Positions 1 through 64,000 of a stretch of DNA of 64,000 nucleotides are shown piece after piece. Within the stretch, counting starts at the first letter, position 1, and each line of letters begins with the position of its first letter. The notes under the pieces were generated by a model, which was given only the letters and a program-made list of their open reading frames with translations, was not told where the DNA came from and searched no databases. The stretch comes from Acrocarpospora catenulata (GTDB taxonomy: Bacteria > Actinomycetota > Actinomycetes > Streptosporangiales > Streptosporangiaceae): NCBI RefSeq assembly GCF_018476525.1, contig NZ_JAHCST010000021.1, positions 1-64,000 on the forward strand. The letters run 5' to 3'. Made by a program: the position numbers and the translations under genes.

Positions 1-121
1 GGGTACGGCTTACGCTCGGTCACCCGGCCATCCCAGCACAGCAGACCCCACCGGCCGGCGGTAACGCTACAAATCCATGCGATCACATAGCGACATCACA
101 GGCATATGCTCGCGCAACGCA

Positions 122-320
122 CTCTGATGGCGAAGCATCACGATCTCGACCGCCTTGGACCGATCACCGCGACCCAGCAGGACCAGGAACTGAAAGACAC
201 GCCCGAGGATGAGGTAGAGGGAGGAGCACGCCACCGTCAGCAGGATGCCCGAGACCTCATCATGCTCGAGCCACGAACCCCCAGGTCAGCTTGGGTGGCT
301 GAGTTTCCGCACCCTACAGG
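122..320 (-). mobile_element. IS left end with N-terminal transposase fragment (copy C)
   Basis: Read on the minus strand, this piece begins with an end sequence (TGTAGGGTGCGGAAACTCAGCC type, about 297-320) followed by the first part of a transposase starting at a GTG near 234 (VACSSLYLILGR..., through LRHQ). It is nearly the same as the start of the copy at 286-1062. Similarity stops near 122, after which the frame runs into a stop, so only about 40 codons of the transposase are left. The rest is either lost or lies beyond the left window edge if this is a nested insertion. Confidence 0.7.
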
Positions 321-1062
321 CTGTGAATTTCGCGTCGCGGTCGCGAATCAGGAATCTGATGCCCTCGGCCCGACCCCCCAGGGTCATGACCAGATTGCGG
401 GCCTGTTGAGCGACCCAGGTTCCGGCCGGATGCGCCGTAACGCCCGCGATGTGGACTACGCGGGTGGCGTGCTCGATGAAGAACAGAACGTAGAGCCGCT
501 TGAGGAAGACGGTGTCGACGTGGAACAGGTCGCACGCCCAGATGCCCTCGGCCTGCGTTTTGAGGAACCGACTCCAGCTCGGGCCGGTGCGACGCGGAGC
601 CGGACCGAGCCCGGCTCTTTTGAGGATGTCGCGTACGGTGCTGGGCGGTACCCGAAGGCCGGCGCCGGCCAGTTCGCCGCTTATGCGCTGATAGCCCCAC
701 GTGGAGTTCTCCCGGGCCAGGCGCAACACCGCCTCCCGGACCTCCGCGCGGGTAGAGGGACGACCCGGGCGTTTGGACGGGTAGGTCCACCGGCGCGTGA
801 CCAGGGCGCGGTGCCAGCGCAGCAACGTCGTGGGGGTGACGAGGAAGACCTCCCACGATGAGCGGGGAAGCAGCCGCGACAGCGCCGCCAGTACGACCCG
901 ATCCACCGGCTGGAGACCGGGCCGGTTCACCTGACGGCGCAATACGGCGACCTGATGGCGAAGCACCACGATCTCGGCCGTCTTGGCCCGATCACCGCGG
1001 CCCAGCAGGACCAGGAGCTGAAAGGCACGCCCGAGGATGAGGTAGAGGGAGGAGCACGACAC
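286..1062 (-). pseudogene. Truncated DDE transposase with rve/integrase core (copy B)
   Basis: An IS transposase of the integrase-core (rve) type common in actinomycetes. The N-terminal helical part carries the family phrase EIVVLRHQVAVLRRQ. A WGYQRISGEL helix-turn-helix region follows, then the catalytic core with its first Asp in WACDLFHVDT and second Asp in IRDRDAKF. The reading frame then runs straight into the left-end sequence of the next copy (about 300-320), so the third catalytic residue (Glu) and the C-terminus are missing. The last ten residues of the ORF are encoded by the neighbouring IS end. It should be inactive. Confidence 0.85.
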
Positions 1063-1120
1063 CGTCAGCAGGATGCCCGAGATCTCATCATGCTCGAGCC
1101 ACGAACCTACAGGTCAACCA

Positions 1121-1336
1121 CTACGGCTGAGTTTCCGCACCCCACAGGGCGGCCAGGAAGGCTCGATCCTCGGGCGCGAACCTCACCCGGGTGACGGCGG
1201 CGAGTTGCCGTTCGAGGACGGCGATCTGGTGACGCAGGGCGAGGATCTCGATGTCCTTATCCCGGTCGCCCATTGGCAGCAACCGCAGTGCGGCGAAAGC
1301 GTTCGTGACAGCCAGATAGGCCAGGCGAAGGAGCAC
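1121..1336 (-). pseudogene. N-terminal fragment of a related transposase (copy A)
   Basis: This encodes the start of another integrase-type transposase (MLLRLAYLAVTN..., with DIEILALRHQIAVLERQL and FLAAL). It belongs to the same superfamily as copy B but to a different subgroup. After about 65 codons it is cut at 1147-1150, exactly where the left end of copy B (TGTGGGGTGCGGAAACTCAGCC) begins, so the final residues come from the invading element. Only the region 1150-1336 is original. Confidence 0.75.
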
Positions 1337-1426
1337 GACCGGTCATCCTGCCGCACTGTTCCTCTTCAGGAGTTGGAGTCTGCCTACAAGAGAGGCCCTG
1401 CAAGGCTGTGACCTGGACGGATGGAA

Positions 1427-1480
1427 TTATCGGCAGCCGCACAGCTCGCCGCTGATGCGCTTATAACCCCACGTGGGATT
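1427..1480 (-). pseudogene. Short transposase remnant (copy D)
   Basis: On the minus strand an 18-codon stretch reads NPTWGYKRISGELCGCR and then a stop. It matches the WGYQRISGEL segment of copy B. A stop codon lies immediately upstream in the same frame, so this is a relic. It is a fourth trace of the same transposase family within 1.5 kb, all in the same orientation. Confidence 0.6.
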
Positions 1481-1529
1481 CTATGTGGATCGGCTCCCAC
1501 ACGGTGAAGAAGTCCAGAGTTTGAGTCTG

Positions 1530-2474
1530 TCAACGGATCTGATACGTCGCGATCGCGTTCTGCGCGAAGATCGCCAGTCGCTCGTGTTGGGACAGGTGGC
1601 GTGTGATCTCGCCGAATGTCCTCCATAGCGCTTCGTATGAGATGAGCGGACGGTCGACAGGGAAGTTGCTTCCGAACATGCACCGCTCGGCACTGAAAGC
1701 ATCGATGGCCTCGTGGATGACGTCGGTGATCGCGCCCATGGTCCAGAGCTCAGAGCATAGTTGCATGCCGGAGATCTTCAATGTGGCGCGGGGGAGGGTA
1801 CGAGCGATCTCGGTCAGGTTCTTGCGCCAGAGCGTTCGGTCGGCGGGGTTGCTGTTGGGGACTCCGAGGTGCTCGATCACCACCGGGAACTCTGGGAGGC
1901 CGCGGAGAATCTCTGTTGCGCGCTCAAGCTGATGGGGCCACACGAGCAACTCGAAGATGAGCCCGCGGGCCGACAGCTGTCGTAGGCCGCCGATCCAGCG
2001 CGGGTCGGCCAACAGGTCGGTGGTCGGCATGTCCGCGCGCTGGGAGCCGGGGGTGTACCAGGCTTCTTGGCGGATACCTCGGAAGCTCGCATGTTCTTGA
2101 TGGCGGTCGAGGACGTCCGAGAGGTCATGTGCGCGAAGGTCCGCGTAGCCGATACAGACGCTGGGGAGACGTATGCCGTTGTGGGAGGAGGCGATGGTTT
2201 CGAGCCACGACGTTTCAGCGACCGGGTCAGTGTCGTGGTCGACCTCGGCCTGGATGTGAACGGTCGCGATGATGTCCAGGGAACCTGCGTCTTGCACCCA
2301 ATCCGCGGGCAGGTAGTCGTGCCGGAGATGTTCTTCGCCCGGCCCGGACAACCACGGGTAGTCGAAGTGATTGAGATCCAAGAAATGCAAGTGGGTATCG
2401 ACGATCGGCGGAAGTGCCGAGGATGCCTCGCTCAACGCGTGGTCCCTTGCGTCCGGTTGGTCATCTTTGGTCAC
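1530..2474 (-). CDS. Amidohydrolase-2 family lactonase (COG3618, sugar-lactonase-like)
   Basis: A 314-residue TIM-barrel metal-dependent hydrolase of the amidohydrolase 2 family (PF04909). It has DTHLHF near residues 26-31, FRGIRQ, VIEHLG, KISG and the C-terminal FGSNFPVD signature with the catalytic Asp. COG3618 members include L-fuconolactonase and L-rhamnono-lactonase, which open sugar lactones in oxidative deoxysugar breakdown. The start is a GTG at 2474 that overlaps the stop of the upstream SDR gene as GTGA, so the two are probably translationally coupled. With a fucosidase directly upstream, a sugar-lactone substrate is the best guess, but 2-pyrone or dipeptide-like lactones cannot be excluded. 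Confidence 0.8.
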   Translation of the reverse strand: MTKDDQPDARDHALSEASSALPPIVDTHLHFLDLNHFDYPWLSGPGEEHLRHDYLPADWVQDAGSLDIIATVHIQAEVDHDTDPVAETSWLETIASSHNGIRLPSVCIGYADLRAHDLSDVLDRHQEHASFRGIRQEAWYTPGSQRADMPTTDLLADPRWIGGLRQLSARGLIFELLVWPHQLERATEILRGLPEFPVVIEHLGVPNSNPADRTLWRKNLTEIARTLPRATLKISGMQLCSELWTMGAITDVIHEAIDAFSAERCMFGSNFPVDRPLISYEALWRTFGEITRHLSQHERLAIFAQNAIATYQIR

Positions 2475-3649
2475 GAGCTGAACTCATAGGTGCTCAGGCC
2501 GTCTGGACTCATGGAGACCAGGCCGCCGTCGACGAGGATGTCCGCGCCGGTGATGAACGATGCTGCGTCAGAGGCCAGGAAGGCGATGGCCGAGGCGACC
2601 TCCGACGGTTCTCCGCAGCGTCGCATGGGGCAGTACTGGCCCCAGATTGGTTCCCAGGTGTCCCGGTCGCCTTTGGCGGTCCGGTCGAGCACCTCCGTCC
2701 AGATATACCCCGGGCTTACGCTGTTCACCCTGACTCCACGGGGGGCTAGATCGAGGGCCTGGCATCGTGTGAGCGAGAGAATGGCGCCTTTGCTGGCGTT
2801 GTAGGTCCACCGGTGGGCCTGTGAGACGTGACCAGACACACTTGCGAGATTGATGACCGAGCTTCCGTTCGCTCGCCCCAGTGCATCGGATGCCGTTGCG
2901 ACGAGCTGAGCCGCAGCGACGAGGTTGACCTCAAGGGTCTGCCGCCAGTCAACGTCGGTCGCTGTCACTCCGGCAAGCCTGAAAACGGCGGCATTGTTGA
3001 CGAGCACGTCCAGCGATCCGTCCCGTCCAGTTGCCATTTCGATGAAGGACGATCGAGCGGCGGGGTCAGTGATGTCGGCGACGACCGGGGTGAAGTGCAC
3101 CGCCAATGGACCGAGCTTGGACGCTAGGTTGTTCAGGCCTTCGGCGTTGACGTCGACGCCGGTCACGTGTGCGCCTTCGCTTAGGAACTGCTGTACGGTG
3201 GCGGCGCCAATGCCGCTGCCCGCCCCTGTGACGAGCACACGTCTGGTCGCGAAGCGGGCCGGTGCCGCGATCGTAGGTGCGTCGTCGGGCAGCGGCTCGA
3301 GGGCCGATGGATCGTTGTAGGTCGTCAGGGACTTGATACTGTCGCCCTCGATCTCGACGATGTTGACCCCCTTCTGTACGTGCTCGTGGGCCGTGTGGTC
3401 AGTGAAAACAGCGGTCCACTCCATGATCGCGATCTGGTCCGTCCCGGAGACGCGCTCCACTTGCACGCGAAGACCGGGAAAGCGACGAATGCTGTCCGCG
3501 TAGAAGGTTCGAATCTCCCTGCGTCCCGTTAGAGACGCCGTTGGGCCCTCCCAGGTGGCGTCGGAGGTGAAAAAGGTCATGATCCGGTCTAGGTCACGCG
3601 ACTCCTCTGCCTGCCAATAGGCACGCGTGACATCTTCGGCACTACTCAT
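2471..3649 (-). CDS. SnoaL/NTF2-like domain fused to short-chain dehydrogenase
   Basis: A 392-residue two-domain protein. Residues 1-120 look like a SnoaL/NTF2-like fold (TRAYWQAEESRDLDRIMTFF, then a beta-rich part ending near LTTYNDPS). Residues about 135-385 are a classical SDR with TGAGSGIG (cofactor), NNAA, the YNASK catalytic pair and SPGYIWTEV. SDRs of this type oxidise sugars or other alcohols with NAD(P). The position between a fucosidase and a COG3618 lactonase suggests L-fucose-type 1-dehydrogenase activity, giving the lactone that the next gene would open. No stop or start separates the domains. The fusion is unusual, and the N-terminal domain's function (ligand sensing, oligomerisation or isomerase) is unknown. 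Confidence 0.75.
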   Translation of the reverse strand: MSSAEDVTRAYWQAEESRDLDRIMTFFTSDATWEGPTASLTGRREIRTFYADSIRRFPGLRVQVERVSGTDQIAIMEWTAVFTDHTAHEHVQKGVNIVEIEGDSIKSLTTYNDPSALEPLPDDAPTIAAPARFATRRVLVTGAGSGIGAATVQQFLSEGAHVTGVDVNAEGLNNLASKLGPLAVHFTPVVADITDPAARSSFIEMATGRDGSLDVLVNNAAVFRLAGVTATDVDWRQTLEVNLVAAAQLVATASDALGRANGSSVINLASVSGHVSQAHRWTYNASKGAILSLTRCQALDLAPRGVRVNSVSPGYIWTEVLDRTAKGDRDTWEPIWGQYCPMRRCGEPSEVASAIAFLASDAASFITGADILVDGGLVSMSPDGLSTYEFSS

Positions 3650-3789
3650 GGTTTAGGTGGCCTTTCCGTTGCCTCGAGATAGTGACTGCTCGGGCCCTGA
3701 CCGCACCTCCATGTACCGCGAGATGCGGTGCGACTCGAGCAATGCGTGGCCAGTCTCGGGGCAGGTGGATGTCGATCTGACGTCAGCTG

Positions 3790-5181
3790 CTAGGAGCGGG
3801 ACGGAGCACCCTCGGTGGGTCGGGCGCGGACGCCTGAGCTTGGTGCGAGCCGAAGCACGACCACCGGTCGCTCGGCGTCGAGTTTCCCAGGTAGCTGTAT
3901 TTCCACGCCGTCGTTCGACGTCTGCCAGGACAGACTGACTGGATCGCCCAGGAGGTTGACGTTGACATCGGGGTCGAGGTCCAAGCCCAGTGTGACGGTC
4001 GACGAGTCAGGCACGCCGGCGACCAGTGCGTAGAGGGCAGTTTCGGACTGCGTGTAAAAGACCGAGGCCCCATCTGCTGTGGCACCGGTCGCAGTCGTCC
4101 AGGGGCGACTTCCGTAGACCGCCTCTCCGGCTTCCCGCAGCCACCATCCGATATCCAACAGACGTTGCGCTTGCGCCCAGGGAACCGCTCCGGTCGCTGT
4201 GGGACCGATATTGAGCAAAAGATTTCCGCCACGGGCGACGATTTCTGTCAATTCGACCACGAGATCTTTCGAGCGTGAGTAGGTCTCGTCGGTTTCCATC
4301 CTGTTGTATCCGAACGATGTGCCGATCCCTCGGCAGGATTCCCACTTGGCGTCCGCCGGCGCGTCCCTCTCGTAGTTTCTCTGGTACTCGAGGGTGACGA
4401 AGTTTTTGACAGTGCTGTCCTTGCTGCCCAGTGGTGCGAACCGGTCATTCACTACGCCGTCCGGCACTTGCTGCCGGTACCAGGCCACCAAGGAATCCGC
4501 GTCTGCCTTCGCGGGGTAGCCCATGTCATTCCATAGGATGGATGGACGGTAGCGCGTAACCAGTTCCCGCCAGTGCGCGTCGACGTACTCGGCATACTCG
4601 GCGCTGTCCGGTGTGGCTGTGGCTATGTCGGCGGTTGTGGCCAGCGGAAGACGGCTCCACGTGAAGTCGACGCCTCCCGAATAGTAGATCCCGAACTTGA
4701 GGCCCGTGGCGCGCACCGCCTCGGCCAGTTCTCCGACGACGTCGCGTTCCGATTGCCAGGAGCTCTTGTGTGGGTTCGGTGTGTCACTCGGCCAGAGGAG
4801 GAAGCCGTCAAGGTGCTTGGCGACGAGTACGACATACTTGGCGCCGCTCGCTGCGAAGAGCTGAGCCCAGGTGTGTGGGTCCCAGTGCCAGATCCTTTCC
4901 CGAAACTCGTGCACGAAGTCGTCGAATGGCTTCGTGCCGAATTTTTCCGCGTGGTATCTGGCGGTAGGGCTTCCGTCGATGTGCATGGTGTTCTGATAGA
5001 GCTCGGCGTATGGCAGGTTGTGCATGAATGACTCTGCAGTCATGTCACTCTCGCCGAGATCGATCTTCGTCAGCGGCGCATAGGCTGGAATCGCCGCGGC
5101 CGTCCAGTGCACGAAGATGCCGAACTTGGCGTTGTCGAACCAGGATCGGTCTGATTCCTGGACGCTTGGGCTGGACTGCAT
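3790..5181 (-). CDS. Alpha-L-fucosidase, GH29, cytoplasmic
   Basis: A 463-residue glycoside hydrolase family 29 protein (EC 3.2.1.51). Family landmarks are KFGIFVHWT (residues 19-27), YVVLVAKHLDGF (116-127), LKFGIYYS and the nucleophile region SILWNDMGYP, where Asp219 is the likely nucleophile; NLLLNIGPT follows. A C-terminal beta-sandwich completes it. No signal peptide is visible, so it should act on fucosides imported into the cytoplasm. It reads the same way as the SDR-fusion and lactonase genes downstream. The ATG at 5181 has a GGAAGGA-type RBS about 13 nt upstream, which is longer than usual spacing. Confidence 0.88.
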   Translation of the reverse strand: MQSSPSVQESDRSWFDNAKFGIFVHWTAAAIPAYAPLTKIDLGESDMTAESFMHNLPYAELYQNTMHIDGSPTARYHAEKFGTKPFDDFVHEFRERIWHWDPHTWAQLFAASGAKYVVLVAKHLDGFLLWPSDTPNPHKSSWQSERDVVGELAEAVRATGLKFGIYYSGGVDFTWSRLPLATTADIATATPDSAEYAEYVDAHWRELVTRYRPSILWNDMGYPAKADADSLVAWYRQQVPDGVVNDRFAPLGSKDSTVKNFVTLEYQRNYERDAPADAKWESCRGIGTSFGYNRMETDETYSRSKDLVVELTEIVARGGNLLLNIGPTATGAVPWAQAQRLLDIGWWLREAGEAVYGSRPWTTATGATADGASVFYTQSETALYALVAGVPDSSTVTLGLDLDPDVNVNLLGDPVSLSWQTSNDGVEIQLPGKLDAERPVVVLRLAPSSGVRARPTEGAPSRS

Positions 5182-5221
5182 GGTGACGTGACATTCCTTC
5201 CGTAGTGTGCAAGATGTCTCT

Positions 5222-5352
5222 TGCCGGTCGTAGACGCCCGGGGTCAGGGGTTGTCGGAACTCCAGAACGTTGCCGTCTGCGTGGTGCAGGTAGTAGCGCG
5301 GCCGCCGATGCCAGCCGCTTCTGTGATCCCGACGGGCTCGTCACGCAGGACG
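5222..5352 (-). pseudogene. C-terminal remnant of a VOC (glyoxalase-fold) protein
   Basis: On the minus strand the end of a VOC domain can be read as EPVGITEAAGIGG in one frame and, after a 1-nt slip, YYLHHADGNVLEF in another. Intact VOC proteins read like ...ITEG.NAGG.GCYLHDPDGNTLEF, as in the gene at 17029-17550. The second frame continues without a stop into the fucosidase start codon. No convincing N-terminal half is present upstream. It appears to be a decayed copy of a gene like the VOC gene downstream. Confidence 0.5.
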
Positions 5353-5532
5353 CCTTCCACCTCTGCGGCTCGTCCGGCCAGCGAAATTGACCGCAGCGGC
5401 GCAAGAGCCACCTGCCGACGTGAGGTCCGGGATTCAGGACGGCACTGCCCGCTGGAGGCCCTCACAGCGCGGGCCTGCACCATCCGCACCTTGCCGAAAC
5501 GAATGTGTAACACCGGCTCTCATATGTCAAGC

Positions 5533-5558
5533 ACAATGTGGACATCATTCCACATTGT
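5533..5558. promoter_or_regulatory. Perfect palindromic operator (site 1, probable IclR site)
   Basis: Two perfect 10-bp arms, ACAATGTGGA and TCCACATTGT, are separated by CATCAT. The site lies between the fucosidase (start 5181) and the ABC operon (start 6040). A second copy with the same arm length and spacing is at 5901-5926. The only IclR-family gene of the block is at 13026-13829, so it is the first candidate for the binding protein. That assignment is inference. Confidence 0.65.
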
Positions 5559-5900
5559 TAAAACTCTGGTCTCGTTGCACGGGTGCGGAACCTTCGGAAC
5601 GCGCAGGCTCCTGCTCGACGTCAGGGACCGGCTGGTGATCGAGGAGGGAGAGGGGAGGCGCCAGGGGGCGGGAGGTCGTTGCCGTGTTCTCGGGGGATTG
5701 GGGCGTGGTGACGCCGACGCGTTCGGCGCGCTGCTCGCCGAGGCGCCGCCACATGGTCGATGCCGCCGCCAGCCGTCGCGCCTGCCCTCTCGGTGAGGCG
5801 GCAGGCCACGCTCGGCGGAGGTGACGCCTTCGGGGATAGGCCAGGTCCGAGTCCATTGTGCGGCCTTGACGTACACAGCAGGGTTGTGTTCGGATACTCG
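5559..5900. other. Intergenic stretch without a recognisable gene
   Basis: The sequence is GC-rich with open frames on both strands, but none has a good RBS or a recognisable family motif. It separates the two palindromic sites upstream of the ABC operon. I see no RNA gene or clear terminator here. Confidence 0.5.
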
Positions 5901-5926
5901 CCATCTGGAATTGATTCCACATGGTA
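5901..5926. promoter_or_regulatory. Second copy of the palindromic operator (site 2)
   Basis: The arms GCCATCTGGA and TCCACATGGT, spaced by 6 nt (ATTGAT), match site 1 at 7 of 10 and 9 of 10 positions. The spacing is identical. It ends 113 nt before the GTG start of the ABC ATPase gene, a usual place for a promoter-proximal operator. Confidence 0.55.
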
Positions 5927-6039
5927 AGAATCGCGCGAGTAGTCGAGGAGCTCGGACGTGGCGAAGATGTTGCATCTGGCCATGCAAGCGCAGCATGCCG
6001 TCCTGGCGTGCGCGGCCCTGCGGAGCCCTGGAGTCCCTC

Positions 6040-7557
6040 GTGGCTGAAGCCGTTGCACCGATTCCCGTCCTGAGCGTGCGCAACGTCGCCAAGTCGTTCG
6101 GAGCCGCGATAGCGCTCCGCAAGGGTTGTCTTGACTCCTACGGCGGCAGCATTCACGCGCTCGTCGGTGAGAACGGTGCCGGCAAGTCGACGCTCGTCAA
6201 GGTCATCGCCGGGGTGCACCACCGCGACGGCGGTGAGTTTCTGCTGAGTGGTCGGCCGGTGGACTTCCGCAACACCGCCGAAGCCAAAGCGGCCGGGGTA
6301 GCGGTCATCTACCAGGAGCCGACTCTCTTCCCCGACCTGTCGGTCACCGAGAACATCTTCATGGGGCGTCAGCCGGTCCTGGGCCTCGGCCGTATTGACC
6401 GGCGGCGGATGCGCTCGGAGGCTGCCGATCTGCTGGAGCGCCTGGGCGTGAGGCTCAACCCCGATCGGGTTGCGCGAGGGCTGTCGATCGCGGACCAGCA
6501 GGTTATTGAGATCGCCAAGGCAATTTCGCTGGATGCCAAGGTCCTTGTGATGGACGAGCCGACCGCTGCTCTCAGTGGCGTCGAGGTTGATCGGCTATTC
6601 ACTATCACGCGAGCGCTGCGAGACGAGGGGCGTGCCATCATCTTCATCAGTCACCGCTTCGAGGAGATCTACTCCTTGTGCGACACCCTCACTGTGATGC
6701 GCGATGGGGAGTACGTCTCAGCGCACGCGATCGGGGATGTGACGGTCGACGAGGTAGTGCGCCGGATGGTCGGTCGTAGTGTGACCGACCTCTTCCCCAA
6801 GGAGGCCGCACCGGTCGGTGATGTCCGACTGCGCGTCGAGGGCCTGACGTCATCGGGCAAGTTCCACGACATCAACTTCGTCGTTCGCAGCGGAGAGATC
6901 GTGTGCCTTGCCGGGCTCGTCGGCTCCGGGCGCACGGAGATCGTCCGGGCCGTATTCGGTGTCGATGGTTACGACCGAGGAACGGTGACCGTCGACGGTC
7001 ACACTCTGCCCATGAAAAACCCTGCGGCTGCGATAGCTGCTGGCATCGCCCTCGTGCCGGAGGACCGGCGCAAGCAAGGTTTGGTGATGGACTTCTCGGT
7101 GCGGTCGAACATGTCACTTGCCGTCCGCGACCGGCTCTCCGTCCTTGGCATACTGCCCGCGCTGAAGGAAACCCGGCTTGCGATGAGCTGGGCCCACCGG
7201 CTCCAAGTCAAAACCTCGTCGCTGGACAGCCCGGTGGCCACCCTGAGCGGTGGAAATCAGCAGAAAGTCGTGCTCGGTAAGTGGCTGGCTACCGAGCCTC
7301 GAGTCCTCATCATCGACGAGCCGACCCGAGGGATCGATGTCGGCACCAAGTCCGAGGTGCACCGGCTGATGTCGGAGCTCGCCGGTCATGGCGTGGCGAT
7401 CCTCATGATTTCGTCCGAACTCCCTGAGGTTATCGGGATGGCCGACCGCGTGCTCGTCATGAAGGAAGGCCACATGACGGCTGAGCTGTCAAGAGCCGAT
7501 GCCAATCCGGAGACGGTGATGTACGCCGCGACGCACAGCGTGGAGAAATCGGCATGA
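6040..7557 (+). CDS. Sugar ABC transporter ATPase (RbsA/RhaT-like, two nucleotide-binding domains)
   Basis: A roughly 505-residue double ATPase of the carbohydrate CUT2 class. The N-terminal half has the Walker A GENGAGKST, a modified signature (LSIADQQVIEI) and VLVMDEPTAAL. The C-terminal half has the degenerate P-loop GLVGSGRTE typical of CUT2 proteins, VPEDRRKQGLV, the signature LSGGNQQKVVLGKW and IIDEPTRGIDVG. The frame is open back to 5821, but the GTG at 6040 fits the family N-terminus and has GGAG 7 nt upstream. Its stop overlaps the next ATG (ATGA). It energises import with the two permeases and the RhaS-like binding protein that follow. Confidence 0.9.
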   Translation: MAEAVAPIPVLSVRNVAKSFGAAIALRKGCLDSYGGSIHALVGENGAGKSTLVKVIAGVHHRDGGEFLLSGRPVDFRNTAEAKAAGVAVIYQEPTLFPDLSVTENIFMGRQPVLGLGRIDRRRMRSEAADLLERLGVRLNPDRVARGLSIADQQVIEIAKAISLDAKVLVMDEPTAALSGVEVDRLFTITRALRDEGRAIIFISHRFEEIYSLCDTLTVMRDGEYVSAHAIGDVTVDEVVRRMVGRSVTDLFPKEAAPVGDVRLRVEGLTSSGKFHDINFVVRSGEIVCLAGLVGSGRTEIVRAVFGVDGYDRGTVTVDGHTLPMKNPAAAIAAGIALVPEDRRKQGLVMDFSVRSNMSLAVRDRLSVLGILPALKETRLAMSWAHRLQVKTSSLDSPVATLSGGNQQKVVLGKWLATEPRVLIIDEPTRGIDVGTKSEVHRLMSELAGHGVAILMISSELPEVIGMADRVLVMKEGHMTAELSRADANPETVMYAATHSVEKSA

Positions 7558-8591
7558 CACAGTCCGCCGTGGTGCCCCCGGGTTCCAACGATGCCGTGCG
7601 CCTGGTGAGTCGGCTCTACCGGGCGCGTGAGGCGTCGATCCTCCTCGTCGTCGCACTGGTCGTGGTCGCGGCCACCGTGACGAGCCCGGACTTCCTCTTC
7701 AGCTCCAGCGGCTGGCGGGACCTGACGCTCGCCCCGTCCATCCTGATGATCCTGGCCGTCGGCGAAGCCATTGTGATCATCACCAGGAACGTGGACATCT
7801 CCGTTGGCGCGGTGCTCGGGTTCACGGCCTACTTCGCCGGCCGCGTCCTGACGGACTACCCAGGAGTTCCGGTCGTCGTGGTGTTCCTCCTGGGAACGCT
7901 GCTCGGTGCGCTCATGGGACTCTTCAACGGTCTGCTGGTCACCCTGCTTCGCGTCCCGGCGCTGGTGGTGACCCTGGGGACCCTCTACATCTTCCGCGGG
8001 ATCGACGTGTTGTGGGCCGGTGGCATCCGGATCATGCCAGGCGATCTGCCCAGCTCGTTCCTCGACCTGGGCACGAGCTCAATCCTCACCGTGCCCACTG
8101 TCACCATCATCGCGGTGTTCGTGGCGGCGGCCGCCGTCTGGTACATGAAGTGCACGCGGGGTGGGCGCACGTTCTATGCGATTGGCTCCGATCCGGACGC
8201 GGCTCGGTTGTACGGCCTGCCGACTGGCCGACGAGTCATCATCGCGCTGGCCACGTCCGGGGCCCTGGCGGGCTTCTCAGGGGTGCTGTACCTCTCGCGT
8301 TACGCCACGGCGGACTCGCAGGTAGGGACCGGCTGGGAGTTGCAGGCAATCGCCGCCGTCGTCATCGGCGGTATCGCGATCGCGGGCGGAAGCGGTTCCG
8401 TGGGGGGTGCGGCCTTGGGCGCGGTCCTGCTCATCACCATCAATCGGGCCCTGCCGGTACTGGGCATCCCCGATTTCTGGCAGCAGGCCGTCATCGGCGT
8501 TCTCATCCTCTTTGCGATCGTGACCGACCGCCTGCTGTTCATCCGAACCTCACACCAGCTCCTTGAGGCGAGGGAGACGACCAATGCTTGA
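7554..8591 (+). CDS. Sugar ABC transporter permease (CUT2/BPD_transp_2)
   Basis: A 345-residue integral membrane protein with about 9-10 hydrophobic segments. It carries the CUT2 permease hallmarks NVDISVGAVLGFTA near the N-terminal third and GSGSVGGAALGAVLL near the C-terminus. It starts with an ATG overlapping the ATPase stop by 4 nt and ends in an 8-nt overlap with the second permease. It probably forms a heterodimeric channel with the next gene product, as in RhaP/RhaQ-type importers. Confidence 0.88.
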   Translation: MTQSAVVPPGSNDAVRLVSRLYRAREASILLVVALVVVAATVTSPDFLFSSSGWRDLTLAPSILMILAVGEAIVIITRNVDISVGAVLGFTAYFAGRVLTDYPGVPVVVVFLLGTLLGALMGLFNGLLVTLLRVPALVVTLGTLYIFRGIDVLWAGGIRIMPGDLPSSFLDLGTSSILTVPTVTIIAVFVAAAAVWYMKCTRGGRTFYAIGSDPDAARLYGLPTGRRVIIALATSGALAGFSGVLYLSRYATADSQVGTGWELQAIAAVVIGGIAIAGGSGSVGGAALGAVLLITINRALPVLGIPDFWQQAVIGVLILFAIVTDRLLFIRTSHQLLEARETTNA

Positions 8592-9621
8592 CACCCCGGT
8601 GACGAATGAGCCTGGCGTGACTCGCGCGTACACTGTGCACGCGCGTGGCCTCTGGCATCGGTTGCTGGTGCGGCATGAAGCCGTGGTCCTGGTGGTCCTG
8701 GTCGTGGTGTGGATGTATGCCAACGCGGGCATCGCCGGCTTCGGCCGACCTATCACGCTGACGTTCCTGCTACTGGACGTGGCTCCCATCCTCTTGATGG
8801 TGTTGCCCATGACGCTGGTGATTATCTCCGGCGAGATCGACCTGTCGGTCGCCAGCGTGTTCGGGCTCGCGAGTGTCGTGCTCGGTGTGATGGTCAAAGC
8901 CGGTGTGCCGATCGCTCTGGCAGTGCTCACCGCGGGCCTGGTCGGTGTCGTGGCCGGACTCGTCAACGGGTTCCTGGTCACCGTGCTCGGATTGCCCTCA
9001 CTCGCTGTGACGATTGGAACCCTGGCGCTCTTCCGTGGCCTGGCGGTAGGTCTGCTGGGCACGAAAGCGGTGACGGAATTTCCACCGGGGTGGACGAGTT
9101 CGGCTCAGAGCACGATCGGTGACAGCGCGGTGCCGGTCATCGTAGTACCCATCGCCGTGCTGGCGATTGCCATAGGCGTGCTACTTCATCTGACGCCCTT
9201 CGGCCGGGGAGTGTACGCGGTAGGCCTGAGCGACGAGGCGGCGATCTTTTCGGGAGTGCTCGTCAAGCGCACGAAACTCGTGGTGTTCGCCCTTTCCGGG
9301 CTGTGTGCGGCATTGGCGGGCGTCTTCTACACCCTCCGGTTCGGCAACGCGATCGGCAGCAACGGTGTCGGGCTGGAGCTCGGCGTCATCGCCGCTGTCG
9401 TCCTGGGAGGAACATCCATCTTCGGAGGGCGCGGCTCGGTGGCAGGATCCGTGCTTGGCGCACTGCTCATCGCGGTTCTGGCCAGTGCGCTACGCCTGGC
9501 CAAGGTGCCGGCCAACGCGATCGACATCATCACCGGCGCGATTCTCGTCCTCTCCATCGCCGTCACTATGGCGATCCCCTTCTTCGCTCAGAGGTTCACA
9601 AGAGAACGACGAGCTGGTTAG
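8584..9621 (+). CDS. Second sugar ABC transporter permease (CUT2)
   Basis: A 345-residue membrane protein with the same architecture as its neighbour: IISGEIDLSVASVFGLASVV and, near the end, FGGRGSVAGSVLGALLI. The start chosen is the ATG at 8584, overlapping the upstream stop by 8 nt, with GGGAG about 9 nt before it. An in-frame start at 8563 would add seven Arg-rich residues and looks less likely. Two different permeases in one operon is the pattern of rhamnose/AI-2-type importers rather than the single-permease ribose type. Confidence 0.87.
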   Translation: MLDTPVTNEPGVTRAYTVHARGLWHRLLVRHEAVVLVVLVVVWMYANAGIAGFGRPITLTFLLLDVAPILLMVLPMTLVIISGEIDLSVASVFGLASVVLGVMVKAGVPIALAVLTAGLVGVVAGLVNGFLVTVLGLPSLAVTIGTLALFRGLAVGLLGTKAVTEFPPGWTSSAQSTIGDSAVPVIVVPIAVLAIAIGVLLHLTPFGRGVYAVGLSDEAAIFSGVLVKRTKLVVFALSGLCAALAGVFYTLRFGNAIGSNGVGLELGVIAAVVLGGTSIFGGRGSVAGSVLGALLIAVLASALRLAKVPANAIDIITGAILVLSIAVTMAIPFFAQRFTRERRAG

Positions 9622-9746
9622 TCACCCCCACCGTTATCGCAAGCCAGGGCTGAGGCCGCCCGAGCCGTGACGGCGCTGTACTCCCAAGCCGTTCTGTCAG
9701 CCCTGTCCAGATTCCCAACATTGATCCAGTGGAAAAGGAAAGTGGC

Positions 9747-10787
9747 ATGGTCCGCATCGGAATGATGATCCCCCGCCGTCAGGCGGTCACAACGGTCGTG
9801 ATCGCTGTGGCCGTCGCCGTCGCGGCAACCGCCTGTTCCGCCGACAGCCCGCCGACCGATGATCGTGGCTCCGGCCACTACTCGATCGCATTTGTGCCCA
9901 AGAATCTCGGCAATCCCTATTTCGTCGCTTCGGCCACAGATGGCAAGGCTGCGGTCGAAGAGTTCGGAGGAGAATTCCAGGAGGTTGCGCCCAGCCAGCC
10001 GACGCCGACCGGCCAGGTGCCGTTCCTCAACACGCTCATGCAGCAGGGTGTGGATGGCATCGCCATGGCCGCTGTCGACCCGAAGGCGCCATGCGACGCG
10101 ATGAACCAGGCACGCCGCACGGGCACCAAGGTCGTCACCTTCGACTCCGACACCGATCCGACATGCCGTGACCTGTTCATCAACTCGGCGACGGCGGAAG
10201 GGATCGCCAAGGCGCAGGTCGACATCATCTCCGAGCAGATCGGTGGAGCCGGGGAGGTGGCCATCATCTCGGGCGCGCCGAATGCACCGACCCAGAACAA
10301 GTGGATCGACCTGATGAAGAAAGACATCGCGGCGAACCATCCAGGCATCGAGGTGGTCGACGTCGTCTACGGCAACGACGACGACCAGCAGGCCTACGAC
10401 AAGATCGCCGGTCTGGTGACCAAGTACCCGGCTCTGAAAGGCATCATCGCCCCTGACACCGTCGCCATCGCGGCAGGCGGCCGCTACCTCCAGAAGTCGG
10501 AGCACAAGGGCAAGATCGCACTCACCGGTCTGGGACTGCCCAACCAGATGAAGCCCTACGTCATGGACGGTACCGTCACGAAGTTCGCCCTCTGGAACCC
10601 CGGCGATCTCGGCTACCTCGCCGCGCACGCGCTCAAGGCGCTGATCGACGGCACCATCACCGGTAAGCAGGGTGACAAATTCCAGGCCGGCAAGCTCGGC
10701 GAGTACGAGGTCGGCCAGGACGGCATGGTCCTGCTCGGTCAGCCGACGCTCTTCACCAAGGACAACATCGGCGACTTCAACTTCTGA
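9747..10787 (+). CDS. Periplasmic-type sugar-binding lipoprotein (RhaS/LsrB-like)
   Basis: A 346-residue substrate-binding protein of the peripla_BP_4 family. It has an N-terminal membrane segment and lipobox (VAATAC, Cys near residue 30), then the core beginning YSIAFVPKNLGNPYF. Phrases such as VTFDSDT, IAIAAGGRYLQ-type motifs and the stretch around LTGLGLPNQMKPYV are characteristic of RhaS/LsrB proteins that bind rhamnose or AI-2. The ATG at 9747 is preferred over the ORF start at 9729 because AAAGGAAAG sits just upstream. It is the fourth gene of the importer; the ligand is probably a 6-deoxyhexose, but this is inferred. Confidence 0.85.
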   Translation: MVRIGMMIPRRQAVTTVVIAVAVAVAATACSADSPPTDDRGSGHYSIAFVPKNLGNPYFVASATDGKAAVEEFGGEFQEVAPSQPTPTGQVPFLNTLMQQGVDGIAMAAVDPKAPCDAMNQARRTGTKVVTFDSDTDPTCRDLFINSATAEGIAKAQVDIISEQIGGAGEVAIISGAPNAPTQNKWIDLMKKDIAANHPGIEVVDVVYGNDDDQQAYDKIAGLVTKYPALKGIIAPDTVAIAAGGRYLQKSEHKGKIALTGLGLPNQMKPYVMDGTVTKFALWNPGDLGYLAAHALKALIDGTITGKQGDKFQAGKLGEYEVGQDGMVLLGQPTLFTKDNIGDFNF

Positions 10788-10917
10788 TGCCGGGCAAGAC
10801 ACCGAAACGCATGACATCCGCACCACCAACGCCTGAGAGCCTCACCAATGTCGTCCGCTCCCGCCATCACGCGGGCCATCCAAGGCCCAGGACGTGACCT
10901 GCATACTTCCTGCCGCT

Positions 10918-10942
10918 CCGCTGCAGGAGTTCCCCGCAGCGG
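10918..10942 (+). terminator. Hairpin between binding-protein and LLM genes (weak)
   Basis: A 7-bp perfect stem, CCGCTGC/GCAGCGG, with an 11-nt loop, but no T-tract after it. It lies in the 272-nt gap after the ABC genes and could attenuate or process the transcript. The rest of the gap shows no gene. Confidence 0.3.
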
Positions 10943-11059
10943 CTACCTCCAGAAGAATTGCCGAGGAGCGGGCCGGAGACACGCAGTCCGGCCGGAGCGC
11001 CCGAGCGAGGCATGACCGCGAGACCTTCGCCTCGCGCTGCATGACGGGAGTCACCTGAG

Positions 11060-12127
11060 ATGACCAATTCCAACAACCTGAAACTGGGCTTCGCAGTACC
11101 AATTTTCGCCAATCCCGGCGTCGTGGACGTGCGCACCCCAAACTTCCAGCAGCTCGAGTGGCAGCCCGTCCTTGCCGCTGTGCAGGAGGCCGAGAGCCTG
11201 GGCTACGACTCGATCTGGGTCGCCGACCACATGTTTCTTGGACGCGACGGCGCGATCCTTGAGGGCTGGACGACGCTGTGCGTGTTGGCGGGCGCCACCA
11301 ATCGGATCAGGCTGGGAAACATCCACCTGGGAAACGGTTTCCGGTGGGCACCGCTCACGGCCAAGATGGCGGCGACGTTGGATGTCATCTCCGGCGGCCG
11401 GTTCGAGTTCTTCATCGACCCCGGCTGGCGTGAGCGCGAGCACGTCGGCTACGGGTTTGACTGGGAGCCCGACCGCTCGGTCCGAGCCGCGCAGGTCGGT
11501 GAGGCCGTCGAACTGTCTCGTCTACTGTGGACCGGCAAGCCCGTCGACTATCAAGGGCGTCACTACACCCTGAGTGGGGCCATCAGCACGCCGGTCCCGG
11601 TCCGCCAAGGCGGTCCACGTGTCTGGATCGGTGAGGCCTTCGACGAGGCGACGATGGATCTCGTCGCAAGGCACGCCGACGTCTGGAATTCGATGCCGGC
11701 TGGCATCGACGTCCTGCGCGACAAGATCGCGAAGGTCGACGCCGCCTGCGTGAGCCGCGGCCGAGACCCTCAGACATTGGAAAAGACGCTTGAGACGCAG
11801 GTCCTGGTGGTGGACAGTGAAGCCGAGTGGCGGCAATGGCTCGAAAGGTGGGACGCGATGCACGCGGCCCACCCGCCGGGAGACGCTATGACGGACTTCT
11901 TCGAGTTCGCGGCGCAAACCAACCCCCAGCTTGGTGCCGGGGTCGACGAGGCTCGGTTGCGGGACGAGTTCGTGATCGGCACCAAGGACGAGGTGATCGA
12001 CAAGCTGCGTGCCTACCAGCACTTGGGTATCAGTGAGGTGATCTGCTGGTTCATGGACTTCCCGGAAAGCACCACGATGACGGTGCTCGCGTCCGAGATC
12101 CGCCCGGCTCTGGAAGGTGGCCGATGA
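11060..12127 (+). CDS. LLM-class flavin-dependent oxidoreductase
   Basis: A 355-residue luciferase-like TIM-barrel protein. Family features are LGYDSIWVADHMF (residues 49-61), GATNRIRLGNIH, MAATLDVISGGRFEFFIDPGW, PVPVRQGGPRVWIGE and an FVIGTKDEVIDKL tail. Members use FMN or F420 to oxidise diverse substrates; the sequence alone does not decide which. The ATG at 11060 has GGGAG 9 nt upstream. It lies after the ABC importer and before an SDR, so it probably acts on the imported compound. Confidence 0.8.
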   Translation: MTNSNNLKLGFAVPIFANPGVVDVRTPNFQQLEWQPVLAAVQEAESLGYDSIWVADHMFLGRDGAILEGWTTLCVLAGATNRIRLGNIHLGNGFRWAPLTAKMAATLDVISGGRFEFFIDPGWREREHVGYGFDWEPDRSVRAAQVGEAVELSRLLWTGKPVDYQGRHYTLSGAISTPVPVRQGGPRVWIGEAFDEATMDLVARHADVWNSMPAGIDVLRDKIAKVDAACVSRGRDPQTLEKTLETQVLVVDSEAEWRQWLERWDAMHAAHPPGDAMTDFFEFAAQTNPQLGAGVDEARLRDEFVIGTKDEVIDKLRAYQHLGISEVICWFMDFPESTTMTVLASEIRPALEGGR

Positions 12128-12218
12128 GTAGCCCTGTGTCAAGCCGCCGCCTGTTGACCCGGCGGCACCTCGGCTGCATCAGCAGTCACATGACTACCGA
12201 CGATAGGGTGGCACACCA

Positions 12219-12971
12219 GTGAATGAGGCCGCGGTCGTGACGGGTGCCGCGTCGGGTGTCGGAGCGGCAGTGACCACCACGCTGCTGGAGCGCGGCGTGC
12301 TGGTCGTCGGCGTCGACAGGAACTGGGCTGAGGGGGCCGAGCGGCCAGGCCTTGTGCGCGTCTCCGGCTCTGTGTCGGAGCAGTCGACGTGGCGGCAAGT
12401 GACAGATGAGATCAGGCGGCGTGAGGACGTGACGCTGTCGATGATGGTGATTAACGCGGCCCGCCTGGTGGTCGGCAATCTGCTTGACCTCGATGAGGAA
12501 GAGATCCGCGGCGTATTCGATGTCAACGTGTACGGCGCCGTGCGGGCTGTGCGCAGCTGTCTGCCACTGATGCTGGCGGCGGGCGGCGGGCGGATCGTCG
12601 CCGTCGCCAGCGTGGACGCCCTCTACGCGGAGAAGGACCTGGCGGCCTACTGCATGTCCAAGGGAGCGCTTCTCCAACTCGTCCGCACACTCGCCGTGGA
12701 CTTCGGCGGGCAGGGGATCCGGGCCAACGCGGTCTGCCCCGGAGCAATCGACACACCGTTCTTCCGACAGCACGTCGAGGCAGCGAGTGATCCCGAGGCG
12801 TTTCTCAAGATCAAGACGCAGCGGCATCCCTCGGGTCGCATCCTGCGGCCGGAGGACGTCGCGTCCGCGGTGCTCTACCTGTTGTCAGTGGAGTCACTCG
12901 GTATCAATGGGGCCCACCTGATGGTCGATGGCGGCCTGACAGCGACCTTCGACTACCAGCCACCGCTCTGA
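12219..12971 (+). CDS. Short-chain dehydrogenase/reductase
   Basis: A 250-residue SDR with TGAASGVG at the N-terminus, a Ser in VASVDALY, the catalytic pair in YCMSKGA and CPGAIDTPFF. The usual NNAG is replaced by INAA. The GTG start at 12219 has only a weak GGGTGG upstream. It probably continues the transcription unit of the importer and LLM gene, ending at the strong hairpin at 12984. Substrate unknown. Confidence 0.8.
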   Translation: MNEAAVVTGAASGVGAAVTTTLLERGVLVVGVDRNWAEGAERPGLVRVSGSVSEQSTWRQVTDEIRRREDVTLSMMVINAARLVVGNLLDLDEEEIRGVFDVNVYGAVRAVRSCLPLMLAAGGGRIVAVASVDALYAEKDLAAYCMSKGALLQLVRTLAVDFGGQGIRANAVCPGAIDTPFFRQHVEAASDPEAFLKIKTQRHPSGRILRPEDVASAVLYLLSVESLGINGAHLMVDGGLTATFDYQPPL

Positions 12972-12983
12972 CGCGCGGCACCC

Positions 12984-13016
12984 CCGCGGCATGACCCCGT
13001 TGTGATCATGCCGCGG
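12984..13016. terminator. Bidirectional terminator hairpin between convergent genes
   Basis: A perfect 11-bp inverted repeat, CCGCGGCATGA and TCATGCCGCGG, with an 11-nt loop. It lies exactly between the stops of the SDR gene (12971, plus) and the IclR gene (13026, minus), as expected for a shared terminator. No T-tract is present, which is common in high-GC actinomycetes. Confidence 0.75.
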
Positions 13017-13025
13017 CTGCTGGGC

Positions 13026-13829
13026 TCAGGCTGGTTGGTCGGCCGCGGCTGGGTTCGCCGACGTATCGGCACCCCCGGACATGGCGAGGGATGCCCGCCG
13101 AGCGGCATTGATCACGGCCGCGACCAGGTGCTCCCTGGTGGGCTGGTAACGCGACGATGGACACGAGACGGTGAAGGCACCGACCGTGCGGCCGGAGGTG
13201 ACAATTGGGGCGGCGACACACGTCACGTCCAGGGCGAACTCTTCCAGGTCTATGGAGTAGCCGCGGGTGCGGATCCGGTCGAGCTCCAAGGCGAACTCGT
13301 CAGGATCGGTGATGGTGTGCGGCGTCAGGGGTTCAAGCCGGTGCTTGGCCAGGTATTCATCCCGCAGCCCCGGGCGCGCGTACGCCAGCAGAAGCTTGCC
13401 GGACGCGCGGGCATGAGCGTGGGCGTGCGTACCTCGTGGCACCTGCGCGACTCGCACGGAATGGCTGCCCTCGGCGGTAGCCACCACCTCGATCTCGCCT
13501 CGGCGCCACGTCGACAGGTAGGCGGTCTCGCCCGTGGTGGCAGCCAGCTCACGCATGGGTGCGATCAGGTCGTCGATCGGCTCGCCCTGCTCTAGGTAGG
13601 CATCACCCAGCGCTCCGATCCTGGGACCAAGCCGGTAGCCCCGGTCGTCGCCCTTCACTAGTGCCCCCTCTGCCACGAGGGTGTTGAGCAGGTGGTACGT
13701 GGTGGGCAGAGGGGCGCGCATGAACTGACTGAGCTCTTTGGCCGCTACGGGCATGTCCTGGGAGGCGATGTAAGCCAGCGCAGTGAACGCCTTCGACACG
13801 GACGCGATGCGTCGCTCGGCCTTATCCAT
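13026..13829 (-). CDS. IclR-family transcriptional regulator
   Basis: A 267-residue regulator with an N-terminal winged helix (SVSKAFTALAYIAS... LSQFMRAPLPTTYHLLNTLV, about residues 10-60) and a C-terminal IclR effector domain (YLSTWRRGEIEVVATA, ASGKLLLAYARP, RTRGYSIDLEEFALDVTCVAAPI). IclR proteins typically sense small organic acids or sugar-derived ligands. It is divergent from the E1 gene at 14006. Related palindromes with ACAATG half-sites occur at 5533, 5901, 13904 and 18301, which suggests it controls the whole block, including itself. Confidence 0.88.
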   Translation of the reverse strand: MDKAERRIASVSKAFTALAYIASQDMPVAAKELSQFMRAPLPTTYHLLNTLVAEGALVKGDDRGYRLGPRIGALGDAYLEQGEPIDDLIAPMRELAATTGETAYLSTWRRGEIEVVATAEGSHSVRVAQVPRGTHAHAHARASGKLLLAYARPGLRDEYLAKHRLEPLTPHTITDPDEFALELDRIRTRGYSIDLEEFALDVTCVAAPIVTSGRTVGAFTVSCPSSRYQPTREHLVAAVINAARRASLAMSGGADTSANPAAADQPA

Positions 13830-13903
13830 GACTCGATGCTCTCATTCTTTTCACATGGCGATGTGCATTGTGTCAGGGACCCCGCCCTGACCCGGCGATT
13901 CTA

Positions 13904-13930
13904 ACAATGCGAAAGCTATGTTCACAAAGT
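13904..13930. promoter_or_regulatory. Imperfect copy of the ACAATG palindrome upstream of the E1 gene
   Basis: ACAATGCGAA and TTCACAAAGT, spaced by 7 nt, match the arms of the 5533 site at 8 and 7 of 10 positions. It lies in the divergent IclR/E1 intergenic region, 76 nt before the E1 start. Weak on its own; supported only by the other copies. Confidence 0.4.
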
Positions 13931-14005
13931 TCAAATCGTGTGGAACACTTCAGCCAGCGCCGCACCGCCGCGCAGCGTCCAGAACATCGATCCGTCGGAG
14001 TATTC

Positions 14006-15973
14006 GTGAGCAACCACCAGCTGACGCCAACCGAGGCCTACCGGCGCATGGCCTTCATCCGCCGTTTCGAGGAGGAGGTGCTTGAGCTCGGCCGCGACGG
14101 ACACATCGCCGGCTCCATCCACCCCTGCCATGGCCAAGAGGCGATTCCCGTGGGCGCCATGGCCGCCCTGACCGCGCAGGACCGTGTCCTCTCCACGTAC
14201 CGGGGTCACGGGTGGGCTCTGGCTTGTGGCGTGGACCCGACCGCGCTGATGGCGGAGATCGCTCAACGCGGTGCGGGCGTTAACGGTGGTCGGGCCGGTT
14301 CGCCGCTGCTCAGCGACCCCGCCCAAGGTTTCCTGGGGGAGAACTCGATCGTCGGAGCGGGCGTTCCCATCGCGGCGGGCGTCGCGTTGGCCGGCACACT
14401 TCAGGGGACGAAGAGAGTCGTGCTGACATCCATCGGTGACGGTGCCATGAACCAGGGATCCGTGACCGAGGGCATGGTTTTCGCCGCCGCGAGGAAGCTG
14501 CCGCTCATCATCCTCTGCGAGAACAACGGATGGTCGGAGATGACCCCGATCTCCGCGACGACTCGCGGAGAGCATCTGGCCCGGCGAGGTCAAGGACTCG
14601 GGATCCACAGTCAGGTCGTCGACGGCGGTGACCCCGTCGCCGTCGCGGAGGCTGTCTCCGCCGCGGCCGAGGTGTGCCGAGCAGGCGAAGGGCCTGTGCT
14701 CATCGAGTGCAAGACAGTCCGCCTCTCCGGGCACTACAACAAGGACATCCAGCACTACCGCCCACAAGACGACATCGAGCGGGCCCAGGCAGGCGACCCC
14801 CTCGCACGGCTGGTCGCCATGGCGGACGGACTCTCGGCTGAGGAGGTAGCTGCCATCTCCGCCGACGTCGACGCCGAGGTCTCGCGCATCGGTCAGGCGG
14901 TGCGCGAGATGGATCCCCCCAAGACACACGACGTGCTCGATCACCTGTACGCCCCCGCGGTCAAGGTCCCCGCCGCGGCCACGAAGGTGGTCGAAAAGGA
15001 ACTGCCGTTCAACCGGGCAGTCAACGAAGCGCTCAAGGATGCGATGCGGCGCCGCCAGGATGTCGTCGTCTACGGTGAAGATGTTGGCGTCGCCGGCGGC
15101 GTCTTCGGGGTGACCCGGGGACTGCAGAAGGAGTTCGGCGTTGAGCGGGTGTTCGACACCCCGATCGCCGAGGCGGCCATCCTCGGCTCAGCGGTGGGAG
15201 CGGCACTGGAAGGTCTTCGCCCGGTCGTGGAGATCATGTGGGCGGACTTCGTCTTCGTGGCCCTCGACCAGATCGTCAACCAGGCCGCGAACATCCGGTA
15301 CATCAATCGGTCGCAATTGGCCGCGCCGCTCGTCATACGCATGCAGCAAGGCGTGACTCCCGGGTCATGCGCGCAACACTCACAAAGCATCGAGGCGATC
15401 TTGGCGCACATCCCGGGCATCAAGGTAGGACTGCCCTCTACGCCGCAGGATGCCTACGCCATGTCGCTGGCCGCTATCGAGGACCCAGACCCCGTCGTCC
15501 TCATCGAGCACCGTTCCATGTACCAGGACACCGGAACCGTCCGCCTCGCCGGCGTGACCGAGCGAGCCGAGGGTGCCCGCCTGCGCCGAGATGGGTCCGA
15601 CGTCGCGATCATCACGTGGGGTTCCATGGTCGCCCCAGCACTGGAGGCGGCGCGGCAACTCACCGAGTCAGGCATCGAGGCGAGCGTTCTAGACCTCCGC
15701 TGGCTGCGCCCATTGGATGATCGCGCCATCGCCGAGGTCGTCGCCCACTGCGGTGGCAAGGTGGTGGTCGCCCACGAGGCCATTCTCACAGGTGGCTTCG
15801 GCGCGGAAGTCGCCGCCCGGATCACGGAGCGGCATTTCAGCACACTGACGGCTCCGGTTGCTCGTGTCGGGACCCCAGATGTGCGAATCCCCTCGGCTCC
15901 GGCACTCCAGCGTGCGATAGTCCCGGGGGTGGACGACCTCGTGGACGCCATCCGCAAGCAGATCGCGCACTAA
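14006..15973 (+). CDS. 2-oxoacid dehydrogenase E1, alpha and beta subunits fused
   Basis: A 655-residue thiamine-diphosphate enzyme with E1-alpha (residues about 5-330) fused to E1-beta (about 335-655). The alpha half has FEEEVLELGRDGHIAGSIH, RGHGWALA and the TPP motif starting GDGAMNQG and ending ENNGW. The beta half has VVVYGEDVG, DTPIAEAAILGSAVGAALEG, EIMWADF and PGSCAQHSQ. It resembles acetoin or branched-chain-type E1 proteins. The frame is open from 13868, but the GTG at 14006 has GGAG 5 nt upstream and fits the family start. It would decarboxylate a 2-oxoacid and needs an E2 and E3; no lipoyl domain or E3 is encoded nearby, only the odd E2-like protein at 16293. Confidence 0.88.
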   Translation: MSNHQLTPTEAYRRMAFIRRFEEEVLELGRDGHIAGSIHPCHGQEAIPVGAMAALTAQDRVLSTYRGHGWALACGVDPTALMAEIAQRGAGVNGGRAGSPLLSDPAQGFLGENSIVGAGVPIAAGVALAGTLQGTKRVVLTSIGDGAMNQGSVTEGMVFAAARKLPLIILCENNGWSEMTPISATTRGEHLARRGQGLGIHSQVVDGGDPVAVAEAVSAAAEVCRAGEGPVLIECKTVRLSGHYNKDIQHYRPQDDIERAQAGDPLARLVAMADGLSAEEVAAISADVDAEVSRIGQAVREMDPPKTHDVLDHLYAPAVKVPAAATKVVEKELPFNRAVNEALKDAMRRRQDVVVYGEDVGVAGGVFGVTRGLQKEFGVERVFDTPIAEAAILGSAVGAALEGLRPVVEIMWADFVFVALDQIVNQAANIRYINRSQLAAPLVIRMQQGVTPGSCAQHSQSIEAILAHIPGIKVGLPSTPQDAYAMSLAAIEDPDPVVLIEHRSMYQDTGTVRLAGVTERAEGARLRRDGSDVAIITWGSMVAPALEAARQLTESGIEASVLDLRWLRPLDDRAIAEVVAHCGGKVVVAHEAILTGGFGAEVAARITERHFSTLTAPVARVGTPDVRIPSAPALQRAIVPGVDDLVDAIRKQIAH

Positions 15974-15978
15974 AGGTC

Positions 15979-16296
15979 GTGGAATTCCTGGTGAGGATCC
16001 AGATCGACACCGGTGATCTGCAGGCGGCCGCCGTCGACGCCCTGCGCGCGGAGGAAGCCGTGCGGGCACGTGCTCTTGCGGAGAGCGGTGTCCTGCGACG
16101 CCTGTGGCGCATCCCCGGGCAGTGGGCCAATTGGGGACTCTGGATGGCCTATGACGAGGCCGAACTCCAGGCGGTCCTCGACTCGCTTCCCCTCCGTCCC
16201 TACATGCACATCGACATCAACGCGCTCGACTCGCACCCCAACGACCCCGAGACGCCCGGCCAGAAGGCCAAGAACATGAGAGGAAGTGTCGCATGA
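15979..16296 (+). CDS. Muconolactone delta-isomerase-fold protein
   Basis: A 105-residue protein of the muconolactone isomerase family (PF02426). It begins MEFLVRIQIDTGDL and has the conserved centre LRRLWRIPGQWANWGLW and the ending LPLRPYMHIDINAL-HP. CatC proteins isomerise muconolactone in the beta-ketoadipate pathway, but no other gene of that pathway is near. The GTG at 15979 starts 5 nt after the E1 stop, with AAAGG close in front. Its last 4 nt overlap the next gene (ATGA). Position within a 2-oxoacid dehydrogenase operon suggests a different lactone or enol substrate. Confidence 0.75.
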   Translation: MEFLVRIQIDTGDLQAAAVDALRAEEAVRARALAESGVLRRLWRIPGQWANWGLWMAYDEAELQAVLDSLPLRPYMHIDINALDSHPNDPETPGQKAKNMRGSVA

Positions 16297-16994
16297 CGGC
16301 CGCTGCGTGGGTTCTCGAGCCGCTTCCCGAGATCGTCCTCCAATCCCGCTCGGCGAGCGAAGTTCCGGTCGCGCCTGACCCGGTGTCCGTAGTCGCGCGA
16401 TCGGACGGGGCCTGCCGGCTGTCCCGGGCGACGGTCGAGGTCGACGTGACCACGGTCGAGATGATGTGTGATGGCACCTCCGCGCATGTCTATGCCGTCG
16501 CCGTGGTCCGCGCGCTGGCACGCCACCCACACCTGAACCGCCCGCCCCTGGGCCGCAAGAGCGTCGATCTGCTGGTGGACACCTACGGCCCTTCTTCTGC
16601 CGTGCCCATTGTCATTCGAGGAGCCGACCAGCTGACAGCGGCGACCATCAGGTCCCGCATGGACGCGTCGAGCGAGACCGGTTCGACGGCCATAGGCGCT
16701 CCCAGCGCGGCTCCCTCTTTCGCTTTTACCCATAGCGGGGCACTGGGCCTACTGGGCAACAGCCGGCTCAGCGGCCCGGCTGACGTCGCGACCTTGAATG
16801 TCGGAGCGTCCCGACGCCAGCCGCGTGCCCTACTCGACGCCGCGGGCGGCGAAGTGATCGCCGTCCGATCGGTCGCATGGCTCACCCTCACCTACGACTC
16901 GGGCGTCGGCACACAGGAGGTCGCGGCTTTCCTGGCCACGGTCCGAGCGTTCCTGGAGGACCGGGCCTGGCTGAAGGCGCAGTTCGAGAATTGA
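16293..16994 (+). CDS. E2 acyltransferase-like protein without lipoyl domain or catalytic His/Asp
   Basis: A 233-residue protein matching only the catalytic domain of 2-oxoacid dehydrogenase E2. Recognisable parts are AHVYAVAVVRALARHPHLN, AVPIVIRGADQLTAATI and the segment around TYDSGVGTQEVAAFLATVRAFLED. In working E2 proteins the last region reads DHRxxDG; here it is DSGVGTQ (about residues 202-208), so the catalytic His and Asp are both absent. No lipoyl or subunit-binding domain is present. It overlaps the preceding stop by ATGA and is clearly co-expressed with E1. It may be structural, may bind an acyl-CoA, or may be a non-functional relic; the intact frame argues against simple decay. 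Confidence 0.65.
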   Translation: MTAAAWVLEPLPEIVLQSRSASEVPVAPDPVSVVARSDGACRLSRATVEVDVTTVEMMCDGTSAHVYAVAVVRALARHPHLNRPPLGRKSVDLLVDTYGPSSAVPIVIRGADQLTAATIRSRMDASSETGSTAIGAPSAAPSFAFTHSGALGLLGNSRLSGPADVATLNVGASRRQPRALLDAAGGEVIAVRSVAWLTLTYDSGVGTQEVAAFLATVRAFLEDRAWLKAQFEN

Positions 16995-17028
16995 AATTCA
17001 CCACCCAACTTGCCCCATGGAGAACCAC

Positions 17029-17550
17029 ATGATCATCGGCCTGCTGCACCACGGTGTCACAGTGTCCGACATCGAAAAGGCAATCGCTTGGTACCGCGAC
17101 GTGCTCGGGCTCGAGTTCGTGCACCGGCAGCGTCAGGAGAACGCCTACACCCCGGTGCTCGTGGGCGTTCCCGGTGCCGTGCTGGAGGTCGCACAGTTTC
17201 GAGTGCCGTCCCCGTTGCCGCGCCTGTCGACCCACGACGTCGAACTGATCCAGTACGTCACCGCGGGCGTCGATGGCGTGCCCGTTCCGGTGAACCAGGT
17301 GGGCACCGCGCACCTGGCTTTCCTGGTCACCGAGATCGAGGCCCTGTACGCGAAGGCGATGACCGGCGGAGCGGTGTTCCGCAATGCTCCGACAGCCATC
17401 ACTGAGGGCGCGAACGCGGGTGGGCTCGGTTGCTACCTGCACGACCCCGACGGCAATACGCTGGAGTTCATCCAGCCCTCGCCCATCCGACTCGACCGGA
17501 TGCGGGCGCTACTCGCGCAGCATGTCATACCATCCAGCCGCCACCATTGA
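17029..17550 (+). CDS. VOC superfamily protein (glyoxalase/epimerase/dioxygenase fold)
   Basis: A 173-residue protein with two beta-alpha-beta-beta-beta modules: MIIGLLHHGVTVSDIEKAIAWYRDVLGLEF at the start and GCYLHDPDGNTLEFIQPS near the end. Candidate metal ligands are His8, a His in HLAFLV and the Glu in TLEF. The start at 17029 is chosen because GGAG lies 6 nt upstream; the ATG at 17017 has no RBS. It is the last plus-strand gene of the block and overlaps the convergent SDR by 26 bp. Methylmalonyl-CoA-epimerase-like and extradiol-like roles are both possible. Confidence 0.75.
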   Translation: MIIGLLHHGVTVSDIEKAIAWYRDVLGLEFVHRQRQENAYTPVLVGVPGAVLEVAQFRVPSPLPRLSTHDVELIQYVTAGVDGVPVPVNQVGTAHLAFLVTEIEALYAKAMTGGAVFRNAPTAITEGANAGGLGCYLHDPDGNTLEFIQPSPIRLDRMRALLAQHVIPSSRHH

Positions 17551-18265
17551 CATTGATGGTCTGCCCGCTCACATAGCTCGCGGCGTCCGAGATGAGGAAG
17601 GACACCACCGCAGCCACCTCCTCCGCAGTGCCAAAGCGCTCCAATGGGATCGCGGCCCGCATGCTGGCGCGTTCATCCTCGGAGTAGGAGTTGGCGATCA
17701 TTGGCGTCTCGATGAGTCCCGGGGCCACACAGTTGACGCGAATACCCTGGCGTCCGTGCTGCGCCGCCATGGTCATGCCCAACCCGATGACACCTGCCTT
17801 CGATGCCGAGTAGCTCGGCGCCGCAAACTGCGACTTGGTGCGGCCTGACTGCGAGGAGAGGAAGACGAGGGTACCCCCGGTGCCATGGGCCATGGCCGCC
17901 ACCACCGCACGGCTCACGAGATAAGTGCCCCTGAGGTTGACATCGAGCACGCGGTCCCAGGCCGCCTCCTCCACGTCGAGAATCGTTCCCCGCTGATAAA
18001 TCCCTGCGGCGGTGACCAGCCCTCGAAGAAGCCCAGTTGCGCTGGCCGCCGCAATCCCCTCCTGCACCGAGGTCGCCTCTGTAACGTCGACGCGGCGGTA
18101 TCCGACGTCGAAACCCTCGGCGGCGAGAGCGGATGACGCTGTCCGCAGGGCCTCCTCATTGAGGTCGAAGAGGAAGACACGGTGGCCGTCTCGCCCCAGG
18201 GCAGCCGCGCAGGCCAAGCCAATACCACTGGCTCCACCGGTAACGATCACGGTCGAACGCTCCAC
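17525..18265 (-). CDS. Short-chain dehydrogenase/reductase
   Basis: A 246-residue classical SDR: TGGASGIG at residues about 9-16, VDVTEATS, YSASKAGVIGLGMTMA with the Tyr-Lys pair, and VAPGLIETPM. The C-terminus SGQTINVNGGGWMV is typical of the FabG/sugar-dehydrogenase group. It converges on the VOC gene with a 26-bp overlap. A palindrome-like site with ACAAT half-sites is 36 nt upstream, so it may share the regulator of the block. Confidence 0.82.
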   Translation of the reverse strand: MERSTVIVTGGASGIGLACAAALGRDGHRVFLFDLNEEALRTASSALAAEGFDVGYRRVDVTEATSVQEGIAAASATGLLRGLVTAAGIYQRGTILDVEEAAWDRVLDVNLRGTYLVSRAVVAAMAHGTGGTLVFLSSQSGRTKSQFAAPSYSASKAGVIGLGMTMAAQHGRQGIRVNCVAPGLIETPMIANSYSEDERASMRAAIPLERFGTAEEVAAVVSFLISDAASYVSGQTINVNGGGWMV

Positions 18266-18300
18266 GGAATCTCCTCACCTCAGCAACCTCAACTGATTCT

Positions 18301-18327
18301 ACAATAGCAAAGTCATATCAGCATTGT
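18301..18327. promoter_or_regulatory. Weak ACAAT/ATTGT palindrome upstream of the SDR gene
   Basis: ACAATAGCAA and TCAGCATTGT, with 7 nt between, match the 5533 arms at 6 and 8 of 10 positions. It lies 36 nt upstream of the SDR start at 18265, a plausible operator position. Low confidence alone. Confidence 0.35.
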
Positions 18328-18540
18328 TGACAAAGTTTCCACGCTCATGGCGATCTCGGAGCCGGTGCGCTCGGCTTTGGCCCGTAGCAGCAGGCCGGAG
18401 AAGGAAGCGGAGACGATCGATGTCGGCGGGGCCGCTCAGACGGATGAGGACCTGGCCTCGGTGTCGTGGAGGATGCCGTCGAGGGTGAGCCGGACGATCC
18501 GGCTGGCCGGCTGGGCGAACAGGACGCGACCGAACCGGCA

Positions 18541-18825
18541 CGGATGTTCAAGGCACTGGCGGACCCGGTCCGGTTGAGGTCTTGCAGCTGGCCATCTCCC
18601 ACCACCGGAAGGTGCTGCGCGAAGCCGGGCTGATCGCCCTACTCGGACCGGTCTCGGGTGCGCGCTTCGGTGGTCTCCGTGGCCCGCCTGGTGGCACGGG
18701 CACCGCGGCCACGTTGGTGATCGCGGCTCTGAATGCCTCGCCTAGGGGGAGTGCTGCCGCCTACACCGGCGCCCATATCGCCGGGGCGCTGCTGGCCAAC
18801 GCCGTCTTCTGCCTGCCGCCGTCTG
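18541..18825 (+). pseudogene. Chimeric scar: ArsR HTH fragment joined to aquaporin-like fragment
   Basis: The plus strand reads MFKALADPVRL, then after a frame change SHHRKVLREAGLI, which are the two conserved parts of an ArsR-family winged helix with the middle deleted. Directly after GLI the sequence becomes IALLGPVSGARF and later TAATLVIAALN and AAAYTGAHIAGALLANAVF, phrases of the aquaporin-family channels that accompany arsR in arsenic operons. No complete gene remains. The region 18328-18540 before it has no recognisable gene. Confidence 0.55.
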
Positions 18826-18911
18826 GCGTCGATGGTGTGAACGAATGCGGAAGGTCGCCGGGCCATCCCCAATGGTGCGGCCGGCTGCGACATTGCAGGG
18901 CCGAACGCGAG

Positions 18912-19745
18912 TCAGATCGTTTCGCCGGCGTCGGCGAGCAGGGTGCTGCCGGTCATGATGATGGACAGGTCGCTGGCGGCGAAAAGGGCGACGCGGGCGA
19001 TGTCGTCGGGGGTCCCGATGCGTCCGATCATGCTCTGCTGCATGACATCGAGCTGAGTGACATCGACCCCGGCCGCGGCGGCCGCTTCGAGCGCGGCCTG
19101 TGTGGCGGCGATGTTGCCCTCGGTGGGCACGTAGGTGGGTGCAACGCCGAGCACGCGGATGCCGAGTGGCGCGAGTTCGAGGGCGAGTTCCTTGGTCAGG
19201 CCGCGGACGGCGTGCTTGGAGCCGACATAGGCGGCAAGTCCGGGCGCGGTGGCCTTGAACCCCGCGGTCGAGACGATGTTGACGATCACCCCGCCCTTGC
19301 CGGTGGCGGACATCCTACGGGCGGCCTCACGGGCGCCCAGGAAGACACCGCGGGAGTTGACGGCGAAAACCTGCTCCCATACCTCGTCCGGCATGTCGAG
19401 GAGGGAGACGTTGGGGAAGATTCCGGCGTTGTTCACCCAGATGTCCACACCGCCGAGCTGTGCGACCGCGATGTCGGCGCCTGCGGCGACCGACGCCGAG
19501 TCGGTGACGTCAACCCGCACGCCGACTGCGTTGACGGAGTATCGCGCCCGCAAGTCCTCAGCAGCCGCGGTGGCGGCGTCTTCATGCAGGTCGGCGATGA
19601 GGATGTCGGCGCCGGCCTCGGCCAGGCGTAGCGCGATCGCCTTGCCGAGGCCCTGGGCGCCGCCGGTGACGACCGCTCGGCGGCCCTTGAGCGAGATCAA
19701 CTCGGGCAGCGGCCTGGAAGAGACGTCAGGGAAGGGAAATGGCAT
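18912..19745 (-). CDS. Short-chain dehydrogenase/reductase
   Basis: A 277-residue SDR with TGGAQGLG, NNAGIF, the catalytic Tyr-Lys in YVGSKHAV and VAPTYVPTEG. The start at 19745 is chosen over 19760 because GGAGGAG sits 4 nt before it. It is divergent from a TetR gene across a 37-bp interrupted palindrome, so its expression is probably controlled by that TetR. Substrate unknown. Confidence 0.82.
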   Translation of the reverse strand: MPFPFPDVSSRPLPELISLKGRRAVVTGGAQGLGKAIALRLAEAGADILIADLHEDAATAAAEDLRARYSVNAVGVRVDVTDSASVAAGADIAVAQLGGVDIWVNNAGIFPNVSLLDMPDEVWEQVFAVNSRGVFLGAREAARRMSATGKGGVIVNIVSTAGFKATAPGLAAYVGSKHAVRGLTKELALELAPLGIRVLGVAPTYVPTEGNIAATQAALEAAAAAGVDVTQLDVMQQSMIGRIGTPDDIARVALFAASDLSIIMTGSTLLADAGETI

Positions 19746-19832
19746 CAGGCTCCTCCACATGGCTGTCGGACCGTCGTCGAGCGGGTGTTCGCAAGCCGCG
19801 CGGCGGCCACCATGCCCCCTCGTGGATCCCGG

Positions 19833-19869
19833 TCCACAATTAATGGCAGGCTATGTCATAAATTGTGGA
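19833..19869. promoter_or_regulatory. Divergent operator for the TetR regulator
   Basis: Arms TCCACAATTAAT and ATAAATTGTGGA (11 of 12 complementary, 9 perfect at the outer ends) are separated by 13 nt. The site lies between the SDR start (19745) and the TetR start (19895), the standard arrangement for an autoregulating TetR repressor. Confidence 0.65.
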
Positions 19870-19894
19870 TGGCACAACCGTTACCGTGATGTGC

Positions 19895-20488
19895 ATGGCC
19901 ACTGGTAGGGGAAGGCGCGGTCGGCCGCCGATCGTTGACATCGTCGATCTACGGCGCCAGGCGATCGGCGTCGTCCTCGACCGTGGCTACGAGCAGGTCA
20001 CGATGGCCGACATCGCCGGTGAGGTGGGAGTCAGCGTGCGCACCCTGCATCGCTACTTCCCGTCGAAGGCGGACATCGTGTGGGGTGGCATCGAGAGTTC
20101 CTTCGAGGCGCTGCGGGCGGCCTTCGAGACGGCTGACGAGCGTCTGTCGGTCATCGAGGCGGTCAGGTCCGTGGTGATGTCGGTGTTCGACCAGCAGGTC
20201 GAGGACCTTGCGCTGACGCGTATTCGGCTGCGGTTGATTGCGACCGTCCCGGAGCTGCAGGCGAGCCGGTCGGAGACGTTCGAGCGGTGGCGCGAGCAGC
20301 TCGTGGCGTATGTGGCGCGGCGGCTTGGCGAGCCGGAGGACGCTATCACGCCGGTCGCCGCGGGCGCGGCCATCCAGGCGGCGATGCTGCGAGCGCTGGC
20401 CTGGTGGGCGGTTCGCGAGGAGGACGCCTCACCAGCTGATGTGGTGGCGCAGGCGTTGCGCGGGCTGGAGAAAGTCGCCTCCCTGTAG
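19895..20488 (+). CDS. TetR-family transcriptional regulator
   Basis: A regulator of about 197 residues. The N-terminal HTH includes AIGVVLDRGYEQVTMADIAGEVGVSVRTLHRYFPSK, ending in the usual recognition helix. The C-terminal all-helical ligand domain begins about residue 60. The start is taken as ATG 19895 (MATGRGRRGRPP); upstream in-frame starts at 19865 and 19889 lie within or beside the operator, and none has a good RBS. It is divergent from the SDR gene and probably represses it. Confidence 0.82.
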   Translation: MATGRGRRGRPPIVDIVDLRRQAIGVVLDRGYEQVTMADIAGEVGVSVRTLHRYFPSKADIVWGGIESSFEALRAAFETADERLSVIEAVRSVVMSVFDQQVEDLALTRIRLRLIATVPELQASRSETFERWREQLVAYVARRLGEPEDAITPVAAGAAIQAAMLRALAWWAVREEDASPADVVAQALRGLEKVASL

Positions 20489-20491
20489 CGG

Positions 20492-20517
20492 AACGTCAGG
20501 GCCAAACGTTAGGGCCA
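20492..20517 (+). repeat. Two tandem 13-nt units
   Basis: AACGTCAGGGCCA is followed directly by AACGTTAGGGCCA, one mismatch apart, between the convergent ends of the TetR and MarR genes. No role is evident. Confidence 0.5.
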
Positions 20518-20537
20518 GGGGAACGCCTCGGTTGTGT

Positions 20538-21065
20538 TCAGGCGTGAGGTGCGGGGCGGTACCCGTCGGCTATGGCCGCATCGGCAAGACGGGCGAGCAT
20601 GCGCCGCAGCGCCTCGCGCTCGTCGGCGGGCCAGGTGTCGACGATGGCGTCGACGCGGTCTGCGGCGTGGTCGAGAATGCGTCGGCCGATCACACGGCCG
20701 GCTGGGGACAGCGCGATCAGCACGCTGCGGTCGTCGTCGGGATCAGCTGTGCGCAGTACCAGTCCCGCCTCATACAGGCGATGGATGATCTTGGTGACGT
20801 TGGATGGCCCTGTCCCGAGCATACGGGCCAAATCGGTGGGCCGAAGTGCCCCGCGATGCGCCAGATGGTTCACGACAAGGAAGAGCGTCACGTCGGGGAT
20901 CGGGAATCCGGCGGCGCGCATCATCTCCGCCCGCACCTCGTGGCTGTCGGCCCAGTAGATGATCGTGGACAGCGAGGCGAGGAGCGTGCCCTGCTCTACG
21001 GGCCGGACGGGGCCGAGTTCGGCGTCCGCCGGGGAGGCGAGCCGTGCTCGCGCGGGTCGGGGCAC
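20538..21065 (-). CDS. MarR-family transcriptional regulator
   Basis: A 175-residue winged-helix regulator. The core includes VTLFLVVNHLAHRGALRPTDLARMLGTGPSNVTKIIHRLYEAGLV, then the wing RTADPDDDRSVLIALSPAGR and a C-terminal dimerisation helix. The GTG at 21065 is preferred because AAAGGAGGG is immediately upstream; the ATG at 21092 lies upstream of that RBS and has none of its own. It is divergent from the GH78 rhamnosidase and a palindrome lies between, so control of the rhamnosidase is likely. Confidence 0.82.
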   Translation of the reverse strand: MPRPARARLASPADAELGPVRPVEQGTLLASLSTIIYWADSHEVRAEMMRAAGFPIPDVTLFLVVNHLAHRGALRPTDLARMLGTGPSNVTKIIHRLYEAGLVLRTADPDDDRSVLIALSPAGRVIGRRILDHAADRVDAIVDTWPADEREALRRMLARLADAAIADGYRPAPHA

Positions 21066-21153
21066 GGGCCCTCCTTTCGGGGATTGAGTCATCAGCCTAG
21101 CCGGGCCGGAAAGGCGCGGCGGCAGCGGCGATGGCGACGCGCTCCACCCGCAT

Positions 21154-21174
21154 GTATTGTCGATAATGAAATAC
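21154..21174. promoter_or_regulatory. Possible MarR operator before the rhamnosidase
   Basis: GTATT and AATAC are spaced by 11 nt in the otherwise GC-rich divergent gap, and TTGTCG is repeated at about 21158 and 21176. It lies 38 nt upstream of the rhamnosidase start and about 90 nt from the MarR start. Confidence 0.4.
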
Positions 21175-21211
21175 TTTGTCGTCGGTCTTTCCGACGAGGA
21201 ATGGGAGTCTC

Positions 21212-23887
21212 ATGCCTGCCGCACCGATCGACCTTCGCGTGAACGGCCGCCGCGCACCGCTCGGCATGGATGCGCGCACGCCCGAGTTCGGCTGGCGCCT
21301 CCCCGCGGTCACCGCCGATCAGGTGGCGTGGGAGGTGCAGGTCACCGAGGGGCCCGACGCCGCGACGGGACGGCGGGTGTGGGAGACCGGTCGAGTCGAG
21401 GGCGCCGAGCGCTCGGGCGTGTCGTACGGTGGCGACGAATTGGAGTCCGGTGCCGCTTACACATGGCGGGTGCGCGTCTGGGAAGCGCTGTACGACGAGC
21501 CAGGTCCGTGGAGCGAGCCGGCGCGCTTCGAGACGGGTCTGCTGCGAATGTCGGACTGGTCGGCGGCGTGGGTGACCGACCCGGCCCAGCCCGCTGAGAA
21601 GGACCCGGCGGCCGTGTACCTGCGGGGGGTAGCGCAGCTGCCCGCGGACGTCGTCCGGGCCCGCGCGTACGTGTCGTCGCTGGGATGGCATCGGCTCTTC
21701 GTCAACGGACACGACATCACCGGGACGGCGCTGGTTCCTCGTTGGACGCCGTTCGACCACGAGGTCGAGTATGTGACCTACGACGTGACCAGCGCCTTCG
21801 CTCGTGGGGCGAACGTCGTCGCCCTTGCGCTCGGCGACGGTCGTTTCCGGGGCTCGCTCGGCTTCGAGAACCACCGCGCGGTGTACGGCGACCGGCTGGC
21901 CGGTCTCGTTCAGGTGCACCTGGAGCTGGCGGACGGCACGACACAGGTGACCGTCAGCGACGGCACATGGCGCGCCGCCGGCGGGCGCATCACGAGCGCC
22001 GACCCGAAGACCGGCGAGCGCGTCGACCTGCGGATCCCAGACGACGACTGGCTGCGCTCCGCAGAGCATCCCGCCCGATTCCGGCCCGTCGAGGTCCTCT
22101 CCGAGCCGAGAACGCTCGTTGCTGAGAGCGTCGAACGCGTCCAGCAGGTCGGCGAGTTGGCGCCGCAGCGCATCCGGCGCCTGCCGTCGGGCAAGCAGGT
22201 CGTCGACTTCGGTCAGAACTTCGCCGGGGTCGTGCGCATCCGGCTCCGCGGGCCGGCGGGCGCCCGGGTGACACTGGCGCACTCGGAGATCGAGCGCCCT
22301 GACGGCGAGCTCGACCTCGATTACATCCACGTTTTCCCGGTCGGCCGGTGGTACCAGCGTGATGTCGTGGTCCTGGACGGCGACGACGCGTTCTGGCAGC
22401 CGTGGTTCACGATCCACGGCTTCCGCTACGTGTCCGTCGAGGGCCTGGCGGCCGATCTCGCGCCTGAGGACGTGCGTGGAATCGTGATCTCCTCCGATCT
22501 GGAGCAGACCGGGCAGTTCCACAGCTCCGACGCGCGGCTGAACCAGCTGTGGAGCAACGTCGGATGGTCCCTGCGGTCGAACTTCATGGACACCTCCACC
22601 TGCGACCCGACGCGGGAACGGTCCGGGTGGACCGGGGACATCCAGGTGTTCGCGCCGACGGCCACCGCCTACGTGGGCGCGCAGTCATACCTGCGGCGCT
22701 ACCTTCGCAGCCTCGCTCTCGAACAGGCGGTGGACGGCACGATCCCCGTCGTCATCCCGTCGTCGTTCTCGACGTTCTCGGGCGGCCCGCGCGGGCGGCT
22801 CAAGTCAGCCGGCACCGCCGCGGGATGGAGCGACGCGAGCGTCCTGATCCCGTGGACCCTGTACCGGTACTACGGGGACGTGCAGGTGCTGCGCGACCAG
22901 TACGACTCGATGGTCGCCTGGGTCGAGCATTGCGAGAGGCGCGCCGCGGGCGTCTCCAGCCGTGCCCGCCGCAGGAAGGGAACCGGGCGCCCCGAGATCG
23001 AGCGGTACATCGTCGACACCGGCTTCCAGTTCGGCGAGTGGCTACGTCCCGGTGAGAACCCCTTCCTGTCGGCCATCGACGGCCGAAGGCGCGGCGCCGT
23101 CGTCGCCACGGCATACTTCGAGCACTCCGCACGGATCCTCTCCCAGATAGCCGATGTCCTCGGACGACCGGAGGAGGAGCGGCGGTTCCGAGAGCTGGCG
23201 GACCGCACACGCGAGGCGTGGCGCGCCGCGTTCCTCGCCGCCGATGGACGCATCGGCACCGATCGGCAGGACGACTATGTGCGCGCCCTCGCTTTCGGCC
23301 TCCTCGACCCGGCCGAGCGCGCGGCGGCCCTCGAACGTCTGCTGACACTGATCGACCGCGCCGGCGGACACCTGGGAACCGGCTTCCTGTCGACGCCGCT
23401 CCTGCTGGACGTGCTCGTCGCGGAAGGACGCCCGGACGTCGCCTGGAAGCTGCTCATGCAGGACACGAACCCCTCATGGCTCTACCAGGTCAACCGCGGC
23501 GCGACCACCGTTTGGGAGACATGGGAGGGCTACACCCGTTCCGGCAAGGCGAAGATGAGCCACAACCACTTCGCCTTCGGTTCGGTCGCTCGCTTCCTCA
23601 CCGAGCACATCGCCGGCATCACCCCCATCGAACCCGGATACCGCATCATCGGCGTGACACCGTCAATCGGCGGTGGACTCACATCCGCGCAGGCAACCAT
23701 CCGGACCCCCTACGGTGAGGTCCTGAGCGCGTGGACGCGTGACGGCGACGAGGTCGAGTTCCGAGTCACCGTCCCGGCCGGGGCACAGGCACAGTTCCAC
23801 CCCCTCGGCGACACCCAAGCTCAGCAGCTCCCACCCGGCACTCACGTCCTACGCCGTGCCGCGGCTGCACTGCGCGTTGAAGACTGA
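21212..23887 (+). CDS. Alpha-L-rhamnosidase, GH78, cytoplasmic
   Basis: An 891-residue GH78 enzyme (EC 3.2.1.40). N-terminal fibronectin-like and beta-sandwich domains (LRVNGRRAPLG..., WRVRVWE, AYVSSLGWHRLFVNG) precede the (alpha/alpha)6 barrel. The barrel has TCDPTRERSGWTGDIQVFAPTA, which holds the expected acidic catalytic region, then WSDASVLIPWTLYRYYGD and GATTVWETWEGY, and a C-terminal beta domain. No signal peptide is seen, so it would act on imported rhamnosides. ATG 21212 has GGAG 5 nt upstream. Divergent from the MarR gene. Confidence 0.9.
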   Translation: MPAAPIDLRVNGRRAPLGMDARTPEFGWRLPAVTADQVAWEVQVTEGPDAATGRRVWETGRVEGAERSGVSYGGDELESGAAYTWRVRVWEALYDEPGPWSEPARFETGLLRMSDWSAAWVTDPAQPAEKDPAAVYLRGVAQLPADVVRARAYVSSLGWHRLFVNGHDITGTALVPRWTPFDHEVEYVTYDVTSAFARGANVVALALGDGRFRGSLGFENHRAVYGDRLAGLVQVHLELADGTTQVTVSDGTWRAAGGRITSADPKTGERVDLRIPDDDWLRSAEHPARFRPVEVLSEPRTLVAESVERVQQVGELAPQRIRRLPSGKQVVDFGQNFAGVVRIRLRGPAGARVTLAHSEIERPDGELDLDYIHVFPVGRWYQRDVVVLDGDDAFWQPWFTIHGFRYVSVEGLAADLAPEDVRGIVISSDLEQTGQFHSSDARLNQLWSNVGWSLRSNFMDTSTCDPTRERSGWTGDIQVFAPTATAYVGAQSYLRRYLRSLALEQAVDGTIPVVIPSSFSTFSGGPRGRLKSAGTAAGWSDASVLIPWTLYRYYGDVQVLRDQYDSMVAWVEHCERRAAGVSSRARRRKGTGRPEIERYIVDTGFQFGEWLRPGENPFLSAIDGRRRGAVVATAYFEHSARILSQIADVLGRPEEERRFRELADRTREAWRAAFLAADGRIGTDRQDDYVRALAFGLLDPAERAAALERLLTLIDRAGGHLGTGFLSTPLLLDVLVAEGRPDVAWKLLMQDTNPSWLYQVNRGATTVWETWEGYTRSGKAKMSHNHFAFGSVARFLTEHIAGITPIEPGYRIIGVTPSIGGGLTSAQATIRTPYGEVLSAWTRDGDEVEFRVTVPAGAQAQFHPLGDTQAQQLPPGTHVLRRAAAALRVED

Positions 23888-23970
23888 CCGACCCGTCTGC
23901 CGCTCCTCTGCGCTGCACGCTCCGGGCAGCCCGCCGTCACGGCGCGCAGCGGAGCGGGTCTCAGCACCGG

Positions 23971-24801
23971 GCATCCCTGCCCATTACGGACCTGCAAGGT
24001 CAGGAGTTCGACCTCACTCCCGCCCGATATCTGCGACCTCTTGGACTGGTCGCAATGTCACAGGCAAACCTGGCCGACCGGCGCAATGACCTGGCAAGCC
24101 GATTGGCCGGACTCGTCGGGCTGCTACCAGAACTTCCCCAGCCCAGCTCCGACGACGGCACGCCTCACCACGACGCATCGCTCGAAGAACTTGCACAGAC
24201 TGGTGCCCTTGTTATTCGCCGGGCGGCACCTCGGTCGGTTAGTAACGAAAAAGACCTGGTAAGTGTGCGTGCCAAGGGGCGCGTTCTCACTAGCCAGGAC
24301 GTCGCGCGCGCCCTGCCGCCGTCCGGGACCGACGAGATCATCATCGATGAGGTACACAACCCAACGATCCGCGAGGGCGATGTCCTCGTTCCCCTTATCG
24401 GTCGACGGCTTACCGCCCGCGTGGCGACTGGTGAGGACATAGGCGTCCATCTATCGTCCAGCGTCTATCTAATTCGGCCGGACACCGCTGCCCTCGATCC
24501 CTGGTTCTTGGCCGGCGTGCTGTCCAGCACTGGCGGCGGCAGGCAGGCTGCTCGCATGGCCAGTACCCTTGGCGACCGTATCCGCTTCGACCCCCGCCGT
24601 GTCCGGGTCCCCCTTCTTCCGATCGTGGACCAGCGTGCCCATGGCGAGTCCTTCCGCCGCCTCTGGGACTTCGCCCGCACCCTTCGTGCCGCCTACGACG
24701 AGGGCAATGACCTCGTTCGTGACCTAATTGACGCGACAGTGGCCTCCTTCCTTGACGTGCAGGATGCTGTGGTGGCGCGGGAGGCCGCCCGAAGTTCGTG
24801 A
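23971..24801 (+). pseudogene. C-terminal (target-recognition-like) fragment of an N-6 DNA methylase
   Basis: The frame reads PITDLQGQEFDLTPARYL from about 23980 and continues through the 248-residue ORF that begins at 24055. Phrases such as IREGDVLVPLIGRRLTARVAT, YLIRPDTAALDPWFLAGVLSS and FDPRRVRVPLLPIVDQ are those of the C-terminal specificity region of type I-like HsdM/adenine methylase fusion proteins in actinomycetes. The catalytic methylase domain with NPPY is absent; the sequence upstream of 23971 is unrelated. It is therefore a 5'-truncated remnant, though the ORF from 24055 could still be translated. Confidence 0.65.
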
Positions 24802-25164
24802 CCCTCGGTTCGGTCGGTGCTCAGGACATGCTTCAGACCGGGGACCTATCCTGAGTCCGCTGGATTGCCACGCGTACGCGCAGGCGTCAACCTGATTCGA
24901 GGCGGAGAGTGGCCAGCCAAGAGCTCCGACCGTGGGTCAGATCTCACCCGATACCCACTACGCTCCGGCGTAAAACGCAGGCCGAGAGCCCACAAATCGT
25001 GTTGGTAAAAGCTGGGCCGGGTAGCTGATGGTTGCTCGGCGGTTGCTCATTGGCACGCGATACAGGGCAACATCGCGTGCCATCAGTGGGCAGTTTTACA
25101 GCGGCGAATCCAGACGATTTAATAAAAATAGATAGTCTGCGGCATCGAACGATACTAAGGCCAC
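24802..25164. other. Gene-free stretch with an inverted repeat and AT-rich patch
   Basis: No recognisable coding sequence. It contains two GGTTGCTC direct repeats near 25030-25048, the inverted repeat annotated separately, and an AT-rich patch (about 25118-25135). It ends at the tRNA-Lys remnant. This layout fits the flank of a former integrated element. Confidence 0.45.
25051..25082. repeat. 11-bp perfect inverted repeat
   Basis: TGGCACGCGAT and ATCGCGTGCCA are separated by 10 nt. TGATGG (25027) and CCATCA (25080-25085) bracket it, giving an outer symmetry. It could be a recombinase or Rep binding site, a terminator, or a structured RNA. It lies about 80 nt from the tRNA remnant. Confidence 0.5.
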
Positions 25165-25210
25165 CGACTTTTAATCCGTAGGTTCAGGGGTTCGAATCCC
25201 TGGCGCACCA
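25165..25210 (+). other. 3' half of a tRNA-Lys gene (UUU), att-site-like scar
   Basis: The sequence has the anticodon loop ACTTTTAATC, the variable region and TTCGAATC T-loop, and ends GCGCACCA, as in the 3' half of a tRNA-Lys. The 5' half (acceptor strand and D arm) is missing upstream, and the T stem carries one extra G. Site-specific integrases of actinomycete elements recombine into such tRNA 3' ends and leave this duplication at the far end of the element. It is not a functional tRNA. Confidence 0.65.
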
Positions 25211-25567
25211 CCGCCTTTGTCTCGATTTTTCCTGCCGGTTCCTCCCTTTTTGGGCCCTCAACACCGTTGTCAATTCTTCCGCTCGGGCAGCAAGAAATCG
25301 ATCCGATTGCCCGTCTCATGAAGGGCGTACGCCGCATGTTCCAGGGCAGCGACGTACGCGGGCCACTACAGCAACTTCTGAATGACGTCCGTTCCGTCTA
25401 TACGTCCGGACGGCCGAGGCCTAGAACGCCGGGTTAGCCTGCCGGCTGCTGTCGCCACCGCCCAGGCGGTCCAAATAGCTGGGGCGGTTCACCGGCCCTT
25501 GGTCGAGGTGTCCTGTGATGAAGCGGCCTGGCCGACCGCCGCTCGACCCGGCGGGCCCTCGGCCGGA
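25211..25567. other. Intergenic stretch after the tRNA scar
   Basis: Two T-runs (about 25226 and 25246) follow the tRNA remnant and could be its old terminator. A plus-strand frame (about 25268-25435) reads LSILPLGQQEIDPIARLMKG and onward to a stop at 25435. It looks protein-like but has no RBS and no recognised family. It may be the tail of a lost gene. Confidence 0.35.
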
Positions 25568-26475
25568 TCACAGCGCGAGCAGGTGGTCGGCGTCCTGGGG
25601 AACCGCCTGGCTTAGGGCCGCCAGGAAGTCGCCAAGCACCGGGTTCGCGTTGCCCTCCCGATGGATCGCCAGCACGGTGCGATGGGCAGACGCTTGCGAC
25701 AGCAACGACACGGCGGATATGCGTTCGTCGGGCACGTGACCGAGTGCGGGCACGACCGCGACACCTCCCATGTGGGCGACCAACTCGCGTACGACGTCGT
25801 AGTCGTTGCTGCGGAACGCGATCGTGGGGGTGAACCCGGCGAACGCGCACAGCCGGGCCAGCGAGAGGTCCCCGGCCGTGCCCTCCCGGCTGGTGATCCA
25901 CTGGCGGTCGGCCAGCCGCGACAGGTCCGGCGGTCCCGTCTCGCCGGACGGGCGCAGTAGCAGCAGATCCTCCCTGACCAGGGCGAGCGTCCTGACCCCC
26001 GTGGGCCACTGCCGGGGACTCAGTCCGTACTCGTAGACCAGCGCGACGTCGAGCCCCCGTCGGTGAGCGAATCGAGCAGCTTTTCCGGCTCGCCGTCGTC
26101 CAGGGTGATCTCGACGCCGGGTCGACGCCGCCGGAAGTCGGACAGCGCAGCGGGCACCAGACGGACGCTCGCCGTCGTGAAGCTGCCCACCCGCAGCCGC
26201 CCGCTCGACCCCTTCGCGAGCCGTCGCACCTGGTAGTCGAACTCGTCGACGTCGGCGAGCATCCCCCGGCTCAGTTCGGCGAGGCGGTCCGCGACCGTCG
26301 TCGCCCGGATACCGTGTGCCTCACGCTCGAAAAGCGTCAGACCAGTCTCTTTCTCCAGTGCGGCGATCTGCTGCGACACCGCCGACGCGGTGTACCCGAG
26401 CTCGCGCGCGGCGGTCGCGAACGAGCCCGTCCGGTGGACCACCTGGAAGGTCAGCAGATGATGCAGCTTGAACAT
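25568..26475 (-). pseudogene. LysR-family regulator with a frameshift
   Basis: The first 140 residues are a normal LysR protein: HTH MFKLHHLLTFQVVHRTGSFATAARELGYTASAVSQQIAALEKETGL and the start of the effector domain. At about 26055 the frame breaks in a G-run (GACGGGGGCTC). Shifting by one restores DVALVYEYGLSPRQWP and everything to the stop at 25568, including LVAHMGGVAVVPALGH. One lost base explains it. It is divergent from a 2-hydroxyacid oxidase gene that is also broken, so it was probably its activator. Confidence 0.8.
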
Positions 26476-26618
26476 GTCCCTCTCCCGGCAGCAGCATAAG
26501 GAACACTGGCCCTCAGCTTAAAAAATTAGCATTCTGCTTACTCTTGGCGTGACGGCGCCGAACCCCTCATGGTTGGCTCTTGCACTCCCCGATCAGGCGG
26601 AAGCGAAGGAGACGGGAC

Positions 26619-29236
26619 GTGACCATCTCGACCGAGCGCACCGGCTCCGCCCCGGAACCGGCCGAGCTCGCCCGCTCGCTGCGCCGAGCGGACTGCGGCG
26701 AGGTCGCGACCGACCCCGGTCGGCTGGCGCAGTATTCGGCGGACGCGTCCAACTACCGGCAGGTGCCGCGCGCCGTCCTCTTCCCCCGCACCCGGCAACA
26801 GGTGATCAACTCTGTGGCCGCCTGCCGCGAACTCGGGCTGCCCGTCACCTGCCGTGGCGCGGGCACCAGCACCTCCGGGCAGGCTGTGGGCTCCGGCGTA
26901 GTGCTGGACTTCTCCCGCTTCTACAACCGGCTTCTGGACCTCGATCCGTCGGCTCGCCAGGCCACCGTGGAACCGGGCATCGTCCTGGACGACCTCCAGG
27001 CCGCCGCCGCCCCGCATGGGCTCCTATTCGGTCCCGACCCTTCGACGCACAGCCGTTGCACCATCGGCGGGATGATCGGCAACAACGCCTGCGGCTCCCA
27101 CTCGTTCGCCTGGGGCCGTACCGCGGAGAACGTCGTGGAGCTCGAGGTCGTCACCTACCGCGGCACCGTGATGACCGTCGGCGAGATGACCCGTGAGGAG
27201 ATCGACCAGGCCATCGCCGAAGGAGGCGAGCGCGGCGCACTCATCGGACGGCTGCACGAGCTCGCCCAGGCCGATCTGGAGCTGCTGCGCACGCGGCTCG
27301 GCCGCTTCCCGCGGCAGGTCTCGGGCTACGCACTCGAGCAACTGCTCCCGGAGAACCGCTTCAACCTCGCCCGAGCCCTGGTCGGCGCCGAGGGCACCTG
27401 CGCCGTCGTGCTGTCCGCGAAACTCCGGCTGGTCCTCGCGCCGCAGGACCGCTCGCTGGTGGTTTTCGGTTTCACCGACGCCTGCGAAGCGGCCGACGCG
27501 GTCCCGGACCTGCTCCGGCAGCCGCGTCTGGTGGCGCTGGAGTGCGTGGACCAGGCACTCACGGACATCGTGACGCGGCCGCAGACCCGAGCGACGATCG
27601 AGACCCTGCCGACCGGGCGGGCCTGGCTCTTCGCCGAGCTCGCCGGCCCAACCGGTGAGCTGCCCGCCGCCGGAGCAGAGCTGGTCGCCACCGCCCGTTC
27701 CGCCAAGGGCTTCACCGATGCCGAGATCGTCGCCGACCCCCGGCGGGCGAAGAGTCTGTGGCGGATCCGGGAAGACGGCGTCGGGCTCGCCACCCGGCTG
27801 CCCGACGGATCGCAGGCGTGGCCGGGGTGGGAAGACGCGGCCGTCCCACCCGCCCGGCTCGGCGCCTATCTGCGCGAGCTGCGGTCCCTGTTCGAGCGGC
27901 ACGGGCTCTCCGGCGCCGTCTACGGGCACTTCGGCGAGGGCTGCCTGCACACGCGGATCAACTTCGACTTCACCACCGAGCACGGAGTCGGCGTCTTCCG
28001 CGCATTCCTCACCGACGCCGCCACGCTCGTCACAGCCCACGGCGGCTCACTCTCGGGCGAGCACGGCGACGGCCAGGCACGGTCGGAACTTCTGCCCATG
28101 ATGTACGGGCCCCAGGTCATGCGGATGTTCGAGCACTTCAAGCACGTGTGGGACCCGGACAACGGACTCAACCCAGGCATGATCGTGCACCCGCTGCCGC
28201 TCGACGGAAATCTGCGCGTCACCCCGCACCGCCCGGCGCTCCCCCTGGTCACCAGGCTCCCCTTCCACGCCGACGGCGGGGACTTCGCGAAGGCGACCCG
28301 TCGCTGCGTCGGGGTCGGCAAATGCCGATCCGCCACCCCTCAAGGCGGGGTCATGTGCCCCAGCTACCGGGTCACCCGGGACGAGAAGGACTCCACCCGA
28401 GGCCGGGCCCGGCTGCTCTACGAGATGACCCAGGGCGACGTCATCACCGACGGGTGGCGCTCCACCGACGTGCGCGACGCCCTCGATCTCTGCCTCTCCT
28501 GCAAGGGGTGCAGCGTCGACTGCCCGGTCGGTGTCGATGTCGCGAGCTACAAGTCCGAATTCCTGTACCACCACTACCGGCGCAGGTTCCGGCCGGCGTC
28601 GCACTACTCGATGGGCTGGCTGCCGCTGCTCTCCCGGATCGCCGCCCGGATGCCGAAGGCGGTCAACGCCGTCACCTCGTCCCGGCTGGCCCCGCTGATC
28701 AAACGAGCCGGTGGCATCGCGGCGGAGCGGGAGCTCCCGCGGTTCGCCGACCGGACGTTCCTCTCCTGGTTTCGCGCCCGCGCCCCCTCCGGGACCGGTG
28801 AACGCGGCCGGGTGACGTTGTGGGTGGAGTTGCTCGCGGACAGGACGCCGGGCTGGGACCCCCGCGGGTCGAGGTCTCCTCCATCTCCCAGACCCACTGC
28901 CATCAGCACGCCGCCTCCGGATTCGACGCGGACGCCGCACTGCTCTCCGCGCTCGGGGTGGACAACCAGGTCCTCGACTCCGGATGTTGCGGACTGGCCG
29001 GAAACTTCGGCTTCGAGAAGGGCCACTACCAGGTGTCGCGGGAGGGCGGCGAGCAGGTGCTGCTCCCCGCCGTCCGCGAAGCGCCACCGGACACCGTCAT
29101 CCTCGCCGACGGCTTCAGCTGCCGCACCCAGATCGACCAGGCGACCGACCGAACCGGCATCCACCTCGCCGAGCTCATCGCCAGGGCCCTGCCCGACAGC
29201 CCCGCCTCGTTGTCTCTCACCGCCGCACAGGTATGA
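26619..29236 (+). pseudogene. FAD/Fe-S 2-hydroxyacid (D-lactate/glycolate) dehydrogenase, deleted and frameshifted
   Basis: A DLD/GlcD-type flavoprotein: FAD-binding domain (VTCRGAGTSTSGQAVG, GMIGNNACGSHS), FAD-oxidase C domain (HFGEGCLHTRINF, GGSLSGEHGDGQARSELLP), then a 4Fe-4S module (CVGVGKCR...CPSYR and CLSCKGCSVDCPVG) and a C-terminal CCG domain (THCHQHA, SGCCGLAGNFGFE, DGFSCRTQI). About one CCG repeat is missing where VTLWV joins directly to LADRTPGWD near 28830, and a 1-nt slip in a C-run near 28860 puts the last 120 residues in another frame. The GTG at 26619 has AAGGAG 8 nt upstream. The enzyme is unlikely to be intact. Confidence 0.82.
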
Positions 29237-29282
29237 AAGGCGCGCTGGTCATCGACGGAGCCGATTCCGGGCGTATCAGGCG

Positions 29283-29372
29283 CGACTTGCGGTCCGGCTC
29301 GGCGAACCTGACGATGCCATCACCACCCTGAGCGGCGGCAACGATGACCCAGCCCGCTGGTTCAGTCGCTGA
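29283..29372 (+). pseudogene. Tiny relic resembling a sugar ABC ATPase signature
   Basis: One frame reads VRLGEPDDAITTLSGGN and then DDPARWFSR to a stop. CUT2 ATPases have LSGGNQQKVV(x)RW(L/F) at this place, so this looks like a fragment with an internal deletion. It overlaps the end of the convergent dipeptide ATPase gene. Short and tentative. Confidence 0.3.
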
Positions 29373-31206
29373 GCCATTCGTTCGTCGCGCGCGGCGCCGC
29401 CTTGAGCAACTGGACCGTGTACGGATCCGCCGGTGTCTCAATGATCTGATCGGTCGGACCCGATTCGACCACTCGGCCGCGATTCATGACGTACACGCGA
29501 TCAGCGATCTGACGCACGACAGCCAGGTCATGCGTGATGAACAGCACCCCGAGGTGCTGCTCGCGCTTGAGCCGATGCAGCAGGTTCAGGATCTGCGCCT
29601 GCACCGACACATCGAGGGCCGACACGGACTCGTCGCAGATGAGCACGCGGGGTCGTGCGACCAGTGCGCGGGCGATCGCAACCCGCTGGCGCATGCCTCC
29701 AGACAGCGAGGACGGACGTTTGCGTGCGGTCGCCGCCGGGAGACCGACAGACTCCAGCAGGCGTGCGACCTCTCCCTTGACATCCGTCGTCCTCGGCGCG
29801 TGCGTACGCACCGCCTCGGCGAGCGTCCACCCGATGCTCCGCTTGGGGTTGAGGCTCGAGTACGGGTCCTGGAACACCATCTGCACTGCGCTGCGCACCT
29901 GGCGGGCAGCGCCTGCGGGGAGTTTCGCCCAGGCCGACACGTCGACCCCGGCCACGTGGATCGAGCCCGATGAGATGTGTTCGAGTCCGATGATCGCGCG
30001 GGCAAGGGTCGTCTTGCCCGAACCCGATTCTCCGACGATCCCGACACACTCGCCCTCGGCGACGTCGACCGACACTCCGTTGAGCGCCGGGATCCGTGCC
30101 CCCGCGAACGTCTTCGAGACAACCTCGACGCGGATGACGGCATCCGGCGGCGCGGCAGGCCCCTCGATCTGGTCGGGCACCTGTGCGGCGGCATCCCGTG
30201 CCCGCGCCATGTCGGCGCGCACCTCTGCTATGCGCACGCATGCGGACCACCGGCCGGGTTCGATCTCGCGCAATGCGGGGGTGCCCGCCGTGCACTCCTC
30301 TCGAGCCCAGTCGCAGCGCGGTGCGAAGACACATCCGCCCGCGACGTCGTCGGGGGCGGGGACCGAACCGGGGATGGCGACCAGTTCGCGCAGGCGCTGG
30401 TCGAGCGGTGGTTCCGAGAGCAGCAGCGCGGACGAGTAGGGGTGCAGCGGCTCCCGGTCGAGCTCGTCGCTGCGGGCCACCTCGACCACCGACCCGGCGT
30501 ACATCACATACACCCGATCGCAGGTCGCGAAGGCGACGCGCAGGTCGTGCGTGATGAGGATGAGGCTCATGTTCCGCGCCTGCTGGATGCGCTTGATGAG
30601 AGAGAGGATGCCGCGCTGCGTCGTGACGTCGAGGGCGGTCGTCGGCTCGTCGGCGATCAGAAGGTCCGGGTCGCGGGCGAGCGCGGCGGCGATGCCGACC
30701 CGCTGCCGCATGCCTCCGGAGAGCTGGAACGGGTAGCGGTCGGCTACCGAGGGGTCGGTTATGCCGACCTCCGCCAGCCGCCGCACGACTTCTTCCCGTC
30801 GCGCCGCCCTGTCGAGGGTGGCGTCGCGTGGGAGCGACTCGCCGATGATGCGGGCGCACCTCTGGATCGGGTTCAGGGACGTGAACGGATCCTGCATGAT
30901 CATGCCGACCTCGCGGCCACGCACGCCGCCCCACTCCCGCTCGCTCAGTCCCATGACGTCGCGGCCGTTGAGCCGCACCCGCCCCTCGGCGGTCAAGGCG
31001 CGGGGCAGGAGCCCCATGATCGACTTCGCGGTGACGGATTTGCCGCTGCCGGACTCGCCGACGAATGCGACGGACTCTCCTCGGGCGACCTCCAGTGCGA
31101 TGTCGGAGACGACGGTGGCGAGATCGTCGCCGTCGAGCCGGGTGACGCGCAGATCCGTGACAGACAGGATCGACGCGGACGGGACGGTCGCTGCGGCTGC
31201 GTTCAT
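29362..31206 (-). CDS. Dipeptide/oligopeptide ABC transporter ATPase, DppD-DppF fusion
   Basis: A 614-residue protein with two complete ABC ATPase domains. Each has a Walker A (GESGSGKSV and GESGSGKTT), an LSGGMRQRV signature and a Walker B (LLIADEPTTALDVT and VLICDESVSALDVS). The first domain ends with the oligopeptide-transporter C-terminal motif GGCVFAPRC. Usually DppD and DppF are separate genes. Its start overlaps the stop of the DppC-like permease by ATGA. It powers the importer encoded up to 34694. Confidence 0.9.
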   Translation of the reverse strand: MNAAAATVPSASILSVTDLRVTRLDGDDLATVVSDIALEVARGESVAFVGESGSGKSVTAKSIMGLLPRALTAEGRVRLNGRDVMGLSEREWGGVRGREVGMIMQDPFTSLNPIQRCARIIGESLPRDATLDRAARREEVVRRLAEVGITDPSVADRYPFQLSGGMRQRVGIAAALARDPDLLIADEPTTALDVTTQRGILSLIKRIQQARNMSLILITHDLRVAFATCDRVYVMYAGSVVEVARSDELDREPLHPYSSALLLSEPPLDQRLRELVAIPGSVPAPDDVAGGCVFAPRCDWAREECTAGTPALREIEPGRWSACVRIAEVRADMARARDAAAQVPDQIEGPAAPPDAVIRVEVVSKTFAGARIPALNGVSVDVAEGECVGIVGESGSGKTTLARAIIGLEHISSGSIHVAGVDVSAWAKLPAGAARQVRSAVQMVFQDPYSSLNPKRSIGWTLAEAVRTHAPRTTDVKGEVARLLESVGLPAATARKRPSSLSGGMRQRVAIARALVARPRVLICDESVSALDVSVQAQILNLLHRLKREQHLGVLFITHDLAVVRQIADRVYVMNRGRVVESGPTDQIIETPADPYTVQLLKAAPRATNEWLSD

Positions 31207-32090
31207 CGTGGTCCCTCCTCGGAGAGTCGTTCATACGCCCAGTCCCCGATCACCGTCATCGATGTCGCGGTCAGGATGATGAGCACCGCGGGGGCGAGGC
31301 AGGCGAGGGGCTGGACGAAGAGCAGCGGCTGGTTCTCGGCCAGCATGAGCCCCCAGTCGGGCTTCCCCGGGGGGACGCCGAGACCGAGGAAGCTGAGAGA
31401 CGCGAGGATGCCGACGGAGCCGGCGAACACGAGGAAGGTGTTCGCGACCGAGATCGGCGCGACGTTGGGCCAGATGTGCAGCCACATGATCCGCCGGTCC
31501 GAGACCCCGACGGTCTTCGCGGCCTCGACATATGGGCGCGGCATCTGCTCCAGTGTGGCCCCGCGCACGACCCGGGCGTCGAGAGGCACGGTGAGTACGA
31601 CGAGGATCAGCACGGTCGGCCAGTAGCTCGCCCCGACGACGCCGGCGACGACGACGAGGATCAGCAGCGAGGGGATCGCCCACATGAGGTCGATCCATCG
31701 CATGATGAGGCTGTCGACCCGGCCGCCTCGATAGCCGGCCAGGAGCCCGAGCAGGTTTCCGATGAGGAACGATCCCAGGGCGATTACGAGCGGGCCTACG
31801 AAGGCCGAGCCGGTGCCGGCGATCAGCCGGGAGAGCGTGTCCCGGCCAAGCGCGTCGGTGCCCAGCAGATGCTCCGCCGACGGCGCCGCGGTGATGTTCG
31901 AGAGGTTCTGCACGCTGGGGTCCTGCGGGGCGAGCAGCGATCCCGTCACCGCGAACAGAACGACGACCGCTATGAACACGAAGCAGCAGACGATGATGAA
32001 CTGCGGCGCCGCGCGGCGACGACGGCGACGGCCGGTGCCCCTGGTGGAGACGGCCTCGCTCATGGTCGTGCTGGCTGAGACACCGGACAT
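31203..32090 (-). CDS. Dipeptide ABC transporter permease (DppC-like)
   Basis: A 295-residue membrane protein with an Arg-rich N-terminus (GRRRRRRAA), one leading transmembrane segment, the OppC-N motif HLLGTDALGRDTLSRLIAGT and the cytoplasmic EAA loop EAAKTVGVSDRRIMWLHIWPN. It ends SMTVIGDWAYERL. It is in a contiguous run with the DppB-like and binding-protein genes. Confidence 0.88.
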   Translation of the reverse strand: MSGVSASTTMSEAVSTRGTGRRRRRRAAPQFIIVCCFVFIAVVVLFAVTGSLLAPQDPSVQNLSNITAAPSAEHLLGTDALGRDTLSRLIAGTGSAFVGPLVIALGSFLIGNLLGLLAGYRGGRVDSLIMRWIDLMWAIPSLLILVVVAGVVGASYWPTVLILVVLTVPLDARVVRGATLEQMPRPYVEAAKTVGVSDRRIMWLHIWPNVAPISVANTFLVFAGSVGILASLSFLGLGVPPGKPDWGLMLAENQPLLFVQPLACLAPAVLIILTATSMTVIGDWAYERLSEEGPR

Positions 32091-32091
32091 G

Positions 32092-33099
32092 TCATCGTCT
32101 TCCGAGTCTGAGGCGCGGGTCGACGAGCATGTAGATCACGTCGGCGCAGAGGTTGATGGAGATGATCAGGACGCCGATGAGCATGGTGACGCCCTGGATG
32201 ACCGGCAGATCCTTCGCGCCGGCCGACTGCACCAGCAGTTGGCCGATCCCCTGGATCGAGAACGTCACCTCGACCAGCACCGCCCCCACGATCAGCCCGC
32301 CCAGGACGACGCCGCCGATGGTGATCACGGGGATGAGCGCGTTGCGCAGCGAATAGGTGAGGAGGATGCGGGTGCGTGACAAGCCGCGCGCCCGCGCGAA
32401 GGTGATGTAGTCCTGGTCCAGTACGTCGATCATCGCCGCCCGGGTGTGCTTGACGACATAGGCGCAGCTACCGAGCGCGAGGGCGATCGCCGGGAGGGTC
32501 AGGTGCCACAGGGTGTCGAGTCCGCCGGATCCCTTGCCGTACGCGGGGAACCAGGACAGGAGCACGGCGAACACGTACAGCAGCAGGATGGCCGCGACGA
32601 AGGTCGGCGTCGACAGCCCCACGACGACCGATGCCGTGGTGACGCGGTCCGCGGTACGGCCGCGGCGCATCGCGGCGAGGATGCCCAGACCCACGCCGAC
32701 GATCATGGTGAGCAGGAACGCGAAGATCCCGAGCGCGATCGACACGGGAAGGCGGGAGGCGATCTGCGTCATGACCGGCAGACCGGACTGGATCGCTGTG
32801 CCGAAGTCGAAGCGCAGGGCGCCGCTCGCCCAGATCGCGTACTGCTCAAGGAACGGGCGATCGAGGTGGAACTGCGCTGTCAGAGCGGCGACGGTCTCAG
32901 GGGTGCGCGGCTTCTGGCCGAGCAGGGCGTCGACGGGGTTCCCCGGCGCCAGGTGCACGAGCGAGAAGACCAGGAACGAGACGAGGGCGAGCATCACGAC
33001 CATCGCCGCCAGCCGGCGGACGATGAACAGGAGAATCGGCCACCGGTCGGAGAGCTGCCTGCGCTCCCCGACCGGTTCCGTGACCGTAACAGCGGACAT
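32092..33099 (-). CDS. Dipeptide ABC transporter permease (DppB-like)
   Basis: A 335-residue membrane protein: LAPGNPVDALLG after the first transmembrane segment, FDFGTAIQSGLPV, an EAA loop region (ARARGLSRTRILLTYSLRNALIPVIT) and VVEVTFSIQGIGQL-type text. The frame is open far upstream to 33843, but that part overlaps the binding-protein gene in another frame. The ATG at 33099, 5 nt after the upstream stop, gives the family N-terminus. Confidence 0.88.
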   Translation of the reverse strand: MSAVTVTEPVGERRQLSDRWPILLFIVRRLAAMVVMLALVSFLVFSLVHLAPGNPVDALLGQKPRTPETVAALTAQFHLDRPFLEQYAIWASGALRFDFGTAIQSGLPVMTQIASRLPVSIALGIFAFLLTMIVGVGLGILAAMRRGRTADRVTTASVVVGLSTPTFVAAILLLYVFAVLLSWFPAYGKGSGGLDTLWHLTLPAIALALGSCAYVVKHTRAAMIDVLDQDYITFARARGLSRTRILLTYSLRNALIPVITIGGVVLGGLIVGAVLVEVTFSIQGIGQLLVQSAGAKDLPVIQGVTMLIGVLIISINLCADVIYMLVDPRLRLGRR

Positions 33100-33104
33100 G
33101 CGGG

Positions 33105-34694
33105 TCAGCTCTTGGGTGTGATGCCGAGCAGCCACGGACCGCGCGAGGTCCACAGCGCGTCGAAGCCGGTCCACTGCAGGGAGTCGGACAGGGCGAGGGT
33201 CTCCTTGAACTGGAACAACGGGACGGAGGGCACGTTCACTGCGAACTCGTTGTTCATCTGTGCATAGATCGACAGGCGCTTGGCGGGGTCGTTCGTCGCG
33301 AAGCCCTCGCCGATGAGGCGATCGACCTTGTCGTTGCTCCAGTTCGTGCCGTTCCAGTTGCCTTTCGTGGCGTTCGCGCTTCCGATCGCGTAGTTGAACG
33401 CGTCGCCCGGGTCGGCCGATACGGCCCCGTAGGTCGCGTACTGGGCGAGGATGGCGGTGCGGTCGGCGCCGAGCGCGAGGGCGGTGTTCTCCTCCGAGGA
33501 CTCGGCCTTCAACTCGGCGGTGATGCCGATCGCGGCGAGCTGGGCGACGATCGCCTGCGACACGTTGCTGTAGGAGTCGCCGAAGTCGGCGACCGCGATC
33601 GTGACCTTGACGCCTTCGGGATAGGCGGATGCGGCCATCTCCGCCTTTGCGGCGTTCAGGTCGAAGGCATTCGTCGGCACGTCGGCCAGTGCGGTCTTGA
33701 CCTCGTCGGCCGTGCCAAGCTGCTGCAGCAGCGTGGGCGGGATGAAGTAGTCGGCCGGCTCGGCGAACCCGCCCCAGGCTTCGACGAGGGCGGCCCTGTC
33801 GAGCGCCATCGCGACCGCGCGTCGTACGTGGACGTCGTTCCACGGCTTGACCAGCACGTTCATCACGAAGTTCCCGGTGTCGCCGGCGCCAGGAACGGCG
33901 ATCAGCTCGGTGCCCGCGGTCGAGGAGAACGCGCGGTTCTCATCGGGGAAGTAGACGTCCAGTTCGCCGGAACGGAAGGCGATCGCCGCGCTCGTGTCGG
34001 TGGAGAAGAACGTCCAATCGACCTTCTGAATGTCGGGGGCGCCTCCCCAGTACGCGCTGTTCGCGGTCAACGTCGCCTGGCTCGTCGGATCGAACTCGGC
34101 CAGCGCCCACGGTCCGGTGCCGATCACGCCCGTTCCCGGCTGCCCGAAGGAGGAGCGGTTCGCGTCGTAGAACGCCTTCGAGAAGATGCCGAGCTGGCTG
34201 CGCGCGGGGACGACCGCCCACGCCGCGTTCGGCTCGTTCAGGGTCACCCGCACCGTACGGTCGTCGACGGCCTCGATGCTCCGCAGACTCGACGGGAAAT
34301 TGTAGGAGTTCGCCGAGCCGTCGCCGCGGTAGTAGTCGTAGCTGAAGACGACGTCCTGCGCGGTGAGTTTGGTGCCGTCCGAGAAGGTGACGCCGTCTCG
34401 GAGGTGGTACTCGTACACGGTCGGCTTCGGCTGCTTCCACGATTCGGCGAGCCACGGCTGGAGTTCGCCGTCGGCGTCGATGATCAGCAGAGGCTCGAGC
34501 ATCAGGCTGCCGAGTCCGGACCCGTAGCCGACGTTGCTCTTCGTGTAGTCGAGCGTGGTCACGGCGGACGAGCCGATCTTCACGGCGTCGATCGCGTCAT
34601 CGCCGGATCCGTCCGTCGATCCGCCGGTGCAGCCGGAGATCACGAGGGACAGCACGACGAGGGCACCCGCCACGAGTGATGTGCGCTTCCTCAT
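33105..34694 (-). CDS. Peptide-binding lipoprotein (SBP family 5)
   Basis: A 529-residue extracellular solute-binding protein family 5. It has a lipoprotein signal (LVISGC, Cys22), then the SBP_bac_5 body: WLAESWKQP, YHLRDGVTFSDGTKLTAQDVVFSYD, GTGPWALAEFDP and VRRAVAMALDRAAL. It starts with an ATG overlapping the serine-hydrolase stop (ATGA), so importer and hydrolases form one unit. Ligand probably short peptides. Confidence 0.9.
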   Translation of the reverse strand: MRKRTSLVAGALVVLSLVISGCTGGSTDGSGDDAIDAVKIGSSAVTTLDYTKSNVGYGSGLGSLMLEPLLIIDADGELQPWLAESWKQPKPTVYEYHLRDGVTFSDGTKLTAQDVVFSYDYYRGDGSANSYNFPSSLRSIEAVDDRTVRVTLNEPNAAWAVVPARSQLGIFSKAFYDANRSSFGQPGTGVIGTGPWALAEFDPTSQATLTANSAYWGGAPDIQKVDWTFFSTDTSAAIAFRSGELDVYFPDENRAFSSTAGTELIAVPGAGDTGNFVMNVLVKPWNDVHVRRAVAMALDRAALVEAWGGFAEPADYFIPPTLLQQLGTADEVKTALADVPTNAFDLNAAKAEMAASAYPEGVKVTIAVADFGDSYSNVSQAIVAQLAAIGITAELKAESSEENTALALGADRTAILAQYATYGAVSADPGDAFNYAIGSANATKGNWNGTNWSNDKVDRLIGEGFATNDPAKRLSIYAQMNNEFAVNVPSVPLFQFKETLALSDSLQWTGFDALWTSRGPWLLGITPKS

Positions 34695-36109
34695 TTCACG
34701 GGTCCAATCCTGGGGTCGGGAACTGCGGTGTTCGGGTCAGGCAGCGGGCGGCGAGGCGCCGTACGCAGGTGGTGTCGAAGCCAGGCGACGTCCCCGTGCT
34801 CGTCTCGGAGGAATCGTGCGAGGGATTCGTTGCGTGTCCCCGGCGCGACAAGGAAACGATCAGGCGACACGGGCGCGACCGGGACCCGGAACGGCTCGAA
34901 GGACGTCGCCGGATACGGGTCGTCGAGCCATTCGCCGAGCACGGTGTGCTCCATGCAGGGCGCGTCGTCGTCGATCCGGATGCGCCAGCGGTCGAGATGG
35001 GTCTGGTAGACCCCGGCGCCGTCGGCCAGGAGGGCGGAATCGATGGAGGCATCCGGTGCGGGCGGAACGGGCAGGTCCAGATACGACGTGAGAGCCCTGT
35101 CGATGGCACGGCGCGCGGTGGTCCCGCCGGCGGAGCCGTTCGTGAGCACCGCCATGGCGAACCCGCGCTCCGGCACCATCGCGAAGTGGCAGGGTTGTCC
35201 GTTGGCGCCGCCCCCGTGGGAGACGATCCGTACGCCGCCGCGCTCCTCCAGCCACCAGCCCAGGCCGATGGCGGGCTCATCGCCGACGGGGCCGGCAGGC
35301 CGGTGCGAAGCCGTCCGGAGGGCATCGGAGAGGATCGTCGGCTCCCGCCCTTCGATCTGGAACCGCGCGTACGTCATGAGGTGCCGGGCGCTCGCGATGA
35401 GGCCGCCGACGGGGTTGGAGCTGCGGGGCATCGCCCACGGCCGCGCGATGACGATGCTGTCGTCAACGACGGTGTGGCCGACGGCGACCCGCCCGTAGAC
35501 GACGTCCTGCGCGAAGAAGCCGGCCCCGCTCATGCCCAGCGGCCGAAGGATCCTCCGGGTGATGGCGTTCTCGAAGGTGTCGTCGTCGACGACCTCAAGG
35601 ATGCGTCCCAGCGGGTAGAACGCGGCGTTGTTGTAGCCCCACAGGCGACCCAGCGGAGTCGCGTCCTCAAGGATCTCCATGCGGGCGACGACGCGCGCGA
35701 GAGCGTCGTCGCCCATCCCGGTGTTCTCGAAGAACTCTCCGTCGAACCCACAACTATGGGTAAGGCACTGCGCGATCGTGACCTCGGCGGAGGTGGTCTC
35801 GTCGGCGACCCGGAACTCCGGCAGGTACCGGCGGATGGGCACGTGCAGTTCGACCGCGCCCTCGTCGGCCAGTTGTAGCAGCGCCGTGGCCGTGAAGGTC
35901 TTCGTCACCGAGCCGATCTGGAACAGCGTGTCACCGTCGACGGCGAGAGGGTGGTGCACGTTGGTGACACCCAGGCCGGCTGTCGCCCAGCGTCCCTCGT
36001 GGAGGACTCCGACCGAGAGACCCGGCACACGATCGATGTCCATCTCCGCGCGCAGGTGGTCGATGAGCGCCGGGTCGATGGCGCCCTCCGCCGTGATCGC
36101 GCCGGTCAT
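34691..36109 (-). CDS. Serine beta-lactamase-family hydrolase (class C / D-aminopeptidase-like)
   Basis: A 472-residue protein of the beta-lactamase/transpeptidase-like family. The catalytic SxxK is SVTK (Ser67, Lys70), the YxN is YNN (Tyr159, Asn161), and HGGG near residue 310 replaces KTG, as in D-aminopeptidases and esterases of this family. A C-terminal beta domain of about 120 residues follows. No signal peptide. The ORF is open to 36253 but ATG 36109 overlaps the M19 stop by ATGA. Cytoplasmic location beside peptide import favours hydrolysis of D-residue peptides, esters or amides. Confidence 0.82.
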   Translation of the reverse strand: MTGAITAEGAIDPALIDHLRAEMDIDRVPGLSVGVLHEGRWATAGLGVTNVHHPLAVDGDTLFQIGSVTKTFTATALLQLADEGAVELHVPIRRYLPEFRVADETTSAEVTIAQCLTHSCGFDGEFFENTGMGDDALARVVARMEILEDATPLGRLWGYNNAAFYPLGRILEVVDDDTFENAITRRILRPLGMSGAGFFAQDVVYGRVAVGHTVVDDSIVIARPWAMPRSSNPVGGLIASARHLMTYARFQIEGREPTILSDALRTASHRPAGPVGDEPAIGLGWWLEERGGVRIVSHGGGANGQPCHFAMVPERGFAMAVLTNGSAGGTTARRAIDRALTSYLDLPVPPAPDASIDSALLADGAGVYQTHLDRWRIRIDDDAPCMEHTVLGEWLDDPYPATSFEPFRVPVAPVSPDRFLVAPGTRNESLARFLRDEHGDVAWLRHHLRTAPRRPLPDPNTAVPDPRIGPVK

Positions 36110-37068
36110 GCCGCCCACACGCGCTCGAACAGCCGCATCCAGTTCTCGCCGAGCACGCCGCGAATCTCGTCGTCGGCGTAGCCGCGTTCGGAGAGACGAT
36201 CGGCGAGCGCGGAGATCGTACGGGGCGATTCGATCTCCTGCGGGTACAGCCACGGCGGCGGCGGGTAGTTGTCGGCCGACCAGTCACCGCCGGCGATCAT
36301 CTCGTCGTATTCGCCCTGCGTGATCGTCGAGTAGTCGAGGCCGAGGCCGACATGCCCGCCGCCGACCAGCGAGTCGATGTGCACGATGTGATCGATGAAC
36401 TGGTCGAGCGTGGACTGCCTCGCCGCCGAGACGAAGGCCGGGAACCCGTTCATGCCGATCACGCCTCCGGAGGCGGCGATGCCGCGGAGGATCTCGTCGG
36501 GAAGATTGCGCGGATGCGCATGCACGGCATGGGCGTTGGAGTGCGACGCGATGCACGGGCCACCGGCGTGCGCGAGGGCGTCGGCGCAGGTGCGCCATCC
36601 GGTGTGCGCGAAGTCGACGAGCATGCCGAGGCGGGTCATCTCGGCGACGACCTGCCGGCCTAAGGTGCTCAGACCGGCATCGGAGGGCTCTTCGCAGCCG
36701 TCGCCGATCGGGTTGCGGCGATTGTAGGCGAGGCCGACCATCCGCAGGCCGAGCTTGTGGAACACGGTCACGTTGCTGATTTCGTACCCGAACGGCACCG
36801 GGCTCTGGAACTGCAGCACGACGCCGAGGCGTCCGCTCTCGTGCGCGGTGCGCAGGTCGTCCGCCGTCTCGGCGAGCAGCAGACGGTCATCGGATTCGAT
36901 GATCCGGAGGGTCTCAGCGACTCCGGTCAGAGCGCTCAGTGTCGAGCCGCCGCCGGCGGTGACGACGCATGCGGAGAACCCGCCCTCGATCCATTCCGGA
37001 TACCGCGAGCGCCAGACGTCGGGCGGGCACGTCGCGTCGATGGTGAGCGTCGAGCGGGGATCGACCAT
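36106..37068 (-). CDS. Membrane-dipeptidase-type (M19) peptidase
   Basis: A 320-residue renal-dipeptidase family (M19) metalloenzyme. Landmarks include a shortened N-terminal Zn segment, GLRMVGLAYNRRNPIGDGCEE, LGMLVDFAHTGWRT, IASHSNAHAVHAHPRNLPDE and HVGLGLDYSTI, ending VLGENWMRLFERVW. The usual DGHND near the N-terminus reads IDATCPP here, so the metal site may be altered. M19 enzymes cleave L-D and other dipeptides. First gene of the minus arm, starting next to the three-half-site operator. Confidence 0.83.
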   Translation of the reverse strand: MVDPRSTLTIDATCPPDVWRSRYPEWIEGGFSACVVTAGGGSTLSALTGVAETLRIIESDDRLLLAETADDLRTAHESGRLGVVLQFQSPVPFGYEISNVTVFHKLGLRMVGLAYNRRNPIGDGCEEPSDAGLSTLGRQVVAEMTRLGMLVDFAHTGWRTCADALAHAGGPCIASHSNAHAVHAHPRNLPDEILRGIAASGGVIGMNGFPAFVSAARQSTLDQFIDHIVHIDSLVGGGHVGLGLDYSTITQGEYDEMIAGGDWSADNYPPPPWLYPQEIESPRTISALADRLSERGYADDEIRGVLGENWMRLFERVWAA

Positions 37069-37090
37069 GAACCGTCATCCTCCTCGGAGT

Positions 37091-37128
37091 ACCTTACGGG
37101 AGGTAAGGTGTAATACCTTACGCCTTAC
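37091..37128. promoter_or_regulatory. Overlapping ACCTTAC/GTAAGGT half-sites, probable GntR operator
   Basis: ACCTTAC (37091-37097), GTAAGGT (37103-37109), ACCTTAC (37115-37121) and CCTTACC (37123-37129) alternate with 5-nt spacers. They form two overlapping perfect palindromes in the divergent gap between the M19 gene and the Ntn-hydrolase gene. The FadR-type GntR gene at 39822 belongs to the plus arm and is the natural candidate to bind them. Confidence 0.7.
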
Positions 37129-37164
37129 CTTGTCAAGCAAGTCGGCGTGAGCAGCGGAGGACAC

Positions 37165-38112
37165 ATGGGCCAGCCAATCGTGATCGGCAGCGAACGCAGT
37201 GAGGCGGGGCTGCCGGCGGCGATGGAGATCCTGAGCCGTGACGGAAGCGCGGCCGACGCCGTCGAGACGGCGCTACGCCTGTGCGAGGACAACCTCGCCG
37301 ATCACTACGTCGGTACGGGCGGGCTTCCGAACGCACAGGGTGTGGTCGAGCTGGACGCCTCGATCATGGTCGGATCCACGCGCGCGTTCGGTGGCGTGGG
37401 TGCGGTCCGCGGTTACCCCCACCCCATCTCCATCGCCCGCGCGGTACTGGAGAAGCTCCCGCAGCACGCGGTCCTCGTCGGCAGCGGCGCCGAACTGTTC
37501 GCGCACGAGCTCGGGTTCGAGAAGGCCGAGCTGCTCACGGACGAGTCCCGCGCGCTCTACCGTGACGCGCTGCGCGAGTCGACGTCGTCGGTGGAGGGCG
37601 AGAACACCCGGGCGACCACGGGCGATCAGAAGTACCGGGAGGCCGCCCTCGAACTCGTGCGCCGCCTCGGTCCGCACGACGGGCCGTGGGGCACGATCAA
37701 CGTGCTCGCGGTCGACGCCGACGGCGAGCTCGTCGTGGGTGTGTCCACCAGCGGATACCCGTGGAAGTACCCGGGGCGCATCGGCGACTCGGCCATCCCC
37801 GGCGCCGGCAACTACGCCGACCTCCGCTACGGCGGCGCCGCCTGCACCGGCCGCGGGGAGTTATCGATGCGGGCCGTCGGCGCACACCGCATCGTGGACC
37901 GCCTGGCCGCCGGTGACGACCCCACCGCGGCATGCCTGGCGATGCTGCGCGACGCGGCGCATCTGCCCGACGAGTTCCGCTCCGAGCTGCGCTGCCTCGC
38001 CCTCACCCCCGACGGCCGCCACGGCGCGGCGGCCGGCCAGGCGGGGTCGACCTACAACGTGATGACCATGTCGTCGACGCAGCCCGAGGCGCACCCGCGG
38101 AGTGTGCTGTGA
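37165..38112 (+). CDS. Ntn-hydrolase of the isoaspartyl-peptidase/glycosylasparaginase family
   Basis: A 315-residue member of the asparaginase_2 family. Self-cleavage before a Thr is expected at PWGTINVLAVDADG (Thr177), giving alpha and beta chains. GDSAIPGAGNYAD matches the family substrate loop. ATG 37165 has GGAGG 5 nt upstream and is preferred to the GTG at 37147. Family members remove beta-aspartyl or glycosyl-Asn groups, so modified or isomerised peptides are plausible substrates. Its stop overlaps the next GTG start. Confidence 0.82.
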   Translation: MGQPIVIGSERSEAGLPAAMEILSRDGSAADAVETALRLCEDNLADHYVGTGGLPNAQGVVELDASIMVGSTRAFGGVGAVRGYPHPISIARAVLEKLPQHAVLVGSGAELFAHELGFEKAELLTDESRALYRDALRESTSSVEGENTRATTGDQKYREAALELVRRLGPHDGPWGTINVLAVDADGELVVGVSTSGYPWKYPGRIGDSAIPGAGNYADLRYGGAACTGRGELSMRAVGAHRIVDRLAAGDDPTAACLAMLRDAAHLPDEFRSELRCLALTPDGRHGAAAGQAGSTYNVMTMSSTQPEAHPRSVL

Positions 38113-38933
38113 AGGTCTATCTCTCCTCCGATATGGAGGGCACCGCCGGCGTCGTCGACTGGGACCAGTGCACCGCCGAGGGACGTGACTATGCCCGCTT
38201 CGTGTCGCTGCTCACCGATGAGATCAACGCGGCCATCGAGGGCGCGGTCGAGGGCGGCGCGACAGAGTTCGTGGTCAACGACTCCCACTCGGCGATGCAC
38301 AACCTCGATCCGCGCGCGCTGTCCGGCGGCGCACGCCTGATCTCGGGCCGGTACAAGCCGATGTACATGATGGAGGGACTGGACGGCAGCTTCGACGCCG
38401 TCTTCCTCGTGTCGTACCACGGATCGATGGGCGCGGAGCGGGCGGTCCTCTCGCACACATACTCCTCGCGGGCCATCGCCGAGGTGTGGATCGACGACAG
38501 GATCGCCGGCGAAGCCGCGATCAACGCACTGGTCGCCTCGGCCTACGGGGTGCCGATCGTGCTGGTCACCGGAGACCGGACGACGGAGATCGAGACCCGG
38601 CCCTTCTGCCCGGACGCGCGTTTCGCGGTGGTCAAGGACTCGATCAGCCGCTTCGCGGCCAACTCGCTGCACCCGTCCGAAGCCTGCGCCCTCATCCGAA
38701 GGGAGGCCCGCTTCGCCGTGGAGGGAGCCGCCTCCGCCCGGCAGCGCGATTTCTCGCCGCACACGACGATCACGGTGCGCTTCACGACCGCCGACTACGC
38801 CGACCTCGCCGACCGGATCGTCGGCGTCGAGCGCGTCGACGCCCTGCACGCGCGCATATCGAGCGCGGACCCCCTTGAGCTCTATCGGACGTTCCTCACC
38901 GTCGTCTACCTGACGCGAGGATTGGCATCGTGA
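38109..38933 (+). CDS. M55-family D-aminopeptidase (DppA-type)
   Basis: A 274-residue zinc peptidase of family M55. It starts VKVYLSSDMEGTAGV, with the SxDxEG metal motif (Asp8, Glu10), then EFVVNDSHSAMHNLDP, VFLVSYHGSMGA, and further ligands in LSHTYSSRAIAEVWID and GEAAINA. B. subtilis DppA releases N-terminal D-residues, e.g. from D-Ala-D-Ala. The GTG start overlaps the preceding stop (GTGA). This is the clearest pointer that the locus handles D-amino-acid peptides. Confidence 0.88.
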   Translation: MKVYLSSDMEGTAGVVDWDQCTAEGRDYARFVSLLTDEINAAIEGAVEGGATEFVVNDSHSAMHNLDPRALSGGARLISGRYKPMYMMEGLDGSFDAVFLVSYHGSMGAERAVLSHTYSSRAIAEVWIDDRIAGEAAINALVASAYGVPIVLVTGDRTTEIETRPFCPDARFAVVKDSISRFAANSLHPSEACALIRREARFAVEGAASARQRDFSPHTTITVRFTTADYADLADRIVGVERVDALHARISSADPLELYRTFLTVVYLTRGLAS

Positions 38934-39751
38934 AAGGCGACCAAGCCATGAGAGAAGTGCACGGGAAGACGGCGATCGTGACCGGCGCGGGAAACGGCAT
39001 CGGGCGGGCGATAGCCCATGCGCTGGCGGAGGCCGGAGCCGCGGTGATGGCGTCGGACGTGTCGGAGAAGGACGCACGGCGCACCGCCGAGGAGATCGCG
39101 GGGAGGGGTGGGCGCGCGACCCACGCCGCCGTCGACATAGCCGAAGAACAGGCCGTGATCTCCCTGGTCGACACGGCCGTCACCGCCTTCGGCGGGCTCG
39201 ACATCCTCGTCAACAACGCCGGGATCGGGGGTCCGATGGTCCGGCTGCACGAGACCGAGACCACGGACTTCGAGCGCGTGCTCGACGTCAACCTGCGCGG
39301 AACCTACCTGTGCACGAAGTACGCCCTGCCGCACTTCCTGCGGCAGGGCGATGGCCGCATCGTCAACATCGCCTCGACCTACGGACTCGTCGCGGCACCG
39401 AAGACCGCGGCGTACTGCGCCACCAAGGCGGGCGTCGTGCATCTCACCAGGCAGCTCGCCGTCGACTACGGCCCCGACGGCATCCGCGTGAACGCGATCT
39501 GCCCGGGCTACATCGACACCCGTGACGGCAAGAGCCTCTCTCCGGAGGAGGTTGCGGCGCGTGCGGGGCGGCAGCTCATCCGCGACGCCGCGGCGGCACG
39601 ACAGCCGTTGGGCCGCCAGGGACTGCCCGACGAGGTCGGGGAGGTCGCGCTCTTCCTCGCCTCTGATGCGTCGTCGTTCATGACGGGCGCCGTCCTCACC
39701 GTCGACGGCGGATGCGTGACAACCTTCAACTACGGAGACGCGAGCAATTGA
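38930..39751 (+). CDS. Short-chain dehydrogenase/reductase
   Basis: A 273-residue SDR with TGAGNGIG, NNAGIGG, YCATKAGVVHL and CPGYIDTRDG. The GTG at 38930 overlaps the M55 stop by GTGA; an ATG at 38948 is an alternative. It is co-transcribed with peptidases, so it might oxidise a hydroxy-acid or amino-alcohol product, but nothing in the sequence fixes the substrate. Confidence 0.82.
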   Translation: MKGDQAMREVHGKTAIVTGAGNGIGRAIAHALAEAGAAVMASDVSEKDARRTAEEIAGRGGRATHAAVDIAEEQAVISLVDTAVTAFGGLDILVNNAGIGGPMVRLHETETTDFERVLDVNLRGTYLCTKYALPHFLRQGDGRIVNIASTYGLVAAPKTAAYCATKAGVVHLTRQLAVDYGPDGIRVNAICPGYIDTRDGKSLSPEEVAARAGRQLIRDAAAARQPLGRQGLPDEVGEVALFLASDASSFMTGAVLTVDGGCVTTFNYGDASN

Positions 39752-39821
39752 CTCCCCGAATCCTCATCCGGACACCGAACGGCAGCGGCGACGCGGACAG
39801 CTCTCCCGAGAGGGGCCACCT

Positions 39822-40508
39822 ATGAGCACCACCATCCCCGGCATCACCGTCATCGACCGCGTGCCGCTGCGAGATCAGTGCCGGCAGGCCCTGCGCGGCC
39901 TCATCAACTCCAATGCGCTCAAGGCCGGCGAGCTGCACTCGATCGGATCGGTCGCCGACCAGCTCGGCGTCTCGATCACCCCCGTACGGGAGGCCCTTCT
40001 CGACCTCGCCGGCGACGGTCTGATCGTGATGGAGCGCAACCGCGGGTTCCGAGTCGTCCGGCTCACCGACGACGATCTCGACGAACTCGTCGAGATGCGG
40101 ATCCTGCTGGAGGTGCCGACGGTGGCCCGCGTCGCCTCGCTCGTGCCGCCCCCCGACCTGTCGGACCTGCGCGACCTGGCCAACGAGATCGTCAAGTGCG
40201 CGGCATCCGGCGACATGGTCACTTTCCTGACCCTCGACCGTGAGCTCCACCTGCGGATCCTGGAGCGCGCCGGTAACGGACGCCTCGTACGGGCGGTGGG
40301 GCTGCTGCGCGATCAGACCCACCTCTACGGGCTTGAGAAGGTCGTCGGGACCGAGGAGTTCCACCACTCCGCCGCCGAGCACCCCGAGCTGCTGGATCTC
40401 ATCGAGGCGGGCGACGCCGAGGGCGCCGCCGCGCTCATGCACCGGCACCTGCTGCATACCCGAGGACTCTGGGCGGGGCGCGCCGAGGACGACGGGACGG
40501 AGTCATGA
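39822..40508 (+). CDS. GntR-family (FadR/FCD) transcriptional regulator
   Basis: A 228-residue regulator with an N-terminal winged helix (SVADQLGVSITPVREALLDLAGDGLIVMERNRGFRVV) and an all-helical FCD ligand domain. The FCD Asp/His metal-binding positions appear in DRELHLRIL and the later His-rich helices (HRHLLHTRGLW). It sits inside the plus arm and its stop overlaps the next ATG. It probably binds the half-sites at 37091-37128 and controls both arms. Confidence 0.87.
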   Translation: MSTTIPGITVIDRVPLRDQCRQALRGLINSNALKAGELHSIGSVADQLGVSITPVREALLDLAGDGLIVMERNRGFRVVRLTDDDLDELVEMRILLEVPTVARVASLVPPPDLSDLRDLANEIVKCAASGDMVTFLTLDRELHLRILERAGNGRLVRAVGLLRDQTHLYGLEKVVGTEEFHHSAAEHPELLDLIEAGDAEGAAALMHRHLLHTRGLWAGRAEDDGTES

Positions 40509-41518
40509 AGACGGCGAGCGCACAGGCGACCGTCGAAGCGCCGCGGCACTGGACCGATGCCGAAGTGGCCGAGCACCTCACGCTCGCCGAGACGGTGGAG
40601 GCCGTGCGTCAGGCTCTGGTCGATGCGCACCGGGGCAGGATCGAGCAGCCGCAGCGACTGGCGCTCGGCGACGGGCGGCTGCTGGTGATGGCGGCGCGGG
40701 CGAGCGGAGCCGTGGGCGATGCCGTGGTGAAGACCGTGAACGTCTCCGCACACGCCGGGGAGGTCGCCGAAGGCGTGCACGGCATCGTGCTGTCGCTCGA
40801 CGGCGAGACGGGACGGGTCACGACGGCTGAAGCGTCGACACTGACGGTGCTGCGCACGGCGGCGCTGGTGGCGCTGGCGACCGAGGTGCTCGCCCCGCCG
40901 CGCGTGCACACCCTGGCCGTGCTGGGGGCGGGGCGTCAGGCGCGGGGGCAGGTCGCCGCCGTCGCGCTGGTGCGCCGCCCGTCGACCGTACGGATCTGGA
41001 ACCGCACGCGCGAGCGCGCCGCGGCGTTCGCCGAGGAGCTGGCGGCGACGATGCCCGAGGTGCGCGTCGAGGTCGCCGACACCGCCGACCAGGCCGTGGG
41101 CGGCGCCGACGTGGTGTGCTGCGCGACCGCATCGACGGACGCGCTCTTCGATGCCTCGGCGCTCTCTCCGCAGGCGCATGTGAACGCCATCGGCGCGTAT
41201 CGTCCCGACATGCACGAGATCCCGCAGGAGGCGATGGCCGTCGCGGATCTGGTGGTCGCCGACGACGTCGCGGCATGCCTGGTCGAGTCGGGAGAGATCA
41301 TCGACGCGGTCGTCAGCGGCGCCGTCGACGCCTCTCGCCTGCGCTCGCTCGGCGAGGTGCTGATCGATCCGCCGACGCGGCGAGGCGTCACGGTGTTCAA
41401 ATCGGTGGGCATCGCCGCCGCCGACTACGCCGCCGCCCGACTGCTGCACCGGCCGCGCGGGGGCGGGCACGACATCCCATCAGCGATCAACTCTCCCGAC
41501 CGGCCGGCAGGGGCATGA
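40505..41518 (+). CDS. Ornithine cyclodeaminase / mu-crystallin family protein
   Basis: A 337-residue NAD(P)-binding protein. Landmarks are GRLLVMAARA, VVKTVNVSAHAG, the Rossmann motif LGAGRQARGQ (about residues 140-149) and VNAIGAYRPDMHEIP. Family members include ornithine cyclodeaminase, alanine dehydrogenase and ketimine reductases (mu-crystallin, piperideine-2-carboxylate reductase). In a locus releasing D-amino acids and next to a 2-oxoadipate dioxygenase, ketimine reduction fits best, but this is inference. Confidence 0.8.
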   Translation: MKTASAQATVEAPRHWTDAEVAEHLTLAETVEAVRQALVDAHRGRIEQPQRLALGDGRLLVMAARASGAVGDAVVKTVNVSAHAGEVAEGVHGIVLSLDGETGRVTTAEASTLTVLRTAALVALATEVLAPPRVHTLAVLGAGRQARGQVAAVALVRRPSTVRIWNRTRERAAAFAEELAATMPEVRVEVADTADQAVGGADVVCCATASTDALFDASALSPQAHVNAIGAYRPDMHEIPQEAMAVADLVVADDVAACLVESGEIIDAVVSGAVDASRLRSLGEVLIDPPTRRGVTVFKSVGIAAADYAAARLLHRPRGGGHDIPSAINSPDRPAGA

Positions 41519-41607
41519 TCTTTCATCACAACGAGTGCTCACCTGTCAGCGGCTACCACCAGGAGTCTGCCGGATGGCTTACTCCCAGAACTGATTAGGA
41601 CCCCGTC

Positions 41608-43014
41608 ATGACCGCGATCGTCACGCTCTCCGAGCTGCGTGCCCGCTTCGCCGTCGGTCTCGCCGAGCTCTACGGCCGAGAGGTGCCCGCCTACACGACC
41701 CTGGTCGACGTGTCCCGCCAGGTGAACGAGGACCACATCCGCCGTCACGGACGTCAGGTCGAACGCCTCGGGAGCATCGATCGCGTGACGGCCGAGCGGC
41801 ACGGCGCGATCCGCGTGGGCTCACCCGCAGAACTCGCCCAGGCGGCTCGGCTCTTCGCAGGCTTCGGCATGAAGCCCGTCGGCTTCTACGATCTCCGGGA
41901 CGCTTCGTCGAGCTCCGTGCCGGTCGTATCCACGGCGTTCCGCCCCACAGCCCCCGACGAACTCGCCCGCAACCCATTCCGCGTGTTCACCTCGATGCTC
42001 GTGTCCGACGATCGACGTTTCTTCGACGAGGCGACCCAGCGGCAGCTTGAGACCTTCATCGCCGCACGGCGGCTCTTCGGCGAGGAACTGCTCGGACTCG
42101 CCGATCGCTCGGCCGCCGACGGCGGGCTGTCCCCGGACGATGCCGACCGGTTCCTCGCGCTGGCCACCGCCGCGTTCGAGCTGTCCCCCGACCCCATCGA
42201 CGAGGCCTGGTACCGGCATCTCAAGCGGATCTCGGCCGTGGCCGCCGACATCGGCGGTTCGCCGTCGACGCACATCAACCACCTCACGCCCCGCGTCCTC
42301 GACATCGACGACCTCTACGCGCGGATGTCGGCACGCGGCATCACGATGATCGACGAGGTCCAGGGTCCACCGGCCTGGGCCGGACCCGACGTGCTCCTGC
42401 GGCAGACGTCCTTTCGCGCCCTCGACGAGAGCCGGCTGTTCCGGCAGCCCGACGGCACAGTCACGGAGGGCCTGCTGCGGGTGCGGTTCGGTGAGGTCGA
42501 GCAGCGGGGCATCGCCCTGACCGAGCGGGGACGAGATGTGTACGAGCGCGCGACGGCCGAGGTCGTGCGGCAACTGTACGCGGTGACCGGACGCGAGGCG
42601 CGTGGGGCGGTCGCCGCCGAGGTATGGGCGGACTTCTTCCCGATTCACGAGGTCGACCTCGCCCTCTCCGGACTCGGTTTCTTCACCTACCGCGCCGCAT
42701 CGAGCGCCCCGTACACCGGCACCGGCGATCTGCGGGCGCTTCTCACCTCGGGCGCGGTCGTCGCCGAACCGATCGTGTACGAGGACTTCCTCCCGCGGTC
42801 CGCGGCCGGCATCTTCCAATCGAATCTCGCCGACCAGGGATCCCGGGACCACGCCGCGCAGGCGAAGAACTACGACATGGAACGGCTGTCCGAGTCGATC
42901 GGCCTTCCGATCGACGAGCCGGTCGCCCTCTACCGGCGGCAGCAGGACAAGTCGCTGGCGGAGGTCGGGCGCACGCTGGGAGTCACGGTGACCGGGACGC
43001 CGACCGGGCGATGA
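41608..43014 (+). CDS. 2-oxoadipate dioxygenase/decarboxylase family protein (HglS/YdcJ)
   Basis: A 468-residue VOC-superfamily Fe(II) enzyme (DUF1338). It has the N-terminal His segment around RHGAIRVG, a second His in THINHLTPRVLDIDD and the C-terminal Glu-containing YEDFLPRSAAGIFQSNL. HglS converts 2-oxoadipate to D-2-hydroxyglutarate in lysine catabolism through the D-lysine or 2-aminoadipate route. ATG 41608 has AGGA about 9 nt upstream. It follows the cyclodeaminase-family gene by 89 nt and is the best clue to a lysine-type end product. Confidence 0.85.
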   Translation: MTAIVTLSELRARFAVGLAELYGREVPAYTTLVDVSRQVNEDHIRRHGRQVERLGSIDRVTAERHGAIRVGSPAELAQAARLFAGFGMKPVGFYDLRDASSSSVPVVSTAFRPTAPDELARNPFRVFTSMLVSDDRRFFDEATQRQLETFIAARRLFGEELLGLADRSAADGGLSPDDADRFLALATAAFELSPDPIDEAWYRHLKRISAVAADIGGSPSTHINHLTPRVLDIDDLYARMSARGITMIDEVQGPPAWAGPDVLLRQTSFRALDESRLFRQPDGTVTEGLLRVRFGEVEQRGIALTERGRDVYERATAEVVRQLYAVTGREARGAVAAEVWADFFPIHEVDLALSGLGFFTYRAASSAPYTGTGDLRALLTSGAVVAEPIVYEDFLPRSAAGIFQSNLADQGSRDHAAQAKNYDMERLSESIGLPIDEPVALYRRQQDKSLAEVGRTLGVTVTGTPTGR

Positions 43015-43117
43015 GCCAGGGCCCACATGATCGGCATCCCGACCGGGGTACAGACCACGCCGCTTGTTGTAGCCGGATTGCTTGCGTCTGCGTGCCGGAA
43101 CTTCGGACTTACTCGTC

Positions 43118-43960
43118 CTAGGGGGAGACGGGCGCGAGGTAGATCGCGAAGTCGCCGATGCTCGCGACGCACGCCGCTTGCCGGAAGCAGTCCTTCCCGC
43201 TTTCGAACACGACTCCTCCCGTGAGTGCGGTGGCGATCGCGTCCGCCTCCCGGCCGATGACGTCGCGACCGTGCCGACCGGCGCGGCTGTGGGGGCTGAG
43301 CACGGCCACGACCGTGGACGGCAGAAGCGCGTCGAGCCGTCGCAGCGACGCGACGAACTGCGCGGGGTCGGCGGTAGGGAGGTGGGCGTAGATGCCGCCG
43401 GTGTCGATCGCGTCGCCGCCGAAGAGGAACCCGTGGGACTCGTCCACGAGGCAGATCGAGTCCTGGGTGTGACCGGGGACATGCACGACGCGCAGATCAC
43501 GCCCGCCGAGGGGCAGCACCTCGCCATCGTCGAGCAGCCGCGTGGCCGCACTCGGGCGGAAGTCGGGATGTTGCGGCGCGAAGTCCGCAGGGAGCGGCCG
43601 GGCGGTCGACGCATCCGGAGAGAAGCGCTCGACGTAGTCGAGGAATCCCTCCCAGTACGCCGTCAGCCATCCGGGCGGCGGTCCCTGGGCGAGCAGTTCG
43701 GCGCCCGCATGGTGGATGGCGACCTCGTCGAACTCGTGGTTGCCGCCGACGTGATCGAAGTGGTGATGAGAGGCCACGGTGAGCACGGGTCTGTCGGTGA
43801 GCTCCGCCACGACCGGACGGATCGGCCGCACGCCCAGTCCCGTATCGAAGAGCACCGCCCGCTCATCGCCGATGATCAGATGGCTGCGTACGTGCGAGGG
43901 CTCGGCGATGACGAAGGTGTCGTCGTCGATCCGCTCGATCTCGAACCAGGGGTCGATCAT
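43118..43960 (-). CDS. Metallo-beta-lactamase-fold hydrolase
   Basis: A 280-residue MBL-fold enzyme. The metal motif is SHHHFDHVGGN, with further ligands in VVHVPGHTQDS and FGGDAIDTG. It is closest in style to glyoxalase-II or quorum-lactonase-like hydrolases. The frame is open to 44482, but ATG 43960 has GAGG about 6 nt upstream and fits the fold. It converges on the HglS gene. Possible substrates are thioesters or lactones. Confidence 0.83.
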   Translation of the reverse strand: MIDPWFEIERIDDDTFVIAEPSHVRSHLIIGDERAVLFDTGLGVRPIRPVVAELTDRPVLTVASHHHFDHVGGNHEFDEVAIHHAGAELLAQGPPPGWLTAYWEGFLDYVERFSPDASTARPLPADFAPQHPDFRPSAATRLLDDGEVLPLGGRDLRVVHVPGHTQDSICLVDESHGFLFGGDAIDTGGIYAHLPTADPAQFVASLRRLDALLPSTVVAVLSPHSRAGRHGRDVIGREADAIATALTGGVVFESGKDCFRQAACVASIGDFAIYLAPVSP

Positions 43961-43964
43961 GGGA

Positions 43965-44117
43965 GGCCTCTCGTCTGCCGCGGGGTCAACGCAGCGGCGA
44001 GAACGCGTCGAAACGCGGCGTCGCTGCTGCCGGTGGTGATCAGGTAGGCGAGGATCCGGCCGGTGGCCGGGCCCTGGGTGACGCCCTACATGCCGTGCCC
44101 CACCGGCCCTACAATCC
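43965..44117 (-). pseudogene. C-terminal stub of a D-amino-acid-oxidase-type FAD flavoprotein
   Basis: The minus strand reads IVGPVGHGM, a TAG stop, then GVTQGPATGRILAYLITTGSS and AFRRVLAAAL. DadA/DAO-type FAD oxidoreductases end with GHGMLGVTLAPATGRLLA-type text, so this is the last 50 residues of such a gene with a nonsense codon. The N-terminal FAD domain is gone. A D-amino acid dehydrogenase relic would fit the D-peptide theme of the locus. Confidence 0.6.
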
Positions 44118-44148
44118 GTGATGCCAGTCGAACAGTGTGTTATGTAGA

Positions 44149-44991
44149 TCACGTAGTCACGTCCGCGGCGACCACGACCTCGACGCCAAGGTGGCGGATG
44201 CCCTCGACCGTCTCGGCCGGAGTGGCGGAGTCGACGATGACAACGTCGAAGGCGCTCAGCGGCATCATCATGTGCAGGGCACGACGTTCGAACTTGGTGT
44301 GATCGACATAAAGGATGCGCTGTCGAGACGACTCGAACATCGCCTGCTTGATGAGCCCGGTCTCCACCGCCTGGTGGAAGCAGGCGTTGTCGATCACGGC
44401 CGCGGTCGACATGAGGAACACGTCGGCGCGCATCCGCCGGATGGTCTCGATGGTCTGACCGTCCTGATAGGCATCGCACCACTCCTGGTACTTCCCGCCG
44501 ACGAGGTTCAGGGCGATCCCCGGCTCGTGCTTCAGGACCTGCGCGACCGCGTCGAAGTTCGTGATGACGGTGAGCGGTGATATGCCCTTGATCTCATTCG
44601 CGAAGAAGATCCCTGTGGTCGAGTCGTCGAGGAAGACGGCTTGGCCCGGCTGGATGAACGCCGCCGCGGCCCGGCCGAGGGCGAGCTTGGCCATGCGGTT
44701 CTCGTCGAGGCGGTACTCGGTGCTCGACTCGAACAGTCTTGTCGAGACCGCGGTGGCCTTGCCGTGGCTGCGGCGGAGGACACCAACGGTCTCCAACTCG
44801 ACGAGGTCGCGCCGGATGGTCATGGCGCTCACACCGAACCGTTTGGCCAGAGTGGCCACCGCGACACTGCCGTGCGCGATCACGTACTGGGCTATCGACC
44901 TCTGACGCTGCTTGTTACCGCCTTCCGGTTCGGCGGACTGTCCGTCCATTTCCTCCGTCCCCTGGGCAGACCCCGTACTGACGATCGTCAC
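44149..44991 (-). CDS. DeoR-family transcriptional regulator
   Basis: A 280-residue DeoR protein: HTH (SIAQYVIAHGSVAVATLAKRFGVSAMTIRRDLVELETVGVLRRSHG) and a DeoRC sugar-phosphate-sensing domain. The GTG at 44991 overlaps the kinase stop (GTGA) and is preferred to the ATG at 45024. It is the last gene of the polyol operon and probably represses it, sensing the phosphorylated sugar made by the kinase. Confidence 0.86.
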   Translation of the reverse strand: MTIVSTGSAQGTEEMDGQSAEPEGGNKQRQRSIAQYVIAHGSVAVATLAKRFGVSAMTIRRDLVELETVGVLRRSHGKATAVSTRLFESSTEYRLDENRMAKLALGRAAAAFIQPGQAVFLDDSTTGIFFANEIKGISPLTVITNFDAVAQVLKHEPGIALNLVGGKYQEWCDAYQDGQTIETIRRMRADVFLMSTAAVIDNACFHQAVETGLIKQAMFESSRQRILYVDHTKFERRALHMMMPLSAFDVVIVDSATPAETVEGIRHLGVEVVVAADVTT

Positions 44992-46502
44992 GTCTTCGAC
45001 CCTATCGCTGCCAGGCCCCGCCATACCGGGCCAAGCGCGTCCACGGCCGTGAGATACGCCTGATACCCGCGTTGCATGACGGCGGCGCCCGCCTCCGACG
45101 GCTCGTGCCTGCGTTGGTAGCGCACACAGCGGTCTACGCCCTCAGCCAGATCGGCGAACATCCCGACACCCACGCCCGCGCACAGCGCCGCGCCGAGCGC
45201 ACCGGTCTCGTTACTCTCCGGCACCGAAACCGGCTGGCCCAGCGCGTCGGCGAACATCTGCGACCAGATGCCGCTGCGGCCGCCTCCTCCGGTGAGGGTG
45301 ACCAACTCCGGCTGGTACGTCCGTCGGAGCTGCTCCACATGCCATCGGTGGGTATGCACGACACCCTCCATGACCGCGCGAACCAACTGTCCTCTGGAGT
45401 GCCACGCACGCAGCCCGAGGAAGCCTCCCGAGGACTCCTTGCCGAACGGCGAGCCGTACAGGAAGGGCAGGTACAGCAGGTCGTCGGGCTTGTGCAGATC
45501 CTTGGCGACCTCGACGTTGAGAGCGGCGAAGGGGTCGGTGTTGTCTTCCAGTCTCACTGAGCTCAGGTTGTCGGCGAACCATTCGAGGTTGCTGGCGGAG
45601 GTGGGTGACACGGCCATGCTCATCCACTGTCCGGGCTCGACGAAACTGCGGCACAACCACATCGGGCTGGTGTGCGGCTGGTCGGCCACCACTTCGTTGA
45701 TGTTGTAGGTTCCGGCGATCAGCGTCATCGCGCCCGGCTTCGCGCTACCCGAGCCGATGGCGCACGCGTCCACGTCGTGCAGTCCTGAAACCACCGGGGT
45801 CCCCCGCCGCAACCCGGTGTATTCGGCCACCTCGGCGGTGACCCGCCCGGCGACCCGCGTCGAACCGACGATCGGGGGCAGCAGGGACCGAAGCGATCCC
45901 AGTCCGTAGAGCTCGAACGCCCGTTCGTCGTACCGCTGGGTCGCCACGTTCACGAACGAGCAGCTCGCGTCGGTGAGGTCGGTCGTCGCCTCCCCGGTGA
46001 ACGCGAGCTTGAGCAGGTCCTTGCAGGACAGGGCGAAGCTGCTGCGCGCGAGCACCTCCGGCTCGTGCTCCCGCAACCAGGCGAGCAGCGCTGAGGCGGC
46101 CGCAGGGAACGGCGGCTGGCCGGTGAGTTCCAGCGCGGCGTCGTGAACCCCAGCGCGTTCCCACTCCTCGACAAGCTCCGCAGCGCGGGTGTCGAGGGAG
46201 AGGATGCCAGGCCGGGTGGGCTTCCCCGCCGCGTCGGTCAGGTAGACACCGTCTCCGTGGCCGGTGATGGCGAGGGCACTGATCGAACCGCCGGCGTCGG
46301 TACCGGGGAGGTTGTCGACCACCGTACGCACGGCCTTCAGGCCGGCCTCGACGACCTCAAGTGTGTCGCGCTCCACCCAGGCCGGCCGCGGCGTCGCGAT
46401 GCGGACGCGGCACGAGGCTGAGGTGACCTCGTGGCCCGCCACGTCGAAGAGGACGGCCTTGATGATCGTGGAGCCGGCGTCGATACCCAGCAGATAGGTC
46501 AT
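44988..46502 (-). CDS. FGGY-family carbohydrate kinase
   Basis: A 504-residue kinase: N-terminal ATP/sugar motif LLGIDAGSTIIKAVLFD, the catalytic-Asp segment HDVDACAIGSG, and the FGGY C-terminal signature VTLTGGGGRSGIWSQMFADALG. The nearest style is erythritol, L-xylulose and related polyol/ketose kinases. It overlaps the dehydrogenase gene by ATGA and the DeoR gene by GTGA. With a GlpD/EryB-like partner, phosphorylation of a polyol before oxidation is likely. Confidence 0.86.
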   Translation of the reverse strand: MTYLLGIDAGSTIIKAVLFDVAGHEVTSASCRVRIATPRPAWVERDTLEVVEAGLKAVRTVVDNLPGTDAGGSISALAITGHGDGVYLTDAAGKPTRPGILSLDTRAAELVEEWERAGVHDAALELTGQPPFPAAASALLAWLREHEPEVLARSSFALSCKDLLKLAFTGEATTDLTDASCSFVNVATQRYDERAFELYGLGSLRSLLPPIVGSTRVAGRVTAEVAEYTGLRRGTPVVSGLHDVDACAIGSGSAKPGAMTLIAGTYNINEVVADQPHTSPMWLCRSFVEPGQWMSMAVSPTSASNLEWFADNLSSVRLEDNTDPFAALNVEVAKDLHKPDDLLYLPFLYGSPFGKESSGGFLGLRAWHSRGQLVRAVMEGVVHTHRWHVEQLRRTYQPELVTLTGGGGRSGIWSQMFADALGQPVSVPESNETGALGAALCAGVGVGMFADLAEGVDRCVRYQRRHEPSEAGAAVMQRGYQAYLTAVDALGPVWRGLAAIGSKT

Positions 46503-48127
46503 GGTGTTCCCGAGTAGCGTGGCTGCAGCTTCTTGATGTAGTGACGGTAGTGGGCCATGTCTGTTTCGACCCGGTCCGCAGCCCAGCCGCAGAACCGTGT
46601 CACGACCTCGGCCACGTCAGCCAGCGAGGCCAGGCCGAGGTCGTCGTCGAGTCCAGTCATGATCCGCCGAGCGATGATGTCCTCCAGCGTGACGGCCTGT
46701 GACTCTTCGACGGCGAACACCACCTCCGCCGCGATCGTCGCCCTCGTCCCCCGGAGCACCTCGGCGAGCCGGGAGTCCCGTGCGGCGATGTCCTCGACGG
46801 CCTGCGCCCGGATCCCGTACGAGGCCACGAGCCTTGCGGCCACCTCGGGAGGCAGCGCGGACCTTTCAAGGTATCCGGCGATCCAGGCGTTCCGGTCCGG
46901 ATGCTCGGCGCCGGGCAGCCGGGCCGTGCGGGTCGGCGTGCGCGTGACCTTCCGGCCGAGGAGCTTGAGCACCCGGTCGACCACGTCCTCGCCGACCGAT
47001 CGGAAGGTGGTCAGCTTGCCGCCGATCACCGACAGGACTCCCCGCAGCGGCCCGTCATGCGTCTTGACGATGTGCCGCCGGGTGATGTCGCCGGTCGGCC
47101 CGTCCGCGGAGTAGGGCAACGGGCGGACGCCCGCGTAGCCCCACAGCACGTCGTCGCGGCCCAGCCGGGCCTCGGGGATGAGTGTGTTGGTTTCGGCCAG
47201 GATGTAGTCGATCTCGCCGGCCGTCGGAGACACGGCGCCCGGCTCACCGGAGAAGCGGTCGTCGGTGCTCCCCAGCAGGTAGCGCCCCCGCCACGGGATC
47301 ACGAACAGGGCCCTGGAGTCCGATCTGGCCTCGTAGTAGACGGCGTCCGAGGGCGCTCCGGGGAATCGGCCGACGACCAGGTGGGTGCCCTTCGTCCCGC
47401 CCATGAGGGGGGTGGGTTCCGCGCTGTGCATCGCTGTCAGCACATCGTCGACCCACGGGCCGGCGGCGTTCACGACCAGCCTGGTCGTCACGTCGTACCG
47501 CCGGCCACTGGTGGTGTCGGTGAAACGAAGGCCGGTGATCCCCTCGCCCGACCAGGTGGCCCCGTCGACCTCGGCGTGGTTGACGATATGCGCTCCGGCC
47601 GCGCGGGCCGCCGCGGCGAGTTCGGTCATCAACCGCTCCGGTTCGGCCACCTGAGCCTCGAAGTACGCCACCCCGCCGCGCAGGCCGGTCCGGTTCAACG
47701 ACGGCAGCAGCCTGACGAAGGATCCCGTGGAGTACTGCCGGTGCCAGGCGGTCGACTTGTCGAAGGACAGCACGTCGTAGGCGAGCATCGCCGCCCGCAG
47801 CAGCCACGGCCGATGGGTGGCGCCGCGGTAGAGCGGGAGGCAGAACCGCAGCGGCTCGACCAGATGCGGAGCGGCGCTGAGGAGCCACTCGCGCTCCCTG
47901 AGCGAGTCGCGGACCAGGGCCACGTCCCCTCGCTCCAGGTACTTGAGTCCTCCGTGGATGAGGCGGCTGTTCCACGCCGACGTCGCCCACCCGAAGTCAT
48001 GCTTCTCGAGGAGCAGTACCGGTATTCCGCGAAGCGCGGCGTCCCAGGCGATCGCCAGCCCGTTGCAACCACCCCCCACCACGACGAGATCGTACTGGGA
48101 TCGAAGTGACAGTTCTCTGCAGTTCAC
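46499..48127 (-). CDS. FAD-dependent polyol-phosphate dehydrogenase (GlpD/EryB-like)
   Basis: A 542-residue flavoprotein: dinucleotide motif YDLVVVGGGCNGLAIAWDAA, then TSAWNSRLIHGGLKYLE and LLPYDVLS-like text, NAAGPWVDDV, and GKLTTFR near residue 360. A GlpD-type C-terminal helical domain follows. Known relatives oxidise glycerol-3-phosphate or L-erythritol-4-phosphate. GTG 48127 has AAGGA about 7 nt upstream. It shares an operon with the FGGY kinase, so its substrate is probably that kinase's product. Confidence 0.86.
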   Translation of the reverse strand: MNCRELSLRSQYDLVVVGGGCNGLAIAWDAALRGIPVLLLEKHDFGWATSAWNSRLIHGGLKYLERGDVALVRDSLREREWLLSAAPHLVEPLRFCLPLYRGATHRPWLLRAAMLAYDVLSFDKSTAWHRQYSTGSFVRLLPSLNRTGLRGGVAYFEAQVAEPERLMTELAAAARAAGAHIVNHAEVDGATWSGEGITGLRFTDTTSGRRYDVTTRLVVNAAGPWVDDVLTAMHSAEPTPLMGGTKGTHLVVGRFPGAPSDAVYYEARSDSRALFVIPWRGRYLLGSTDDRFSGEPGAVSPTAGEIDYILAETNTLIPEARLGRDDVLWGYAGVRPLPYSADGPTGDITRRHIVKTHDGPLRGVLSVIGGKLTTFRSVGEDVVDRVLKLLGRKVTRTPTRTARLPGAEHPDRNAWIAGYLERSALPPEVAARLVASYGIRAQAVEDIAARDSRLAEVLRGTRATIAAEVVFAVEESQAVTLEDIIARRIMTGLDDDLGLASLADVAEVVTRFCGWAADRVETDMAHYRHYIKKLQPRYSGTP

Positions 48128-48178
48128 GCGCGAATCCTTGGACTTGGGGTCGGGCCAAAGGGGAACCGGGCCGGCAGA

Positions 48179-49225
48179 TCACCCGGCCTGGTCGTTGAGG
48201 CTTCCTGCCGAGATGTCGCCGCTCGTCACGTTGGCGTCGACAAGACCGGGAAGTTTGGCGAGGAACGCGTCCTTGCCGGTGACCACGTTCTGGTAGGCCG
48301 CGTCCACGTTGCCTTCGGTGATGATCGGCATGTTGTAGGTGTAGGCCTTCTGGTACGGCTTGCCGGTCGCGACCAGTCGCGCCACGGCGAGCCCCGCCGC
48401 CATCTCCACCACGCCGTGCTGCAGGTTGGTGCCGAGCATCGAGCCGTTCTGGACCGCCTTCAGGCCGTCCTCGATGCCGTCGATCCCCACGACCAAGATG
48501 TCCTTACGCCCGGCCTCGGCCAGACCCTTGGTGGCGCCGAGCGCCATGTCATCGTTCTGGGCCACGATGCCGTCGATCTTCCCGCCGGCCGACTGCAGCC
48601 ACGTCTTCACCTTGTTGCCGGCCACCTCGGGCTTCCAGTCCGCGGCGCCCTCGGCGACGACCTCGATGTCGGGGTTCTTCGCCAGGATGTTGTGCATGCC
48701 CTTGGTCCGGTCGATCTCGAAGGACGAGCCGAGCGCGCCCTGGAGGATCGCGATGCGGCCCTTGCCGTTGAGCTTGTCGACCATGATCTGCATCGCCTGC
48801 TCACCCGCCTTGACGTCGTCGGGCAGCACCGAGGTGGTGATGTTGGAGGTGTCCTTCAGTGTCGCGTTCACCGCGATGACCGGGATGCCCTCCTTCTTGG
48901 CGCGGGCGAGCTGAGGGCCGAGGGAGTCGGCCTGGACCGGCGCCACGATGATCGCGTCGACATGCTGGTTGATCATCTGGTCGATCTGGCTGGCCTGGGT
49001 GCTCACGTCCTGTTCCGCGGAGTTCCACAGCAGGTCGATGTCACGCGCCTTCGCGTACGCCTCCATCCCTTCCTTGCCCTGGGTGATGAAGGGGGACATG
49101 AAGTAGACCGTGACACCGATCCGAAGCCGGTGCTCGCCGCCTTCGGCGGCGTCGGGTCCGCAGGCGCCCAGCGTCATGACCAGGCTGGTGGCGACTAGTG
49201 CGGTCAGTTTCCTGAAGGTACTCAT
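48179..49225 (-). CDS. Sugar-binding lipoprotein of a CUT2 importer
   Basis: A 348-residue peripla_BP_4 protein with a lipobox (TLGAC, Cys22), core IGVTVYFMSPFITQGKEGM, DAIIVAPVQADS, GRIAILQGALGSSFEIDRTKGM and VAQNDDMALGATKGL. The N-terminal PF(I)TQ phrase resembles ribose/xylitol/erythritol-type binding proteins. It lies between the dehydrogenase and permease genes. Ligand probably a polyol or small sugar. Confidence 0.88.
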   Translation of the reverse strand: MSTFRKLTALVATSLVMTLGACGPDAAEGGEHRLRIGVTVYFMSPFITQGKEGMEAYAKARDIDLLWNSAEQDVSTQASQIDQMINQHVDAIIVAPVQADSLGPQLARAKKEGIPVIAVNATLKDTSNITTSVLPDDVKAGEQAMQIMVDKLNGKGRIAILQGALGSSFEIDRTKGMHNILAKNPDIEVVAEGAADWKPEVAGNKVKTWLQSAGGKIDGIVAQNDDMALGATKGLAEAGRKDILVVGIDGIEDGLKAVQNGSMLGTNLQHGVVEMAAGLAVARLVATGKPYQKAYTYNMPIITEGNVDAAYQNVVTGKDAFLAKLPGLVDANVTSGDISAGSLNDQAG

Positions 49226-49276
49226 CTGGCGTCCTTAACCGGTGAGAGGGGGGTTGGGGGGATAAGAAGGCGAGGA

Positions 49277-50275
49277 CTAGCTCTTGCGGCGGGCGACGAA
49301 GACGTCCACGGCCACCGCGGCTGCGATGAGCGCGCCCTTGATGACGCTTTGCCAGTACGAGGGGACGAGGAGCAGGTCCAGCCCGTTGTTCAGGGTCTGG
49401 ATGAGCAGCAGGCCGATCAGCGTGCCCCAGATCGTGCCGCGGCCCCCCATCAGGCTGGCCCCGCCGATGACGACGGCGGCGATCGCGTCCAGCTCGTAGC
49501 CGGCGCCCAGGGTGGGGGCCGCGGTGACCACCCGGGAGGACAGCAGCCCGCCCGCGAGCCCGGCGAGTGCGCCGGACACGGCGTAGACGCTGTACAGCAC
49601 CCCGCGAACCTTGATGCCCGCGATGCGCGCCGCCGTGATGTTGCCGCCGACCGCGTACACCCGTGTTCCGTAGGTGGTTCGGCGCATGAGAAGGGCGAAG
49701 ACGACCAGGACGAGGAACATGAGCCAGACGGGCAGTTCGAGCCCGAACAGCGTGGTGTTGGCGAAGGCGCCGAACCCCGCGGGGATCCCGTTGATCGGTG
49801 CGCCGCCGCCCACTACGTAGGCCAGCCCGGAGGCGGTGGTGAGCATGGCGAGCGTCGCCACGAAGGCGGGCAGGTTCAGGCCGGCGACCAGGATGCCGTT
49901 GATCGCGCCGCAGACCAGGCCGGCCGCGACTGCGACCGCGATGCCCAGCCACAGTGCCTCGGGATTGGCCTTGGCCACGATCGCGCCGGACATGGCCGCG
50001 AGCGCGATCACGCTGCCCACCGACAGGTCGATGCCACCGGTGAGGATCACCAGGGTCTGCCCGCACGCGATCAGCGCGAAGGGCGCGGCTGCCACCAGGA
50101 TCGTTGCGAGGTTTCCCGCGGTGGCGAAGTGGGGGCTCGCGAAGGAGAAGTAGACCAGCACGCAGAGGACGGCGAGTGACATGCTGTTGGCGATCATGCC
50201 GTTCTTGACCTTGGCCGCGATCGCCAGCCGCTTGGAGACCGTCACGTCCGTTCCCGCGGCAATGAGTTGCGTCAT
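49277..50275 (-). CDS. CUT2 sugar ABC transporter permease
   Basis: A 332-residue membrane protein: ILTGGIDLSVGSVIALAAMSG near residue 70 and LMGGRGTIWGTLIGLLLIQTL near residue 270, the two family signatures. Only one permease gene is present, so it probably forms a homodimer, unlike the two-permease importer at 7.5-9.6 kb. Confidence 0.88.
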   Translation of the reverse strand: MTQLIAAGTDVTVSKRLAIAAKVKNGMIANSMSLAVLCVLVYFSFASPHFATAGNLATILVAAAPFALIACGQTLVILTGGIDLSVGSVIALAAMSGAIVAKANPEALWLGIAVAVAAGLVCGAINGILVAGLNLPAFVATLAMLTTASGLAYVVGGGAPINGIPAGFGAFANTTLFGLELPVWLMFLVLVVFALLMRRTTYGTRVYAVGGNITAARIAGIKVRGVLYSVYAVSGALAGLAGGLLSSRVVTAAPTLGAGYELDAIAAVVIGGASLMGGRGTIWGTLIGLLLIQTLNNGLDLLLVPSYWQSVIKGALIAAAVAVDVFVARRKS

Positions 50276-50284
50276 GAAGGGGGC

Positions 50285-51841
50285 CTATCTGGGAGAGGCG
50301 TGGAATCCGGCGGCGTGGGAGAAAATCTCTTCCTGGGCTGCTGTGGCCGTGGTGGTCGCGAGCGAAATGTCGCGCTCGATGCGTCCCCGGCGCATGACGA
50401 GCACCCGGTGCGCGAGGCCGAGCACCTCGGGCAGGTCTGACGAGGCCATGACGATCGCCATTCCGGACGAGGCGAGATCCGCGATGATGCGGTAGATCTG
50501 ACTACGCGCTCCCACGTCGACGCCGCGCGTCGGTTCGTCGAGCAGCAGGACGTCGACCCGGTCGGTGAGCCATCGTCCGAGGACGACCTTCTGCTGGTTG
50601 CCACCGGACAGGGCGGCCACGGGCTGGTCCAGGGAGGCCGACCGCAGACGCATGTCGTTCATCACGTCCGTCACCCGCGACCTGGCCAGGGCGGTGCGCT
50701 TCCAACCGCCGACGGAGAACCGCGAAAGCCGGGGCAGGATGCCGTTCTCCAGGATGCTCAGCCTTGGCACCAGGCCCGCGACCTGCCGGTCCTCGGGGAC
50801 AATCGCCATGTGGGCGCCGATCGCGGCGGCGGGGTCGTTGCGGCGCACGGCGCGCCCGGACACGGTGACCGACCCGCGCCTGCGACGTCGGATCCCCATG
50901 ATGGTCTCGATCAGCTCGGTACGCCCCGCGCCTACCAGCCCGGCGAGCGCCACGATCTCTCCTGGGCGGACCGAGAAGCTGACCGGTGTGCCGAACCCCT
51001 CCACCTCGATGTCGGCGACCAGCAGCCGGGGCGCCTCGTCACGGGGTGGCGGGATCTCCGGGAAGATCTCGTCCAGATCGCGGCCGATCATCGCGGTGAC
51101 GATCTGATCATCGGTGATCTCACCGGCCGGCCGGTCCTCGATGAGGTTTCCGTCGCGCAGCACGACCACCCGGTCGGCCACCGCACGGATCTCCTCCATC
51201 TTGTGCGTGGTGTAGATCATCGCGACCCCGCGCTCGCGCAACCGGTCGATGATCCGGTAGAGCCGTGCCACCTCCACCTCGGAGATGGCCGATGTGGGCT
51301 CGTCAAGTAGCAGGACGTCACATCCGGTGGAGGTGCTCTTGATGATCTCCACGATCTGCTGTACGGCCAGGCTGAGTTCCCGCATCGGGCGCCGCGGATC
51401 CACGACCAGTTCGAACTCGCGAAGCAGCCGCCCGGCCTCCGCGATCATGGCTGATCGGTCGAGCAGGCCAAGCGCGCCTTTGAGCTCCCGGCCCAGGAAC
51501 AGGTTCTCGTAGATCGTCATATCGGGGATCGGCGCGAGTTCCTGGGGCACGATGGCGATGCCCGCCTCGCGTGCCTCTCGGACGCTGGCCGCCCGGAGCG
51601 TCTTCTCACCTACGCGGATCTCGCCGGCGCTGGGCGCCTCCTGGCCAGCGATGATCTTCATAAGCGTCGACTTTCCCGCTCCGTTCTCGCCGACGAGAGC
51701 CGTGACGGTGCCGGACCGCAGTGCCAGGTCCACCCCCTTGAGGACGGAGACGTGGCCGAAGGCCTTGTGCACGTCGCGACATTCGACGACCGGGGCGTCA
51801 GGTGATCGATCCGGGTACTCCTGGGTCGAGTGAAGCTGCAC
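50285..51841 (-). CDS. CUT2 sugar ABC transporter ATPase (two domains)
   Basis: A 518-residue double ATPase: GENGAGKST, the modified first signature LSLAVQQIVEI, LLLDEPTSAISE, then the degenerate second P-loop GLVGAGRTE, VPEDRQVAGLV, LSGGNQQKVVLGRW and LLLDEPTRGVDVG. The GTG start at 51841 has AAGGAGG about 6 nt upstream. First gene of the minus-strand polyol operon. A GTGT-ATTGCA-ACAC element (51865-51878) lies in the divergent promoter region and may be a DeoR site. Confidence 0.9.
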   Translation of the reverse strand: MQLHSTQEYPDRSPDAPVVECRDVHKAFGHVSVLKGVDLALRSGTVTALVGENGAGKSTLMKIIAGQEAPSAGEIRVGEKTLRAASVREAREAGIAIVPQELAPIPDMTIYENLFLGRELKGALGLLDRSAMIAEAGRLLREFELVVDPRRPMRELSLAVQQIVEIIKSTSTGCDVLLLDEPTSAISEVEVARLYRIIDRLRERGVAMIYTTHKMEEIRAVADRVVVLRDGNLIEDRPAGEITDDQIVTAMIGRDLDEIFPEIPPPRDEAPRLLVADIEVEGFGTPVSFSVRPGEIVALAGLVGAGRTELIETIMGIRRRRRGSVTVSGRAVRRNDPAAAIGAHMAIVPEDRQVAGLVPRLSILENGILPRLSRFSVGGWKRTALARSRVTDVMNDMRLRSASLDQPVAALSGGNQQKVVLGRWLTDRVDVLLLDEPTRGVDVGARSQIYRIIADLASSGMAIVMASSDLPEVLGLAHRVLVMRRGRIERDISLATTTATAAQEEIFSHAAGFHASPR

Positions 51842-51982
51842 AGCAGCCTCCTTGTGCGTTTAATGTGTATTGCAACACGGTTTTAACATCGCTTACTGTG
51901 ATGTACGGCAAATGGAACCGTCAAGTGCACGAGCAGATCTGTGCGAACGATCGCTGAGCCCGAACCGAGGGAGTCGCAACCG

Positions 51983-53026
51983 ATGGCCAGACACGACGTC
52001 GATCCGGGCAAGATTCGCGGTCTGAGCAGCCTCATCAGTGTGGATGGGTATTTCCTCATGTCCGCCATTGATCACCTGGGAGACTTCAGCCGGCTGCTGC
52101 CCAACGCGGGCGGCCCAGCCGATTTCGCACAGATCGTGTGTGCGAAAGCACGCATCGCGAGGGTGCTCGCCGAGGAGTCGTCCGCGATCCTGCTCGATCC
52201 CGAGTACGGCCTCGGTCATCTCACCGCGAGCGGCGCGGTACCGGCGGGGATCGGCCTGGTGGCCAGCATCGAAGGCGACGACTACGAGGTCCGTCACGCC
52301 GAACGCCACACCTGCCTGCGCCCCGGTTGGTCACCCGCCAAGGCCAGGCTTGCCGGCGCGGACGCAGCCAAGCTTCTCTGGTACTACCGACCGGACGGGA
52401 ATCCGGACGTACGAGCGAGCCAGCTTCGACTACTGGAGCACTTCCTTCAAGCCTGCGACGACAATGGCCTCGTCTCCATCGTGGAGCCGATCTGGTCACC
52501 TCTCCCCGGGGAGAACGTCCTGGATCCGGCCTGGAAGGCGGGCCGCGTCAGGGGCATCATCGAGTCGGCCATCGAGATCGACCGCATGGGTACCGATGTG
52601 CTGAAGGTCGAGTTCCCCGGTTACGTCGGGGACGAGGCGTCCGAGAAGGAGGCGCTGCGAGCCTGCGAGGAACTCGATGCGCGCACCGACGCACCATGGC
52701 TGATCCTCTCGGCGGGTGTCGGTTACGACGACTTCGTCACCCAAGTCGAGATCTCCGCGACCGCGGGCGCGTCAGGCTACCTGGCAGGGCGCAGCCTGTG
52801 GCGTGAGGCGGTCACGGCGTCCACGCCGGCGGATCGCGAAGCGAGCCTCGATCTCGTGCGCGAACGCCTCCGTCGGCTCAACGCCACCGTCCGTGACAAT
52901 GCGCGGCCGTTCGTAGCCACCCACCCGCTCGATGACATCCTGGGTGCAATCGGGCCGTTCTGGTACGAGTCATGGCACGAGAACCCCGACACACCCATGC
53001 CGACCACAGCCGCCGACCGACAGTGA
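51983..53026 (+). CDS. LacD/DeoC-family class I aldolase
   Basis: A 347-residue TIM-barrel protein similar to tagatose-1,6-bisphosphate aldolase and sulfofructose-phosphate aldolase. Landmarks are FLMSAIDHLGDF, ILLDPEYGLGH, AKLLWYYRPD, GLVSIVEPIW, the DVLKVEFPGY segment with the likely Schiff-base Lys, and WLILSAGVGYDDF. ATG 51983 has GAGGGAG 8 nt upstream and is preferred to the GTG at 51941. It is divergent from the polyol operon and could cleave the ketose phosphate made by the kinase and dehydrogenase. Confidence 0.83.
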   Translation: MARHDVDPGKIRGLSSLISVDGYFLMSAIDHLGDFSRLLPNAGGPADFAQIVCAKARIARVLAEESSAILLDPEYGLGHLTASGAVPAGIGLVASIEGDDYEVRHAERHTCLRPGWSPAKARLAGADAAKLLWYYRPDGNPDVRASQLRLLEHFLQACDDNGLVSIVEPIWSPLPGENVLDPAWKAGRVRGIIESAIEIDRMGTDVLKVEFPGYVGDEASEKEALRACEELDARTDAPWLILSAGVGYDDFVTQVEISATAGASGYLAGRSLWREAVTASTPADREASLDLVRERLRRLNATVRDNARPFVATHPLDDILGAIGPFWYESWHENPDTPMPTTAADRQ

Positions 53027-53230
53027 GCGTCCCTTTTTCGTGCGCCCAGCAGAGGGGGAGGCCAAGCCGTACCCGTAGGTCCGGGCGTCCCCGCCACCGC
53101 AACCGGCGTCACGGACTCTGTGCCTGCCGAAAATTCCATCCGTGCAGTTCAAGCGGCATGTGAGTACTCGTGGAGGACTCCGCCGAGCCGGTCTCGACGG
53201 CGGATGGTCAAGCTCGCGATTCGCTCCGGA

Positions 53231-53374
53231 TCAGTGATCGGATCCGGCGAGCAGATCGCCGATCACCGGGTAGGCGTCGGCCGGGTCATCGAAGGTGCGG
53301 GTCGCGTGCGCGAGCCCGCGCAGGGCTTCCGAGGCTTCGGCGGAGTCTTTGGTCGGATCGTCGAATGTGGGCAT
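53231..53374 (-). CDS. Short ORF of 47 codons with a strong RBS
   Basis: The minus strand has GGGAGG 5 nt before an ATG at 53374, then MPTFDDPTKDSAEASEALRG and onward (LAHATRTFDDPADAYPVIGDLLAGSDH) to TGA. Acidic and helix-prone. It resembles, from memory, the start of a small protein of about 110-120 residues in actinomycete genomes, so it may be a truncated copy. No function assigned. The flanking 53027-53230 shows no gene. Confidence 0.5.
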   Translation of the reverse strand: MPTFDDPTKDSAEASEALRGLAHATRTFDDPADAYPVIGDLLAGSDH

Positions 53375-53432
53375 GGGCGCCTCCCTGGCGTGGTTTGCCA
53401 GGGAGGCGCGTCGGGATGCCCGCTGCGGGGAT

Positions 53433-53798
53433 TCAGTCGAACGGTGAGACGCGGATGAGGTTTCCGTCGGGGTCGGCGATGACGAAGGTGCGGCCGAAGA
53501 CGTCGTCGTGCGGCTCCTCGATCACGGTGACGCCCTTCTCCGCCCACTTCGCGTAGACGTCGTCGATGGCGGCGGTGGCGCGGGGGACCATCAGGCCGAC
53601 CTCGGAGGAGCGGGGCGTGTCTGGCGTGACGGTGTCGCCGCGTCCGCTCCACAGGGCGAACAGGACGCTCGGCGCGACCTGGAAGGGGACGTAGCGGGGG
53701 GTGGTGGTGATCGGCTCGATCTCGAACAGGTCGGAGTAGAACCGGGTCGCCCGCTCGATGTCGGTGACGTAGATCAGGAACAGGTTCGGTGCGCTCAT
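53433..53798 (-). CDS. VOC-family protein (glyoxalase/bleomycin-resistance fold)
   Basis: A 121-residue single VOC domain pair: LIYVTDIERATRFYSDLFEIEP at the start, then ALWSGRGD, VGLMVPRA and FGRTFVIADPDGNLIRVSPFD at the end. It is divergent from a WYL regulator over a perfect palindrome, which suggests induction by a toxic or signalling compound that it modifies or binds. Confidence 0.83.
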   Translation of the reverse strand: MSAPNLFLIYVTDIERATRFYSDLFEIEPITTTPRYVPFQVAPSVLFALWSGRGDTVTPDTPRSSEVGLMVPRATAAIDDVYAKWAEKGVTVIEEPHDDVFGRTFVIADPDGNLIRVSPFD

Positions 53799-53846
53799 GC
53801 GAGGGCTTTCTTTCGAATCGGTGGATGTCGTACGGCTACACTCGCA

Positions 53847-53877
53847 TCAATAGATGACAGTCCATGTCATCTATTGA
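53847..53877. promoter_or_regulatory. Perfect 31-bp palindromic operator
   Basis: TCAATAGATGACA and TGTCATCTATTGA are exact inverted repeats of 13 bp with 5 nt (GTCCA) between. The site lies between the VOC start (53798) and the WYL regulator start (53892), overlapping the expected promoters of both. Confidence 0.8.
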
Positions 53878-53891
53878 GGTGAAGGTGGAGC

Positions 53892-54887
53892 ATGGAACGT
53901 CCGCAGCGGCTGCTGGCGCTGCTCGTCGCATTGCAGGCGGGCAGGCAGATGACCGCCGACGATCTGGCCGCGCAGTTCGGCGTCTCGAAGCGGACGATCC
54001 TGCGCGACGTCGGCGCGCTGACGGCCGCGGATGTCCCGGTCGTGGCCGAGCGCGGCCGCTACGGCGGGATCACGCTGCTGCCCGGTGCCGGCATCGACGT
54101 GGGCCGGCTGACCGACACCGAGGCCGAGGTGCTGGAGGTGTTCGGCATCGACGTGCGCCGGGCCCGGCAGCTGGGAATCGAGGTGGCGGCCCGCAGCGCT
54201 GCGCAGAAGCTCGCCGCCAGGAAGCGGCGCCCTGCGCCCGGCCGGGACGAGGCGCGTCTACCGTTGGCCGATGTCGTCACGATCGACGACACAGCCTGGT
54301 TCGCCCCGCGGGAACCCGCCGAGCTGGCACAGCTTGTCCGCGACATCCGCAGCGGGAACCGGCTGCGCATCCTCTATCAATCCAGTGGCCGGCGCGTCGC
54401 ACGGGAACGCACGGTCGATCCGTACGGGGTGTCCTCGCGCGGTGGGCGCTGGTACCTGATCGCCGACGTCGACGGGCGGCCGCGCATGTTCGCACTCGCC
54501 CGGCTGAGGTCGTGGTCGGTGCTGGACAGTGAGCGTCGCATCCGCCCCGACGTCGCCCTCGCCGACGTCGTCCGCGAGCTCGTCGCCGCGCTCGAAGACC
54601 GCCACGAGGTGATCGTGACCGCGCTCCTCGACGCGGACCGGGAGGATATCGCCCGCCGCATCCTCGGCAGCAGGCTGCGGACCGTTGACGCGACCGACGA
54701 CCCGACCCGCATCCGCCTCACCGTCGGATACGAGCAGCTCGACGGCGTGCGTCAGCTCCTGCAGTTCAGCGACCACATCGAGATCACCCACCCCTCGGAG
54801 GCACGAGCACTCATCGCCACGCTCGCCGGCCGGATCGCCGCACGACACGACAGCCCGGGCCACGGTACAACCGCCGAGTCGCCATAG
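53892..54887 (+). CDS. HTH/WYL-domain transcriptional regulator
   Basis: A 331-residue regulator of the YafY type: N-terminal HTH_11 (RLLALLVALQAGRQMTADDLAAQFGVSKRTILRDVGAL), then a WYL domain (residues about 150-230, with VDPYGVSSRGGRWYLIADVDG) and a WCX C-terminal extension. The start follows GTGGAG closely. It probably represses the divergent VOC gene through the 53847 palindrome. Confidence 0.88.
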   Translation: MERPQRLLALLVALQAGRQMTADDLAAQFGVSKRTILRDVGALTAADVPVVAERGRYGGITLLPGAGIDVGRLTDTEAEVLEVFGIDVRRARQLGIEVAARSAAQKLAARKRRPAPGRDEARLPLADVVTIDDTAWFAPREPAELAQLVRDIRSGNRLRILYQSSGRRVARERTVDPYGVSSRGGRWYLIADVDGRPRMFALARLRSWSVLDSERRIRPDVALADVVRELVAALEDRHEVIVTALLDADREDIARRILGSRLRTVDATDDPTRIRLTVGYEQLDGVRQLLQFSDHIEITHPSEARALIATLAGRIAARHDSPGHGTTAESP

Positions 54888-55025
54888 ATATCGGTCAGAC
54901 CGAGCGGCACAGCGGTAGCGCCGCGACGGTGAACGCGACGGCCTGCTGCCCGACGAGCCGCCGGATTTCGCAGGACGCTTGGATCGCGGCCTGCTCGACC
55001 GTACACAACGAGAGGGGAGCCCTGA

Positions 55026-55234
55026 ATGATCACTCTGACGGTCGGTCTGCGGGTGCGTCCCGGACATGTGACACCGTTCCTCGCGGCCATCGAGGAGAAT
55101 GCACGGCGATCCTTCACCGACGAGCCCGGCTGCCTCTACTTCGACGTGTCCCAGGACCTGGCCGACGACCACCACTTCATCTTCTTCGAGGTGTACGCGG
55201 ACGAGGCCGCAGCCGAAGCGCACCGCGCCGCTCC
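55026..55234 (+). pseudogene. Truncated antibiotic-biosynthesis-monooxygenase (ABM) domain gene
   Basis: The first 69 residues are a normal ABM/YgiN domain (MITLTVGLRVRPGHVTPFL, SFTDEPGCLYFDVSQD, FEVYADEAAAEAHRAAP), with GAGGGGAG 8 nt before the ATG. At about 55231 the family similarity ends and the minus strand becomes a thioredoxin-fold gene fragment. The last ~25 residues of the domain, which complete the beta-sheet, are missing. Confidence 0.65.
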
Positions 55235-55390
55235 GCGTACATGGCTTCGAACTTGCCCTGCCGGGCGGCCGCCTCGGCTGCCCGGGCGGCCAGTTCGCCG
55301 TTGCGGTGGCCGGGCAGCGGGAAGTAGCGGACCACCAGATTGATCCGCCCGGCGTACTCGGCGCGGATGCGCTCCATGTGCGGTGCGGAG
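55231..55390 (-). pseudogene. Internal fragment of a DsbA-like thioredoxin-fold gene
   Basis: The minus strand reads SAPHMERIRAEYAGRINLVV then RYFPLPGHRNGELAARAAEAAARQGKFEAMYAE. These are the helix after the CxxC and the cis-Pro-preceding strand of DsbA-family proteins, without the CxxC itself or the C-terminal half. It is fused at 55384 to a DUF305 gene fragment and at 55231 to the ABM fragment. Confidence 0.6.
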
Positions 55391-55807
55391 GAAGAGCATT
55401 TCGGCCTCGCGGCCGCTGGCCTTCTCCAATGCTTGGAGTTGATCCGCGCTCGCCATCCCCGGCATCGAGGCCGGGGTCTGTGTCGTCTTGGCGTGGTGGT
55501 CGCGCATCCAGCTCATTGGCGGGCCCGACGCTGCTTGCGGCAGGCCCCACAGGTTGAGCCAGGCGTACATCTGCCCGATCTGGTGCTGCTGGGTGGTGGC
55601 GATGTCGTAGGCGAGGGTGCGGATCTCCGGATCGGTGGTTCAGTCGCGGATGATCATGGCCATGCGCACGGCCTGGGCATGGTGGGCCTGCATGTCCCGG
55701 GCGAATCCCGCTTCTGGGGAGCCGTCGCCGGGGGCGGAGGGCGCCAGCAGCCAGAAGGCCGACAGGGCCACGCCCGCCAGAAGAACCATCACGGCGTCCA
55801 TGGTCAC
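55384..55807 (-). pseudogene. DUF305 gene with in-frame stop and missing C-terminus
   Basis: The gene starts by a GTGA overlap with the DUF3105 stop (GTG 55807 or ATG 55801). It has a membrane anchor (VLLAGVALSAFWLLAP), then the first DUF305 motif FARDMQAHHAQAVRMAMIIRD. A TGA at 55640-55642 interrupts the frame where relatives have Arg. After it, TTDPEIRTLAYDIATTQQHQ and MYAWLNLWGLP continue normally to about EMLFLRT, where the DsbA-like fragment takes over. The second His motif (MIRHHQG) is lost. Confidence 0.7.
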
Positions 55808-56217
55808 CTTCGGCTGACCACCTTCTCCACCTCGGCAACCGGGAGGTCGGGGCGGACGGTGATCCACACGGCGCCGTGCTCCTGGGCGTGTACGACGTTC
55901 TCCTTGCGCAGGGGCTGGGCGTAGACGCCGCAGTTCTGCCACTGGGGGTCGTGATCTCCGCCGATGGGCGGGCTGTGCTGGTAGGTCACCGGATCGGTGG
56001 TGTGGTTGCGATTTTCGAAGGTGGCGACCTGCACCGCATCCAGGGAGGACTTCGCACGCTCACGGATGATCAGCACAGCCACCGTCGTCACCACCGCGAC
56101 CAGCGTCACGGAGGCGGCACCGACCACGATCGTTCTGCGGACGTTCTCGCGTCGGCGCTGCCGGATCTGGAGCTGGGCAAGCCGCTCCTTTCTCGTCAGT
56201 GGGGACTTGTCGCTCAT
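55804..56217 (-). CDS. DUF3105 membrane-anchored protein, shortened C-terminus
   Basis: A 137-residue protein with a charged N-terminus, one transmembrane helix (residues about 30-50) and the DUF3105 core: PPIGGDHDPQWQNCGVY and VHAQEHGAVWITVRPDLP. Relatives are about 200 residues and carry a further conserved region (SPYPGL...ASAWG), absent here. The frame ends in a GTGA overlap with the broken DUF305 gene. Function unknown; often adjacent to DUF305. Confidence 0.7.
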   Translation of the reverse strand: MSDKSPLTRKERLAQLQIRQRRRENVRRTIVVGAASVTLVAVVTTVAVLIIRERAKSSLDAVQVATFENRNHTTDPVTYQHSPPIGGDHDPQWQNCGVYAQPLRKENVVHAQEHGAVWITVRPDLPVAEVEKVVSRR

Positions 56218-56246
56218 GGCTCCTCGCTCGGTGTGCTCACCCGGTG

Positions 56247-56265
56247 GTTCTACGTCGCGTAGAAC
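56247..56265. promoter_or_regulatory. GTTCTACG/CGTAGAAC palindrome
   Basis: Perfect 8-bp arms with a 3-nt centre, followed by a third CTTCTACGG half. It lies between the DUF3105 start (56217) and the ArsR start (56351). A similar TTCTA...TAGAA element occurs near 57562-57578. Probable regulator site of the metal cluster. Confidence 0.5.
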
Positions 56266-56350
56266 TTCTACGGCATGTCGAATATGGGCGACGTAAGCCC
56301 TCTCAAAGAAGGGTTGACCATCGATCGCCAGACGTGGCTATCATCGCACT

Positions 56351-56755
56351 ATGGCGATTAATGAGGGTGGGTGGTGCGTCACCGCCGACATCGCGGCTGG
56401 GATCTCCCCTGCGGCGGCGCTGTTTCATTCGCTGGCGGACGAGACCCGATTGCGGATCGTGGCGCGGCTGGCCCGCGGCGAGGCGCGCGTCGTCGACTTG
56501 ACCGGGGAACTCGGGCTGGCCCAGTCCACGGTGTCCAAACACCTGGCATGCCTTCGAGACTGCGGCCTGATCGACTACCGCGCTGAGGGCCGCCAGTCGT
56601 TCTACGCCCTGACCCGGCCCGAGCTGATGGACCTGCTCGCCGCGGCCGAGCACCTGCTCGGCGCCACCGGTCACGCCATCACGCTGCGTCCGCTCTCTTC
56701 CGAACCTGCTGCCGGCTTGGTGGAGGCCGCGCCTGAGCCGGAGGCCGCGTCATGA
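56351..56755 (+). CDS. ArsR-family metal sensor, CmtR-like
   Basis: A 134-residue winged-helix repressor: ALFHSLADETRLRIVARLARGEARVVDLTGELGLAQSTVSKHLACLRDCGLIDYRAEGRQSFYAL. The recognition-helix pair LACLRDC (Cys67 and Cys71) matches the Cd/Pb site of mycobacterial CmtR. Its third C-terminal Cys is not seen, though Cys9 might substitute. It overlaps the following CDF gene by ATGA, so it likely senses the metal that gene exports. Confidence 0.87.
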   Translation: MAINEGGWCVTADIAAGISPAAALFHSLADETRLRIVARLARGEARVVDLTGELGLAQSTVSKHLACLRDCGLIDYRAEGRQSFYALTRPELMDLLAAAEHLLGATGHAITLRPLSSEPAAGLVEAAPEPEAAS

Positions 56756-57456
56756 CCGCCCTGGACCTTGACCCCGCGCTGGCACGCCGCATGCGGTTGC
56801 AGAGCCGGATCCGGCTACTGGTGGCGGCCACCATCACCTACAACGTGATCGAGGCGGCCGTCGCGCTCACCGCCGGGACCGTCGCCTCCTCCGCCGCACT
56901 CATCGGGTTCGGCCTGGACTCGGTGATCGAGGTGGCCTCGGCCGCCGCTGTCGCCTGGCAGTTCTCGGTCGCCGATCACGAGCGGCGGGAGAAGGCCGCG
57001 CTGCGCGTGATCGCGCTGTCCTTCTTCGGCCTGGCCGCCTACGTCTCCTTCGATGCCGTACGCGCGTTGCTGGGCAGCGGGGAAGCCGAGCACTCCACTC
57101 CCGGGCTCATCCTGGCCGCCCTGTCTCTGCTGATCATGCCGTTCCTGTCCTACGCGCAGCGCAGGACCGGCCGCGAACTCGGCTCGGCGAGCGCGGTCGC
57201 CGACTCCAAGCAGACCCTGCTGTGCACCTACCTGTCGGCGGTCCTGCTGGTCGGGCTCGCGCTCAACAGCCTGTTCGGCTGGTCCTGGGCGGACCCGATC
57301 GCCGCCCTGGTCATCGCCGCCGTCGCGGTCAAGGAAGGCCGCGAGGCCTGGCGAGGGGACGCCTGCTGCGCACCACTCCAGTCAGCCCGTACGGCATCCG
57401 GCGAAACCGGGACGGCGGACTGCGCGGATGGGTGCTGCCACAACGACTCGCAATAG
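56752..57456 (+). CDS. Cation-efflux (CDF) family transporter
   Basis: A 234-residue transporter with six predicted transmembrane helices. LIGFGLDSVIEVASAAAVAWQ carries the first metal Asp pair and SAVADSKQTLLCTYLSAVLL the second, with Asp/Glu/Lys residues atypical of HD-x3-D zinc sites. The C-terminal tail is Cys-rich (GDACCAP, DCADGCCHND), probably binding a soft metal such as Cd or Pb. Coupled to the CmtR-like ArsR. Confidence 0.86.
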   Translation: MTALDLDPALARRMRLQSRIRLLVAATITYNVIEAAVALTAGTVASSAALIGFGLDSVIEVASAAAVAWQFSVADHERREKAALRVIALSFFGLAAYVSFDAVRALLGSGEAEHSTPGLILAALSLLIMPFLSYAQRRTGRELGSASAVADSKQTLLCTYLSAVLLVGLALNSLFGWSWADPIAALVIAAVAVKEGREAWRGDACCAPLQSARTASGETGTADCADGCCHNDSQ

Positions 57457-57881
57457 GCGGAACGCCGTGGTCAGATCAGGGTCGAAGCCCGGCTGGTCCT
57501 GGCTTCCCTGCGGGGGACAGGTTCGGGTACAGCGGCCCGGCTCTGGCCGGGGACTGAACTTCTATAAACCGTAGAAACAAGACTGGCGTATCTCCGGGTG
57601 AGTGTGTCGCAATCGGCCCTGACCGGAGTTGGCAGCCATGGATTCCCTGTACTCGATCGAGGTCCCGCAGAGCGGCGGCGAGCGCTGATGCCCGGCCGCG
57701 TGTCGATCCGTTCCGCAGCCGTTGGGTTCGTCCTTCTCGTCGGGACGGCTCTGTTCCGCGGTGACGGCCAGGAGTTGGCTGGCACCGGTATCGCCGGTGC
57801 CAGCCCCGTTCCCGCAGGGGACGTCTCACGTTCGCCGATTCGAGGTATCGCCAATGCGTGGACGTTGTTCAGCAGTGGCAG
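57457..57881. other. Gene-free stretch with a strong hairpin
   Basis: GCTGGCACCGG (57778-57788) and CCGGTGCCAGC (57794-57804) form a perfect 11-bp stem with a 5-nt loop, a good terminator or attenuator candidate. A TTCTA-TAAACCG-TAGAA element lies near 57562. A short plus-strand ORF from 57688 with a hydrophobic start (SAAVGFVLLVGTALF) overlaps the hairpin and is doubtful. Confidence 0.45.
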
Positions 57882-58460
57882 TCAGCTTTCTGATGCACCC
57901 GGCCCAGGAGAGGCTTCATCGTCCTGGCGGAGCCGGTCGATCAGCCCATCGATCTGAGAGAGATGGTCTTCGAGGCTCACCCGCCTGCGGTCGATCTCTT
58001 GCAGATCGCGGCTGAGGATCTCCCTGGCTCTGCGCAATCCCTCGCGCAACGCCTCGGTGCGTGCGCGTGCGTCCGCTTCGGCTTGAGCCCTGATCGCCGC
58101 GGCCTCTTCTTGCGCGGTTGAGATCAACAGGATGGGTGTCTCGGTGTGCAGGCCGCTTGCGCCGAGCGTGGGCGGTATGTCGACGCGTGGCTGGTCAGCC
58201 GGGTTCAGCTGGGTCTTCAACTGGCCGTTTTCCTGATGAAGGCGGCGCAGGCTGCTCTCCACCTCGCCCAGAAAGAGGTCGACTTCGGCGAGGTCGTACC
58301 CCTCACGGAGGCGACTGGTGGCGAACACCCGGCGCTGAACGTCCTCAGGCGTCAGCACCTTGCCGGTGGCGCTGGAACCCGCGTGCGGTGAGTGGTCGAG
58401 GACCTCCGGTGCGAGGTTCGAATGCGCGTGGCCGTGCCCATCGCTCATGGTCTGAATCAC
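57882..58460 (-). CDS. DivIVA-domain coiled-coil protein
   Basis: A 192-residue protein. After a His-rich start (SDGHGHAHSN) comes a DivIVA core (LTPEDVQRRVFATSRLREGYDLAEVDLFLGEVESSLRRL, residues about 36-75), then a long coiled coil. GTG 58460 follows directly on the TAG of the ZIP gene with AAAGG before it. DivIVA proteins bind curved membrane or organise cell poles; a copy tied to a metal transporter is unusual and may act as its membrane scaffold. Confidence 0.75.
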   Translation of the reverse strand: MIQTMSDGHGHAHSNLAPEVLDHSPHAGSSATGKVLTPEDVQRRVFATSRLREGYDLAEVDLFLGEVESSLRRLHQENGQLKTQLNPADQPRVDIPPTLGASGLHTETPILLISTAQEEAAAIRAQAEADARARTEALREGLRRAREILSRDLQEIDRRRVSLEDHLSQIDGLIDRLRQDDEASPGPGASES

Positions 58461-59624
58461 CTAGCCTTTCGAGGAGAAAACGTCCAGCAGATAGGCGCGC
58501 TGACGCTCGGTGAGATCACCGACGGCGCGCGTGGGTTCGATGCCTTTGGCCGCCAGCAGGGCTTTCGTGTCATGACCGGGGAGCCCCCGCAACAACCAGC
58601 CGATGTTGGTCCCCTGCGCCAGCTTGTCCGGGCGAGCGAACACCTGGGACAGGGTGAGCTGCCCTGTGGTCAGGGCGGCCCGCAGTTCCTTTCTGTCGAG
58701 AGGAGAGGAAGGAGTAGGGGACGGAAGCGGAGGCATCGCCGAGGGCGGGGAGGCCGCTGGAGCAGGAAGGCGAGCCACGGCCCGTCCCATCTGATTGGAT
58801 CGCTGGTCACCCGGCATCCAGCGGATGACGGCGATGATCACCGCCAGCGTTCCGGCCAGGGCGATGGCGCTCACCAGGTGCCGCCGGGGCAGGCGTCCGT
58901 CCTTCTGCCTGCTCGCGGCCAGTTTTATGCCCACCACGGCCGTACGGAGGAGAACGCCGGCCACCACCCCGATCAGGATGGGCTCGACCTGAGGCGGAAT
59001 GGGACTGACCGTCGCGATCAGAACGCCTACCGCCGGACTCACACAGGACACCGTCAGCCAGGGCGCCAGCCGTTGCTTCGCCATGTCCAGGAGCGCGGTC
59101 AACGCCAGACCCTCGCTGGTCGAATGGACCATGAGAGCGATCACCACGACGGCGGATGTGGTCAGGGCGAGCGTGGCGCCCTCGACCGCGCGGTGGACCG
59201 ACAGGGCCGCCGCCGTACCCATGCCACCGAACACGGCGGCGCTGAGCACCTCCTTGACCTGGCGGTGCAGACCGGGAGCGTGCCTACCGACCGGCTTGGC
59301 GTTCTCATGGTCGTGGCCGCAACCCTTCCGCGTGAAATAGGTGATCACCAGGAACCCGAAAACGATCGCCAGCCCCAGCGCCCACAACGGGACGTCGTTC
59401 TCAATCGCCCCCTGCCACGCGTCCGGCAGCATATCGATCAACGCGGTGACCAGCATCAGAGCGGATGCGACGGCAAGCAAAGCAGTGACTTGCCGGGATT
59501 TTCGCCTGGCCAACCAGGCTCCCGCCAAAGTGGACAGAGAGATCAAGACGACGGCGAGCCAGACCGCAAGCCCTGAAGATCGCGCTTCGAACGTCGGCTC
59601 CATTGACTGCACCCAGCTGGGCAT
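58461..59624 (-). CDS. ZIP-family metal transporter with an mIHF-like C-terminal domain
   Basis: A 387-residue protein. Residues about 15-270 are a ZIP transporter with TM4-5 motifs HRAVEGATLAL and HSTSEGLALTAL, and a His loop (GCGHDHENAK). A Pro/Ser-rich linker follows, then ~75 residues: DRKELRAALTTGQLTLSQVF, NIGWLLRGLPGHDTKALLAAKGI and RAVGDLTERQRAYLLDVF. This matches the pattern of actinobacterial integration host factor (LxSLPGVG, R-V-GLG-xQ). ATG 59624 has AAGGAG about 11 nt upstream. The fusion would give a membrane-tethered nucleic-acid-binding-like tail. Confidence 0.72.
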   Translation of the reverse strand: MPSWVQSMEPTFEARSSGLAVWLAVVLISLSTLAGAWLARRKSRQVTALLAVASALMLVTALIDMLPDAWQGAIENDVPLWALGLAIVFGFLVITYFTRKGCGHDHENAKPVGRHAPGLHRQVKEVLSAAVFGGMGTAAALSVHRAVEGATLALTTSAVVVIALMVHSTSEGLALTALLDMAKQRLAPWLTVSCVSPAVGVLIATVSPIPPQVEPILIGVVAGVLLRTAVVGIKLAASRQKDGRLPRRHLVSAIALAGTLAVIIAVIRWMPGDQRSNQMGRAVARLPAPAASPPSAMPPLPSPTPSSPLDRKELRAALTTGQLTLSQVFARPDKLAQGTNIGWLLRGLPGHDTKALLAAKGIEPTRAVGDLTERQRAYLLDVFSSKG

Positions 59625-59798
59625 GCCATTCCACACTCCTTCTTCGATGTCATGGCGACCCGGGGACCGCAGGCGCCTTTGCCAGGCCTCATTGCGGAGA
59701 GTAGATATCCAGCTACTCAACGTTTACACGTCTGAGCAAGTGTTCAAGTCTGCCGAGGAGGTGGTGTTGACATCCGCTGGGTACGGCTGGACACTCCA

Positions 59799-59822
59799 AC
59801 ATATGAACAGGCATTCAAGTGT
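59799..59822. promoter_or_regulatory. ArsR/SmtB-type operator overlapping the ArsR start
   Basis: ACATATGAAC and ATTCAAGTGT, imperfect inverted arms with TGAA/TTCA cores, match the ATATGAAC-type sites of metal-sensing ArsR repressors. A further TGTTCAAG lies near 59742. It covers the first possible ATG (59803) of the gene, which points to autoregulation and perhaps a later start. Confidence 0.55.
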
Positions 59823-60207
59823 TGCGGTGCTCCTGCCGCCTGACACCTGTCCCACGCCGATGGTGGACGCCGAGCGGGTGGCCGCCGTCCGGCGGGCGCT
59901 TCCCTCGGAGGAGGTTGTGCACGATCTCGCCAAGGTCTTCTCTTTGCTGGCCGATCCTGGGCGGTTGCGCTTGCTGGCCGCGCTCCTGGAGGGCGGTGAG
60001 ATGTGCGTCTGCGACCTGGCCGCGGCCACCGGGCAGAGCATGTCCGCCGCCTCGCACGCGCTACGCCTGCTGCGCACGCACCAGGTGGTCAAGGTCCGCC
60101 GCTCCGGCCGGATGGCCTACTACCGGCTGGCCGACTCGCACGTCCGCCTGCTGTTCGACCTGGCGATCACCCACATCGGCCAGGAGGAGGAGCGAAACGA
60201 TGGCTGA
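59803..60207 (+). CDS. ArsR-family metal sensor
   Basis: A repressor of up to 134 residues: VHDLAKVFSLLADPGRLRLLAALLEGGEMCVCDLAAATGQSMSAASHALRLLRTHQVV and a wing RRSGRMAYYRLA. The CVC in the alpha-3 region resembles CadC/ArsR metal sites, and the C-terminal DSHVRLLFDLAITHI fits an alpha-5 zinc site (Asp, His...His). The start is uncertain: ATG 59803 lies in the operator, GTG 59827 and ATG 59860 are alternatives without clear RBS. It overlaps the CDF gene by 8 nt. Confidence 0.83.
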   Translation: MNRHSSVAVLLPPDTCPTPMVDAERVAAVRRALPSEEVVHDLAKVFSLLADPGRLRLLAALLEGGEMCVCDLAAATGQSMSAASHALRLLRTHQVVKVRRSGRMAYYRLADSHVRLLFDLAITHIGQEEERNDG

Positions 60208-61174
60208 CCACGGACACGGTCATGGTCACGGACACGGGGTCAGCGCTGAGGCCGACCGCCGTTACCTGACCGGTGCGCTCGCCCTGATCGTTGGCTTCAT
60301 GGCGATCGAGGTGGTCATCGGTTTCATCGCCCAGTCGCTGGCGTTGATCTCGGACGCCGGGCACATGCTCACCGACGCCATCGCCATCGTCTTCGCGCTG
60401 ATCGCCATGCGCATCTCCGCCCGCCCGCCCCGGGGCGGCTTCACCTACGGCCTCAAACGCGCCGAGATCATCTCCGCGCAGATCAACGGCATCACCCTGC
60501 TCCTGCTCAGCGCGTACTTCATCTTCGAGGGCGTTCGCCGGCTCGTCGAACCCCCCGACGTCGAGGGGCTGTACGTGGTGGTGACCGGCCTGGCGGGCAT
60601 CGCGATCAACCTGGCGGCCGCCTGGCTCATGTCCAAGGCCAACCGGAGCAGCCTCAACGTCGAAGGCGCCTACCAGCACGTCCTCAACGACCTGTTCGCC
60701 TTCATCGCCACCACCATCGCCGGAGCGGTCGTCTGGCTCACCGGCTGGGGACGGGCCGACGCCCTCGCCGCCCTGGTCGTGGCCGCCCTCATGCTCAAGG
60801 CCGGTTGGGGCCTGGTCCGCGATTCCGGCCGCGTCTTCATGGAAGCCGCCCCGGTCGGCATGAACCCCACCGAAATCGGAACGAAGGCCGCGGCTCTCGA
60901 CTCGGTCGTCGAAGTGCACGACCTGCACATCTGGGAGGTCACCTCCGGCTACGCCGCACTCTCGGCCCACATCCTGGTGGAGCCGGGCGCCGACTGCCAC
61001 GCCGTCCGCGTGGCCGCCGAGCGTATGGTCCACGACCAGTACGGCATCGAGCACACCACCCTGCAGGTCGACCACGCCCCCAAGGAACTGCTGACGCTCG
61101 GCACCACCACCGAGGTCCACTGCGCCGACCCCCACGGCCCCTCCCACAAAGCCACCCCAACCGAGACAGAGTGA
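60200..61174 (+). CDS. Zinc-type CDF exporter (CzcD-like)
   Basis: A 324-residue CDF transporter with a His-rich N-terminus (MADHGHGHGHGHG). TM2 has SDAGHMLTD and TM5 HVLNDLFAF, giving the HxxxD metal pairs of zinc carriers. A C-terminal ferredoxin-like domain has HDLHIWEVTSGYAALSAHILV. ATG 60200 has GGAGGAG 8 nt upstream. It overlaps the ArsR gene, which probably represses it. Confidence 0.88.
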   Translation: MADHGHGHGHGHGVSAEADRRYLTGALALIVGFMAIEVVIGFIAQSLALISDAGHMLTDAIAIVFALIAMRISARPPRGGFTYGLKRAEIISAQINGITLLLLSAYFIFEGVRRLVEPPDVEGLYVVVTGLAGIAINLAAAWLMSKANRSSLNVEGAYQHVLNDLFAFIATTIAGAVVWLTGWGRADALAALVVAALMLKAGWGLVRDSGRVFMEAAPVGMNPTEIGTKAAALDSVVEVHDLHIWEVTSGYAALSAHILVEPGADCHAVRVAAERMVHDQYGIEHTTLQVDHAPKELLTLGTTTEVHCADPHGPSHKATPTETE

Positions 61175-61794
61175 CCGCCGTGATCATCGCTGCTTTGGTC
61201 GTCTACACCCTGGGCCTCCTGGTGCTCTTCGGCTACCGGAGCTGGCTCCAGTTCCGGCAGACCGGAAGCACGGGTTTCATCGGTATTCGTGAACGTCCTG
61301 GCAGCCTTGGCTGGTGGGGCGGCGTCCTGTTCGTCCTCGCCATCGTGGCCACGGTGCTCGCCCTGCTCCTGGCCGCAACCGGGCTCCTCACCCCGGCGGC
61401 CTCGCTGACTCATCCCGTCCTCGGTGGTCTGGGTCTCGCACTCGCCCTTGTCGGCCTGGTCGTGACCTTCCTCGCCCAGAACGCCATGGGCGCCTCATGG
61501 CGCATCGGCGTCGACGCCGACGAGCGTACGAACCTGGTCACCGGGGGAATCTTCTCCTGGGTCCGTAATCCGATCTTCACCGCGATGACGACGGCGCTCC
61601 TCGGACTGCCCCTCCTGATACCCAGCTGGCTGTCGCTGACCGCTCTGCCGGCCCTGGTCGCCGCCATCGAAATCCAGGTACGAGCCGTCGAAGAACCGTA
61701 CCTGGCCCGTGTGCACGGCTCCGCTTTCACCGACTACACCGCGCGGACGGGCCGGTTCCTGCCTGGCATCGGCACCGAGCCCATCCGTGAGTAG
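61171..61794 (+). CDS. Isoprenylcysteine carboxyl methyltransferase-family membrane protein
   Basis: A 207-residue protein with five or so transmembrane segments and the ICMT/PEMT signature GGIFSWVRNPIFTAM and EEPYLARVHGSAFTDYTARTGRFLPG near the end. Members methylate lipids or small thiols with SAM. The GTG start overlaps the CDF stop (GTGA), so it is co-expressed with metal export; the link is unexplained but seen in many metal clusters. Confidence 0.83.
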   Translation: MTAVIIAALVVYTLGLLVLFGYRSWLQFRQTGSTGFIGIRERPGSLGWWGGVLFVLAIVATVLALLLAATGLLTPAASLTHPVLGGLGLALALVGLVVTFLAQNAMGASWRIGVDADERTNLVTGGIFSWVRNPIFTAMTTALLGLPLLIPSWLSLTALPALVAAIEIQVRAVEEPYLARVHGSAFTDYTARTGRFLPGIGTEPIRE

Positions 61795-61868
61795 TCTTCC
61801 GGCCGTCGTTGCGCCCAGCCCGGATCGCGTACCCTCTAGCTTCGGCGATGGGACGTAAGGGGTGCGCG

Positions 61869-62231
61869 GTGCGGCTCGGCAACCTGGAACGCTCGATCAT
61901 GGAAGCGCTGTGGAGACATCCCGACGGGATGTTCGCCCAGCAGATCGCCAACGCTCTTCCTTCCAAGCCCGCGGTCACCACCGTGCTGACCGTTCTGGTA
62001 CGGCTCTCGCACAAGGAACTGGTGTCGCGGCACCGCGAAGGACGCGCGCACCTCTACAAAGCCACCGCTGACCGGGACGCCTTCGTGGCAGAGTCGATGC
62101 GCGCCGCGCTCGACCAAGCCGGTGATGTCGAGGCGGCGGTGATGCGTTTCGTCGGGGCCGTCTCTCCCGAGGTCACCGCAGCGCTGAGAGCGGCTTTGGA
62201 GGAGCACGAAGCAGACCGGGATTCTCGGTGA
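61869..62231 (+). CDS. BlaI/MecI-family repressor
   Basis: A 120-residue winged-helix repressor: LGNLERSIMEALWRHPDGMFAQQIANAL, AVTTVLTVLVRLSHKELVSRHREGRAHLYKA. GTG 61869 has AAGGGG about 8 nt before it and fits the family start; ATG 61848 is an alternative. It overlaps the M56 relic by GTGA. With its protease broken, it may be constitutively repressing. Confidence 0.85.
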   Translation: MRLGNLERSIMEALWRHPDGMFAQQIANALPSKPAVTTVLTVLVRLSHKELVSRHREGRAHLYKATADRDAFVAESMRAALDQAGDVEAAVMRFVGAVSPEVTAALRAALEEHEADRDSR

Positions 62232-62761
62232 CCCCGTGGTTGATCGCCGTCGGTGTCTCCCTGCTTCCCCTCCTGCTCGGCGGACGGATCGCATCCGCGC
62301 TGGCCGGGGCACGGTGGACTCGTGAGCACCCCCGCGCCGCGCTGGCGTTGTGGCAGACACTCAGCCTCGCGAGCTGAACCTCGCGCACGAGCGCGCCCAC
62401 GCCCAGGGGCGACACGACCTGCTACTTCTCCCGTTCATGGCTGACCGCCGCCGGGAAGGCACGCCAAGCTGTCCCCGTCCTGCTGGAGATGCTCGCCGAC
62501 GATCGGGCAAGGCACGCGCACGGCAGCCTGCCGCTGGCCTGCGCCCTTGTCCACATGAGCGCCCCCGGCGAGCCGGCACCCGCGAGAATGGCGCTGGCCG
62601 ATTCGGCGGTGACCGAGCGGGTGGAGCGGCTGCTCACCGGCCCGCGCCCGGGGCCACGCTGGGTTTCCGCGACCGTGTACTTCGTCGGGATCGTGCTGCT
62701 CAGCGGACCGATCACCATTCTGGTCGCCCCCGTACTATGCGGGATTCCTTGGCCAGGGTGA
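62228..62761 (+). pseudogene. Broken M56 (BlaR1-like) peptidase gene
   Basis: The N-terminus (VTPWLIAVGVSLLPLLLGG, HPRAALALWQTLSLAS) runs to a stop at about 62377. The zinc motif then appears in another frame (LAHERAHAQGRHDLLLLPF) and the C-terminal part in the original frame (VLLEMLADDRARHAHGSLPLACALV, and onward to a last transmembrane segment). About 130 residues between the first helix and HExxH-like motif are missing, plus frameshifts. Not functional. Confidence 0.75.
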
Positions 62762-62824
62762 TGGTAGGTGCGCATCTACGATCCCCGGTAGCATCAACGC
62801 ATACGCGGAGGGAGTCATGGCACG

Positions 62825-63193
62825 ATGCGTGGCCTGGGAGAGCTAGAGTCCGCGATCATGGAGCGTCTGTGGTCGTACCGTCGGCCCGTATCGGTCCGCG
62901 ACGTACTCGAAGATCTCCGCCAGGAACGTGAGATCGCCTACACCACGGTCATGACGGTGATGGACAAACTCTTCAAGAAGGGCTTGCTCCGTCGCGAACC
63001 GGCCGGCAAGGCCTACGCGTACGAGACCGTGGCCAGCCGGGAGGCGTACACGGCTCAACTGATGCGGGAGACGCTCGCCTCCAGCGCCAATCAGGCCGCC
63101 ACCCTGGTCCATTTCCTGGAGCGCCTGACGCCCGAGGAGGCGACCGCCCTGGAAGCCGCCCTGCAGGTCTATCCGACCAAGGGCCGCCAGTGA
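62825..63193 (+). CDS. BlaI/MecI-family repressor (second copy)
   Basis: A 122-residue BlaI: LGELESAIMERLWSYRRPVSVRDVLEDLRQEREIAYTTVMTVMDKLFKKGLLRREPAGKAYAYE. Closer to the classical MecI than the first copy. GGAGGGAG lies 13 nt before the ATG, a long spacing. Its stop overlaps the start of the M56 gene (GTGA). Confidence 0.87.
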   Translation: MRGLGELESAIMERLWSYRRPVSVRDVLEDLRQEREIAYTTVMTVMDKLFKKGLLRREPAGKAYAYETVASREAYTAQLMRETLASSANQAATLVHFLERLTPEEATALEAALQVYPTKGRQ

Positions 63194-64000
63194 TCGTGTC
63201 CGCCGTCCTTGTGGCGTACACGGTTGTCGCCATGAGCTTGTTGCCCCGGGTTCTTCCCCGGGGTGCCTGGAGCGAGCGGGCGCCACGGCTGGCGATCGCC
63301 GTCTGGCTGGCCGCCTGTGCTTCCGCTGTCGTGTCGGCGTTCCTGGCTGGCGTCGCCGCCGCGGTCCCCGGCTCCGTCGTCGGGCATGGTCTGGCCGGGC
63401 TCTTCCAGATGTGCGCCGCGATGTTGTCAGGCGGCTCCGCCTTCGCCACGACCGGTGGTCGCCTGGCCATGACGGGCTCCCTTCTCATCGCCTCATGGGC
63501 CGCCTGCTGCGGGTTGGCCGTCCTGCTGCGGGCACGGAGGGAGCGGCGGCGGCACGCCCTGATGCTGCGCATCCTCGGCCGTCCTGACGACGCCATCGGC
63601 GCAACCGTGGTGGAGCATGACGAGCCCGTGGCCTACTGCCTGCCGGGCCGCCGGGGCCAGGCCGTCATCACCACCGGAGCACTACGATCGCTGGCTCCCG
63701 AGGAGGTGGCAGCGGTCATCGCCCATGAGCGGGCGCATCTTCGCGGCCGCCATCACCTGCTGCTCGCAGCCGTCGAGACCCTCGTCCGCGCGTTCCCCAG
63801 GCTTCCGCTGTTCGCCCAGGCCAGGGATGAGGTGACCCGGCTGGTCGAGTTGCTCGCCGACGACGTCGCAGCCAGCCGTCACCCGCGTATCCATATCGCC
63901 GCCGCGCTGGTACGGCTGGCGACCGGCCGGGCTCCGGCCTTCACGCTCGGCGCCGGCGGCGAGACAGCGATCACTCGGGTGCGCCGCATGCTCGATCCGA
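63190..64000 (+). CDS. M56-family (BlaR1-like) membrane metallopeptidase, 3' end beyond window
   Basis: The frame from GTG 63190 stays open to the window end (270 codons). It has three or four transmembrane helices, then VITTGALRSLAPEEVAAVIAHERAHLRGRHHLLLA with the HExxH-type zinc site HERAH, and the second zinc Glu in LVELLADDVAA. It pairs with the BlaI just upstream and would cleave it on signal. No sensor (penicillin-binding) domain can be judged because the gene runs out. Confidence 0.85.
   Translation, partial: MIVSAVLVAYTVVAMSLLPRVLPRGAWSERAPRLAIAVWLAACASAVVSAFLAGVAAAVPGSVVGHGLAGLFQMCAAMLSGGSAFATTGGRLAMTGSLLIASWAACCGLAVLLRARRERRRHALMLRILGRPDDAIGATVVEHDEPVAYCLPGRRGQAVITTGALRSLAPEEVAAVIAHERAHLRGRHHLLLAAVETLVRAFPRLPLFAQARDEVTRLVELLADDVAASRHPRIHIAAALVRLATGRAPAFTLGAGGETAITRVRRMLDP

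Follow-up and report, generated by a model that had tools for sequence, protein, structure and literature searches.

The closest described systems are sugar-breakdown routes, a sugar importer operon, a family of dehydrogenase complexes and the lactone isomerases. In the main text of PMC6336799, non-phosphorylative breakdown of pentoses and deoxysugars gives pyruvate and glycolaldehyde by Route I and alpha-ketoglutarate by Route II, and uses a dehydrogenase and a hydrolase in Route III; the terms 'E1 component' and 'thiamine' have 0 occurrences there. The locus described here lies in a 64,000-nucleotide stretch of Acrocarpospora catenulata DNA (the window) and, taken with its relatives, resembles these routes in having dehydrogenase families and candidate lactonase and dehydratase families nearby, together with sugar ABC importers, but it differs in that an E1 belongs to the module, whereas the route endings described in that source are given without one. 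Compared with the bacterial L-rhamnose operon and its RhaFGHJ/RhaSTPQ importer, as outlined in PMC3870299, the window importer is of the same type and is 53-67% identical to the genome's own canonical copy; however, it falls below the RhaS cut-off, the isomerase, kinase and RhaEW operon is on another contig, and the window control region has palindromes other than those outlined there. Like the 2-oxoacid dehydrogenase complexes (PDH, branched-chain and acetoin type), the locus encodes complete alpha and beta domains of E1, TPP and histidine motifs included, and two relatives have lipoyl partners (WB1, on Rhodococcus pWB1, and the distant genome G401), but in the window alpha and beta are fused, no lipoyl E2 and no E3 was found, and the partner is a MIase-family protein, which in WB1 is fused to the E2. 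With CatC and ClcF this protein shares its Pfam family, a full-length match and the LWR, LP and HP positions; it differs in scoring 67 bits against the muconolactone-isomerase equivalog cut-off of 130.6 (TIGR03221), in lying on a contig without an intradiol dioxygenase match and in being linked to an E1.

Gene content and arrangement of the locus

ORF and family searches bore out the gene families and positions proposed earlier by a sequence-only reading of this locus. On the forward strand, an LLM-class oxidoreductase (11060-12127; Bac_luciferase 169.9 bits, best model TIGR03560, below its cut-off) is followed by SDR1 (12219-12971; 56% identical to the SDR preceding VOC-MIase-E1 in genome G592). 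A second forward group holds the fused E1 alpha/beta (14006-15973; E1_dh 222 bits, Transket_pyr 132.9, Transketolase_C 113.3), the MIase-family protein (15979-16296; PF02426, 98.2 bits), an E2-like protein (16293-16994; PF00198 22.1 bits, just under the 23-bit cut-off) and a VOC protein (17017-17550), while SDR2 (17525-18265, reverse strand) is convergent and an uncertain module member. A divergent IclR regulator (13026-13829, reverse strand), absent from the earlier reading, divides the gene set into two parts; it was assigned by family search, as were the VOC protein and both SDRs. The E1 start was placed at the GTG at 14006, after GGAG, in an ORF that opens at 13868, and the E1 query sequences were cut at 13997. 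No internal stop interrupts any of the module's eight reading frames. From E1 through MIase and E2 to VOC the genes are spaced by a 5-nt gap, a 4-nt overlap and a 22-nt gap, and the tight coupling claimed earlier holds for these four, but not for the LLM and SDR genes beyond IclR nor for the convergent last SDR.

The same reading had noted the absence of a lipoyl domain, of an E3 and of any other beta-ketoadipate gene. A lipoyl/E3-binding query had no match in the window at 1e-4, two E3 queries had none at 1e-5, and intradiol dioxygenase matches (PF00775) occur only on other contigs, C1 and C111. The importer that it saw beside the LLM and SDR genes is present and is a RhaS-type ABC system.

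Linkage of the E1 with a MIase-family protein

The window E1 retains the TPP motif and catalytic-histidine regions of 2-oxoacid dehydrogenase complex E1s and is 67-69% identical to the copies in WB1, G588 and G625. In our tree it falls within a clade of eight sequences (support 100/100), and for six of them a MIase gene lies no more than about 3 kb away; this gene adjoins E1 in WB1, G588, S. chartreusis, G592 and the window and lies about 3 kb off in G625. No MIase match was found within about 30 kb of two close E1s, those of A. sulfonylureivorans (62%) and Paracoccus (54%), one of which is beside an annotated Rieske protein and a TRAP transporter and the other, as read by eye, has an FAD monooxygenase and an amino-acid-type ABC transporter alongside. 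As a control, stretches of 12.6-17 kb around eight fused E1s of the same family (about 42% identity) were searched, and all eight were without MIase and without lipoyl match. The combination of E1 and lactone-isomerase fold, proposed as a catabolic-looking module, was thus found beyond the source genome. When the proposed trio was searched for, the E1-MIase pair recurred, whereas the literal three-gene set was found in this locus alone, WB1 having a full version in fused form.

The module, a small set of genes, has a sparse distribution among bacteria. Sampling with E1 at 1e-150 across 396 phylum genomes (three candidates scored per genome) matched the window's own genome only, and at 1e-160 two other families gave 0/116 and 0/116 (ten candidates per genome, without positive controls); since few candidates were scored per genome, these absences are soft. 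Some E1-MIase loci also have an IclR, a VOC protein and an SDR. The IclR is 63% identical to its counterpart in WB1, 61% in G625, 43% in G592 and 39% in G588, A. sulfonylureivorans and Paracoccus, and because it also occurs beside MIase-less E1s it travels with E1 rather than with the pair. The VOC protein is 61%, 38% and 33% identical to the copies in G592, S. chartreusis and G588, respectively. We rejected the LLM enzyme, earlier taken as a core part, from the conserved core, as it had no tblastn match at 1e-4 in six other E1-MIase loci (L071, L073 and L076-L079). An unrelated-looking LLM-type ORF, read by eye, lies about 6 kb from the MIase in L079, and in A. sulfonylureivorans the MIase-less E1 has an annotated LLM at a distance of about 11 kb.

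The E2-like remnant and lipoyl partners

The window E2-like protein has neither lipoyl domain nor E3-binding domain, and it lacks the HxxxDG motif that is present in five of five compared E2s; judged by its sequence, it is a degenerate remnant of the catalytic domain. The 'short E2' thus did not hold as a working third member: its catalytic motif is missing, no close copy was found in 341 family genomes, and pWB1 has a full-length E2 fused to MIase. Up to eight candidates per genome were scored in the E2-like samplings, which gave matches in 308 of 345 class genomes at 1e-6 and, at 1e-18, in one of 341 family genomes, the window's own; absences here are soft as well. Among the matches listed, the best besides its own copy was 34% identical over residues 67-225 (4e-15) and the others had 28-37% identity; almost all of them sit in long open frames, as ordinary full-length E2s would. 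A scan of genome contigs returned 275 pattern matches, with one relative, the E2 of an acidobacterial MAG. AlphaFold on this protein alone gave an unusable model (mean pLDDT 34.3), and PADLOC had no match on it or on MIase.

The WB1 fusion protein carries MIase (3-91), Biotin_lipoyl (117-188), E3_binding (225-259) and 2-oxoacid_dh (327-557), and G401 has the gene order MIase-E1beta-E1alpha-lipoyl with a lipoyl protein of 80 aa, so that a lipoyl carrier is encoded beside E1 in two relatives. No lipoyl gene was found beside the module E1 in the other five of seven E1-MIase loci (window, G588, G625, G592 and S. chartreusis), and a lipoyl-independent reaction is therefore possible. In G592 a complete E2 lies about 8 kb away, adjoining another E1 end. 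The three E3-binding-domain E2s of the source genome are on contigs C2, C143 and C152, and a related disulfide reductase is encoded on the window's contig, beyond the window (L088).

Sugar-type neighbourhoods and the importer

The neighbours of MIase-bearing loci are mostly sugar-type, namely lactonases, sugar-acid dehydratases, glycosidases and sugar importers. SGL lactonases are found in WB1, G588 and G401, GH127 in G592, and mandelate-racemase-family proteins nearest to sugar-acid dehydratases, below the equivalog cut-offs, in WB1 and G625; the neighbours in G401 are mixed (CoA-transferase-like, read by eye). The window itself has, on the reverse strand, a GH29 alpha-L-fucosidase (3790-5181; PF01120 249.8 bits), a SnoaL-SDR fusion (2471-3649; PF12680 59.7 and PF13561 189.3 bits) and an L-fucono-1,5-lactonase-like amidohydrolase_2 that possibly supplies a lactonase step (1530-2474; PF04909 86.4 bits, NF052480 FuconLaconase 114.5 bits against a cut-off of 400), and on the forward strand an alpha-L-rhamnosidase (21176-23887; PF17389 320 bits). 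The relatives' mandelate-racemase-family dehydratases had no match in the window, and the lactonase, dehydratase and RhaS models were all missed at their cut-offs. A gene in S. chartreusis resembles the known FAH-type hydrolase at the end of the deoxysugar route (157.3 bits against a cut-off of 500), so the E1 need not replace that hydrolase.

ORF and family searches placed a RhaSTPQ-type ABC sugar importer on the forward strand at 5971-10787, with an ATPase, two permeases and a binding protein (9729-10787); the ATPase ORF opens at 5821, and 5971 is the start used in queries. The binding protein scored 316.1 bits with TIGR02637 RhaS (cut-off 342.25), and the importer is a paralogue of the canonical one on C67 (binding protein 54%, ATPase 67%, permease 53%). 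C67 carries the canonical rhamnose operon, with RhaEW (1053.2 bits), RhaI (643.7) and RhaS (394.7) all above cut-off, and RhaEW is above cut-off on this contig only. Given the missed RhaS cut-off and this operon, we rejected the view that the window importer is simply a rhamnose importer.

Proposed function and alternative explanations

Our leading explanation, held tentatively and at somewhat less than even chances, is a branch of non-phosphorylative (deoxy)sugar breakdown, in which the MIase-like protein would isomerise an intermediate and the E1, with a borrowed lipoyl E2, would oxidatively decarboxylate a 2-oxo acid. The substrate is probably a 6-deoxyhexose, or a derivative, outside the reach of the genome's normal rhamnose operon. 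We infer the following order of steps. The sugar would enter via the second RhaS-type importer and be oxidised to a lactone by an SDR, and the lactone would be opened by the fuconolactonase-like amidohydrolase in the window or, in relatives, by an SMP-30 lactonase. Dehydration to a 2-oxo-3-deoxy acid would fall to the mandelate-racemase-family dehydratase in two relatives, the window having shown none. The MIase-like protein might then catalyse a proton-shift isomerisation of the enol or enol-lactone form, and the fused E1 a TPP-dependent oxidative decarboxylation, after which the acyl group would be handed to a lipoyl domain and from there to CoA. With the lipoyl carrier missing from the window and its E2 remnant dead, the window E1 would depend on lipoyl E2 and E3 borrowed from some other cellular complex.

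A bolder form of this proposal, which we regard as speculative and rather unlikely, is a fourth ending of non-phosphorylative breakdown: an E1-isomerase complex in which the MIase-fold domain would present an isomerised 2-oxo-3-deoxy sugar acid to the TPP E1 for oxidative decarboxylation to a shortened hydroxyacyl-CoA, and which in its complete WB1 form would unite isomerase, lipoyl carrier, E1/E3-binding domain and acyltransferase in one polypeptide. The sequence-only reading knew of no described pathway with this gene set, and none was found among the papers listed in the open-access searches. If E1 and MIase do act together in the proposed way, a lactone-isomerase domain would have become an integral partner of a 2-oxoacid dehydrogenase complex, an arrangement not found described in those listings, and sugar breakdown would gain a CoA-forming exit besides Routes I-III; it would also caution against calling such MIase genes beta-ketoadipate enzymes. 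The WB1 fusion protein is a ready-made single-gene test object.

Acetoin dehydrogenase cleaves substrates of the 1,2-diketone or hydroxyketone type, and TPP enzymes cleave cyclic diketones in inositol breakdown. It is conceivable, if unlikely, that the E1 does not oxidise a 2-oxo acid but cleaves such a diketone or hydroxyketone, which Gfo/Idh/MocA and IolM-like dehydrogenases would produce from a cyclitol or 3-keto sugar. Two genes upstream of its E1, S. chartreusis carries a gene that passes the IolM cut-off of 450 with 488.2 bits; WB1 encodes an IolM-like Zn-dehydrogenase that falls short of it (185.1 bits), a Gfo/Idh/MocA protein and a sugar isomerase/epimerase, and in G592 a Gfo/Idh/MocA protein directly follows E1 and an AP_endonuc_2 protein is present. 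Near the window E1, however, no such dehydrogenase was seen, and the lactonases and mandelate-racemase-family dehydratases of relatives fit aldonic acids better.

The MIase family forms homodecamers, according to PMC4835899, and so MIase or the E2 core may serve to arrange E1. That the MIase-like domain is a structural partner and not a catalyst, the window E2 remnant being a dead scaffold subunit, seems doubtful. The MIase-E2 fusion in WB1 would suit such a role, and the remnant still has an open reading frame of 233 codons, a third-position GC of 0.80, similar to neighbouring genes, and a preceding Shine-Dalgarno-like GAGAGGAAG. But it is without the E3-binding domain, where E1 usually docks, no such remnant was found beside MIase in S. 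chartreusis, G588, G625, G592 and G401, and the MIase retains the E, LWR, LP and HP positions common to solved isomerases.

An aromatic or lactone route along the lines of the sequence-only reading, in which MIase would act within a beta-ketoadipate-like sequence by isomerising an enol-lactone and LLM would carry out ring oxidation, is improbable. The MIase is a genuine PF02426 protein, the sole one in its genome, with chloromuconolactone dehalogenase and muconolactone isomerase as solved relatives, oxygenase-type genes stand beside the two related MIase-less E1s, and in L080 a MIase that has no E1 lies about 4.5 kb from an LLM match of 31%. Against this, the window LLM is unmatched in the other E1-MIase loci, the MIase is under its equivalog cut-off, its genome's intradiol dioxygenase matches fall on different contigs, and the loci with MIase have mostly sugar-type neighbours. 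The missed cut-off and the lack of an intradiol dioxygenase match on its contig also led us to reject the MIase as the genome's missing CatC.

A decaying or chance neighbourhood, in which window E1 and MIase no longer work together, is very unlikely: the E2 without lipoyl domain, E3-binding domain and catalytic motif and the absence of a lipoyl match from the window speak for it, but the retained E1 motifs, the close identity to the WB1, G588 and G625 copies and the intact reading frames speak against it.

Candidate operators

The gap between fucosidase and importer holds a palindrome, ACAATGTGGA-N6-TCCACATTGT (5533-5558), and a second one, CCATCTGGAAT-N2-ATTCCACATGG (5901-5924), precedes the importer; both are candidate operators, and they and the octamer below were looked for after the fact. 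The palindrome consensus has 2 matches in the window against 0.05 expected, but it was written after seeing both palindromes and is drawn from these two hits themselves, so this expectation understates chance. Within the window the octamer TGTGGAAT has two copies in the gap between fucosidase and importer and a further one at 59628. The 30-kb WB1 locus has exactly two, one ahead of E1 and the other ahead of IclR, and the S. chartreusis locus a single copy, ahead of VOC-E1-MIase. L072, L088 and L131 also have one each; among the 13 stretches scanned in all, the octamer is missing from L074, L076-L079, L087 and L132. Its placement is suggestive of a candidate IclR operator in three loci, and it is absent from four other E1-MIase loci. 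A 15-base similarity between the importer gap and the IclR/E1 gap is one of several such matches.

Recurrence of the E1-MIase pair

The module in which a TPP-dependent 2-oxoacid-dehydrogenase subunit (E1) is paired with a muconolactone-isomerase-family protein (MIase, PF02426) is recurrent; its own lipoyl E2 makes the form on Rhodococcus plasmid pWB1 (the WB1 locus) complete, and the window form is reduced. The key observation is the MIase-E2 fusion of WB1, where the gene next after E1 encodes, in a single chain, MIase (3-91), Biotin_lipoyl (117-188), E3_binding (225-259) and 2-oxoacid_dh (327-557) domains and passes the actinobacterial SucB model (518.2, cut-off 423.45). In the bacterial genome G401, MIase comes first, E1beta and E1alpha follow as separate genes, and a lipoyl domain is encoded on its own as an 80-residue protein, in which ETSKVEAEV stands where the lysine is expected. 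Two loci of different build thus link MIase to lipoyl-type E1 genes. No lipoyl gene lies beside the module E1 in the window, S. chartreusis or genomes G588, G625 and G592; G592 has a complete E2 ~8 kb away, which adjoins another E1 end.

With the window E1 (queries cut from 13997), a tblastn search of plasmids at 1e-100 matched 62 records. Among the 40 of these listed, the best were Rhodococcus pWB1 (69%) and Arthrobacter sulfonylureivorans p1 (62%), followed by two S. chartreusis plasmids (55%) and one Paracoccus plasmid (54%). At 1e-135 E1 was matched in 12 of 337 genomes of the family, the window's included, and the close E1s besides it (G625, G588 and G592, 58-67%) all had a MIase within ~3 kb, while any MIase match at 1e-5 was found in 66 of 338, again counting the window's. 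In a tree of 25 E1s the window fell in a clade of eight (support 100/100), six of which had a MIase nearby. We found no MIase match within ~30 kb of the A. sulfonylureivorans and Paracoccus E1s, nor in ~22 kb around each split E1 of the sister pair (Rhodococcus RHA1 and Streptomyces NBC_00046), and as a control eight of eight fused family E1s at a greater distance (~42%; stretches of 12.6 to 17 kb) lacked both MIase and lipoyl matches. On the tree the MIase label required 4 changes, whereas shuffled labels required 6.3 and reached so low a count in 17 of 500 trials, because G401 lies far off and two clade members lack MIase; the pairing would thus have had either more than one origin or more than one loss. 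No description of it was found in the open-access literature among the matches listed.

MIase genes were also seen elsewhere. Tandem MIase domains or genes (two) occur in several family genomes (L046, L048-L052, L055, L057, L059, L061 and L070), of which those in L046, L049, L050, L055 and L070 adjoin an SDR; no E1 was matched in these ~3-kb loci. On a Rhodococcus opacus plasmid (L119, 8001-8279) a MIase-family gene shares a cluster with genes annotated as dioxygenases, one for an alpha/beta hydrolase and others of tetrahydrofolate C1 metabolism.

The reduced copy in the window

The sequence-only reading had taken 11060-18265 as tightly coupled genes, which holds only for E1, MIase, E2 and VOC. 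The fused E1 alpha/beta (14006-15973, +; the ORF opens at a TTG at 13868, and the GGAG-preceded start is the GTG at 14006) is followed after 5 nt by MIase (15979-16296, +), which overlaps the E2-like gene (16293-16994, +) by 4 nt, and the VOC gene (17017-17550, +) comes 22 nt later. Elsewhere in this stretch lie an LLM-class oxidoreductase (11060-12127, +), SDR1 (12219-12971, +), a second SDR (17525-18265, -) and an IclR regulator (13026-13829, -) which that reading did not mention.

The E2-like protein scored 22.1 bits with PF00198, and its solved relatives are pyruvate- and 2-oxoglutarate-dehydrogenase E2 catalytic domains. When aligned with five E2s (WB1, three of its own genome and one acidobacterial MAG), it lacked stretches of the domain's N-terminal half and the DHRxxDG motif, which all five keep; it is a remnant. 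The lipoyl and E3-binding region of WB1 found no match in the window at 1e-4, and the 4-nt overlap leaves no space for a lipoyl domain between MIase and the remnant. Since E3-binding domains in this genome occur only in three E2s, on contigs C2, C143 and C152, no complete E2 is encoded alongside the window E1. We infer that the window copy derived from a WB1-like arrangement by losing its lipoyl and E3-binding parts. The remnant is probably still translated, as its frame stays open over 233 codons, third-position GC is 0.80 and a Shine-Dalgarno-like sequence is present.

The same genome has a second fused E1 (C46, 142209-144116; 42% to the window E1), likewise with no lipoyl E2 nearby; an SDR and a weakly matching amidohydrolase lie ~6-8 kb from it (L087). 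Beyond the window on its own contig (C96; L088, 8983-10506), ~57 kb from E1, is a dihydrolipoamide-dehydrogenase-related disulfide reductase (32% to an LpdA). On a Clostridioides difficile plasmid (L117, 8010-12939) an E1alpha-E1beta-E2-E3 set adjoins a PTS and genes of the GH43 and cellulase families, a further dehydrogenase complex among sugar genes.

Accompanying genes

IclR was found in the E1-MIase loci of WB1 (63% to the window copy), G625 (61%), G592 (43%) and G588 (39%), and also next to E1s that lack MIase (A. sulfonylureivorans and Paracoccus, 39% each; NBC_00046, 34%; RHA1, 33%); the window IclR as query had no match in the S. chartreusis or G401 loci. This argues that IclR travels with E1, not with the E1-MIase pair. 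VOC copies occur in G592 (61%), S. chartreusis (38%) and G588 (33%), and an SDR1 copy (56%) lies immediately ahead of VOC-MIase-E1 in G592. The LLM oxidoreductase, earlier counted as part of the system, had no match in the six other E1-MIase loci and is best left out of the conserved core. Against a clean dismissal, however, G401 has an LLM-type ORF ~6 kb from its MIase (read by eye), genome G506 has a 31% LLM match near a MIase without E1, and A. sulfonylureivorans has an annotated LLM and a VOC gene ~11-13 kb from E1. Around that G506 MIase (49%; L080, 4274-9646), LLM-type ORFs and a CoA-transferase-like ORF were read by eye.

Two similar palindromes of ATGTGGA..TCCACAT type lie at 5533-5558 and 5901-5924 of the window, between fucosidase and importer. 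In WB1 their octamer TGTGGAAT recurs upstream of both E1 and IclR, and S. chartreusis has it upstream of VOC-E1-MIase; the two palindromes were not found ahead of the rhamnose operon on contig C67.

Neighbouring genes, proposed substrate and proposed route

Judged by gene content, the neighbours of MIase-bearing E1 loci are mostly of sugar type. In the window, a RhaS-type ABC importer, a GH29 fucosidase, a SnoaL-SDR fusion and a fuconolactonase-like amidohydrolase lie upstream of the module and an alpha-L-rhamnosidase downstream. SMP-30 lactonases lie near E1-MIase in WB1, G588 and G401; mandelate-racemase-family proteins in WB1 and G625 are nearest to sugar-acid dehydratases; G592 has GH127, AP_endonuc_2 and Gfo/Idh/MocA proteins; and S. 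chartreusis has an amidohydrolase_2, a gene that passes the IolM model and a hydrolase similar to 2,4-didehydro-3-deoxy-L-rhamnonate hydrolase, although below that model's cut-off (157.3 bits against 500). Sugar-importer genes occur in G625 (Peripla_BP_4); those of G588 and G592 were read by eye. On the other hand, the two close MIase-less E1s adjoin genes of oxygenase type and transporters of organic-acid or amino-acid type (Paracoccus by eye), which counts against the sugar reading.

The same genome has its canonical L-rhamnose operon on C67 (38000-57900; L131), where RhaS (394.7), RhaI (643.7) and RhaEW (1053.2 bits) all scored above cut-off. The operon also has a LacI-type regulator, a RhaSTPQ-type importer and a rhamnulokinase-like protein that scored below its cut-off (452.9, cut-off 527.95). 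Since the window importer scored below the RhaS cut-off (316.1, cut-off 342.25) and this operon is separate, the window importer is a second copy beside different enzymes, which suggests that the module's substrate is not free rhamnose but another deoxysugar or a sugar derivative.

E1 would convert a sugar-derived intermediate to an acyl-CoA by oxidative decarboxylation, and MIase may catalyse a proton shift in its enol or enol-lactone form; every reaction of this route is deduced from gene content. Relatives of MIase perform such a proton shift on muconolactone. In the main rival reading, E1 would instead cleave a 1,2-diketone that arises from a keto sugar or a cyclitol. As passages of PMC6336799 describe them, non-phosphorylative routes oxidise a sugar to its lactone, the lactone is opened, and dehydration then gives a 2-oxo-3-deoxy acid; Route I then ends in pyruvate and glycolaldehyde, Route II in alpha-ketoglutarate and Route III, through a dehydrogenase and a hydrolase, in pyruvate and glycolate or lactate. 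Unlike Routes I-III as described there, the module would exit by E1 oxidative decarboxylation to acyl-CoA. Elsewhere in the window, 44149-53026 was read by eye as a further sugar locus, with a DeoR-type regulator, a sugar kinase, a GlpD-like protein, an ABC importer for sugar and an aldolase-like protein.
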